Source: a virus. From it: a DNA stretch of 36,942 nt. A program made the translations under genes and the position numbers. The notes beneath the pieces were generated by a model. The model ran no database searches. It was not told the origin of the DNA and was given only the letters and a program-made list of their open reading frames with translations. The stretch lies in IMG/VR virus record IMGVR_UViG_3300032265_001954, positions 1 to 36,942 of that record, one strand, 5' to 3'. Below, one piece after another: positions 1 to 36,942 of the stretch (position 1 is its first letter; each line of letters begins with the position of its first letter).

Positions 1-1
1 A

Positions 2-601
2 CACCCTGGTCGCCGAGGTGGTGATGGATCACCGGGGGTTGTAAGGATTGAAACCTATGTACCACCTGTTTATAACCAGACTATTTCAGCCTCTAACTCG
101 TCAGGCGCGATCAGCTTTTCTCTTTCAGGTGGAGGCGCCAATACCAGCTTCTCATATAGTTATTCTGGAACCAGCAGTGGTTCAGGTAGTGGAACGCTCG
201 ATGGCTCTGGTGCGGCCTCTGTGACTGTATCTGGATTATCAGCTGGAAGCTATACCGTATCTGTCTCATTCTCAGACGGACACACTCGATCGGCCAGTGC
301 TACAGCTTATCCTGTGGCCGGAACACTACTTTCTACTTATTGCGTGGGCTATGACAAGCATGGCACCTATGCTGATGGTTCAGGCGGTACCTACGATGCT
401 CTCATTGAAGCCAATTCAGCTGACTGTGGTTGGAATCCACCTGCTAGGGGTACTCTGATCAGTACTTTCTGTTCAGGTTATGATCTCTATGGCACCTATG
501 CTGATGGTAGCTATGGCACCTACGATGCTCTTATTGAAGCCAATTCACCTTCGTGTGGTTACAACGGAGGTGGCCATGGTGGTGGCACTTCATCGGGCTA
601 A
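2..601 (+). CDS. Tail fibre / virion structural protein, C-terminal part (5' truncated by window)
   Basis: The frame is open from the first base, so the gene begins upstream of the window; only about 199 C-terminal residues are visible. The sequence is low-complexity and rich in Gly, Ser, Thr and Tyr, with a beta-sandwich-like stretch followed by two near-identical 38-residue repeats (320-433 and 449-562). Each repeat carries a Cys near its start, the core GTYADGS.GTYDALIEANS and a closing CG(W/Y). It ends in a Gly-rich tail (GGGHGGG-type). This composition is typical of distal tail fibre or adhesin proteins of T4-like marine phages. An internal GTG at 221 is not the start because the frame continues upstream without a stop. 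The exact structural role is inferred from composition and from the other fibre genes in the window. Confidence 0.7.
   Translation, partial: HPGRRGGDGSPGVVRIETYVPPVYNQTISASNSSGAISFSLSGGGANTSFSYSYSGTSSGSGSGTLDGSGAASVTVSGLSAGSYTVSVSFSDGHTRSASATAYPVAGTLLSTYCVGYDKHGTYADGSGGTYDALIEANSADCGWNPPARGTLISTFCSGYDLYGTYADGSYGTYDALIEANSPSCGYNGGGHGGGTSSG
320..562 (+). repeat. Tandem 38-residue Cys-containing repeat in fibre C-terminus
   Basis: Two copies, 320-433 and 449-562, separated by five codons. They differ at only about ten of 38 residues and both keep the pattern GTL.ST.C.GYD..GTYADGS.GTYDALIEANS..CG. It is a protein-level duplication within the coding frame. Confidence 0.85.
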
Positions 602-622
602 AATATTTTATTAGGATAAGTT

Positions 623-1261
623 ATGTCAAATTTTTATTATTCAAGGGGCAGGGTAAGTACAACTATTCCGTGGTCTCGTCCAACCTACGAAAAAATACAA
701 GCATATTGTTCTTACGTTAAAAATTCTACTGATATTTCCAGTAGATATCAACCCTATATAGTCAATGGATGTTTATATTGCCTTTCTACTACATGGGACT
801 TAGATGTACACCTGGTAGGTACCATGACCGATCCTCGGCAGACAGAAGATGATTTAGATCTTTTGTTAGACATAGGATTAAATAAATTTGGTATGGTAAT
901 AGATGGTAAATTAGTTGAAAAACTCCGTCCGGATGTAACTGTTCAAAATATTTCTGATCCTAATTTTACCATTGACATTGTCAACAATATATTCGTAGAT
1001 AACATAAAAAAAATTGTTGACGGCGTTGAAGTGATCAATGAACAAAAAAACGGAGAAAAATTAACTGAGAATTATCTATATCGCTATGATAAGGGTGCTT
1101 GGGGTATTGCATTAAAGAAACCTCACTTGGCTGGCGGTATTATGGCTAGCCCGGACAAGGTCATACGTCTCAGTATGAGTTTTGATGAGTTTCTTTCGAT
1201 GCCTAAAGAACAGTTTTTTTCTATAACCAATTGTTATAACATTGTTGGTAATTCGACATGA
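623..1261 (+). CDS. Putative nucleotidyltransferase-fold protein
   Basis: A 212-residue protein beginning at ATG 623, with an AGGA Shine-Dalgarno about seven bases upstream. Near residue 55 it has STTWDLDVHLVG, resembling the [ST]-x-D-x-D strand of nucleotidyltransferase-fold enzymes, followed by a helix with EDDLDLLLDIG. The rest (YLYRYDKGAWGIALKK, then an IRLSMSFDEF segment) is unfamiliar. Its stop overlaps the ATG of the dNMP kinase gene (ATGA), so the two are probably co-translated. The fold assignment rests on one short motif and is tentative; the substrate is unknown. Confidence 0.5.
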   Translation: MSNFYYSRGRVSTTIPWSRPTYEKIQAYCSYVKNSTDISSRYQPYIVNGCLYCLSTTWDLDVHLVGTMTDPRQTEDDLDLLLDIGLNKFGMVIDGKLVEKLRPDVTVQNISDPNFTIDIVNNIFVDNIKKIVDGVEVINEQKNGEKLTENYLYRYDKGAWGIALKKPHLAGGIMASPDKVIRLSMSFDEFLSMPKEQFFSITNCYNIVGNST

Positions 1262-1893
1262 TAATAGGTATTTCTGGATTTATTAACTCAGCTAAAGATC
1301 GAACGGCTGATTATTTGGTAAAACATTATGGATTTGAAAAAGAAAGTTTTGCTGGCCTCCTAAAAGACTGTGTATCTGTGGTATTTGGATGGGATCGTGT
1401 GATGTTAGAAGGCACTAACCAAACAAGTAGAAATTGGAGAAATCAAGTCGATCCATGGTGGGCAGAACGGTTAGGTATTCCCTATTTAACTCCTAGATGG
1501 GTTTTACAGCATTGGGCAACAGAAGCATTGCGAGATCATTTTCATCAAGATATTTGGATAGCCGCATTAGAAAATAAACTTCGCAAAGTCGACTATAATT
1601 TAGTCATATCTGATTGTAGATTTCCTAATGAAATTGAAGCCATACGCAATCAAGGCGGCAAGGTAATTTGGATTAAAAGATTAACGCCAGAGTGGTATGA
1701 TACTGCATTAGAAAGTAATTTATCTAAGGTCAATCAAATGGCTGTTAAGTATCCACATATCCATAAGTCAGAATGGGCCGTTTTAGGAATAGAGTTTGAT
1801 AACACTATACAAAATAACGGAGATCTAGACTGGCTTCATGGAGAGATTGATCGTGTTGCAAAAGAGTTTGGATTGCCCCGTATGGTTTTATAG
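1258..1893 (+). CDS. Deoxynucleoside monophosphate kinase-like protein (T4 gp1 family)
   Basis: A 211-residue P-loop kinase-like protein. N-terminal MIIGISGF..SAKDRTADYL aligns with the T4 gp1 type Walker A region, where GKD[TV]TAD is usual. A later strand VISDCRFPNEIEAIRNQGG matches the gp1-family SD.RF.NE signature. The family phosphorylates dNMPs to dNDPs to supply DNA precursors during infection. The Walker A Gly before the catalytic Lys is Ala here (SAKD), an unusual change that may alter or abolish ATP binding. The start overlaps the preceding stop by four bases. Family membership is fairly secure; activity is not. Confidence 0.75.
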   Translation: MIIGISGFINSAKDRTADYLVKHYGFEKESFAGLLKDCVSVVFGWDRVMLEGTNQTSRNWRNQVDPWWAERLGIPYLTPRWVLQHWATEALRDHFHQDIWIAALENKLRKVDYNLVISDCRFPNEIEAIRNQGGKVIWIKRLTPEWYDTALESNLSKVNQMAVKYPHIHKSEWAVLGIEFDNTIQNNGDLDWLHGEIDRVAKEFGLPRMVL

Positions 1894-1895
1894 AC

Positions 1896-1970
1896 TAGGG
1901 CAACCGACACCAAGGTAAGTTTAACACAGGTGGTTGTGGTGGTGGCGATAGTGGTGGTGGCACCGAATAA
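1896..1970 (+). pseudogene. Remnant of a Gly-rich tail fibre C-terminus
   Basis: Between two genes, the frame ending at the TAA of 1968-1970 reads TGGCGGGDSGGGTE after a stop at 1896-1898. There is no start codon and too little length for a gene. The Gly/Cys/Ser composition and terminal GGGT resemble the ends of the fibre proteins in this window. It is best read as the leftover 3' end of a displaced fibre gene; a chance GGT-rich stretch is the alternative. Confidence 0.4.
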
Positions 1971-2000
1971 TTTGCTTTTCCAATCTAACTGTGTTACACT

Positions 2001-2025
2001 TATATACTATGATAATTAGTATATA
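2001..2025 (+). promoter_or_regulatory. Perfect 9-bp inverted repeat running into a start codon
   Basis: TATATACTA, a 7-base spacer, then TAGTATATA, which is its exact reverse complement. The second arm ends on the A of the ATG at 2025. No Shine-Dalgarno is visible for this gene. It could be an operator, a promoter element (TATACT is -10-like) or an mRNA hairpin that hides the start. A shorter palindrome GTGTTACAC lies just upstream at 1991-1999. Confidence 0.45.
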
Positions 2026-4046
2026 TGCTCGGCTTCCCTACAGTAGACACAGAATTAGTTAAAGAAATAGAATGGACAGGTGATTCTGCCGCCTATGATA
2101 TTGCGCTGAAAGCCCTTTCGGACGAAGATTGGTTCTTTGTGCTAAACCCCTGGGCCACTGATAAAGACATACATCATCATATTGAAGATATACCAGATGT
2201 TGATAATGCGGTTGTTTGGGTGCATGATGGCGAATGGATAGCCAAACTATTTCACTGCAATTGGAAACCGGCAGACGGTTTTAAAGAAGTTATACTCGAT
2301 CGTCCTAGTTTTATTTGGCGTAAGAATCCAGATCTAGACAGGACCATGACCTTCATTGACGATCCGTTCGCCAAGTATCAGCCCGACCCCTGGGAAAGCA
2401 AACGAGAGCTGGTCTGGTTCATAGATTCAAGATTCAATCCACTAGAAGATCGAGTGTGGGCTATTAAATGCATACCGGCAGGAGTCCCTATCAAAGGCCT
2501 TAAGGAAATGGGAGAACTTACTCCTGATGTTAATATCGTCTACAATCCGGAACTACCCCAGTTGGATATCGACATTGATGATCTGTGTCCGCCATACTAT
2601 GATCTAGCCAACGAAAATGCCTACAAGCTAGATCCTGTACATAGTCCATTTGAGGATATGTGGGTGCTAAAGTTTATTCCTGCCTACAGAAAACCTAAGC
2701 CATTGATTTGGATAGGCACCATAACTCCTACTGTGAAAGTAAAAAAGAATAAAGAGCTTCCGGGATTAGAATACGATTTAGCCTATGACATTCCTGCTAG
2801 TGATCTAGATTACGAACATGTGTGGATGCTAGATGAAAAGCATACAAAGAATGCTGTAGAACCTATCTGGGCAGTTAAGATGTCTGCGGTTAAAAAACCC
2901 AAAGGTACAAAAATAGTAGGGTCGGTAAGTCCTAAGTTGAATATAGAGTTTAATCCAGAGTGTAAAGGTATGTTCTTCAAGCCTATTGACTACGAGATAC
3001 AACACCATGATTTTGAATTTAACCATGTATGGATGTTGCCCGAAGATTATTGCGGACAATGGCATACCTGGGCTGTTAAGATATCAGTTACCAAATTTGT
3101 CAAAGGCGATAAGTTTATAGGCGAAGTAGTTCCCGAGAGCGAGACTGTATACAATCCCGACCTAGCGCATCTTAAGTTGAATGTGTTTTACGAAATACCC
3201 TATTACGATAAAGACTTCGTACATGTATGGTATCTAGACTATAAGGCCGCGGGTAATGAAATGATCTGGGCCGCTAAGATGATAGCAGGTTCAGAAGCCT
3301 CGGGTGAAAAGGTCATGGGCTATGTTGTTCCGCAGTTAACAGATCAAATCGATATTGTGTTCATCAGTTACAAAGAGGCCAATGCCGAAGAGAACTGGGC
3401 AAGAGTATTAGAAAAAGCGCCGTGGGCCAAGCGTGTTAAGAATGTTACAGGTATATTTGAAGCACACAAGAAGGCTGCGGAACTAGCCACAACAGATGTA
3501 TTCTATGTTGTCGATGGAGATGCTTACCTAGACGACAAATGGAAGTTTGATTACAATCCAGATTTATTTGAAAGAGATTGCACATTCATCTGGCATAGTC
3601 GTAATCCATTAACAGGTACGCATTATGGATATGGCGGAGTAAAACTTTTTCCTAGAAAGAGACTGCTCGAAGCAGACTCCTGGAATACATTAGACTTGTC
3701 TACAAGTACCTGTCCTAATATCAAAGTCATTAATAAAATCAGCAACACAACAGCCTTTAACACAGACGAAATGAGTGTGTGGCGTAGTGCATTTAGAGAG
3801 TGTGTTAAACTTTGCCATAACATGCAAGAAGAACCTAAGAACAAACAGCACAGTCAACGGTTACAAAAATGGCTAACTATTGATCCTGCACTGGAATTTG
3901 GCGAGTGTGCAGTAGATGGGGCAACCAATGCCGTGACATTTTACAATATGTTCAAGCATCTGCCAAAGAAGCTACAGGCCATTAATGATCGCAAATGGTT
4001 AGAAAAGAGATTTAAAGATTTTTACAAGCCTAAACAAGGGAAATAA
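2025..4046 (+). CDS. Modular repeat protein with C-terminal glycosyltransferase-like domain
   Basis: A 673-residue protein. Residues about 125-440 contain degenerate modules of roughly 65-80 residues. Each has an aromatic core such as HVW.L (residues 265, 334, 400; variants near 129 and 211), then (I/T)WA.K, then G.K..G...P and often YNP(E/D)L. The C-terminal third (about 443-673) begins IDIVFISYKEANAEENW and contains VVDGDAYLDD at 496-504. This is a DxD-like motif of the kind that binds a divalent metal and nucleotide sugar in GT-A glycosyltransferases. It heads the accessory locus and its stop overlaps the first radical SAM gene (TAATG). The repeat region is not recognised. I infer that it is a binding or scaffold region feeding the catalytic domain. 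Confidence 0.55.
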   Translation: MLGFPTVDTELVKEIEWTGDSAAYDIALKALSDEDWFFVLNPWATDKDIHHHIEDIPDVDNAVVWVHDGEWIAKLFHCNWKPADGFKEVILDRPSFIWRKNPDLDRTMTFIDDPFAKYQPDPWESKRELVWFIDSRFNPLEDRVWAIKCIPAGVPIKGLKEMGELTPDVNIVYNPELPQLDIDIDDLCPPYYDLANENAYKLDPVHSPFEDMWVLKFIPAYRKPKPLIWIGTITPTVKVKKNKELPGLEYDLAYDIPASDLDYEHVWMLDEKHTKNAVEPIWAVKMSAVKKPKGTKIVGSVSPKLNIEFNPECKGMFFKPIDYEIQHHDFEFNHVWMLPEDYCGQWHTWAVKISVTKFVKGDKFIGEVVPESETVYNPDLAHLKLNVFYEIPYYDKDFVHVWYLDYKAAGNEMIWAAKMIAGSEASGEKVMGYVVPQLTDQIDIVFISYKEANAEENWARVLEKAPWAKRVKNVTGIFEAHKKAAELATTDVFYVVDGDAYLDDKWKFDYNPDLFERDCTFIWHSRNPLTGTHYGYGGVKLFPRKRLLEADSWNTLDLSTSTCPNIKVINKISNTTAFNTDEMSVWRSAFRECVKLCHNMQEEPKNKQHSQRLQKWLTIDPALEFGECAVDGATNAVTFYNMFKHLPKKLQAINDRKWLEKRFKDFYKPKQGK

Positions 4047-5440
4047 TGACAACCAAAGAACAAAGTCGGATAAACAAAGTTATCCCTATAATGAATAAAA
4101 TTAGCCCTACATTCTGCTTGGCTAAATGGCATCATGTGACCCTATATTTGCAAACAGGCGAAACGCACAGTTGCTATCATCCGGCACCTCACAAGATTGA
4201 TCTAAAAGAAATAAGATATAACCCTAGTGCTCTACATAATACCATGCATAAGAAATTAGAGCGCAAAGAAATGTTAGATGGTGTGCAGACTAAAGGATGT
4301 AAGTACTGCTGGAACATTGAAAACATGGGTCCGGATTATATCAGCGATAGACATATTCGTACTGCCAGCATCTACACAGAAGAGCGTATGAAGCAAGCCG
4401 CTAAAGGTCTATGGATACAGGATATTGATCCTGAGTATGTGGAAATATCATTTGGCAATGAATGTAATTTCAAGTGCGGCTATTGTCATCCTAAAGCCAG
4501 TAGTCGTTTCTATAATGAAATCAAAGAACACGGTCCTGTGACATCAGTTCAGAATCACCGCTGTGACATTGATTGGCTAAAGATATACGAGCGTGAAGAA
4601 GAGAATCCCTATGTGGATGCTTGGTGGAAATGGTGGCCTACAATGCGTAAGAGTCTTAACATTCTACGCATCACAGGAGGTGAGCCATTAATGCATACCA
4701 GCACATGGAAGTTGTTAAAGAGTCTCAAAGATGATCCAATGCCTAAGTTGGAATTAAACATTAATAGCAATCTAGGAGTCAAGCCTGCTCTAGTAGACAA
4801 ACTGATTACAGAAGTTAATGATATTGTCGCAGTCAACGGAATGAGCAGATTTAAATTGTTTACTAGCATGGATACATGGGGGCCGCAAGCTGAGTACATT
4901 CGAACAGGTTTAGATTTAGATATATGGGAACGCAATATGGATGCGTTTCTAACACAAACAGGACAGCCGCTGAGTTTTATGATTACCTTTAATATTCTTA
5001 GCGTGGTAAAGTTCAAAGACCTGTTGGTTAAGATATTAGACATGCGTAGAAAATACAGTCAATATAACAAGACTACACATCTAAAGAATGTGTGGTTTGA
5101 TACTCCTTATCTAAAGGAACCACTACAGTATGATATCAACATTCTGCCTAAAGCAGAGTTTATGCCCTATATGCATGATGCTTTGAAGTTTATGAAAGAT
5201 AATGTTGAAGATAATGATCCTCACAAGTTTACCACAGTCGAGTATGAAAAGTTTCGTCGTGTGGTAGACTATATGCAGATAACAGAATATCCAGAAGAGC
5301 AAATACAACAAGGCCGTAAAGACTTTTATAATTGGTTTAATGAGTTAGACAGCCGCCGTGGAACAAACTTCTTAGAAGTATTCCCAGAGATGACCGCATT
5401 TTACAATATGTGCGAGGAAGCCAATGATTCAAGCGAATAA
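4046..5440 (+). CDS. Radical SAM protein with N-terminal twitch-like Cys domain (paralogue 1, divergent)
   Basis: A 464-residue protein. The radical SAM motif is CNFKCGYC (Cys 140, 144, 147), with ITGGEPL at 209-215 as the SAM-binding GGEP motif. Ahead of it lies an auxiliary-cluster-like domain with Cys 24, 43, 85 and 88 (FCLAKW, SCYHP, CKYCW). The usual order places such SPASM/twitch domains after the radical SAM core; this matches the family described as twitch-domain radical SAM proteins. It is the most divergent of five neighbouring paralogues: it lacks the PCC pair and carries a long insert between the two Cys regions. The C-terminal FLEVFPEMT echoes the TFPELA tail of the others. Its substrate is unknown. 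The start overlaps the upstream stop and has AAGGG as ribosome binding site. Confidence 0.85.
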   Translation: MTTKEQSRINKVIPIMNKISPTFCLAKWHHVTLYLQTGETHSCYHPAPHKIDLKEIRYNPSALHNTMHKKLERKEMLDGVQTKGCKYCWNIENMGPDYISDRHIRTASIYTEERMKQAAKGLWIQDIDPEYVEISFGNECNFKCGYCHPKASSRFYNEIKEHGPVTSVQNHRCDIDWLKIYEREEENPYVDAWWKWWPTMRKSLNILRITGGEPLMHTSTWKLLKSLKDDPMPKLELNINSNLGVKPALVDKLITEVNDIVAVNGMSRFKLFTSMDTWGPQAEYIRTGLDLDIWERNMDAFLTQTGQPLSFMITFNILSVVKFKDLLVKILDMRRKYSQYNKTTHLKNVWFDTPYLKEPLQYDINILPKAEFMPYMHDALKFMKDNVEDNDPHKFTTVEYEKFRRVVDYMQITEYPEEQIQQGRKDFYNWFNELDSRRGTNFLEVFPEMTAFYNMCEEANDSSE

Positions 5441-6671
5441 AGAAGCACTGCTGAAAAACAGTGATACATTCTGCATCTTTCCTTGGTTGCATTTTATGGT
5501 AACCCCTCCCGGTGATGTATATCCTTGCTGTGCGTCTGTATCTGCACCTGCACTAGGACAAATAGATTCTGAATCTACATTTGACACACTGGTTAATAAC
5601 GATAATTTTAAACAGTTAAGAAAAGATATGATAGATGGTATCAAAAATGAAACCTGTCAGCTTTGCTACGATTTTGAAAGATATGGCCACAGCTGGAGGC
5701 ACTGGGGTAATGAAAACTTCGGACATAGGATCGATGAAGTTATCAACAATACTGAGGAAGATGGTACAGTTAATAACTTTAAGATGCGTTACTACGATAT
5801 ACGATTTAACAATATCTGCAATTTTAAATGTCGTACCTGCGGCCCCGATTATAGTACATTGTGGGCACAGGAAGAAGGACTCAAAGATAAAATTTATAAT
5901 CTAACTAAGACAACTAAAGTACTAGATGAATTTCTATCACATATTGATGATGTTGAGTTTGTATACTTTGCCGGCGGCGAGCCTATGATCACCGAGGATC
6001 ATTACATTATACTAGAAGAACTGATCCGCAAAGGCAAAACAGATATTAAACTGAGATACAACACTAACTGTAGTGTATTGAATTATAAAGATAAAAGTGT
6101 TTTGGATCTTTGGAAAAATTTCAAACATATCGAAGTAGGTGCAAGTATTGATCATATTAAAGATCGAGCAGAGTATATCCGTCATGGTACTGACTGGGGA
6201 GTTATTGAAACTAATCTTAAAAAGTTTCAGCAATTAGATAATGTAGAACTGATGGTTAATACTGTCCTTAGTGTTTTCAATTATGTTACATTGGCCGATG
6301 TATACGGATACCTAATTAAGAATAATATTCTTAAAACAGATAGTTGGCATTTTAGTTTAATTACGACTCCTACTCCTGCTTACTTCGCGGCTACTACTCT
6401 GCCAACAGAATTCAAGGACCTTGGTAGATTGAACAATACCAATCTAGTCAATCAAATGTCCGGTCTGGGGTACACATCTCAGCTGAACCTAATAAACTCT
6501 GCCATTCAATTTACCGATTCTGTTGATAATTGGGATCAGCACGGCCCGGAATTTATACAACAGATTCTGAGGAAAGACGATGCTCGAGGAGAATCGTTTA
6601 AAAAGACATTTCCAGAATTGGCCTCCATGTTAGATTGGAAATCAAAGACCATATGGATAAAAACTTCTTGA
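5424..6671 (+). CDS. Radical SAM protein with N-terminal twitch-like Cys domain (paralogue 2)
   Basis: 415 residues. The N-terminal twitch-like pattern is FCIFPW (Cys17), YPCC (Cys35, 36), then C..CY (Cys78, 81). The radical SAM CX3CX2C motif is Cys132, 136, 139 inside DIRFNNICNFKCRTCG, followed by YFAGGEPM. The C-terminus carries FKKTFPELA, shared with paralogues 3 and 4. The ATG at 5424 lies inside the end of the previous gene and has a GAGGAAG ribosome binding site, so translation is coupled. The family uses SAM and a [4Fe-4S] cluster to make a 5'-deoxyadenosyl radical, and the Cys-rich domain probably holds an auxiliary cluster. The substrate cannot be told from the sequence. Confidence 0.88.
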   Translation: MIQANKEALLKNSDTFCIFPWLHFMVTPPGDVYPCCASVSAPALGQIDSESTFDTLVNNDNFKQLRKDMIDGIKNETCQLCYDFERYGHSWRHWGNENFGHRIDEVINNTEEDGTVNNFKMRYYDIRFNNICNFKCRTCGPDYSTLWAQEEGLKDKIYNLTKTTKVLDEFLSHIDDVEFVYFAGGEPMITEDHYIILEELIRKGKTDIKLRYNTNCSVLNYKDKSVLDLWKNFKHIEVGASIDHIKDRAEYIRHGTDWGVIETNLKKFQQLDNVELMVNTVLSVFNYVTLADVYGYLIKNNILKTDSWHFSLITTPTPAYFAATTLPTEFKDLGRLNNTNLVNQMSGLGYTSQLNLINSAIQFTDSVDNWDQHGPEFIQQILRKDDARGESFKKTFPELASMLDWKSKTIWIKTS

Positions 6672-7873
6672 TATCAGAGAATAAAACATTCTGCATGTAT
6701 CCTTGGATACACATGCATACAACCCCTACAGGCGATGCTAAACCTTGTTGTATTTCCAATTCACAATTAAAAATTGGTAATTCTAATGTTAATTCTCTGT
6801 CAGAACTGGTTAACTCCCCAGAAATGAACAAGATAAGATTGGATATGTTAGCGGGTAATAAAATTCCTTCATGCGAGGGATGTTATTATCATGAAAGTCA
6901 TAAAATGCCTAGTGGTAGAACTCAGGCAAATCAAAACTATTTAAAATATTATAATGATGTTGTTCCTTTAACAAATACAGATGGGTCGTTAACAGAATTT
7001 AAAATGAGGCATTTTGATATTCGATTTAGTAATATTTGTAATATGAAATGCCGTACCTGCACCGAGGAATACAGCAGTCAATGGCAGTTAGAAAATAAAA
7101 AATTTAGAAAATCTTTTATTATTCAATCCAAAGGTAATAAAGATTTTCTACAAGAAGTATTAGATCAAATACCTAATATAAAGACAGCATATTTTGCAGG
7201 CGGTGAAACATTGATAACTGAAGAACATTATATAATGCTGGAAGAAATGCTACGCCGGGGCAGGGCTGATATCAAATTACGCTATAATACAAATTTAAGT
7301 ACTTTAAAATATAAAGATAAAGATCTCTTAAAACTATGGAGTAAGTTTATCTGGCATATTGACATAGATGCCAGTATTGATCATTATGGTAAACGAGCTG
7401 AATATATTCGAAATGGTACAGTCTGGGCAGAAATTGAAGAGAATTTTAAAAAGCTACAGGCTATACCTAAAATTAAATTAGGTGTCAATACTGTCTTGAG
7501 TATTTTCAATGTGCTAACACTTGATGAATTTTATCAATACCTGTTCGATAACGGAATGTATAGATCAGGACATTTTACATTTGGGATTTATAAGATGACC
7601 AGTCCTGAGTATTTGACTGCCCTTGTATTGCCTAATAAGTATAAAGAAGATGCAATACACAGAATTAAAATATTGGTAAGTAATCTTCGCGAGAAGGGAT
7701 TTGGCGCACCTATGATACGAGAGATACATCCTATTACTTCATGGATTAAGAGCGAAGATCATTGGGAATCTCAAAAAGATTTATTCAAACAAGAGATTTT
7801 AAGATTAGATACTATACGAAACGAAAACTTCGCTAACACATTTCCGGAGCTGGCAGAATTGCTAGATTTATAA
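6653..7873 (+). CDS. Radical SAM protein with N-terminal twitch-like Cys domain (paralogue 3)
   Basis: I chose ATG 6653 over the in-frame TTG at 6635 because it gives an N-terminus (MDKNFLISENK) like that of the next paralogue (MDKDKNSLIKESK). This makes 406 residues. Twitch-like Cys are 14, 32, 33, 74 and 77. The radical SAM Cys are 129, 133 and 136 in RFSNICNMKCRTC. The GGEP motif reads GGETL, losing the usual Pro. It ends with FANTFPELAELL. It overlaps the previous gene by 19 bases and touches the next (TAATG). Base composition is more AT-rich than paralogue 4, so the duplication is not recent. Confidence 0.87.
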   Translation: MDKNFLISENKTFCMYPWIHMHTTPTGDAKPCCISNSQLKIGNSNVNSLSELVNSPEMNKIRLDMLAGNKIPSCEGCYYHESHKMPSGRTQANQNYLKYYNDVVPLTNTDGSLTEFKMRHFDIRFSNICNMKCRTCTEEYSSQWQLENKKFRKSFIIQSKGNKDFLQEVLDQIPNIKTAYFAGGETLITEEHYIMLEEMLRRGRADIKLRYNTNLSTLKYKDKDLLKLWSKFIWHIDIDASIDHYGKRAEYIRNGTVWAEIEENFKKLQAIPKIKLGVNTVLSIFNVLTLDEFYQYLFDNGMYRSGHFTFGIYKMTSPEYLTALVLPNKYKEDAIHRIKILVSNLREKGFGAPMIREIHPITSWIKSEDHWESQKDLFKQEILRLDTIRNENFANTFPELAELLDL

Positions 7874-9099
7874 TGGATAAAGATAAAAACTCACTGATAA
7901 AAGAAAGCAAAGTATTTTGCATGTTTCCTTGGATGCACTTAAATGTAACACCCAAAGGTGATATCTATCCCTGTTGTAGTAACAACTATTCAGAACCGTT
8001 TGGTAATACCAAAACAATTTCATTGAAAGAAGCATTTAACAATGACAAGATGAAACAGTTGCGACTTAATATGTTAAACGATGTAAAAAGTGATATCTGC
8101 GACTTTTGCTACAAACATGAAGAAGCAGGTCCTTTTAGTTTTCGTACTTATAGTCTTGAACACTTTGGACAACGATTCGATGAAGTGGTTCCTACCACAC
8201 AGGAAGATGGTACTGTAGAGGATTTCAAAATGCGATACTTTGATATCCGTTTCAGTAATATCTGTAACTTCAAATGCCGTACCTGCGGTGCAGAGTTCAG
8301 CAGCCAGTGGGGTGCCGAAATGAACAAGAACCATGATAAGAATCATCCTATCGTTATACATGCAGATGACGGTAAAGGGGATCTACTCAAAGAAGTCCTT
8401 ACTCATGTTGAACACATTGATTTGGCTTATTTTGCGGGCGGCGAACCGTTGATTACTGAAGAACATTATGTTATACTTGAAGAAATGATTCGTAGGGGTA
8501 GGACAGATGTAACACTACGATACAATACTAACGCAAGTAATATCAAGTACAAAGGCCATGATATATTAGATCTTTGGAAACACTTCAAGAAAGTAGAATT
8601 AAGCTGTAGTGTTGATCATTATGGCGAGAAAGCAGAGTTCTTGAGACACGGAACTGATTGGGGACAGGTAGAAAGTAATCTATTGACATTCAGGGCTGTT
8701 CCTTATATCAGTTTCCAAATCAATACAGTTTTTAGTATTTTTAACTATTTGACTATTGGAGAATTTTACAACTATCTAATAGAAAAGAATATTGTTAGAT
8801 CCGGTGATTGGTACCACAGTTTATATTTGGCAGTACATCCTAGTTACTATTGTGCTAAGAGTCTACCGTTACATTTGAAGCAGGTAGCCAAAGCTAAAGC
8901 AGAAGCATTTTGTAATAGTAGAAAGACAACACATCAGGTTTTAACAAGACTCGTAACAGATGCAATTAATTTTGCAGATAATGACCATACATGGAAAGAC
9001 AACAAAGATACATTCTTCCTACATACAAATTCTATAGACAGAATCCGTAGCGAAGACTTTATACGAACATTTCCCGAATTGGCAGATTTAAAAATTTAA
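7873..9099 (+). CDS. Radical SAM protein with N-terminal twitch-like Cys domain (paralogue 4)
   Basis: 408 residues. Twitch-like Cys are 16, 34, 35, 76 and 79 (FCMFPW, YPCC, CDFCY). The radical SAM Cys are 131, 135 and 138 in DIRFSNICNFKCRTCG, with YFAGGEPL intact. The C-terminus FIRTFPELADL repeats the family tail. The start codon overlaps the previous stop by one base. It is closest in pattern to paralogues 2 and 3, and the trio probably arose by tandem duplication. Separate substrates or positions on one substrate would explain retention of several copies (inference). Confidence 0.88.
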   Translation: MDKDKNSLIKESKVFCMFPWMHLNVTPKGDIYPCCSNNYSEPFGNTKTISLKEAFNNDKMKQLRLNMLNDVKSDICDFCYKHEEAGPFSFRTYSLEHFGQRFDEVVPTTQEDGTVEDFKMRYFDIRFSNICNFKCRTCGAEFSSQWGAEMNKNHDKNHPIVIHADDGKGDLLKEVLTHVEHIDLAYFAGGEPLITEEHYVILEEMIRRGRTDVTLRYNTNASNIKYKGHDILDLWKHFKKVELSCSVDHYGEKAEFLRHGTDWGQVESNLLTFRAVPYISFQINTVFSIFNYLTIGEFYNYLIEKNIVRSGDWYHSLYLAVHPSYYCAKSLPLHLKQVAKAKAEAFCNSRKTTHQVLTRLVTDAINFADNDHTWKDNKDTFFLHTNSIDRIRSEDFIRTFPELADLKI

Positions 9100-9108
9100 C
9101 GGATACAT

Positions 9109-10377
9109 ATGAAAGAATCAACTAAACTAATTCAAAAAGGCAAGCATTTTTGTGTCCTGCCCTGGATACATTTCCATGCCTGGCCCGACGGTAAAGTCAT
9201 GCCCTGCTGTGTCGCAGATAGTAACATGCCCGTGAGTCAAATTAAACCAGAAGAATCGATTCTGGAAATGATGAACAGTGAACAATACAAAAAAATGCGT
9301 GTCGACATGCTAAACGACAAGCCATCTAAAGAGTGCAAGAGATGCTACGATCTAGAGCAAATTGGTACATGGACCATGCGTCAGAGCCATAACATGCGCA
9401 GAGGTATGCAGTATAGGGATCTTATCGAAGCCACTAATCCGGATGGTAGTATTGACGAGTTTAAGATGAAGTACATGGATATTCGTTTCAGCAATGTCTG
9501 TAATATGAAATGTCGTAGTTGCGGTCCTAGCTGTAGCAGTCTTTGGGCAGAGGAGATTGTCAAGAACCATGGAGAAGAACATTACCAAAAGTATTTCCAT
9601 ACTAAGAAAATCGTTATCAATAATAACGAAGACCAAAAGTTTATGGCCAAGCTAACTCCTTATCTAAAGGATGTAGAAGAAGTATACTTTGCTGGCGGCG
9701 AAATTATTATTACTCCCGAACACTACGAATGTCTTGACTATTGGGTAAAGAACAATTTAACTGATCAAGTTGAATTAACCTATACCACTAACTTTAGCGT
9801 ACTCAAATACAAAAACAAAGATTTGATTAACTACTGGAAGAAGTTTCCTAAACTAAAGATATGGGCTAGTCTGGATGCCGAAGGCGATCTCGCTGAGATG
9901 ATGCGTAAAGGCACAGATTGGAAAAAGATTCTAAAGAATCTAAAGCGGGTAAAAGAACTTGTTCCACATGCAGAGTTTCAGATCACCCCAACTATCAGTA
10001 TTTGGAATGTGTTCCAATTTCCTAAGTTCTTTGACATGCTAGTCGAAAGTGGGTATGTTGATATTGAAGGTGGCGGCGCTTATAATGTGCCTCGCTTCAA
10101 CCTGGCGACACATCCTTGGTATGCTAACATTATGATTCTACCAGAAGGTACAAAGCAACATCTCAAAGAACTATATCAGGCCTATTCGGAGAAGTACGAT
10201 AAAGGATCCTTCAATGGATTTAAAATGGTACACTACAATTTAGAAATAGGTGGAGAGAACAAAGGCGGAATCCTTGAATTTGAAAAGTTCAACGACGAAT
10301 TAGATAAATTTAGAAAAGAAAATCACCGAGCAATTATCCCCGAAATCAACGAGGTCTACAAATGGGCAAAAACTTAA
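9109..10377 (+). CDS. Radical SAM protein with N-terminal twitch-like Cys domain (paralogue 5)
   Basis: 422 residues. Twitch-like Cys are 15, 33, 34, 76 and 79 (FCVLPW, MPCC, CKRCY). The radical SAM Cys are 131, 135 and 138 in DIRFSNVCNMKCRSCG. An extra Cys142 follows in GPSCSSLWAEE. The GGEP motif is replaced by GGEII. The C-terminus (INEVYKWAKT) lacks the TFPELA tail, so this copy has diverged at that end. A nine-base gap with a weak GGA site separates it from paralogue 4, and it overlaps the following gene by 16 bases. Confidence 0.87.
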   Translation: MKESTKLIQKGKHFCVLPWIHFHAWPDGKVMPCCVADSNMPVSQIKPEESILEMMNSEQYKKMRVDMLNDKPSKECKRCYDLEQIGTWTMRQSHNMRRGMQYRDLIEATNPDGSIDEFKMKYMDIRFSNVCNMKCRSCGPSCSSLWAEEIVKNHGEEHYQKYFHTKKIVINNNEDQKFMAKLTPYLKDVEEVYFAGGEIIITPEHYECLDYWVKNNLTDQVELTYTTNFSVLKYKNKDLINYWKKFPKLKIWASLDAEGDLAEMMRKGTDWKKILKNLKRVKELVPHAEFQITPTISIWNVFQFPKFFDMLVESGYVDIEGGGAYNVPRFNLATHPWYANIMILPEGTKQHLKELYQAYSEKYDKGSFNGFKMVHYNLEIGGENKGGILEFEKFNDELDKFRKENHRAIIPEINEVYKWAKT

Positions 10378-11336
10378 TATCAATCGAAGTACCAGATCCC
10401 TATCTGGCGGTAACCTGGCAGGTTAATAACTACTGTAACTTTAAATGTAGTTACTGTAATCCGGGTAACTATAGCGGCACCAATGCTAACAATGGAAATC
10501 TAGATCTCTATATCAAGAATCTAGAATCGATTATTACAAAATATCGAGCTATTGATTACAAGAATTTTAAGTTCTTTTTTAGTGGCGGTGAGCCCACAGC
10601 ATGGCGTAACTTTATTCCAATCTGTGAATGGCTTAAGAATGAAGTACCCAACTGTACTCTTGCAGTTAATACTAACTTGAGTCGCCCATTAAACTGGTGG
10701 AAGAAATACTATCATCTGTTTGATGATATCGTTGCTAGTTTTCATATCGAGTTTGCCGACAAAGACAAGTATAAAGAGAACAGCATCTTTTTATGCGATA
10801 AGGTCAACTACCTATCAACTAAAATGTTGATGCACGAAGAACGCTTCTGGGAAATTGTTGAGTATGCGGAAGATCTCAAAGATGTAATGCCCAATTACTT
10901 TATTGAGTGGACTCCTTTATTCGACGAGATGAGTGTACATGCCAAGCCTTGGGAATATACAGATCCCAAGATGAAGCGTTTCATTAAATCTCATAATGTT
11001 GAAATGAATTATACAATTCCAAAGCCCTACAAGGATACTACCTGTGCCAGTTGGAGTAGATTTGACGACGGCACATTCATTCCGACTAACAGCAACGAAG
11101 TTATCGTTAACAGCCAAAACTTCTTTAAGGGCTGGCAATGTAAAGTAGGAGATGCTCTGTTTATTAATCCTGTAGGCGATATGAGCTTTGCCAGCTGTGG
11201 TCAAGGTGGCTATGTAGGTAATATTTTGCGAGATGTAAGTAGAGTAGGTCCTAAAGAAATTACCTGCTATAAAGATCATTGTCATTGCGGTACTGATATT
11301 ATAATTCCAAAATACATTCCTATAAATAAGGTATGA
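10362..11336 (+). CDS. Radical SAM protein with C-terminal SPASM/twitch-like Cys region
   Basis: 324 residues. The radical SAM CX3CX2C motif lies near the N-terminus (Cys25, 29, 32 in NNYCNFKCSYCNPG), with FFSGGEPTAW as the SAM-binding motif. The C-terminal 60 residues hold several Cys in the order WQCKVGD, FASCGQGGYVGN, then TCYKDHCHCGTD, the usual position and spacing style for a SPASM/twitch auxiliary cluster domain. It therefore has the conventional order, in contrast to the five preceding genes. The start has a GAGGT site inside the upstream gene. Such enzymes often modify peptides or carry out dehydrogenations or epimerisations; the substrate here is unknown. Confidence 0.85.
   Translation: MGKNLISIEVPDPYLAVTWQVNNYCNFKCSYCNPGNYSGTNANNGNLDLYIKNLESIITKYRAIDYKNFKFFFSGGEPTAWRNFIPICEWLKNEVPNCTLAVNTNLSRPLNWWKKYYHLFDDIVASFHIEFADKDKYKENSIFLCDKVNYLSTKMLMHEERFWEIVEYAEDLKDVMPNYFIEWTPLFDEMSVHAKPWEYTDPKMKRFIKSHNVEMNYTIPKPYKDTTCASWSRFDDGTFIPTNSNEVIVNSQNFFKGWQCKVGDALFINPVGDMSFASCGQGGYVGNILRDVSRVGPKEITCYKDHCHCGTDIIIPKYIPINKV
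11321..11328 (+). promoter_or_regulatory. TATAAATA late-promoter-like box just before an ATG
   Basis: A perfect match to the T4 late promoter core lies four bases (AGGT) before the ATG at 11333, inside the last codons of the upstream gene. If used, transcription would begin at about the start codon. It may be coincidental, since the same bases encode the C-terminus PINKV and AAGG could serve as a ribosome site. Confidence 0.3.
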
Positions 11337-12625
11337 ACCCCATTAAAATAGTATATAATTGGATAGGGCCTAATGGCCCTATCCCTAATACAGAAACTCC
11401 GAATCTGTTGAATCTAGCAGGTGTCATGTCCGATGTACAGGTACGATCTACCAAGTTCTGGGCCGACGATATTTGGCATAAAATCTTTATTAAGAATCCT
11501 GAACATTTTCAACTGTCGCCGGCATTTCCTATAAATGCAGATGATGTCTTTATCTATCCAATGTATGTGAGCTGGAGGATAGACTTTGAAAAGTACTTTT
11601 TAAAAGATAACGGGATTTTAGAGTTTGGTCATGTGCCAACCCATATTATACATCATGTTAGAACGCACAAGGGCTATTTCTTAATTGAGATGGCGGCAGA
11701 AGCCTATGTGAGATGGAACCATTTAAATGCGTTACATACATATTTTATCCATAATCAAATTCCTCTAAATAAAATTATATACCTAACGGGATGCATGAAT
11801 CCAGACGATGTATACTACAATATTGCACCTCTTGATGCAGAAAAAATAAATCTTATCACATTTCCAGTTTCACAAGCATCCCTTGCTTCACACCTAACTT
11901 CTGTTCCCCCTCCCGAGGAACCAGCCTATCCTGTCGATTTTATACCAGAAAAGAAATTTCTAATGTGGAATCGTAGATATCGTCGTCATCGATATGCTTT
12001 GGCTTTGATGATGGAACAACTTGGGTTAACTGAAAAGAATTATATCAGTATGCCGCTAGTGTCAGATGAGAATTCAGAAAAGTTTCTTGACAAGATAGAT
12101 TTTGAATTTCTAAGGCATATAGGCATAGGTGCCGATACAGTCGCAAACTTTGTGGCTAAATTACCATTGGTGCTAGATGGTGAAACTGATATACAAAAAA
12201 TGTGCAGTGATTTTGATAATGCCACAAGGCCATTTTATCAGAACAGTCTAGTAAGTATTATTACAGAAACTAACTTTGACGATAATGAACTTACATTAAC
12301 TGAAAAATCATTCAAGCCGATGAAGGAAAAACATCCCTTTATCATTGTAGGTGTGCCAAATGCATTGAAATCGTTAAAGAGTTTAGGATATAAAACATTC
12401 AGTGATTTTTGGAGTGAGGACTACGATAGCATTGCTGATCATTGGGATAGAGCCAAAGAGATCATGCGTGTCTGTAATGAAATTGCTCAGTGGGACGATA
12501 ACAAAATACGAGACTTTAGAGTAAAAGTCAAAGATATATTAGATTACAATTATAATAATCTAAAAGTAGATGGAGCGCATTTTGCTTATCAAGAAGTTCT
12601 TAAAATTATAAGAGGCAATCAATGA
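11333..12625 (+). CDS. Putative glycosyltransferase, TEK-motif family (member 1)
   Basis: 430 residues with no signal peptide or membrane segment. Residues 208-230 read KFLMWNRRYRRHRYALALMM, a basic helix. Residues 304-340 read SLVSIITET, then LTEKSFKPM, then HPFIIVG. The TEK..KP....PF...G string resembles the acceptor/donor-site TEK motif of GT10 fucosyltransferases, where TEKLWNAL...PV..G is typical. Three further genes in this locus share the R.HR and TEK parts. Its stop overlaps the epimerase start (ATGA). The position between radical SAM genes and a GDP-sugar epimerase supports a sugar-transfer role, but the fold is unproven. Confidence 0.5.
   Translation: MNPIKIVYNWIGPNGPIPNTETPNLLNLAGVMSDVQVRSTKFWADDIWHKIFIKNPEHFQLSPAFPINADDVFIYPMYVSWRIDFEKYFLKDNGILEFGHVPTHIIHHVRTHKGYFLIEMAAEAYVRWNHLNALHTYFIHNQIPLNKIIYLTGCMNPDDVYYNIAPLDAEKINLITFPVSQASLASHLTSVPPPEEPAYPVDFIPEKKFLMWNRRYRRHRYALALMMEQLGLTEKNYISMPLVSDENSEKFLDKIDFEFLRHIGIGADTVANFVAKLPLVLDGETDIQKMCSDFDNATRPFYQNSLVSIITETNFDDNELTLTEKSFKPMKEKHPFIIVGVPNALKSLKSLGYKTFSDFWSEDYDSIADHWDRAKEIMRVCNEIAQWDDNKIRDFRVKVKDILDYNYNNLKVDGAHFAYQEVLKIIRGNQ
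11361..11384 (+). promoter_or_regulatory. Strong perfect hairpin near the 5' end of a coding region
   Basis: GGATAGGGCC, loop TAAT, then GGCCCTATCC, a perfect 10-bp stem, 28 bases after the ATG of the 11333 gene. It has no trailing U-tract, so it is not a standard terminator. It could attenuate, stabilise or pause the transcript. It also encodes GPNGPIP, so codon choice rather than protein need may have made the palindrome. Confidence 0.5.
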
Positions 12626-13569
12626 GTAGAATATTAGTATGCGGTGGTGGTGGTTTTATAGGAACACATCTTGTCAACAGTCTAAAGTCTCAGGGACATT
12701 ATGTAGTAGCAGTAGATCTACACAAACCATTATATAGCGAGACTACGGCTGACAAGTTCTATGTAGAGGATCTAAGAAATCCACTTGTTGTAGATAATAT
12801 AATGCAAGATGATTTTGATGAAGTATATCAACTTGCGGCCGATATGGGAGGAGCAGGATATATATTCACTGGCGAACATGATGCAGATATTATGCACAAT
12901 TCTGCCATGATTAACCTTAATGTATTAGATTCGATGAGAAAGTACGGAGTGAAAAAAGTACTCTATACCTCTAGTGCCTGTGTCTACCCAGAACGCAATC
13001 AACTAGATCCTGACAATCCAAATTGTGAAGAAACCAGTGCTTACCCTGCCGCACCTGATAGCGAGTACGGCTGGGAAAAACTATTCAGCGAACGCCTGTA
13101 TATGAGTTATCGTCGTAACTATGGAATAGAGTGTCGTATCGTTAGATTCCATAATGTCTTTGGTCCTTTAGGCTCTTGGAATAACGGAAAAGAAAAAGCT
13201 CCGGCAGCTCTGTGTCGTAAGGTATTGATGGGCAATGAAATTGAAGTATGGGGTGACGGTAACCAAACTCGCAGTTTTCTTTATATCAAAGATGCTATAG
13301 AAGGCCTACATAGAGTCATGGATAGCGATTTTCCTTATCCAATTAATCTTGGAAGTGATCGAATGATTTCCATAAACAATTTAGTTTTGTTGATTGCCAA
13401 GTTAGTAAACAAAGAGGTTACAATCAAACACATTGTAGGACCAAGAGGTGTTATGGGCCGCAATAGTGACAACACTCTTATCAAACAACGAATTGGTTGG
13501 GCTCCACCTGATAGTCTAGAGCAAGGATTAATAGAGACCTACCAATGGATACAAACACAGATAAAGTAA
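12622..13569 (+). CDS. gme: GDP-mannose 3,5-epimerase-like SDR
   Basis: A 315-residue short-chain dehydrogenase/reductase-fold epimerase. GGGGFIGTHL near residue 8 is the NAD-binding Rossmann motif. Features matching plant-type GDP-mannose 3,5-epimerase include LAADMGGAGYI, SSACVYPE (containing the catalytic Cys), YGWEKL (the Tyr-x-x-x-Lys pair), CRIVRFHNVFGP, NGKEKAPAALCRK (a catalytic Lys), GDGNQTRSF, NLGSD and GPRGVMGRNSDN. The enzyme converts GDP-D-mannose to GDP-L-galactose or GDP-L-gulose. The close motif match makes this one of the clearest metabolic calls here. It would supply an unusual GDP-hexose to the neighbouring transferases (inference). ATGA overlap upstream; 25-base overlap downstream. 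Confidence 0.85.
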   Translation: MSRILVCGGGGFIGTHLVNSLKSQGHYVVAVDLHKPLYSETTADKFYVEDLRNPLVVDNIMQDDFDEVYQLAADMGGAGYIFTGEHDADIMHNSAMINLNVLDSMRKYGVKKVLYTSSACVYPERNQLDPDNPNCEETSAYPAAPDSEYGWEKLFSERLYMSYRRNYGIECRIVRFHNVFGPLGSWNNGKEKAPAALCRKVLMGNEIEVWGDGNQTRSFLYIKDAIEGLHRVMDSDFPYPINLGSDRMISINNLVLLIAKLVNKEVTIKHIVGPRGVMGRNSDNTLIKQRIGWAPPDSLEQGLIETYQWIQTQIK

Positions 13570-14609
13570 TTTCCGCATATTTCCTCTATTGTCATTCAGG
13601 ACATTCTGACGGATGGCAAACTGAAGCAGAAGAAATTAAAACGCTAAACCCGGACAAGATTGTCTGCTGGTGTTCTCAAGAAATAGAGTACTGGAATATA
13701 TTCAGTAGTTTCTTCGAGACTATGTCTAACTGGTTGGAACAAAATAACAAGATAATCAATCTTATCACACCCCACCTTGACGGGGTATATGTTCGTTCTA
13801 GGGTGTATGCCGAAAAGACAACAGGTTACATAACAGATTTTGTATATTACTACTACCTGAATAATATAGAAAAGGCAAATCAGGCATATCCTAGACCAGC
13901 TAATTCATTCGACGATCGTTTTCATACACTATATACCTGTTATATTAATACGCCCCAGTATCATAGACAATTAATGATAGACAGTTTAGCTAGAGATAAT
14001 CTGTTGCAGTATGGTATTGCAACATATAGATACCCTGAAGCTTCTGTATGGAAATATCATAACGGCTCCAGATTAATGGACGAGCCTGATTTTGAATTAC
14101 ATAACGGAATACACTCCCCTAATCAGTTTCCCGAAAGTTTCCATAAAGGGCTGTTTGACATAGTATGTGAAAGTAGATATAGCCAGGGTGAATTCTTTGT
14201 TACTGAAAAGACTTTAAAAAGTATTATGTTGTTTAAGCCCTTTATACCATTAAGCTGTCAGGGTTACCAAAAATATCTAGAAGACGAGTTCGGACTATTA
14301 CCATATACAGAAATATTTGATTATACATATGATCAATATAATTCAATACCAGGTAGAGTAGATGGAATTATAGATAATGTCAAACGTCTTAACTCTCTTA
14401 ATATAAATGAGAGAGTGTCCTTATATAATAGGCTAATACCTAAACTGGTCTATAATAAAAATAGAATTATTGAAACATTTTTTAACAAGAATAAAATATT
14501 TCCAGAATCATTAAAGTTCTTAATTGATGGAACTAAATTTAAATTGCAGGGGTGTCCTTGGATACCTGCAATAACCTACGGAAAAGAAATGGGTTGGATA
14601 TATGAATAA
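13545..14609 (+). CDS. Putative glycosyltransferase, TEK-motif family (member 2)
   Basis: 354 residues. A QYHRQLMIDSLARDNLL stretch in the middle corresponds to the R.HR..L helix of the other members. Near residue 210-235 it has FDIVCESRYSQGEFFVTEKTLKSIMLFKPFIPL, the family TEK motif with the PF turn. A final segment with GYQKYLEDEFG and R.D.II.NV...NSL follows, as in the siblings. It starts inside the epimerase gene and ends overlapping an SGNH-like gene. The activity is inferred only from the TEK similarity to GT10-like enzymes and from context. Confidence 0.45.
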   Translation: MDTNTDKVISAYFLYCHSGHSDGWQTEAEEIKTLNPDKIVCWCSQEIEYWNIFSSFFETMSNWLEQNNKIINLITPHLDGVYVRSRVYAEKTTGYITDFVYYYYLNNIEKANQAYPRPANSFDDRFHTLYTCYINTPQYHRQLMIDSLARDNLLQYGIATYRYPEASVWKYHNGSRLMDEPDFELHNGIHSPNQFPESFHKGLFDIVCESRYSQGEFFVTEKTLKSIMLFKPFIPLSCQGYQKYLEDEFGLLPYTEIFDYTYDQYNSIPGRVDGIIDNVKRLNSLNINERVSLYNRLIPKLVYNKNRIIETFFNKNKIFPESLKFLIDGTKFKLQGCPWIPAITYGKEMGWIYE

Positions 14610-15474
14610 ACATATTATAGGAATAGGGTGTAGTTGGACACAAGGCGAAGGTGCTTACCCAGAACATATATGGAAAGAATGTAATGGACGAGCACAAATA
14701 AGACATAAACCTGACGAAAGTCGCAGAGCCTATGAGCATGAATACAGCTGGGTAAATGTCCTATGTAAAGAGCACTTTGCAGATCATACTCCTATTAATT
14801 TAGGTGTTAGGGGCATCGGTAATCGTGCGGCAGTTAAACAGTTATATTTCTGTGATACAGTGGACTGGGATAATAGTACAGGGTATATTGTGTTAATGCT
14901 CAGCGGGTTTGAAAGGCAAGACTTTTTCAATAAAACTCCGACGGGTGAAAATAACGAAAATCATTACGATGGATATTCATCTATAGGATATAGACATTAT
15001 AAATGGCGTACCATGTGGCCTTTCCCGGATCATGGCGGTGCTGAAGAACCTCTATGGAGAATATATGGGACCATGTTATGGAGTGAACAATTTGTAGCAT
15101 CAGAAACCATGATGGCTCTATTAGAATTACAGGCATTTTGTAAGGCACACAACTATAAAATGATTGTGGCCAATGCTTTCAATCAGCATTTTCCTTTAGG
15201 TAGCGACAATTATCTAAAACAATATACCACAGAGAAACTACATAGTAAGTTCGATTGGTCTAGTTATCTTCATACACAAACTGATTATGTAGCGATGGTA
15301 CAAAAACTTGTACAACTTGACGGGATTATTAAACCAGAAGACTGGGGATCCTTTTATGGTGCATATGAAAAATTAGATTGGCCTGCGACCTACATAACCA
15401 ACGATGTGCATCCTACAATTGAAGGATATAGAGTTATCGCCTCAGAGCTGGCTAAGTTTATGAAAGCTCGTTGA
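14602..15474 (+). CDS. SGNH/GDSL-like hydrolase (copy 1)
   Basis: 290 residues. IIGIGCSWTQGEG at the N-terminus is a block I variant in which GDS is GCS (nucleophile candidate Ser11). NLGVRGIGNRAA supplies the block II Gly. VLMLSGFERQDF sits where block III is expected. NDVHPTIEGYRVIA near the C-terminus gives the Asp-x-His pair. All elements needed for an esterase or acetyltransferase-like active site are therefore present. The family includes carbohydrate esterases that add or remove O-acetyl groups; in this locus an action on sugars is plausible. It has no signal peptide, so it is cytoplasmic. Confidence 0.7.
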   Translation: MNKHIIGIGCSWTQGEGAYPEHIWKECNGRAQIRHKPDESRRAYEHEYSWVNVLCKEHFADHTPINLGVRGIGNRAAVKQLYFCDTVDWDNSTGYIVLMLSGFERQDFFNKTPTGENNENHYDGYSSIGYRHYKWRTMWPFPDHGGAEEPLWRIYGTMLWSEQFVASETMMALLELQAFCKAHNYKMIVANAFNQHFPLGSDNYLKQYTTEKLHSKFDWSSYLHTQTDYVAMVQKLVQLDGIIKPEDWGSFYGAYEKLDWPATYITNDVHPTIEGYRVIASELAKFMKAR

Positions 15475-16484
15475 TGGCAACTACATTTTTTATCAATCAT
15501 GGATTAAGTGATTCTTTGCCTTCAGTTAATGAATTACGAAGTATTCTTATGAATATTATTCAACAAGTTGATAGAAAATTTTCTCATCAAAGAAACTTTG
15601 TTGTTAATACAACATGGATTGATCACTATGCTGGTCAGTTAAAATCTGATTACCAGCAGTTTGGACATATAGATAATCTGTTTTTAATAGCACCATTAGA
15701 TGAAATGATTTCAGATATTCCGTTACCAGAATATGCTTGTAATATAATTAAAATAGGTTCCATAGTTGATGACGACCAGTCTCATAATCATATTAATTTT
15801 TCTTCTATCATTGTAGATAAGATTTTTAAAAAGTATACAGAAGAAGAATTGGTATTATCAGATGATCCTACTCCGTATCTCTGTTATAATAACAAGCCTC
15901 ATAGACATAGACAGCTATTAGTACATGAATTAACTAAGCGAAGTATATTAGATCGCGGCGTAGTTAGTCTCGGTCCGGCAGAAACTTATCTCTACGAAGG
16001 ATTAGTTGAATTATCCGCAGGAGATGATGCTGTGGTATTCCATGGAGATTACCCTTGGTGTAAAGAAGATGCCTATACTTTGGGAGATATGAATATATGG
16101 CGTAATTGTTTTCTTAATGTGGTAAATGAAACAGGTGAATCTAGCAAGTACCATATAACAGAAAAAACTTTTAAACCTATATTAGGACTACGCCCATTTA
16201 TCCTTAACGCACACCCTTATGTAACAGAATATTTAAAGTCAAAAGGTTTTTATACTTTTGATGACTACTGGAATCGCTGGGCAACATTTGACAGGATCAA
16301 CCCACACGACATCGTTCGCAGATGTAATGCGATAACAGATATAATTGAAGGGATATGTAGATTAAGTTCAGTAGAAATAACAGACATGTATCAAGACATG
16401 TTGCCTAGACTATTACATAATAGAAACAGGTTTGCAATACATGCTCGAGAACAACAACAATTTTTGGATACCATATGTACCTAA
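15474..16484 (+). CDS. Putative glycosyltransferase, TEK-motif family (member 3)
   Basis: I start it at ATG 15474 (TGATG overlap with the upstream stop) rather than the TTG one codon earlier, giving 336 residues. It contains NKPHRHRQLLVHELTKRSIL and later FLNVVNETGESSKYHITEKTFKPILGLRPFILNA, then KGFYTFDDYWNRW. These features closely match member 1 (TEKSFKPM, GYKTFSDFW). It shares a ten-base overlap with member 4. Predicted soluble. Identity as a sugar transferase is inferred. Confidence 0.48.
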   Translation: MATTFFINHGLSDSLPSVNELRSILMNIIQQVDRKFSHQRNFVVNTTWIDHYAGQLKSDYQQFGHIDNLFLIAPLDEMISDIPLPEYACNIIKIGSIVDDDQSHNHINFSSIIVDKIFKKYTEEELVLSDDPTPYLCYNNKPHRHRQLLVHELTKRSILDRGVVSLGPAETYLYEGLVELSAGDDAVVFHGDYPWCKEDAYTLGDMNIWRNCFLNVVNETGESSKYHITEKTFKPILGLRPFILNAHPYVTEYLKSKGFYTFDDYWNRWATFDRINPHDIVRRCNAITDIIEGICRLSSVEITDMYQDMLPRLLHNRNRFAIHAREQQQFLDTICT

Positions 16485-17476
16485 AAAAAGTTCATACACT
16501 AATTGTCAATCAATGGGATATGCACGACTTTGTTAGTGTAGATGATGTTATGAGCGAAATACGATACAACGCTGTCAATAGAATAATATGGTTCGCTCCT
16601 ACAGAATACGAAACATGGTTTGATACTAAGTTTGTTGAATATGTTAATCAGCAACAGATCAAAATGGAATTGGTTTACGGATCTGCCGATACAGGTAATG
16701 GATATTATGATCAGTTCAGGAACTTGTTTGATCGTATGGACATACATTTCTGGCCTACATTCTTATTTCACTATACCTATTATGATCTTATGGAAACTAA
16801 ACAATTAGATCCCGTTAGAGAGTATCATAAGTTTAAGTATCCTTTTATTACAATGATCCGACGAGCAAATCCGCATAGAAGTAGGTTAATGGATGTACTG
16901 GCCAGAGAAAAACTGTTAGATAAAGGATGTTATTCTTGGGCTAATATAAATGCCCAACCTAAAGATTTTCAATACTTCGACCATACTAAGGTAGTTCTAT
17001 TACATAAAGGGGGTGATTGGTTATATAACAATACCTATGCAGATACTACAGACGAATTCTACAGTTCGCTAGTACATGTTGTCCCTGAAACAACTACCGA
17101 TGTATTTTTTATAACTGAGAATACCTTGTCTCCTTTGTTCATGAAAAAGATACATGTTACACTGGGAGTGACCGGATTCGCTAAACAATTAGAACAGTTA
17201 GGCATTAAGAAATTTAAAGGGATTGATTATGCCTTTGATAATGTTGAGTCAATGCCCGATAGAGTTGAAGAATTGGTAAAAAGTATACAGCCGGTACTAG
17301 ATTGCTCATTAGAAGAATTTTACCAAATGAATAAAGATATAGTAGCAGAGAATTTTTCCACAGCAATGGACATAATAAATACTGATAAACATGCTCCGGA
17401 CATTATAAAAGAAGTAAAAGATATAGTCGGAAACGGTTTCCAAGATAGATGTAATTTTAACAAGACAAATATATGA
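16475..17476 (+). CDS. Putative glycosyltransferase, TEK-motif family (member 4, divergent)
   Basis: 333 residues. RANPHRSRLMDVLAREKLLDKGCYSW matches the basic helix of the family, and SLVHVVPETTTDVFFITENTLSPLFMKKIHVTLG is the TEK region with Asn in place of Lys. If TEK Lys contacts the donor as in GT10 enzymes, this member may be inactive or use a different donor. Its stop overlaps the next start (ATGA). Confidence 0.42.
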   Translation: MYLKKVHTLIVNQWDMHDFVSVDDVMSEIRYNAVNRIIWFAPTEYETWFDTKFVEYVNQQQIKMELVYGSADTGNGYYDQFRNLFDRMDIHFWPTFLFHYTYYDLMETKQLDPVREYHKFKYPFITMIRRANPHRSRLMDVLAREKLLDKGCYSWANINAQPKDFQYFDHTKVVLLHKGGDWLYNNTYADTTDEFYSSLVHVVPETTTDVFFITENTLSPLFMKKIHVTLGVTGFAKQLEQLGIKKFKGIDYAFDNVESMPDRVEELVKSIQPVLDCSLEEFYQMNKDIVAENFSTAMDIINTDKHAPDIIKEVKDIVGNGFQDRCNFNKTNI

Positions 17477-18153
17477 TGGAACAATTTAACAGCAATCATT
17501 TTTTGATTGTCGACGATTTCTTAGAAGAAGACGATATATATGCGTTAGAGCAGGAAGCAAATAGTATACCCGACCAACAGTGGAAATCTTTTAAGAGAAA
17601 CAATACACAGTTTAAAGAGTGTTTAGATCTAGAAGTATTGCCCGAGTGTACACAGCTACTAGAAAAACTACATAGTGCAAAGTTTTTAAGATGGTTAAGT
17701 TCTGTAACAGGAATAGAAAACCTATTACCAGACCCGTACCTCATTGGCGGGGGATATCTAAAGTCGAACCGCGGCGATGTGTTAGGATCACATTTAGATT
17801 TTAATTGGAATGATACAATTAAAATGTACAGACGCTTGACACTTACGATTTATCTTACCTCCGATTGGCAATCCGAATGGGGAGGTAATCTCTGTTTCTT
17901 TGATGAGCAGAATCAAAACAAGATCGCAGAAATAGAATACAAATACAACAGGGCAGTTCTGTGGAAGGATAGAGAGTTAAACTTTCATGGGTACCCCGAT
18001 CCATTAACCTGCCCTGACTCGGTTTCTAGGAAAGCATTTTTGTTATTTTATTACACTAATGAAACCTCTAGCCCACTGGAATCCAATCCACCTCATAGGA
18101 GTTTATATTGGTATGATAGAAACAACAATTCTCCCTACGACATTCGACAATAA
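17473..18153 (+). CDS. 2-oxoglutarate/Fe(II)-dependent oxygenase
   Basis: 226 residues of the prolyl-4-hydroxylase-like type. The iron triad is visible: His107-x-Asp109 in GSHLDFNW and distal His172 in LNFHGYPDPL. Arg186 in SRKAFLLFYYT is the expected 2-oxoglutarate anchor. The strand LTLTIYLTSDWQSEWGGNLCFFD is the usual double-stranded beta-helix core of this family. Members hydroxylate proteins, nucleic acids or small molecules. ATG 17473 overlaps the upstream stop, and Met2 at 17476 is an alternative start. Nothing in the sequence tells the substrate; the neighbours suggest a sugar or a peptide. Confidence 0.82.
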   Translation: MMEQFNSNHFLIVDDFLEEDDIYALEQEANSIPDQQWKSFKRNNTQFKECLDLEVLPECTQLLEKLHSAKFLRWLSSVTGIENLLPDPYLIGGGYLKSNRGDVLGSHLDFNWNDTIKMYRRLTLTIYLTSDWQSEWGGNLCFFDEQNQNKIAEIEYKYNRAVLWKDRELNFHGYPDPLTCPDSVSRKAFLLFYYTNETSSPLESNPPHRSLYWYDRNNNSPYDIRQ

Positions 18154-18775
18154 GACTATCAACGATCCTTGGGATTATGTAGATCTATTTGAAAAAACAA
18201 TAGCAGAATACGCAGGTTCGCAGTATGCTATAGCAGTAGATTGCTGTAGTAACGCATTGTTCCTAGCATTGAAATATTATCATGCTGAAGGAACAACTGT
18301 TAAAGTTCCAAAGAGAACCTATGCCAGTGTACCTATGCAGGTTATACATGCAGGTGCCAGGATACAATGGACTGATGAGTTGTGGGACGGAATATATACT
18401 TTAGATCCTTTTCCTATAGTAGATAGTGCAGTTCGTTTTACCAAAGACATGTATGTTAGAGACTCCTTGATGTGTTTGAGCTTTCAACATAGGAAAAGAC
18501 TAAACATAGGAAAAGGTGGAATGATCTTAACAGATGATCGATCGTTTGTCAATTGGTGTCGCCCAATGATCTATGATGGCAGACATCGCGATGTGCTATA
18601 CAAGGATGATGACCTATCTTGTATAGGATACCATATGTATATGACTCCCGAGCAGGCTTACCGCGGATTATTAATCTTCCAAACTTTGCCAGACGTAAAT
18701 ACGGATACAGAAAAATCTAGTAATTACAGAGATCTTAGTTTAGAACACATTTTTAATCCCTATGTACAGAGTTAG
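18113..18775 (+). CDS. Short DegT/DnrJ/EryC1-type aminotransferase
   Basis: I chose ATG 18113 (AGGAG at 18097-18101) over an upstream in-frame ATG at 18059 that would overlap the oxygenase by 95 bases; the protein is then 220 residues. FEKTIAEYAGSQYAIAVDCCSNALFLAL is the N-terminal signature of sugar aminotransferases. VKVPKRTYASVPMQVIHAGA and LSFQHRKRLNIGKGGMILTDD cover the large PLP domain, with the Lys of HRKRL as the likely Schiff-base residue. Usual members have 360-400 residues; the C-terminal small domain is missing. No frameshift is evident because another gene begins immediately. It may act as a compact form or pair with a host protein. Confidence 0.7.
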   Translation: MIETTILPTTFDNKTINDPWDYVDLFEKTIAEYAGSQYAIAVDCCSNALFLALKYYHAEGTTVKVPKRTYASVPMQVIHAGARIQWTDELWDGIYTLDPFPIVDSAVRFTKDMYVRDSLMCLSFQHRKRLNIGKGGMILTDDRSFVNWCRPMIYDGRHRDVLYKDDDLSCIGYHMYMTPEQAYRGLLIFQTLPDVNTDTEKSSNYRDLSLEHIFNPYVQS

Positions 18776-20681
18776 TTTTGTAAACCCCAATTTCCAACAG
18801 GGCCCTAAAGAATTTAATGCCTATTATCTTCCCTATAGCGCAGGAGTTCTTTGGAGCTATGCCTATCAGTTTCCGGAAATAAGTTCTCAGTTTGAGCTAG
18901 GTGATTTTATATGGCGCAGAGATAATATCGATCAAGCAGTTGCACAATTAAAAGATCATGAGATCGTAGGGTTTAGTACCTACATCTGGAATAAGAGCTA
19001 TAACTATGTGCTGGCCAAGAAGCTAAAAGAAGCCAACCCCAACTGTTTGATATTGTTTGGCGGTCCCGAACCCCCTATTGAAAAAGCAGAGTTCTTCGAG
19101 CTGTACCCGTTCATTGATATTGCTATCAAACAAGAGGGCGAACTAACATTTAAAGAGCTACTTGAACATTACCCAGATCGCAGTTTTGAACAAGTTCCTG
19201 GCCTGCTGTTAAATCGGAATGGTGCTGTATTTGAAACAGCTAAACGAGACCGCATAGATAACATTGATACCATACCTAGTCCTTATCTAACAGGGGTGTT
19301 TGATAAACTAATTGCGGACAATCCTGATGTTGAATGGAACACAGTATTGGAAAGTAACAGAGGCTGTCCTTATCAATGTACATTTTGCGACTGGGGTAGC
19401 TTAACCTATAACAAGGTCAAGAAGTTTGATCTAACTCGTGTCTGCGACGAGCTAGAATGGATGGCCAAGAACGGTGTAGGATTTATCAGTATTGCAGATG
19501 CTAACTTTGGTATCTTCCCCGATCGCGATACTATTATCGCAGACAAGCTAATCGATATACAAAAGCGTTATGGATTACCTAATGCCTATACCATCAGCTG
19601 GGCAAAGAATCAAAAGAAAGAAGTCCTAGAGATTGTTAAGAAACTGGTAGAGAATGGTGCTCGTCAGGGCCTAACTGTAAGTGTACAGAGTCTAGATGAT
19701 AATGTATTAGAAATCATCAAGCGTAAGAATTTAGGTATTAATCAAATTGAAGACATATTTGAACGCTGTGATAAAGAAAACATTCCTGTTATCACAGAAT
19801 TAATACTAGGGCTTCCTGGAGAAACTCTGCGTAGTTGGAAGGAAAACTACTACAGATTATTTCGTGCCAATAACCATACAGGCATCACTACCTATAACGC
19901 ACAGATATTAGAAAATGCAGAACTTAACCTAAGTCAGCGCAGATTGTACAAAATTGAGTCCGCGGTAGTTAGAGATTATCTATGCGGTGCTAACAATGAA
20001 CACGATCTAGAAGAAGGTGTTGAGATTATCAAAAGCACCAGAGACTTACCATACGCTGATATGTTAGAAGCCATACTGTTTACATGGTATATGAACACAT
20101 TCCATATAAATGGACTTAGCAACGTCATCAGCAGATTTGCCAATAAGCATGCAGGAGTAGACTACAAGGACTTCTACGAGGATCTTTACCGATACCTGTT
20201 AACTGATCCTTGGTTTAATCAGCAGATGTCGGAGACAAAGGCCTACTACGAAGAATGGTTTACCAACGGTAGTATTACACATCCTAAAATTGGCACGACT
20301 GATGTGTACGGAATGAACTTAGGACAGAGAACGAGTATTGCTATTCATGCAGAGAACCAGTATAATAATGTTTTTAGTCTGTTAGAAAATTACTATAGAC
20401 AGAAGTTTCCAGAACATGAAAAATATATTGATGATCTTTTTACTGTTCAAAAGAACTACTATATACGGTATGACGAGATAGCTAACTATCCAAAAACTTT
20501 GACTATTAGAAATAACATACTAGGTTACATACAAAACAATGATGTGTTGGAATCGACTACAGAATACTTTTTTGAGTTCTATGAGGATAAGTCTATGAGC
20601 TTAACTCGATTCTGTGAGAGCCTTTGGTTCGGCCGCCGCCGTAATTTTGGAAAAGCCTATGTGTCATATAAGACTATATGA
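18762..20681 (+). CDS. B12-binding-type radical SAM protein (copy 1)
   Basis: 639 residues. The N-terminal 150 residues have the Rossmann-like pattern of B12-binding domains (IVGFSTYIWNKSYNYVLA, LILFGGPEPP, IKQEGELTFKELL). ESNRGCPYQCTFCDWG gives the radical SAM Cys202, 206 and 209. Downstream are ISIADANFGIF, LTVSVQSLDDNVLEIIKRKN and ELILGLPGETLRSW, all typical of the radical SAM/B12 group (Elp3-like core). Members include methyltransferases and ring-forming enzymes. The C-terminal 200 residues are not recognised. Its start lies within the aminotransferase gene. The substrate is unknown. Confidence 0.85.
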   Translation: MYRVSFVNPNFQQGPKEFNAYYLPYSAGVLWSYAYQFPEISSQFELGDFIWRRDNIDQAVAQLKDHEIVGFSTYIWNKSYNYVLAKKLKEANPNCLILFGGPEPPIEKAEFFELYPFIDIAIKQEGELTFKELLEHYPDRSFEQVPGLLLNRNGAVFETAKRDRIDNIDTIPSPYLTGVFDKLIADNPDVEWNTVLESNRGCPYQCTFCDWGSLTYNKVKKFDLTRVCDELEWMAKNGVGFISIADANFGIFPDRDTIIADKLIDIQKRYGLPNAYTISWAKNQKKEVLEIVKKLVENGARQGLTVSVQSLDDNVLEIIKRKNLGINQIEDIFERCDKENIPVITELILGLPGETLRSWKENYYRLFRANNHTGITTYNAQILENAELNLSQRRLYKIESAVVRDYLCGANNEHDLEEGVEIIKSTRDLPYADMLEAILFTWYMNTFHINGLSNVISRFANKHAGVDYKDFYEDLYRYLLTDPWFNQQMSETKAYYEEWFTNGSITHPKIGTTDVYGMNLGQRTSIAIHAENQYNNVFSLLENYYRQKFPEHEKYIDDLFTVQKNYYIRYDEIANYPKTLTIRNNILGYIQNNDVLESTTEYFFEFYEDKSMSLTRFCESLWFGRRRNFGKAYVSYKTI

Positions 20682-21511
20682 AAAGATTAGTTGTCACCGG
20701 CTGTAGCTTTACCAGATTCGTGCCCGAGCTTACTTGGCCGGTATTCCTAACCACTAACTTTGATGAAACCTATAACTATGCCGCTCCCGGTGCTGGCAAT
20801 GAATACATCTTTCATAGTCTGATACAAGCAGATACTGAACTCGGCCTAACCCCCGAAGATACTGTTATCATTCAGTGGACCGGATATTTTAGATTTGATT
20901 ATTTTAGAGACGAACACGATCATACTCGTTGGATAGGTAAGGGAGATTGGTCGCACTGGGCCGACACCGACTTGATGCCTTATCTTAACGAAAAAGGTGC
21001 CATAAGAAAAACACTACAGTATGTGCTAATGGCCAAACGATATCTCGAAGCAAAGGGTATTAGGTATAGATTTACATCTTTGTATGATTTACGAGATATA
21101 CCTCAATACCCAGAGTATCGTCCTATCATAAATGAAATGTATCAGGATCACTTTGTTTACCCCCGGGGTATGACAGGTGAGTATCATATGTTAAAAACAA
21201 CACGGCAATGTTATCCGCATTTTGGAGGGCACCCTCCTGCAGGAGCACATCTTATATTTGCACAAACATTTGCCCAAAGTCTAGGTATAGATATTGGAAC
21301 ACATCATGTTGATGATATAGACCTGTTGATTAAGAATGACCAACGATATCACGAATTATACTATAAAGTATCCAGTCATCCATTATATCACAGCACTGTT
21401 AAAAATCTAACAAGAAGAAACAACGAACAAGTATCTGCTGAAATATTAACCTACTTTCCGGATTCATTAGAGAATCTTAAGAAAATACTTAGAGACAGTT
21501 TTACAGATTAA
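20678..21511 (+). CDS. SGNH/GDSL-like protein (copy 2)
   Basis: 277 residues. LVVTGCSFTRF at the N-terminus holds the candidate nucleophile in GCS. NYAAPGAGNEYIF gives a block II-like Gly and Asn. VIIQWTGYFRFDYF sits in the block III position. Near residue 185-195 HFGGHPPAGAHLIFA provides a His for the final block, without the usual Asp two or three residues before it. Coupled to the radical SAM gene by ATGA. Whether it is catalytic is uncertain. Confidence 0.6.
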   Translation: MKRLVVTGCSFTRFVPELTWPVFLTTNFDETYNYAAPGAGNEYIFHSLIQADTELGLTPEDTVIIQWTGYFRFDYFRDEHDHTRWIGKGDWSHWADTDLMPYLNEKGAIRKTLQYVLMAKRYLEAKGIRYRFTSLYDLRDIPQYPEYRPIINEMYQDHFVYPRGMTGEYHMLKTTRQCYPHFGGHPPAGAHLIFAQTFAQSLGIDIGTHHVDDIDLLIKNDQRYHELYYKVSSHPLYHSTVKNLTRRNNEQVSAEILTYFPDSLENLKKILRDSFTD

Positions 21512-21532
21512 ATAGAGCACAACGGAGATTAG

Positions 21533-23785
21533 ATGGATTTTAACTTAAAAGCACTTGCTAGAGCACACGCCGAAGCTAAGGAAAAGCCTCCAGAAGATGT
21601 AGCTGATGCTAAACATCTTTCTATGATGCAGGCTATCGCTCCATATGCCAAGAAAACAGAGCAACGGAATGTAACCCCAGTCTATATTGATTACAAGACT
21701 AGGAAGACCAAGCTGGTCTTGGCATTATTGCCGGAATGGGCACCCATGTTTCCACCGTTTAATCTAGCTAGACTAAGTGGTGTGGCAAAAACCGCAGGTT
21801 ATGAAACACATATTTTGGATGTTAATATTCGAGCATTCAACAAATATAGAACAGAGTGGCAACCACAAAATCGTTTGCCTTTTAGACTATGGGACCCTAG
21901 TGCTAGTTGGCATTGGATGGGTGATACCTACTTAAATGATATCCACCCTGTGCTTGAACCAGTTCTGCTAGAAGCAATAGATGAAATAGTTGCACTGCAA
22001 CCAGACGCTGTAGGCTTTAGTATCTATTACATTAATGAAGCTCCTACACAGTGGGTATGCCAGGAATTAAAGAAAAGACTGCCTAATGTAAAAATTCTAG
22101 TAGGCGGCAGTAATGTACAAAAGAGCTGGTTTGAAATTAAACCTTATTACGATTATGTTGTAAGCGGTGAAGGTGAACAGGTTATCTTGAATGTGTTAGA
22201 AGAAATTGAAAATGGTGTAGTACACAGTGAACCCCAATATCTAACACAACCCGAAGACCAACGAATCAACTTAAACAATCTACCCTTGCCGGATTACGAA
22301 AGTATTGACTTTAATCAATACGAAGTCCCTAATGGAGTCAACAGCGAGATCAGTAGAGGATGTACCGCCAAGTGTACATTCTGTGAAGAAACACACTTCT
22401 GGAAATATCGTCAGCGACAGGCTGTTGATTTAATCACTGAGGTCGAATGGCTCTACTACAATAAAGGTACAGATATCATATGGTTTATTGATAGTCTAGT
22501 CAACGGTAATGTAAATGAGCTTCGTGCATTTGCCAAGGCAGTAGTCGCTAAAGATCTAAAGATACATTGGACTGGCTATGCTCGCTGTGATGGTCGTATG
22601 GACCTTGAATACTTTAAAGACATCAAAGCCGGCGGCTGTATTATGTTAAACTACGGTATTGAATCAGGTAGCCAAAAGGTACTCGATGATATGGCCAAGG
22701 GAGTAACTGTTGCAGAAATGGAGCAGAACTTCCGTGATGGTAGAGAAGTAGGAATCTTTGCGGCGACTAATTGGATCGTGGGCTTTCCTACAGAAGACCT
22801 ACAGGACTTTGCCGACAGCATGACGTTCTTGTGGCGCATGCGTAACATGAATATTAACAATATTGGAGCTGGTGTTGGCTACGGATTAGGTCCAGAAACT
22901 ATCATTGGGCAAAATACGCACAAATTTAATATAAGTGCTCAGAAGTATCAAGGACATTGGATTACCAAAGACTTTACCAAAGGTGGTACCCATGTAATGA
23001 GTCGTGTTAAGACCTTCCACATGTTTATTGACTTCATGGTAGGGTGTACTAGGGTGCCGTTTGGATACCCTATAAGATTTGCGCTGGCAAAAGATCATTA
23101 TGCAATACTCTTAAATGATACACGCACTATAAAAGAAATTGAATACGAAAAATTTGATTATAATATCATTAAGACAAATATAAATCCTTTTGCCGACACG
23201 CTGGTGAATGAAATGTGGCCGTTCTTCCGTATGCTGTGGCGCACTCGCGGAGGATATACAGCAGAAGTCAAATTCAATCCGGAGATTGATTTGAGGGAAT
23301 TCGGTAGTCAGTTCGGACCGGGAATGTATAATGCGTTATTTAGGTTTATGATCTCCGATGCAGGGGAATGGAGTGCAGACTTTGATATTGAATACAATCA
23401 AATAGATAATCCATTCGATGAAAGAGAAAGACCTCCAGTAGGCCGCAAAGGCCCTTTCTATGCTCAGGACTATAGCCGTATGATGAGCAATACTGCGGCC
23501 CGAGCTCGAAGATTAGCCAAGCCCAAGTGGTCTGTAGAAATTGGTCGAAGTGATACCGACTTCCATGAGTTGTTGATGGAAGAAGATCTATTAAACAAAA
23601 CAATAGATTTTTCTTTTAAATATCATTATCAAGGGTCTGGTGTGTGGAGTGAAAACACGCACGAAATTGAAGTACCTAATGTTAGTGCGATGGATGCTAT
23701 TCCGGAAAAGCAGGACGGGCAGTTTTCCGTTTCATTAATTCCAATCTCGGAAATAAAAAGAGCAACTGCAAAGTTGGAAGAATAA
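21533..23785 (+). CDS. B12-binding-type radical SAM protein (copy 2)
   Basis: 750 residues, starting at ATG 21533 with a clear CGGAG site. LVLALLPEWAPMFPPFNLARLSG, DAVGFSIYYINEAP, ILVGGSNVQKS and YVVSGEGEQVILNVLEEI make the B12-binding-like domain (about 60-225). SRGCTAKCTFCEE gives radical SAM Cys277, 281 and 284, followed by IIWFIDSLVNGN, LNYGIESGSQKVLDDMAKGV and NWIVGFPTEDLQDF, the usual motifs of this group. Some 250 C-terminal residues are not recognised. It differs enough from copy 1 to be an independent acquisition or an old duplicate. The substrate is unknown. Confidence 0.86.
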   Translation: MDFNLKALARAHAEAKEKPPEDVADAKHLSMMQAIAPYAKKTEQRNVTPVYIDYKTRKTKLVLALLPEWAPMFPPFNLARLSGVAKTAGYETHILDVNIRAFNKYRTEWQPQNRLPFRLWDPSASWHWMGDTYLNDIHPVLEPVLLEAIDEIVALQPDAVGFSIYYINEAPTQWVCQELKKRLPNVKILVGGSNVQKSWFEIKPYYDYVVSGEGEQVILNVLEEIENGVVHSEPQYLTQPEDQRINLNNLPLPDYESIDFNQYEVPNGVNSEISRGCTAKCTFCEETHFWKYRQRQAVDLITEVEWLYYNKGTDIIWFIDSLVNGNVNELRAFAKAVVAKDLKIHWTGYARCDGRMDLEYFKDIKAGGCIMLNYGIESGSQKVLDDMAKGVTVAEMEQNFRDGREVGIFAATNWIVGFPTEDLQDFADSMTFLWRMRNMNINNIGAGVGYGLGPETIIGQNTHKFNISAQKYQGHWITKDFTKGGTHVMSRVKTFHMFIDFMVGCTRVPFGYPIRFALAKDHYAILLNDTRTIKEIEYEKFDYNIIKTNINPFADTLVNEMWPFFRMLWRTRGGYTAEVKFNPEIDLREFGSQFGPGMYNALFRFMISDAGEWSADFDIEYNQIDNPFDERERPPVGRKGPFYAQDYSRMMSNTAARARRLAKPKWSVEIGRSDTDFHELLMEEDLLNKTIDFSFKYHYQGSGVWSENTHEIEVPNVSAMDAIPEKQDGQFSVSLIPISEIKRATAKLEE

Positions 23786-24537
23786 TGAAAAAAATAATGC
23801 TAATCGCGGGGTGTAGTCATGCATCGGGATCGGAAATAGATGGTACTCCTGACAGCAAGTATAATAGAGAAAATAGCTTTGGCAATGTGTTGGCCAATAA
23901 GATGGGATACGAAGCTGTCAACATAGCAGTATCTGGATCTACTAATCCTAGTATTGCTAGAAGTATCTTAGAATGGTTCTATCAAAATTATAATCCCGAT
24001 ACTATGGAAGTATTTGTTGTAGTGGGATGGACGGAAAGTACTCGTATCGAAATTCCATCTGATAGACCACATTGGTATAATGATATGAATAAAAGCAGTG
24101 ATTGGTTTCCGACTTCGGCTATCAATTATTTGAGAATTAACCAAGGCTATCCGGGAGCCAATGACTGGGAACGAGAATTAGTAAAATATTATCACGAGTT
24201 CATAGTTAAGAATTTAAAGTATTTAGAAATTACAAGTGCAAATCTAGTACTACAAATTGAGTATTTTTTAAAAATGCACAAGTTAGATTATGTCATGTGC
24301 AATACCATGCACATGTTTGACAATAATGGCCATTTGAGATTTTACCTTGATAAAATTGACAAGACACGATATTATAATTTAGAAGATACTTCTCAGGATT
24401 TTTACTGGAAATATAGAAATGCAGGCTATGAAAATCCTAAAGCACAGTATTGGCACCATAATGAAATTCCACACCAATTATATGCTGACGAACTACAGAA
24501 TTTTATCTTGTCCAATCGTAGTGGAATATCTCAGTAG
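23785..24537 (+). CDS. SGNH/GDSL-like protein (copy 3)
   Basis: 250 residues. IMLIAGCSHASGSEIDG carries the GCS block. VNIAVSGSTNPSIAR is the block II-like segment with Gly and Asn. VVVGWTESTRIEI replaces block III. The C-terminus YWHHNEIPHQLYADEL offers His residues but no clear Asp partner. TAATG overlap with the preceding gene. Its end overlaps an opposite-strand SGNH gene by 35 bases. Confidence 0.6.
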   Translation: MKKIMLIAGCSHASGSEIDGTPDSKYNRENSFGNVLANKMGYEAVNIAVSGSTNPSIARSILEWFYQNYNPDTMEVFVVVGWTESTRIEIPSDRPHWYNDMNKSSDWFPTSAINYLRINQGYPGANDWERELVKYYHEFIVKNLKYLEITSANLVLQIEYFLKMHKLDYVMCNTMHMFDNNGHLRFYLDKIDKTRYYNLEDTSQDFYWKYRNAGYENPKAQYWHHNEIPHQLYADELQNFILSNRSGISQ

Positions 24538-25261
24538 ATTTACGATCATATGTAACAAAATCTTTACATGTAATAAAATCGTTTGTAACAACTTTTATTT
24601 CTCCGTATAAAGAATTAATCTGATTGTATGCGTAACTAGCAATAACTTCCTGAGCTTCTACTCCGTCATGTTTGCAGGGAAGTTTTGGAAGTTCCTGAAC
24701 TAATCTTCCGAAACTGTCTACATGATGTCGGTCATAGGCAAACTTTATCATTTCTTGGTATCCAGGTTCGAGTAATGGATCAACTTCTTCTCTATAGTTA
24801 AAATCTATACAGGTATAGTCAGACATTATATAGGGAATATTATATAAATTGAAAAGCGACTTCAAGGAAGTTTTATATGCCAAAGTCTCTTTATTAAATA
24901 TTTTGTCGTTGTAATGAATATACATTGCTCGCTGATGCTCGTCGAGATTGTCTGGTGTGAGCGGATTAGCTACAATACGGTACCTTTTAATGTTTTCTTC
25001 ATACCATGCTTCTCTTCTAAAAAATTGACTCCAGGCTATAACTATAAGAGGTTTACTGCCTGTAGGCAAATTTTGAAAGACATATTCAAAGGTCCGACGA
25101 TGTATCCTGTCATTTCCAGAACCCGGTATTGCTAAGTTAACGAGTGGTATGTTAAACTTATTAGATAGTAGTTTAGGCCATGCCTGAGATCTATTGTCAG
25201 GTAAACCTTGACCAAAAGTCCAACTACATCCGTTGGTTACTAGGTGAGTGATTTCTGTCAT
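24503..25261 (-). CDS. SGNH/GDSL-like protein (copy 4), reverse strand
   Basis: I start it at ATG 25261 (252 residues) because the upstream in-frame codon at 25279 is only a TTG. LVTNGCSWTFGQGL is the GCS block; LVNLAIPGSGNDRIHRR holds the Gly and Asn of block II; LIVIAWSQFFRRE lies at block III; LPCKHDGVEAQEVIA gives a final His followed by Asp, a reversed order. It is the only reverse gene within the + strand accessory locus, and lies tail to tail with copy 3 and head to head with copy 5. Confidence 0.62.
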   Translation of the reverse strand: MTEITHLVTNGCSWTFGQGLPDNRSQAWPKLLSNKFNIPLVNLAIPGSGNDRIHRRTFEYVFQNLPTGSKPLIVIAWSQFFRREAWYEENIKRYRIVANPLTPDNLDEHQRAMYIHYNDKIFNKETLAYKTSLKSLFNLYNIPYIMSDYTCIDFNYREEVDPLLEPGYQEMIKFAYDRHHVDSFGRLVQELPKLPCKHDGVEAQEVIASYAYNQINSLYGEIKVVTNDFITCKDFVTYDRKSTEIFHYDWTR

Positions 25262-25277
25262 TATGTATGTATTTAAC

Positions 25278-25285
25278 AATAAATA
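25278..25285 (+). promoter_or_regulatory. AATAAATA late-promoter-like box
   Basis: It lies six bases before ATG 25292 in a divergent gap of only 30 bases. No Shine-Dalgarno lies between. On the opposite strand GTTAAATA (25270-25277) stands eight bases before ATG 25261, a weaker match. Confidence 0.4.
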
Positions 25286-25291
25286 GAATAG

Positions 25292-26119
25292 ATGAGATTA
25301 ACATTAGGCGAACATAGAAGAATTTTTGTGTACGGTGACAGTTTTGCCGGAAACTACGGCCCTCTTATGACCTGGCCCAAGTTGGTGAGAGAAAAAATTG
25401 GTATTCCTATGACCAATCGTGCAGTACAGGGTAGTAGTACTGAGTATGCTATGCTACAATTTTACAAAGATATTCCCAAAATAGGTATTGATGACATTGT
25501 TATTTTTATCATGAGTAATGTGGGTAGACTACACTTTAAAAGACATGCAACTGATCCGTCCTCTGCGTCGGTTTTGGCTCAACACCTGGGTGGTGTTGTT
25601 AATCTGGATACTTGGAACCTTAAAAATAAAGAATACCTAGAATGGTATTTGAAAAATGTTGACCATGATTTGATAAATGTTAATCATGCATGTTATATTA
25701 ATACTTTAAAGGAATACGCAAGAAGTGAAACACGCAGAACGATTTTACTGTTTGTTAATCCCACGGTAACAGCAGAATTTCCGGTCACCAGGGCTCCTGA
25801 AAATTTATTAATGCCCAGAATTATTCCAACAGGTATATCTCAGAACGAATTCATAGTGAAAGATCATTGGCCCTATATATTAACCACATGCCATAAGGAT
25901 GTTAGGGTCAATCATCTATCTCAACCTAATTTAGACTTGTTGTCTACTGCGGTCGTTGAGTCAATAAAAACTAGATCGACTGTTGCTATAGACACTGCTC
26001 CTTATCTAACAGGTATTTTTAAAAGAATTGAAAACCTAAATGACTATAAAAAATATGAAACAGCAGGATACCTTGTGCCCTATCAAAATTGGCAGCAATC
26101 ACAATTAGGACTAGTATGA
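25292..26119 (+). CDS. SGNH/GDSL-like protein (copy 5)
   Basis: 275 residues. IFVYGDSFAGNYG has the canonical GDS nucleophile motif, unlike the GCS of the other copies. MTNRAVQGSSTEYAM matches block II, IVIFIMSNVGRLHF sits at block III, and VNHLSQPNLDLLS supplies a C-terminal His. No signal peptide. It overlaps the methyltransferase gene by four bases (ATGA). Confidence 0.62.
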   Translation: MRLTLGEHRRIFVYGDSFAGNYGPLMTWPKLVREKIGIPMTNRAVQGSSTEYAMLQFYKDIPKIGIDDIVIFIMSNVGRLHFKRHATDPSSASVLAQHLGGVVNLDTWNLKNKEYLEWYLKNVDHDLINVNHACYINTLKEYARSETRRTILLFVNPTVTAEFPVTRAPENLLMPRIIPTGISQNEFIVKDHWPYILTTCHKDVRVNHLSQPNLDLLSTAVVESIKTRSTVAIDTAPYLTGIFKRIENLNDYKKYETAGYLVPYQNWQQSQLGLV

Positions 26120-26667
26120 ATATACATCCAGATGCATTTAGTAGTGGACAAGTCGGTAGTAAGATCTGGCTCTGTGAAGAATTAGAAAAATTATATAGCG
26201 GAATTAACCTGTTGGCTATATATGGCGGCTGGTATGGTATAACACATTTTTTACTTAAAACTCGTGGAGTTATACAGATAGAAAGATGTGTCAGTTTAGA
26301 TCTAGACCCTGCATGCCAGCCTATTGCCGATTTGATCAACGAGTACTGGGTGTGGCAAGATTGGCAATTCAAGGCCTTTACAGAAGATTGTAATAAAGCT
26401 ATCACTAGTCTACGCCAGCCCGATATGATCATTAATACTAGCACTGAACACTTTGAAACTATGGACTGGTGGAACAACATACCCAAAGGTACAGTTGTTG
26501 CGCTACAGGGCAACGATATGCCACACGAAGACCATCATGTACACAGCGGTTGTCTACAAGATTTTATGGATCAGTATCCCCTTACTGAACTAGAGTATAG
26601 CGGAGAACGAGAATTCGTGTATCCAAATTGGCGTTTTAAAAGATTTATGATAATAGGAACAAAATGA
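26116..26667 (+). CDS. Class I SAM-dependent methyltransferase-like protein
   Basis: Start set at ATG 26116 (TATGA overlap) rather than an in-frame codon 27 bases upstream; 183 residues. LLAIYGGWYGITHFLL corresponds to the glycine-rich SAM loop (motif I), CVSLDLDPACQPIADLIN ends strand two with the acidic Asp, FTEDCNKA and MIINTSTEHFETMDWW match later motifs. The family is recognisable but the methyl acceptor is not. Its stop overlaps the next start. Confidence 0.65.
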   Translation: MNIHPDAFSSGQVGSKIWLCEELEKLYSGINLLAIYGGWYGITHFLLKTRGVIQIERCVSLDLDPACQPIADLINEYWVWQDWQFKAFTEDCNKAITSLRQPDMIINTSTEHFETMDWWNNIPKGTVVALQGNDMPHEDHHVHSGCLQDFMDQYPLTELEYSGEREFVYPNWRFKRFMIIGTK

Positions 26668-27410
26668 AAATTGTATTAGTTACTGGCGGATTTGATCCAT
26701 TACACCGAGGCCACATTGCCTACTTCAAAGCGGCTAGATCTTTAGGTGACCAGCTGATTGTGGGCCTTAATTCTGATGAATGGCTGGAACGCAAAAAAGG
26801 TCGCGCATTTATGCCCTGGAATGAAAGATTGTGTGTTATCAATAATCTTGCCATGGTTGATGAAGTTTTTACATTTAACGATGAAGACGGATCTGCCAAA
26901 CATTTTATCCAACAGGTTAGAGCACACTACCCCGATGCTGAATTAATATTTGCCAATGGTGGTGATAGGAATCAAGATAACATTCCAGAAATGGATGTAG
27001 TTGACTCTAACTTGACATTTGTCTTTGGCGTCGGCGGCGAGGACAAAAAGAACAGTAGTAGTTGGATACTGGAAGAATGGAAAAGTCCAAAGACAGAACG
27101 ACCTTGGGGCTACTATCGTGTGCTACATGATGTGCCCGGCATGAAAGTCAAAGAACTAACAGTAGATCCCGGAAAGAGTCTAAGTATGCAACGCCATCAA
27201 CATCGTAATGAGTTTTGGATGGTTTCAGAGGGCGTCGCCACTGTAGGGTGGGGGCCGGGTTCGAGTAAAATAAAGAAACACAAATCAGAAACTATAAGGA
27301 TAGACGAGTGGCACCAACTGTCTAATGATACCGATCAACCATTAAAAGTTATTGAAATTCAATACGGAAGCATCTGCGATGAGGCAGATATTGAGCGAAA
27401 ATCCCAATAA
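26664..27410 (+). CDS. Fusion of HldE-type nucleotidyltransferase and ManC-type cupin (sugar nucleotide enzyme)
   Basis: A 248-residue two-domain protein. Residues 1-135 match the cytidylyltransferase-like domain of heptose-phosphate adenylyltransferase (RfaE/HldE C-terminal domain): VTGGFDPLHRGH with HxGH at 14-17, GDQLIVGLNSDEWLERKKG, NERLCVI. Residues 145-240 match the mannose-6-phosphate isomerase cupin found at the end of ManC/type II PMI: RPWGYYRVL, VDPGKSLSMQRHQHRNEFW with metal ligands His178, His180 and Glu183, and WHQLSN with His217. The two domains come from different sugar pathways. Joined, they suggest a phosphosugar isomerisation step followed by nucleotide activation. Last gene of the accessory run. 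Confidence 0.8.
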   Translation: MKIVLVTGGFDPLHRGHIAYFKAARSLGDQLIVGLNSDEWLERKKGRAFMPWNERLCVINNLAMVDEVFTFNDEDGSAKHFIQQVRAHYPDAELIFANGGDRNQDNIPEMDVVDSNLTFVFGVGGEDKKNSSSWILEEWKSPKTERPWGYYRVLHDVPGMKVKELTVDPGKSLSMQRHQHRNEFWMVSEGVATVGWGPGSSKIKKHKSETIRIDEWHQLSNDTDQPLKVIEIQYGSICDEADIERKSQ

Positions 27411-27413
27411 CCA

Positions 27414-27442
27414 TTGACTTTTATTTGATTTCCTGTTAAAGT
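27414..27442 (+). promoter_or_regulatory. Sigma70-like promoter for the lysis genes
   Basis: TTGACT (27414-27419), 17-base spacer, TAAAGT (27437-27442). The predicted start lies within the inverted repeat that follows. It stands in an 83-base gap before the endolysin gene. Confidence 0.55.
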
Positions 27443-27460
27443 TATGCTTTGTTGCATAAC
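27441..27460 (+). repeat. Inverted repeat in the 5' leader of the endolysin gene
   Basis: GTTATGC, a six-base loop, GCATAAC: a perfect 7-bp stem near the predicted transcription start. It could be an operator or a 5' stabilising hairpin. Confidence 0.45.
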
Positions 27461-27493
27461 TATTCTTACCAACTAACGAAAAAGGAGGTCATT

Positions 27494-28072
27494 ATGACTG
27501 AATCAACGCTAGATAGGGAACAGCCAATCACACAGATTCCTGATGATTTAATCAAAGGGACAAAGATTGTGTTAATGATATTATCATTGATACTTTCAGC
27601 ATATATGCTGAATTGGGCAGTTTCCGATCAATTAAACAAGTACGAACCTAGTATCGGTTCTCAAATTACAACCGCAATGAGAGAACAGCAATTAGGATGC
27701 CTTAGCAAAAACATTTACTACGAAGCTGGTTATGAGCCATTCGAAGGTAAAGTTGCTGTGGCACAGGTAACAATGAATCGTGTTGCAAGCGGGCTATTTC
27801 CCCGAGACATTTGCAAAACCATTTATCAGAAGAACATAGTCTACGAAAAGGTTATTTGCCAATTCTCATGGGCCTGCGAAAGAAACACGGGACTACGCCC
27901 ACCAAACAATGCCGCATACAAAGAAAGCGAAGAAGTTGCCAAAAAGGTATTGCTAGAGGATTTTAGACTACCATCGTTAACCGACGCCCTGTACTATCAC
28001 GCAGACTATATTAATCCCGGCTGGCGCAAAGAAAAAGTTGCCAAAATTGGACATCACATTTTTTACAAATAA
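27494..28072 (+). CDS. SleB-type cell wall hydrolase (endolysin) with N-terminal membrane anchor
   Basis: ATG 27494 follows a near-perfect AAAGGAGGT site by four bases; 192 residues. A single hydrophobic segment at about 24-42 (IVLMILSLILSAYMLNW) looks like a signal-anchor, as in SAR endolysins. The catalytic domain starts near 68: NIYYEAGYEPFEGKVAVAQVTMNR with the likely catalytic Glu77, then ICQFSWAC and ALYYHADYINPGW, matching the Hydrolase_2/SleB peptidoglycan hydrolase family. It would degrade host peptidoglycan at lysis. The next gene is a small membrane protein, forming a lysis cassette. Confidence 0.85.
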   Translation: MTESTLDREQPITQIPDDLIKGTKIVLMILSLILSAYMLNWAVSDQLNKYEPSIGSQITTAMREQQLGCLSKNIYYEAGYEPFEGKVAVAQVTMNRVASGLFPRDICKTIYQKNIVYEKVICQFSWACERNTGLRPPNNAAYKESEEVAKKVLLEDFRLPSLTDALYYHADYINPGWRKEKVAKIGHHIFYK

Positions 28073-28081
28073 GGACTCAAA

Positions 28082-28408
28082 ATGAAATTTTCACCTATCG
28101 GTTTTATTAAACAATTGATTAATTTTGTAATTGTATTCGTAAAGGATCATTTAGGTCATCTCAGTGCTCATACATTGGGCTGGATAACAATCATCCTATT
28201 GCATTTTGCGGCCATGCCTACCCTGATCTCAGTGTTGTTAGCACAGAATGACAAATTGCCCCCGGTAGATCTTATGATCTTTATCTGGGCCGCATTGACT
28301 ACTCTGTTTTTTAAGAGTCTCATCGAACGAAACTTCTTGTACATTGCTACAATCTGTATGGGATTTTTGGCTCAAACTGTTGTGATGGGGTTCATTCTTT
28401 TTAAATAA
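28082..28408 (+). CDS. Small membrane protein, candidate holin
   Basis: 108 residues with three or so hydrophobic segments: about 38-57 (GWITIILLHFAAMPTLISVL), 64-80 (LMIFIWAALTTLFFKSL) and 85-106 (FLYIATICMGFLAQTVVMGF). It sits nine bases after the endolysin with an AGGA site. Size, topology and position are those of a holin, but holins have little conserved sequence and the call rests on context. Confidence 0.55.
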   Translation: MKFSPIGFIKQLINFVIVFVKDHLGHLSAHTLGWITIILLHFAAMPTLISVLLAQNDKLPPVDLMIFIWAALTTLFFKSLIERNFLYIATICMGFLAQTVVMGFILFK

Positions 28409-28411
28409 ATA
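28404..28411 (+). promoter_or_regulatory. AATAAATA late-promoter-like box
   Basis: It lies five bases before ATG 28417, overlapping the end of the holin-like gene. No Shine-Dalgarno lies between box and start. It may begin a late transcript for the tail adhesin group. Confidence 0.4.
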
Positions 28412-28416
28412 CTTCT

Positions 28417-28662
28417 ATGCGAGCCATAGAATTTTTACCAGAAAGAAAGTTATCCGCGCCTACTGCTAGCCAGTGCGCGGTTAAACGCCTTAGCAATGTG
28501 CGTTATGCCCAGTGTGTGTCATTAGGCATGCGAGCACATGATACTGATCATACCGACGGTACGGGCAAACAAGGACAAAAAGGCAGTGGCCGCAGACTCA
28601 AAGGGCGCAAGGCCAAGAGTGAAGTTCATGGCGGCCCCGTGAAAGATTACAGTGGAAAATAA
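28417..28662 (+). CDS. Small basic hypothetical protein
   Basis: 81 residues, rich in Lys, Arg and Gly, beginning MRAIEFLPERK and ending with a Lys/Gly-rich segment (KGSGRRLKGRKAKSEVHGG). I do not recognise it. Its basic tail suggests nucleic acid or anionic surface binding. It lies just upstream of the tail adhesin gene, four bases away, so co-expression is likely. Confidence 0.6.
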   Translation: MRAIEFLPERKLSAPTASQCAVKRLSNVRYAQCVSLGMRAHDTDHTDGTGKQGQKGSGRRLKGRKAKSEVHGGPVKDYSGK

Positions 28663-28665
28663 ACT

Positions 28666-29883
28666 ATGACAATGGTTCCTTCTTCTGGTCCTGCGTCGGG
28701 GCCACAAACTTACTCTATATCGCTTGCTGGAAATGCCACCTCTGGTGGATTTAACCAAAGTGCAGATATAGAGCTGGGTAATAGTTATAATACCACAATC
28801 AGTCTAGGAGATTCGTCAGTACGCACACTTACTGGTATATCTAGTGGCGCTATATCAATGTATGATCTGTATGGTAAGAGTAATCGTAAAACACTTACTA
28901 TAACCTTTGCTTCTAACCAATCAGGCGCTGTAGCTTATCTAAATACCATTTCTGGATATGTGACCGGTAAAACTGATTTCATCATAAATGTTAATAGTAA
29001 TGTAATTGTCTATGGATACGGAGCTAATCAGGCAGGATTAACTATAACAGGCGGTAACGCAGGCGATACCGTTACGCTGAATAATTACGGTTATATCATG
29101 GGAGCCGGCGGCGCAGGTGGGGATTCCTTGTACAGTTGTATATATGTACCACCTACCAATACACTTGCCGCATACGGCCATGATGGCGCATTTGGTTTAG
29201 ATTATTCCGGTATGTCTACTGGGGTAACATTTAATTATATTAACAATGCAGGATGGATTACAGGTGGTGGTGGTGGTGGCGGCGCAAGTTATGTTACTGG
29301 ATCTTTAGGATGTTCCTGTAACTGTGATCTAGTTTATTATGATTCGTTCCTAGGCGGTGGTGGTGGAGCAGGTGGTGGACACGGAGGACTTGCCACTCGG
29401 TCGTGCGGATGCGGCTCGGGTAGTGGCGGATGCGGCGGCGGCCCGGGTAGTGCTGGAAATTTAGGAGTTTTTGGAAATGGAGGCGGCGGCGGCAGATATG
29501 TACCACCGTGTCAAGCCGTTGGCGGTCAGAACAATTTAAATGGCTACGCCGGTACCTCTAGGGGTGAAGGCGGTGGTGCCGGTGGTGCCGGTGCCAGTGA
29601 TTTTTGGTGTCAATTCCCAGGCCGCTGGATTGCCGGAGCATGTGGTGGATCTGCCGGCAATCCAGGTAAAAGTATCGGTGATGTAATGGCCTGGAATGTG
29701 TATTATTATGCAGATGGTGCAGGTGGCGGTGGCGGCTACGGCGCAAGCGGAGGGAACGGGTTTGTTGATTCGGATGGTTCGTCTGTTCCCGGTGGAGTGG
29801 GGGGACCAGCAGTTAGATCAAATGGAACCGGTGTACCATGGTTAGGTAGTAATCCAGGAAATATATATGGATCTGTAAGTTAA
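28666..29883 (+). CDS. Glycine-rich tail fibre adhesin
   Basis: 405 residues. The N-terminus (VPSSGPASGPQTYSISL, then AISMYDLYGKS) has the form of a phage fibre attachment segment. From about residue 100 there are repeated TLNNYGYIMGAGGAGG / NYINNAGWITGGGGGGG units, then long Gly runs alternating with loops rich in Tyr, Cys, Asn and Trp. This resembles the polyglycine-sandwich architecture of T-even gp38 distal adhesins (as in phage S16), where exposed loops bind the host receptor. It contains Cys clusters (GCSCNCD, SCGCGSGSGGCGGG). It probably determines host range. The first codons offer two ATGs (28666 and 28672). Confidence 0.75.
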   Translation: MTMVPSSGPASGPQTYSISLAGNATSGGFNQSADIELGNSYNTTISLGDSSVRTLTGISSGAISMYDLYGKSNRKTLTITFASNQSGAVAYLNTISGYVTGKTDFIINVNSNVIVYGYGANQAGLTITGGNAGDTVTLNNYGYIMGAGGAGGDSLYSCIYVPPTNTLAAYGHDGAFGLDYSGMSTGVTFNYINNAGWITGGGGGGGASYVTGSLGCSCNCDLVYYDSFLGGGGGAGGGHGGLATRSCGCGSGSGGCGGGPGSAGNLGVFGNGGGGGRYVPPCQAVGGQNNLNGYAGTSRGEGGGAGGAGASDFWCQFPGRWIAGACGGSAGNPGKSIGDVMAWNVYYYADGAGGGGGYGASGGNGFVDSDGSSVPGGVGGPAVRSNGTGVPWLGSNPGNIYGSVS

Positions 29884-29910
29884 TTTAAGTAACAGAATGG
29901 GGAAAGAACA

Positions 29911-30378
29911 ATGATTTATCAAATACCAGGAACAGGAACAAACTTTGTGATCACAGCAGATGATCCAGTTTTGTCTACAACCAGTACTTCGACTATCAAT
30001 TACATAGTAGGCACAGAAGCAGATGCTACTCGATTATTATCTCAGTATAAACAAGATCTGTTAGATAGTCAGAGTTATAGATTTACTTCCTGTAAAATAA
30101 CTGTTAATACTGTTACTAATGTAACAACATGGCAGGCCGCCGATTTGGTCAATGATCCCGAAGATCACGAGTTCATGGTATTCAATCATACCAATGGAAC
30201 TCATGAACCAATTTACGGTAAGACAACAGCTACTAATCGTATCAATGAGTTAAAAAATCAATTTGCTGCCAGTTTAAGATTGGATACTCTTACAACAGCA
30301 TCTAATATTATTTCTAATCTTCGAGGCGAGCCGGTTAAAACAGGTAGAAATATATCGCAAGGTACACAGCCGCTATAA
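29911..30378 (+). CDS. Hypothetical protein following the tail adhesin
   Basis: 155 residues, not recognised. The first half is rich in Thr, Ser and Val (MIYQIPGTGTNFVIT, STSTINYIVG), suggesting beta structure. The second half includes DPEDHEFMVFNH and a helix NRINELKNQFAASLRL. No signal or membrane segment. Preceded by GGGGAAAG as ribosome site. Position directly after the adhesin suggests a fibre assembly or structural accessory role (inference). Confidence 0.55.
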   Translation: MIYQIPGTGTNFVITADDPVLSTTSTSTINYIVGTEADATRLLSQYKQDLLDSQSYRFTSCKITVNTVTNVTTWQAADLVNDPEDHEFMVFNHTNGTHEPIYGKTTATNRINELKNQFAASLRLDTLTTASNIISNLRGEPVKTGRNISQGTQPL

Positions 30379-30379
30379 T

Positions 30380-30805
30380 ATGAAAAAAAACAGAGATTTT
30401 ATCTACGAGTATTCGGATCTAAATTTATTTCACACTAGAGTATTGGTCAAGACCGGTACTTATAAAGATCTAATATTTGATTTTGATTCGGCTCGATCTG
30501 AAACGAGTCACTTGGGGACTAATTTCAGTTTTAAATATATTTTATATCAAAAACCTAAGGAGTTTGAAAATGTGGCTCTTAGGGAGAATCCTGAATTCCA
30601 AAAATTCATAGGCGATCTTGTTATTGATGTTATTACGGCTCGTAGAAAAGATAAAAAAGAACATGAGAAACTAATGGAAGCGGCCAGTCCTAACGGAGTA
30701 CAAAGTTCTAAGATCAAGATAGATCCTAAATTTTATCCAGAACGTCATTGCTTTAGTCCCCCAAATCAACCGCAGCCTCAAGTCGAAGGAATGCAGGAGT
30801 TTTAA
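30380..30805 (+). CDS. Hypothetical protein
   Basis: 141 residues, one base after the preceding stop. Beta-rich start (YSDLNLFHTRVLVKTGTY), a helix with Lys-rich stretch (ARRKDKKEHEKLMEAA) and a Pro/Gln-rich end. Not recognised. Highly charged, soluble. Part of the group downstream of the adhesin and one base upstream of the cupin gene. Confidence 0.55.
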   Translation: MKKNRDFIYEYSDLNLFHTRVLVKTGTYKDLIFDFDSARSETSHLGTNFSFKYILYQKPKEFENVALRENPEFQKFIGDLVIDVITARRKDKKEHEKLMEAASPNGVQSSKIKIDPKFYPERHCFSPPNQPQPQVEGMQEF

Positions 30806-30806
30806 T

Positions 30807-31091
30807 ATGTCAGTAACCCGAGTCGAAGCGGCACACAGTTTTGTCTATGATGGTGCAAGAATTAATATATTCCATGCTAATAAAGGTGAGGGCTTACCTA
30901 GACACAATCATAACTTTGCTCATGCAACATTCTGCACAGCAGGCTCTTGCTATGTGCGCAAAGAAGGCAAAGAGATTGTCATGGACAAGTACACACAACC
31001 TATCAATCTCAAAGAAATAGAGTGGCACGAAATCGAAGCCATAGAAGACGGTACTGTGTTTACCAATGTATTCTCAGATGGAAAATACTAA
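30807..31091 (+). CDS. Small cupin-domain protein
   Basis: 94 residues forming a single cupin barrel. GLPRHNHNFAHATFC is the first cupin motif (G..HxH.....E-type, with Ala in place of the Glu), and LKEIEWHEIEAIEDGT the second, with its His. The metal site therefore keeps three His. It could be a sugar isomerase-like or a binding protein. Its end overlaps the next gene. Confidence 0.6.
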   Translation: MSVTRVEAAHSFVYDGARINIFHANKGEGLPRHNHNFAHATFCTAGSCYVRKEGKEIVMDKYTQPINLKEIEWHEIEAIEDGTVFTNVFSDGKY

Positions 31092-31857
31092 AACTCAGCT
31101 GGTTCAACAAATTGAGAGATTAAAATTTTTTGATGTTTTATATCCTGGCTGTACTTCTGATCCAGGATTTCACGGACTCGATAATCGTGAAACATATGAA
31201 AAGAATCTACAGACCTGTCCTGAAAATTGGCACTACCGAAACAGAGATGTAAAATATACTCTAAACAGTTTAGGCTATAGGGCTCCGGAGTTTGACCAGA
31301 TTGATTGGAAAGAGTCTGTAGTTATTTTCGGATGTTCAATGGTGTTTGGCATAGGCATAGATGACAGCGAAACTATGTCTGCACAGCTAGAAAATATTCT
31401 AGGAAGACCTGTAATTAATATGGGTGTTGGCGGAAGTTCAATTACTTTTGCACTACACAATTCTATCATATTAAAAAATATTTGTCCTAACCCCTATGCA
31501 GTTATACAAATTTGGTCGAGTATTGACAGAACTGTCTATTATGGAAAAAATCTTAGGCATATAGGTCCGTGGGTGTTGCCTCAAGACTCGGCTGGAAGAT
31601 TTTTTCATAGCTGGTCCGAGCACAATGATAATGGACTTGTCCATGCTCTAATGGCCAGTATGGCAAGCCGACATCTTTGGAGCAATACGAGATATATAGA
31701 AGCTAGTTTGTTTGAAACTACCTCTGCCGCAATAAATTGCAAACAGTTGGGGTTAGGAATAGATCGTGCTAGGGATATGCAACATCCCGGACCAAAGACT
31801 GTAAGGAATGTTGCATGCAGACTTGCTAGAGATTTAAACAGTATTACAGGTTTTTAA
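31078..31857 (+). CDS. SGNH/GDSL-like hydrolase (copy 6)
   Basis: Start set at ATG 31078, overlapping the cupin stop; ATG 31066 is an alternative. The N-terminal 80 residues are an extension not found in the other copies, ending YTLNSLGYRAPEF. VVIFGCSMVFGIGIDDSETM is the GCS block, VINMGVGGSSITFALHN is block II, IQIWSSIDRTVYY is block III-like, and RDMQHPGPKTVRNVA gives the Asp-x-x-His dyad. The last pair makes this, with copy 1, the most likely active member. Its 3' end overlaps the reverse-strand gene by 14 bases. Confidence 0.68.
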   Translation: MENTKTQLVQQIERLKFFDVLYPGCTSDPGFHGLDNRETYEKNLQTCPENWHYRNRDVKYTLNSLGYRAPEFDQIDWKESVVIFGCSMVFGIGIDDSETMSAQLENILGRPVINMGVGGSSITFALHNSIILKNICPNPYAVIQIWSSIDRTVYYGKNLRHIGPWVLPQDSAGRFFHSWSEHNDNGLVHALMASMASRHLWSNTRYIEASLFETTSAAINCKQLGLGIDRARDMQHPGPKTVRNVACRLARDLNSITGF

Positions 31858-32491
31858 ATCTTTGGATACAACTCTTGGTCAACTCACGCCATTTGATTAA
31901 TTGATTTATTTGAAAATTTTCTACCGGTAGGTTGGTAAATTTACTCAATTTATCTATCAGTAGTTTAGGATCAGAGGTAGTTAATTCTTTCCAAGATATA
32001 TTAACAACTCTAGGTTCTAATTCCGGTCTTGGTCTAAATCTATTAAGGGCCTTGCCAAATAGATGCCAGGCAAACCATTCTCTATCTTTTTTGACTTCTG
32101 TTTCCGATATATTTTTATCGTCGAACCCCCATTTTAATATAAAGCAGGTGGCTATGTCTGATACATCCTGCGCACTATAGTTTATTTTAATCGCTTTATC
32201 GAAATGCTCTAATATTAAATCCATGTCCCAAATATGAGTTTTAACATACACAACATCAGACTGAAGTGGGGCGTCTATCAATGCAGTAATAAGTTTTTTA
32301 TTATCATCGAACATATTATCGTTTCTTAACCCTGGAACATAGGGTCTTTCTAGATTATGAGCATTACCGCTTTCGCTGAATTGCCATTCGCTATTATCGG
32401 CAATTTGAGCATACCAAATAAATGAAGAAAGAAACGATCCTCCTGTTCCGCCTGCATAGGAAATTGGAATTATATCTGTTCTAAGAGCCAT
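31844..32491 (-). CDS. Sulfotransferase-like P-loop protein
   Basis: 215 residues. PISYAGGTGGSFLSSFI near the start is a phosphate-binding loop of the type that holds the 5'-phosphosulfate of PAPS in sulfotransferases. VVYVKTHIWDMDLI and AIKINYSAQDVSDIATCFILKWG follow, in the place where sulfotransferases have KTH and the 3'-phosphate-binding R...D...S. The C-terminal region is charged. The call is by motif order only; a related P-loop transferase is possible. Transcribed opposite to its neighbours, from the 75-base divergent gap shared with iscU. Confidence 0.5.
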   Translation of the reverse strand: MALRTDIIPISYAGGTGGSFLSSFIWYAQIADNSEWQFSESGNAHNLERPYVPGLRNDNMFDDNKKLITALIDAPLQSDVVYVKTHIWDMDLILEHFDKAIKINYSAQDVSDIATCFILKWGFDDKNISETEVKKDREWFAWHLFGKALNRFRPRPELEPRVVNISWKELTTSDPKLLIDKLSKFTNLPVENFQINQLIKWRELTKSCIQRFKNL

Positions 32492-32498
32492 AGTGAGA

Positions 32499-32506
32499 TA
32501 TTTATG
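32499..32506 (-). promoter_or_regulatory. CATAAATA late-promoter-like box
   Basis: On the reverse strand, seven bases before ATG 32491, with no Shine-Dalgarno between them. Confidence 0.4.
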
Positions 32507-32530
32507 GTGTAAATTTACATAGATAAAAAT

Positions 32531-32561
32531 TTGACAAGACTCTAAAAATAATGTATAAATA
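32531..32561 (+). promoter_or_regulatory. Promoter for the iscU operon (sigma70-like and T4-late-like)
   Basis: TTGACA (32531-32536), 17-base spacer, TATAAA (32554-32559): close to the sigma70 consensus. The same -10 extends to TATAAATA (32554-32561), the T4 late core. Either way the predicted start falls at about 32566, next to ATG 32567, so the message would be leaderless. Confidence 0.6.
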
Positions 32562-32566
32562 TAGAT

Positions 32567-32950
32567 ATGGCATATTCAGACAAAGTAATCGATCATTATG
32601 AAAATCCTCGCAATGTTGGCAGCTTTGCCAAAGACGAGGAAGGTGTTGGTACAGGCATGGTCGGAGCACCTGCCTGTGGAGATGTAATGAAACTCCAAAT
32701 CAAAGTAGAAGATGGAATTATTAAAGATGCACGATTCAAAACATACGGATGTGGATCAGCAATCGCAAGCTCAAGTCTTGTTACAGAATGGGTCAAAGGA
32801 AAAACGCTTGACCAGGCACGAGAGATATCTAATAGCACAATTGCTGAAGAACTTGCCCTTCCACCGGTTAAAATACATTGTAGCATACTTGCAGAAGATG
32901 CTATCAAAGCCGCAATAGATGATTACCGTAACAAACACAGCCAAACTTAA
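32567..32950 (+). CDS. iscU: IscU-type Fe-S cluster scaffold protein
   Basis: 127 residues, the normal length of IscU. The three cluster ligands are visible: Cys37 in GAPACGD (with Asp39), Cys62 in TYGCGSAIASSS and Cys105 in KIHCSILAEDAI. LPPVK at 98-102 is the HscA/chaperone recognition motif. IscU receives sulfur from a cysteine desulfurase (IscS, not in this window, so presumably from the host) and builds [2Fe-2S]/[4Fe-4S] clusters. It overlaps the IscA gene by 32 bases, forming an operon. All ligands are intact, so it should be functional. Confidence 0.95.
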   Translation: MAYSDKVIDHYENPRNVGSFAKDEEGVGTGMVGAPACGDVMKLQIKVEDGIIKDARFKTYGCGSAIASSSLVTEWVKGKTLDQAREISNSTIAEELALPPVKIHCSILAEDAIKAAIDDYRNKHSQT

Positions 32951-33245
32951 GATCAAGCAGAATCTTGACAAGCGCGGCAAAGGACAGGGTATCCGCATCG
33001 GCGTTAGGACCACAGGATGCAGTGGGTTAGCATATACATTGGAATATGTAGACAACTATATAGCCGAGGAGGGTGTAATCAATTATGCTCAAAATGACTT
33101 TGTTGTACTGGTGAGCCAAAAAGATGTGCCCTATCTAAATGGATTAACAATGGACTGGGTTCGAAATGGACTCAATGAAGGATTTGATTTTATTAATCCC
33201 AACGAACGCGACCGTTGTGGTTGCGGAGAAAGTTTTAGAATATAA
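32919..33245 (+). CDS. iscA: IscA-type A-type Fe-S carrier protein
   Basis: 108 residues. The A-type carrier Cys are Cys34 in [13 protein letters not shown] and Cys100/Cys102 in DRCGCGESF, all present. The family takes clusters from IscU to target apoproteins. The ATG lies inside the end of iscU, giving translational coupling. The sequence is closer to IscA ([15 protein letters not shown]) than to ErpA. Confidence 0.92.
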
Positions 33246-33247
33246 TT

Positions 33248-33577
33248 ATGGAAACAATAGTAATCACTGAATCGGCCAAGGCCAAAATAGACGATATTCT
33301 TGCTGAAGAAAATAACCCAAAAGTTGCCCTACGCACATTTGTACAAGGTGGTGGATGTAGTGGGTTTCAATATGGGTTTACCATTGACGAGCAACAGAAC
33401 GAAGATGACTTTGTTTTAGAAACTGGTAAGTTTCGAGTACTAGTGGACAGCATGAGTTATCAATATTTGGCAGGAGCTACTATTGACTACAAAGACGACA
33501 TCATGGGATCTAGCTTCACTATTAAAAATCCAATTGCTACATCTACCTGCGGATGCGGTAGTTCCTTTTCTGTGTAA
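33248..33577 (+). CDS. erpA: ErpA-like A-type Fe-S carrier protein
   Basis: 109 residues. Cys37 in [11 protein letters not shown] and Cys101/Cys103 in [10 protein letters not shown] are the cluster ligands. [30 protein letters not shown] is typical of ErpA. ErpA delivers [4Fe-4S] clusters, the kind radical SAM enzymes need. It begins two bases after iscA and ends the three-gene operon. Confidence 0.9.
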
Positions 33578-33598
33578 CATCTACACTGTTAGATTGGT

Positions 33599-33967
33599 AT
33601 GACTAAAAAGACATTTGATTGGAAGAAAGAAACAGTGCAGATGCTAGGTCGCTGGCAACCTTGGCATGCAGGTCATAGAGCATTGTTTGAGCGTGCTATT
33701 GTCAAAACAGGACAGGTATGTATCATGATTCGTGATTGCGAAGGGTGGAACGACAGCAATCCGTTTAAAAAAGAAGAAGTAGAAAACTTTATACATGCCG
33801 ATCTAAAAGAACAATACGAAGGACAATATGTGATATTGTTTGTCCCTAATATTACAAACATTACCTATGGTCGCAATGTTGGGTATGATATTGAGAAAGA
33901 AGTCTTCGATGATGATATCCATGCTATTTCGGCCACCGACATCAGACGATCTATGGGTCTTAAATGA
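33599..33967 (+). CDS. HxGH nucleotidyltransferase-like protein
   Basis: 122 residues. LGRWQPWHAGHRALF gives the HxGH-type motif (His23, His26) of the nucleotidyltransferase superfamily, and ISATDIRRSMG near the C-terminus is the second, ISST.(I)R-type, motif. The family includes NMN adenylyltransferase, phosphopantetheine adenylyltransferase and ATP sulfurylase. The protein is much shorter than ATP sulfurylase. It overlaps the kinase gene by four bases, so the two may act in one pathway. The substrate is undetermined. Confidence 0.65.
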   Translation: MTKKTFDWKKETVQMLGRWQPWHAGHRALFERAIVKTGQVCIMIRDCEGWNDSNPFKKEEVENFIHADLKEQYEGQYVILFVPNITNITYGRNVGYDIEKEVFDDDIHAISATDIRRSMGLK

Positions 33968-34392
33968 CTAAAAAGATACTAGTAATGGGCTTGCCCGGCT
34001 CGGGTAAAACTACCTTTAGTCAAGAGCTTGTTAAAAGATTAACATCGGTTAGTTGGTTCAATGCAGACTCTGTTCGAAAGCAGTTTAACGATTGGGATTT
34101 TAGCCCAGATGGAAGATTACGTCAGGCACAGCGTATGTGCAAACTGGCAGAAGACTCAAATACTGATTTTGCCATATGCGATTTTGTATGTCCCATAGAA
34201 GAACTGCGAGATATAATGAATGCCGACATTGTAGTTTGGATGGACACAATCAAAGAAGGCCGCTTTGAAGATACAAATCGGTTGTTTGTTCCTCCCAAAA
34301 AGTACGATTATAGAGTAACTGATTGGACAGATGTTTGGTTAAAAACCATAAATGATCTTGACTTTTACCAAAAATCTCTGTATAATAGTTAA
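33964..34392 (+). CDS. Adenylylsulfate kinase-like P-loop kinase
   Basis: 142 residues. ILVMGLPGSGKTTFSQEL is a perfect Walker A. SWFNADSVRKQFNDWDFSPDGRLRQAQRM corresponds to the APS kinase D..R...N.DL.FS...R.E..RR segment. The C-terminus has no similarity I can place. APS kinase makes PAPS, the sulfate donor of sulfotransferases. Other small-molecule kinases share the motif, so the substrate is uncertain. The stop is six bases after the -10 box of the ligase promoter. Confidence 0.6.
   Translation: MTKKILVMGLPGSGKTTFSQELVKRLTSVSWFNADSVRKQFNDWDFSPDGRLRQAQRMCKLAEDSNTDFAICDFVCPIEELRDIMNADIVVWMDTIKEGRFEDTNRLFVPPKKYDYRVTDWTDVWLKTINDLDFYQKSLYNS
34358..34386 (+). promoter_or_regulatory. Near-consensus sigma70 promoter for DNA ligase
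   Basis: TTGACT (34358-34363), 17-base spacer, TATAAT (34381-34386), one base from full consensus. It lies inside the end of the kinase gene. The predicted start is about 34393, 23 bases before ATG 34416, with AGGA at 34407-34410 as ribosome site. Confidence 0.75.
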
Positions 34393-34415
34393 ATCGCAAC
34401 AGAGACAGGACACAC

Positions 34416-35717
34416 ATGCAAAATATCATTCAAACCCTTGAATCCGATAACAGCCGACTTTTTAAAGAAGAAGTAGTACTTCAGCAGGCCCTACAGGATA
34501 ATTTAGAATTCTTTGAAGGGTGTCGTATGGCCTATGACCCTATGATTACCTTTGGTGTTAAAAAAGTCCCTATTTTTAGTGGCCCCGACGGACAAGGCCT
34601 GCCCTGGGCGGCATTCAAACAGTTGGCCTATAGTCTAGCCAAACGAGAACTTACAGGACATGATGCTCGCGATGCTATTGAGCTTGCCCTTTCTGCTTCA
34701 ACCCGAGAGCAATGGAACGATTGGTATCGTCGAATCTTAATCAAAGATCTCCGTTGTGGTATCAGCGAAACTACCGTTAACAAAATGCTACTCAAAGCCA
34801 ACAAGGCAGAATGGGTAGTCCCTCTGTTTGAGTGTATGTTGGCACACGACGGTGCTAAACATGAATCGAAGATTGTAGGTAAGAAACTACTCGAACCCAA
34901 ACTGGACGGTGTTCGTGTCATTACCATTATTAATGCAGACAATAAAACTGCTACCATGTATAGCCGCAATGGCAAGATACTGGAAAACTTTGGTCATATT
35001 ACCACTGCCATTGAAGCAAATATCAATTTGTTTGAACGCAGTATCGTGCTCGACGGCGAAATGGTTAGCTCTAGCTTCCAGGCATTGATGAAACAGGTGC
35101 ATCGTAAGAGTGATGTGCAAAGTGAAGACGCCCGACTGATGCTGTTTGACATCATGCCTTTGAGCGAATTCCAAGCAGGTAAAAGTGTGCTAGGACAAAA
35201 GCGCCGTAGTGCTCTGCTACGCTCAATGAAGCCTGTATTTGACAACATTGGTGGATTAGACATTATTCCACAAAAAGAAGTTGACCTAGATGAGTATGTA
35301 GGTGAACTCGAATTTAAACAATATAACAAAGATGCCATCGAAGCAGGCTTTGAAGGCATTATGGTTAAAGATGTTAACGCAGTCTACGAATGTAAGCGTA
35401 GCCGCAGTTGGCTCAAAATGAAACCCTTTATCGAAGTTAGCCTTACTGTACTGGAAACAGAAGAAGGCACAGGCAAGAATGTGGGCAAAATGGGCGCACT
35501 GGTCTGTGAAGGCGAAGAAGATGGTAAATTGATTAAGGTAAATGTAGGTTCTGGGTTCAGTGACCAGGACCGGGATGAGTTTTGGCAGTGCCGAGTTGAT
35601 GGGCAGGTAGTAGAAGTCCGTGCAGACGCTATTACTCAAAATCAAGACGGGACCTATAGCCTGCGCTTCCCTCGCTTCCTACGCTTCCGTGGGTTCACTG
35701 CTGGTGAAAAACTGTAA
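34416..35717 (+). CDS. ATP-dependent DNA ligase
   Basis: 433 residues. Motif I LLEPKLDGVRV with the adenylated Lys162; motif III LDGEMV; motif IV GFEGIMVKD; motif V SWLKMKP. The N-terminal 140 residues are the helical domain of phage ligases, and the C-terminal OB-fold contains NVGSGFSDQDRDEFW. It joins nicks in phage DNA during replication, as T4 gp30 does. It has its own sigma70-like promoter, which fits early expression. The IF-1 gene follows, with AAGGAG overlapping the ligase stop. Confidence 0.95.
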   Translation: MQNIIQTLESDNSRLFKEEVVLQQALQDNLEFFEGCRMAYDPMITFGVKKVPIFSGPDGQGLPWAAFKQLAYSLAKRELTGHDARDAIELALSASTREQWNDWYRRILIKDLRCGISETTVNKMLLKANKAEWVVPLFECMLAHDGAKHESKIVGKKLLEPKLDGVRVITIINADNKTATMYSRNGKILENFGHITTAIEANINLFERSIVLDGEMVSSSFQALMKQVHRKSDVQSEDARLMLFDIMPLSEFQAGKSVLGQKRRSALLRSMKPVFDNIGGLDIIPQKEVDLDEYVGELEFKQYNKDAIEAGFEGIMVKDVNAVYECKRSRSWLKMKPFIEVSLTVLETEEGTGKNVGKMGALVCEGEEDGKLIKVNVGSGFSDQDRDEFWQCRVDGQVVEVRADAITQNQDGTYSLRFPRFLRFRGFTAGEKL

Positions 35718-35732
35718 GGAGTTTATAAAGTC

Positions 35733-35951
35733 GTGTCAAAAGAAGGAATTATTTCCTCAGATGGTGTTGTACAAGAAGTATTACCCAATGCAATGTTTAG
35801 AATTAAATTAGAGCACGGACATGTTATACTAGGGCATGTCAGTGGTCGTATGAGACAGAACAAGATCCAAATTCTATTAGGCGATCGTGTTAAAATCGAA
35901 ATGTCGCCCTACGATCTAACCAAGGGTCGTATTGTCTACCGTGAAAAATAA
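35733..35951 (+). CDS. infA: Translation initiation factor IF-1
   Basis: 72 residues, exactly the bacterial IF-1 length, with a GTG start and an AAGGAG site at 35716-35721. [51 protein letters not shown] and KGRIVYR follow the S1/OB-fold pattern of Escherichia coli IF-1 closely. IF-1 binds the ribosomal A site and modulates initiation. Phage copies are rare. It is probably co-transcribed with ligase and is followed by a strong terminator. Confidence 0.93.
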
Positions 35952-35956
35952 TCAAT

Positions 35957-35980
35957 AAAAAAGCCCCTTCCGGGGCTTTT
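35957..35980 (+). terminator. Bidirectional intrinsic terminator
   Basis: AAAAGCCCC, loop TTCC, GGGGCTTTT: a strong stem with an A-tract before and T-tract after. It stands between convergent infA (+) and the HNH gene (-), and can stop transcription from both sides. Confidence 0.88.
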
Positions 35981-35983
35981 GTC

Positions 35984-36493
35984 TTATCCTAAATAGTTTA
36001 TCCAGCTAGGATGTGCAACATTCCAGTCTAGTTTCTTGCGCTTGTCAACTAGTTGGAAGTAGCTGGGCTTATAGGGCTTGACCTTAGGAACAATCTTCTT
36101 GTTGTTACCCTTGTTGGCATTACATGGCCCGCAGGCAGTACAGCAGTTTTCCCATGTGGTCTTACCACCGTGACTTGTCGGTAACACATGATCTAGTGTA
36201 GATGTCTTGCGCAGGACATCATCGCCGCAGTATTGGCAAACATAGCCGTCACGAAGAAAGACATTTTGCTTGCTAAAACGCACGCCTGTCTTTTTCTTTT
36301 GGTATTCCTTCAAAATCATAACCGCAGGTACGGCTGTTTGCCACTTTTCACTGTGGACAATCCATTCATCGTACCATTCTAGCACCACAGCCTTGTCTGT
36401 AACAAGGTATCGTATGGCTTCTTCCCATGAAATTGTGCTCAGAGGAAGGTAGCTAACAGGGCTTGCGTCGGCATTTAGTATTAATGTCGCCAT
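35984..36493 (-). CDS. HNH endonuclease
   Basis: 169 residues. The HNH domain is FLRDGYVCQYCGDDVLRKTSTLDHVLPTSHGGKTTWENCCTACGPCNANKGN in the second half: catalytic DH, Asn and the final N..KG. Two CxxC pairs (CQYC and CGPC) bind a structural zinc. The N-terminal 60 residues (ILNADASPVSYLPLSTISWEEAI) are the usual leading part of this McrA-like phage/bacterial group. It may be a homing or a packaging/recombination nuclease. It is read against the direction of its neighbours from its own promoter. Confidence 0.88.
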   Translation of the reverse strand: MATLILNADASPVSYLPLSTISWEEAIRYLVTDKAVVLEWYDEWIVHSEKWQTAVPAVMILKEYQKKKTGVRFSKQNVFLRDGYVCQYCGDDVLRKTSTLDHVLPTSHGGKTTWENCCTACGPCNANKGNNKKIVPKVKPYKPSYFQLVDKRKKLDWNVAHPSWINYLG

Positions 36494-36513
36494 TTTTTTC
36501 TTTCTAGACTCAG

Positions 36514-36521
36514 TATTTATA
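36514..36521 (-). promoter_or_regulatory. TATAAATA late-promoter box for the HNH gene
   Basis: A perfect T4 late core on the reverse strand, 20 bases before ATG 36493. Unlike the other boxes it leaves room for a short leader with an A-rich purine run. Confidence 0.5.
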
Positions 36522-36570
36522 TGTGTAAAAATTGACCTAGTAAGTATAGCATATTTTTAACCAAAGAGCA

Positions 36571-36630
36571 ACTAAATACCGTATGAGCTTCGATCGATCA
36601 GGGTCTTACAAGGATAACCAATGTCAATAA
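36571..36630 (+). other. ACTAAATA box followed by a 15-codon mini-ORF
   Basis: ACTAAATA (36571-36578) stands four bases before ATG 36583, which opens a frame MSFDRSGSYKDNQCQ ending at TAA 36628-36630. The frame overlaps the start of the fibre gene at 36621. It may be a leader peptide coupled to the fibre gene, or chance. Confidence 0.3.
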
Positions 36631-36942
36631 ATTACATCAATACGGGTACTAGCCCTAATGCGGGCGATGGCGATAGCCTAAGAACAGCGTTCACTAAAAT
36701 TAATCAAAATTTTGGATACCTAAGCACATTGACAAATGGTGGAGGTGGCGGCGGAATGCCTGGCGGTGCTGGCCCCCAGGGCCCAACAGGCCCCCAGGGC
36801 CCAACAGGTGCCGCAAGTACAACCCCAGGCCCTACTGGCGCTATCGGCCCTACTGGCCCTGCAAGTACAGTGGCGGGCCCAGCCGGGCCACAAGGACCGA
36901 GCGGTCCAGCCGGATCTAATGGATTTTCTACAACTTCGACCC
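36621..36942 (+). CDS. Tail fibre / structural protein with collagen-like repeats (3' truncated by window)
   Basis: Starts at ATG 36621 with AAGGA seven bases before it, and is open to the window end (107 residues visible). SINYINTGTSPNAGDGDSLRTAFTKINQNF is an N-terminal motif common in structural proteins of T4-like marine phages (INxGT..N.G.GDSLR.AF.KIN.NF). After a Gly run there follows a Gly-X-Y region (GPQGPTGPQGPTG, GPTGAIGPTGPAS, GPAGPQGPSGPAG), as in phage collagen-like fibre shafts. Its overall size and receptor domain are beyond the window. Confidence 0.85.
   Translation, partial: MSINYINTGTSPNAGDGDSLRTAFTKINQNFGYLSTLTNGGGGGGMPGGAGPQGPTGPQGPTGAASTTPGPTGAIGPTGPASTVAGPAGPQGPSGPAGSNGFSTTST
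36772..36909 (+). repeat. Collagen-like Gly-X-Y coding repeats
   Basis: Short direct repeats such as CCCCAGGGCCCAACAGG occur twice in succession (36775-36807) and degenerate copies follow. They come from the Gly-Pro-Gln/Thr triplets of the fibre protein. Confidence 0.7.

What the first reader, a model, noticed from the sequence alone, without database searches (positions are those of the whole stretch)
2025..4046. Aromatic repeat protein joined to a glycosyltransferase-like domain
Four or five degenerate modules carrying HVW.L, IWA.K and YNP(E/D)L precede a domain with VVDGDAYLDD. I know of no named family with this repeat. It opens the accessory locus and could be its scaffold, substrate carrier or key transferase.
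Basis: partly seen in the sequence, partly recalled or inferred. Interest (0 to 1): 0.55.

Follow-up and report, generated by a model that had tools for sequence, protein, structure and literature searches.

The report
Phage glycosyltransferase with tunable repeat array
An uncultured phage carries a sugar-transferring enzyme whose front half is a row of short repeated modules, from one to seventeen in related phages, and this gene usually stands just before genes for radical SAM enzymes, which points to an undescribed way in which phages build or alter surface sugars.

Summary
ORF 2025-4046 (673 aa) is a ~100-aa cap, five degenerate ~67-aa aromatic modules (aa 128-438) and a C-terminal domain (aa ~438-673). 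AlphaFold models are confident (pLDDT ~91). The C-terminal domain has a GT-A glycosyltransferase fold; its DxD pair is kept in 74 of 74 non-redundant relatives, and one chromosomal relative passes the Pfam Glycos_transf_2 cut-off. Each module folds as about four strands with no significant match among solved structures. No Pfam, NCBIfam or PHROG family matches, nor any of 50,697 phage records.

In IMG/VR the family is common. Modules number 1-17 and change in whole units (7 versus 5 modules with transferase domains 98% identical). A scan seeded by the modules alone found the transferase behind them in 80 of 80 ORFs. Radical SAM enzymes follow, or are fused, in 33 of 35 non-redundant loci of that scan. 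Module-bearing transferases form essentially one clade among module-less ones, which also occur beside radical SAM genes in Bdellovibrionia MAGs.

Best reading: an active glycosyltransferase that, with N-twitch radical SAM enzymes, makes or decorates a surface glycan; the array probably holds the acceptor or partner enzymes (inferred). The modules may derive from the transferase's own fold; support is only suggestive.

The parts
2025..4046 (+). repeat-array glycosyltransferase-like protein, 673 aa
   Evidence: ORF; AlphaFold pLDDT 90.7; no family match
2025..2324 (+). N-terminal cap (aa 1-100), conserved in the family; weak structural resemblance to a truncated GT-A/nucleotidyltransferase core without DxD
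   Evidence: alignments A4 and A5; VIA Z 2.3-4.6 over aa 1-94; not supported by sequence profiles
2406..2531 (+). repeat module 1 (aa 128-169, partial HMM match)
2541..2687 (+). repeat module 2 (aa 173-221)
2748..2942 (+). repeat module 3 (aa 242-306)
2949..3137 (+). repeat module 4 (aa 309-371)
3150..3338 (+). repeat module 5 (aa 376-438)
3336..4043 (+). C-terminal GT-A glycosyltransferase domain (aa 438-673)
   Evidence: HMM; Foldseek/VIA; invariant residues
3513..3521 (+). DxD motif (D497-G-D499)
   Evidence: D497 and D499 in 74 of 74 non-redundant GT domains
4046..5440 (+). N_Twi radical SAM protein (NF033640), start overlaps the repeat-GT stop
   Evidence: NCBIfam 312.5 bits, cut-off 170; TAATG overlap
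5424..6671 (+). N_Twi radical SAM protein (SPASM at N terminus)
6635..7873 (+). N_Twi radical SAM protein
7873..9099 (+). N_Twi radical SAM protein
9109..10377 (+). N_Twi radical SAM protein
10362..11336 (+). second-type radical SAM protein (same type as that fused to repeat-GT in L026)
12622..13569 (+). nucleotide-sugar epimerase, part of the presumed sugar-modification locus
   Evidence: PF01370 5.7e-48, phrog_540

Best explanation
The gene encodes an active, metal-dependent GT-A (GT2-like) glycosyltransferase carrying an N-terminal array of ~67-aa beta modules whose number changes by whole-unit recombination. It opens a phage-borne cassette in which it works with N-terminal-twitch radical SAM enzymes to synthesise or chemically modify a saccharide, most likely on the host envelope or the virion surface. 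The array is an accessory part, gained essentially once on an older, module-less transferase; it most likely holds the (polymeric) acceptor or the partner enzymes near the active site, so that copy number tunes reach or avidity. Shown: repeat array, GT-A fold by prediction, conserved DxD, unit-wise copy-number change, gene order and fusions, essentially one clade. Inferred: catalytic activity, the glycan target, and the role of the array.
For: GT-A fold: Foldseek best hits SunS/ThuS S-glycosyltransferases (E 1.8e-4); VIA Z 11.3 (B4GALNT1, rmsd 2.9, 139 residues) and Z ~10 over 216-228 residues to aa 673 with cellulose and hyaluronan synthases. D497, D499, H481, N527, Y534, G537, R591, E592, K595 and W616 in 74 of 74 non-redundant domains. 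A Bdellovibrionales relative with two such domains (L090) passes the PF00535 cut-off (29.8 vs 23.3 bits). Modules always precede a GT domain: 78 of 78 in the GT-seeded set and 80 of 80 in a module-seeded scan. Radical SAM enzyme fused or within 2.5 kb downstream in 33 of 35 NR loci; within 2.5 kb downstream in 37 of 47 NR GT-seeded loci. Three kinds of repeat-GT-radical SAM fusion ORF (L013, L069, L026). Copy number 1-17 over 56 ORFs with a complete start; 7 vs 5 modules at 98.2% GT identity with a single 131-aa gap, 8 vs 7 at 96.1% with a single 67-aa gap. Repeat-bearing GTs in one supported clade (44 rows, 41 with repeats, support 97/94). The window locus also has an epimerase, a DegT-type aminotransferase and a nucleotidyltransferase-cupin.
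Against: No biochemical evidence; the window protein itself matches no GT family in Pfam or NCBIfam. IspD/MobA nucleotidyltransferases score nearly as high in VIA (Z 9.4-10.9). 10 of 47 NR GT-seeded loci have no radical SAM gene within 2.5 kb downstream and none fused. No acceptor identified; nothing shows that the array binds sugar or protein. The tree needs 4 label changes for repeat versus no repeat, 2 forced by starred branches.
Confidence: 0.6

Rival explanations
1. The array is a docking scaffold for the downstream radical SAM enzymes (and other GTs), forming a multi-enzyme complex; copy number sets how many partners are held.
For: Gene order repeat-GT then radical SAM; fusions into one chain; several radical SAM genes follow in many loci.
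Against: Bdellovibrionia and other MAG loci have GT plus radical SAM without an array. No correlation of copy number with the number of partners was tested.
Confidence: 0.25
2. The array is the substrate: a multi-module protein whose conserved W/H/Y residues are modified by the N-twitch radical SAM enzymes and glycosylated by its own C-terminal domain, like a multi-core RiPP precursor.
For: Best Foldseek matches are peptide S-glycosyltransferases SunS/ThuS; SPASM radical SAM enzymes often modify peptides (established knowledge); near-identical recent modules in L006 (up to 93% DNA identity); W27 and W41 of the unit invariant in 18 of 18 aligned modules.
Against: Modules are predicted as a confident beta fold, not a flexible peptide; the same GT and radical SAM families co-occur without modules.
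Confidence: 0.12
3. The C-terminal domain is a nucleotidyltransferase or a dead GT fold rather than a glycosyltransferase.
For: IspD/MobA-type enzymes reach VIA Z 9.4-10.9.
Against: Foldseek's best hits are GTs; C-terminal helices align with processive GT2 enzymes to aa 673; DxD invariant 74 of 74; L090 passes PF00535.
Confidence: 0.1
4. A virion structural adhesin or fibre whose modules form the shaft.
For: A tail-fibre-like ORF lies at the far window end; modules are beta repeats; phage islands of this type sit by tail fibres (PMC7029224, passages read).
Against: Conserved GT residues; fusions to radical SAM enzymes.
Confidence: 0.04

Closest known systems
GT2-type GT-A glycosyltransferases (Pfam PF00535; SunS/ThuS; cellulose and hyaluronan synthases)
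   Same: Predicted GT-A fold, DxD, C-terminal helices; one relative (L090) over the PF00535 cut-off
   Different: Window protein itself below any GT family threshold; N-terminal variable repeat array; radical SAM partners
N_Twi_rSAM (NCBIfam NF033640) radical SAM proteins
   Same: Five neighbouring window genes and the C-terminal part of the L013 fusion are members above cut-off
   Different: The finding itself is the GT upstream of or fused to them; no paper naming the accession was found
Radical SAM and glycosyltransferase cassettes in the host recognition cluster of pelagimyophages, and T4-like environmental genomes with IscU and up to 12 radical SAM genes
   Same: Same kind of island: radical SAM plus GT genes (PMC7029224, passages); Fe-S assembly genes with many radical SAM genes (PMC5332604, passages)
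   Different: The passages read there do not describe the repeat array, the fusions or the fixed gene order
Uncharacterised proteins A0A6J5L5L5 and A0A6J5LK21 of uncultured Caudovirales phage (BFVD)
   Same: Structural matches of the cap+repeat part, E 1.1e-9 and 5.1e-4
   Different: Unannotated; sequence not compared here

Membership tests
GT-A fold glycosyltransferase | GT-A (Rossmann-like) fold | tested here: met
   AlphaFold pLDDT 90.7; Foldseek E 1.8e-4 to SunS; VIA Z up to 11.3
GT-A fold glycosyltransferase | DxD metal/nucleotide-sugar motif | tested here: met
   D497 and D499 in 74 of 74 NR domains
GT-A fold glycosyltransferase | sugar-transfer activity | not testable with these tools
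   needs biochemistry
Pfam Glycos_transf_2 (PF00535) | window protein over the gathering score | tested here: not met
   no Pfam family at E <= 0.5; only the relative L090, of nine relatives scanned, passes. So not filed as a PF00535 member
NF033640 N_Twi_rSAM (neighbours 4046-10377) | score over curated cut-off 170 | tested here: met
   312-377 bits for five window proteins; 352.6 for the L013 fusion
IspD/MobA nucleotidyltransferase | fold similarity | tested here: inconclusive
   VIA Z 9.4-10.9, tied with GTs
IspD/MobA nucleotidyltransferase | Gly-rich Arg-containing loop after strand 1 (motif recalled) | tested here: not met
   by eye: aa 440-459 read DQIDIVFISYKEANAEENWA, no such loop
RiPP precursor / multi-core peptide | unstructured core with cleaved leader | tested here: inconclusive
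   modules predicted folded; no leader or protease test made

The most novel reading that the evidence does not exclude
A glycosyltransferase that multiplied part of its own catalytic fold (the strands after the DxD, where GT-A enzymes contact the acceptor) into a tunable array of acceptor-binding modules, and that, with N-twitch radical SAM enzymes, forms an undescribed phage and bacterial saccharide-modification system.
Probability: 0.25. Interest if true: 0.78.

Novelty: new variant of a known kind. Interest (0 to 1): 0.58.

Why it matters
Radical SAM genes have been reported in marine phage islands without a known job. A recurrent pairing, including single-chain fusions, with a conserved transferase gives them a testable context, and a transferase whose front array changes by whole modules between near-identical phages is an unusual route to fast variation. 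The family is common in IMG/VR yet gave no match in 50,697 phage records, so it belongs to a poorly sampled part of phage biology.

Tried and rejected
Homology of modules or cap with the GT domain: module-pair profile versus GT, P 0.098. Single-module profile versus degenerate GT copies (L085, L086, L102), P 3e-4; 0 of 200 column shuffles reach the real score, and 1 of 200 against each of two larger GT profiles, always in the same register. Cap profile: no support (113, 69 and 69 of 200 shuffles as good). Structural second look: all 33 listed rows are low (Z 2.3-4.6) but are nearly all nucleotidyltransferase/GT-A-type chains or CDP-alcohol phosphotransferases with such a fused domain (that last identity recalled), 31 of 33 on aa 1-94 and 2 on aa 168-237; this list is limited to Foldseek's candidates. 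Kept as suggestive only.

A fold for the modules: no PDB match at E <= 0.001 (best 0.85); a listed absence does not prove a new fold. The UPA match of L006 (5.1e-11) has no stretch passing on its own and is taken as a sum of weak repeats.

Annotated phages: no tblastn match for the whole protein at E 1e-3, the GT domain at E 10 or a relative's whole protein at E 1; a positive control with the neighbouring radical SAM protein gave 8 records. Megablast of 12000-36942: no match. T4-type late promoter TATAAATA: 3 matches, 5.6 expected, uninformative. The first module alignment was poor and not used. A search in viral contigs with six exact peptides of the whole protein found nothing.

Literature: searches turned up no description of the array or of the pairing; only passages of PMC7029224, PMC5332604 and PMC7150976 were read, the rest as search listings; most subscription papers are not held.

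Biases: all 80 loci were found by the GT domain and only the best 80 of 542 confirmed stretches were kept; the module-seeded scan (80 of 92 kept) partly hits the same contigs. Rows dropped: redundancy filters at 90% GT identity, and loci with under 2.5 kb downstream (3 of 50).

Full report
WHAT IS THERE. The window is a 36,942-base virus record, G+C 0.389. ORF 2025-4046 (+) encodes 673 aa. Self-comparison gives its best ungapped 30-residue match at an offset of 67 residues, score 74, against 40 for the best of 60 shuffles. A profile made from the repeats of a relative (L006, 1448 aa, 17 HMM matches) finds five units in the window protein, aa 128-438. The consensus of 114 non-redundant units is roughly YNPDLP.ldydiDy.IPyyDL.YEHVWYLDpkf.p..ekIWA.Ki.......G.KdMGyvsP.

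STRUCTURE. AlphaFold2 with 33 family sequences gives mean pLDDT 90.7 and pTM 0.55 for the whole protein; the cap plus array alone gives 90.8 and 0.65. Each module shows a short turn and about four strands. The moderate pTM means that the arrangement of modules and domains to each other is less sure than each unit. The C-terminal domain (aa ~438-673) has a GT-A fold: the best Foldseek hits are the peptide S-glycosyltransferases SunS and ThuS (E 1.8e-4 and 2.9e-4); VIA gives Z 11.3 to B4GALNT1 (rmsd 2.9, 139 residues) and Z about 10 over 216-228 residues, up to aa 673, to cellulose and hyaluronan synthases; IspD/MobA nucleotidyltransferases are close in Z. In 74 non-redundant domains D497 and D499 (DxD), H481, N527, Y534, G537, R591, E592, K595 and W616 are all invariant. 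The cap+array model has no PDB match at E <= 0.001 and matches two uncharacterised phage proteins in BFVD.

FAMILY STATUS. The window protein has no Pfam match at E <= 0.5, no meaningful PHROG (best E 0.43), no NCBIfam at E <= 0.01, and profiles of the GT domain and of the modules have no PDB sequence match. Of nine relatives scanned, one, a Bdellovibrionales MAG protein with two such domains (L090), passes the PF00535 Glycos_transf_2 cut-off (29.8 vs 23.3 bits), which ties the family to GT2 by sequence.

DISTRIBUTION. In annotated phage records there is no match (positive control). In the collection of 84,980 bacterial and archaeal species genomes, 14 of 92 candidate stretches were confirmed; none of these 14 loci has modules, and 11 of 14 carry radical SAM hits of the same types in the fetched stretch (L095, L096 and L100 do not). 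Several are Bdellovibrionia MAGs on long contigs (to 936 kb); some marine MAG contigs may be phage DNA.

THE ARRAY IS UNIT-WISE VARIABLE. Over 56 ORFs with a complete start, module number ranges from 1 to 17 (10 ORFs with 1, 7 with 2, 11 with 3, 7 with 4, 9 with 5, 3 with 6, 4 with 7, 4 with 8, 1 with 17). L059 (7 modules) and L060 (5) have GT domains 98.2% identical and differ by one 131-aa gap; L052 (8) and L062 (7) are 96.1% identical there and differ by one 67-aa gap; L055 versus L071 shows a 68-aa gap plus small ones. In L006 adjacent modules reach 93% DNA identity, in the window only 53-60%. So the array expands and contracts by whole modules.

THE ARRAY WAS NOT FOUND ALONE. In the GT-seeded set 78 of 78 module-bearing ORFs carry the GT domain, which is expected from the way they were found. 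A separate scan seeded only by the modules (114 stretches, 92 confirmed, 80 kept) gave 80 of 80 ORFs with the GT domain, and in the 77 with their stop inside the locus it lies C-terminal to all modules.

RADICAL SAM PARTNERS. The next window gene starts inside the stop codon (TAATG) and is, like the four after it, an N_Twi radical SAM protein well over the NF033640 cut-off; a sixth, of a second type, follows. In the module-seeded set, 33 of 35 non-redundant loci have a radical SAM enzyme fused (5) or within 2.5 kb downstream. In the GT-seeded set, 37 of 47 non-redundant loci with enough downstream sequence have one within 2.5 kb, 29 within 100 bp; 10 have neither that nor a fusion; none of 35 loci with enough upstream sequence has one within 2.5 kb upstream on the same strand. 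Downstream of the exceptions lie, for example, ATP-PPi-type (SGGxDS) proteins and transport-binding-like proteins (by eye); two of them have a radical SAM-like ORF on the other strand (by eye). Three kinds of single-ORF fusion exist: repeat-GT-N_Twi radical SAM in L013 and L069, and repeat-GT-second-type radical SAM in L026; L048 has a short SPASM-like N terminus before a module and the GT (NF033640 itself was tested only on L013).

EVOLUTION. In a tree of 83 GT domains (41 with, 42 without modules), the 41 module-bearing and 3 module-less rows form one supported clade (97/94) nested among module-less GTs of phages and bacteria; the label needs 4 changes against 28 in shuffles. Of the 3 module-less rows, L041 is cut by its contig end. 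Just outside this clade lie L085 and L086, whose N termini hold a degenerate second GT copy (profile match to the GT family 1.8e-11; hmmsearch 8e-9 and 2.5e-6). Whether the modules descend from such a copy is open: the module profile matches the degenerate copies better than all of 200 column shuffles and the GT profiles better than 199 of 200, in one register (strands after the DxD), but the hhalign probability is only 3-40% and the cap shows no sequence support at all. Structural rows for the cap (aa 1-94) and one module (aa 168-237) are nucleotidyltransferase/GT-A-like but weak (Z 2.3-4.6).

LOCUS. The same window holds a nucleotide-sugar epimerase, a DegT-type aminotransferase, a 2OG-Fe(II) oxygenase, two B12-binding radical SAM proteins, a cytidylyltransferase-cupin fusion and Fe-S assembly genes, and a tail-fibre-like start at its far end. 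This resembles the islands of radical SAM cassettes and glycosyltransferases in the host recognition cluster of pelagimyophages, whose authors propose alteration of the host O-chain (PMC7029224, passages), and T4-like environmental genomes with IscU, A-type carriers and up to 12 radical SAM genes (PMC5332604, passages).

MECHANISM. Most likely the protein transfers a sugar onto a surface glycan or glycolipid of host or virion, with N-twitch radical SAM enzymes altering the same saccharide; the array holds the acceptor or the partners. The predicted fold, the DxD, the array's dynamics and the gene order are shown by computation; activity, substrate and the array's role are inferred. The self-substrate rival is weakened by the confident fold of the modules and by module-less GT plus radical SAM loci in bacteria, but is not excluded.

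VERDICT. Real, and not described in the searches made; a new variant of a known enzyme kind, with an unusual tunable array and a recurrent pairing that makes the role of phage radical SAM islands testable. Interest 0.58.

Noticed in passing
window 32567-33577: Three consecutive Fe-S assembly genes (IscU/NifU_N and two A-type-carrier-like ORFs; the second carrier by sequence likeness only) in a window with eight radical SAM genes; the phage may supply clusters to its own radical SAM enzymes. IscU is 77-78% identical to that of phage C48C1 and Acinetobacter phage MD-2021a.
   Followed up: partly
window 18762-20681 and 21533-23785: Two B12-binding radical SAM proteins, nearest to KedN5-type methyltransferases and RiPP C-methyltransferases, both below curated cut-offs.
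   Followed up: partly
window 13545-14609, 15471-16484, 16475-17476: Proteins sharing a TE(K/N)T-like stretch by eye, possibly one undescribed family; no meaningful Pfam match.
   Followed up: no
window 14602-15474, 20678-21511, 23785-24537, 25292-26119: Four SGNH-hydrolase-like proteins by eye (GCSWT, GCSFT, GCSHA, GDSFA starts); only 23785-24537 matches Pfam (DUF6071). A similar ORF lies in the Bdellovibrionia locus L098.
   Followed up: no
window 26664-27410: Cytidylyltransferase fused to a mannose-6-phosphate isomerase-type cupin.
   Followed up: no
window 1928-1972: Short glycine-rich coding-like remnant (by eye) between the kinase gene and the repeat-GT, similar in style to the glycine-rich ORFs at 2-601 and 28666-29883.
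   Followed up: no
L105 7956-15770: Vibrio phage K566 (255 kb) has four N_Twi-like radical SAM genes with glycosyltransferase-like neighbours (by eye) but neither the array nor this GT in the stretch fetched.
   Followed up: partly
L085 8608-9000, L086 6152-6550, L102: GT proteins with a degenerate second GT copy at their N terminus; L085 and L086 lie just outside the repeat-bearing clade.
   Followed up: partly
L043 10626-11462; L073 and L063 downstream; L082 downstream: Other repeat-GT loci carry a fatty-acid-desaturase-like ORF, SGGxDS ATP-PPi-type proteins and transport-binding-like proteins (by eye).
   Followed up: no
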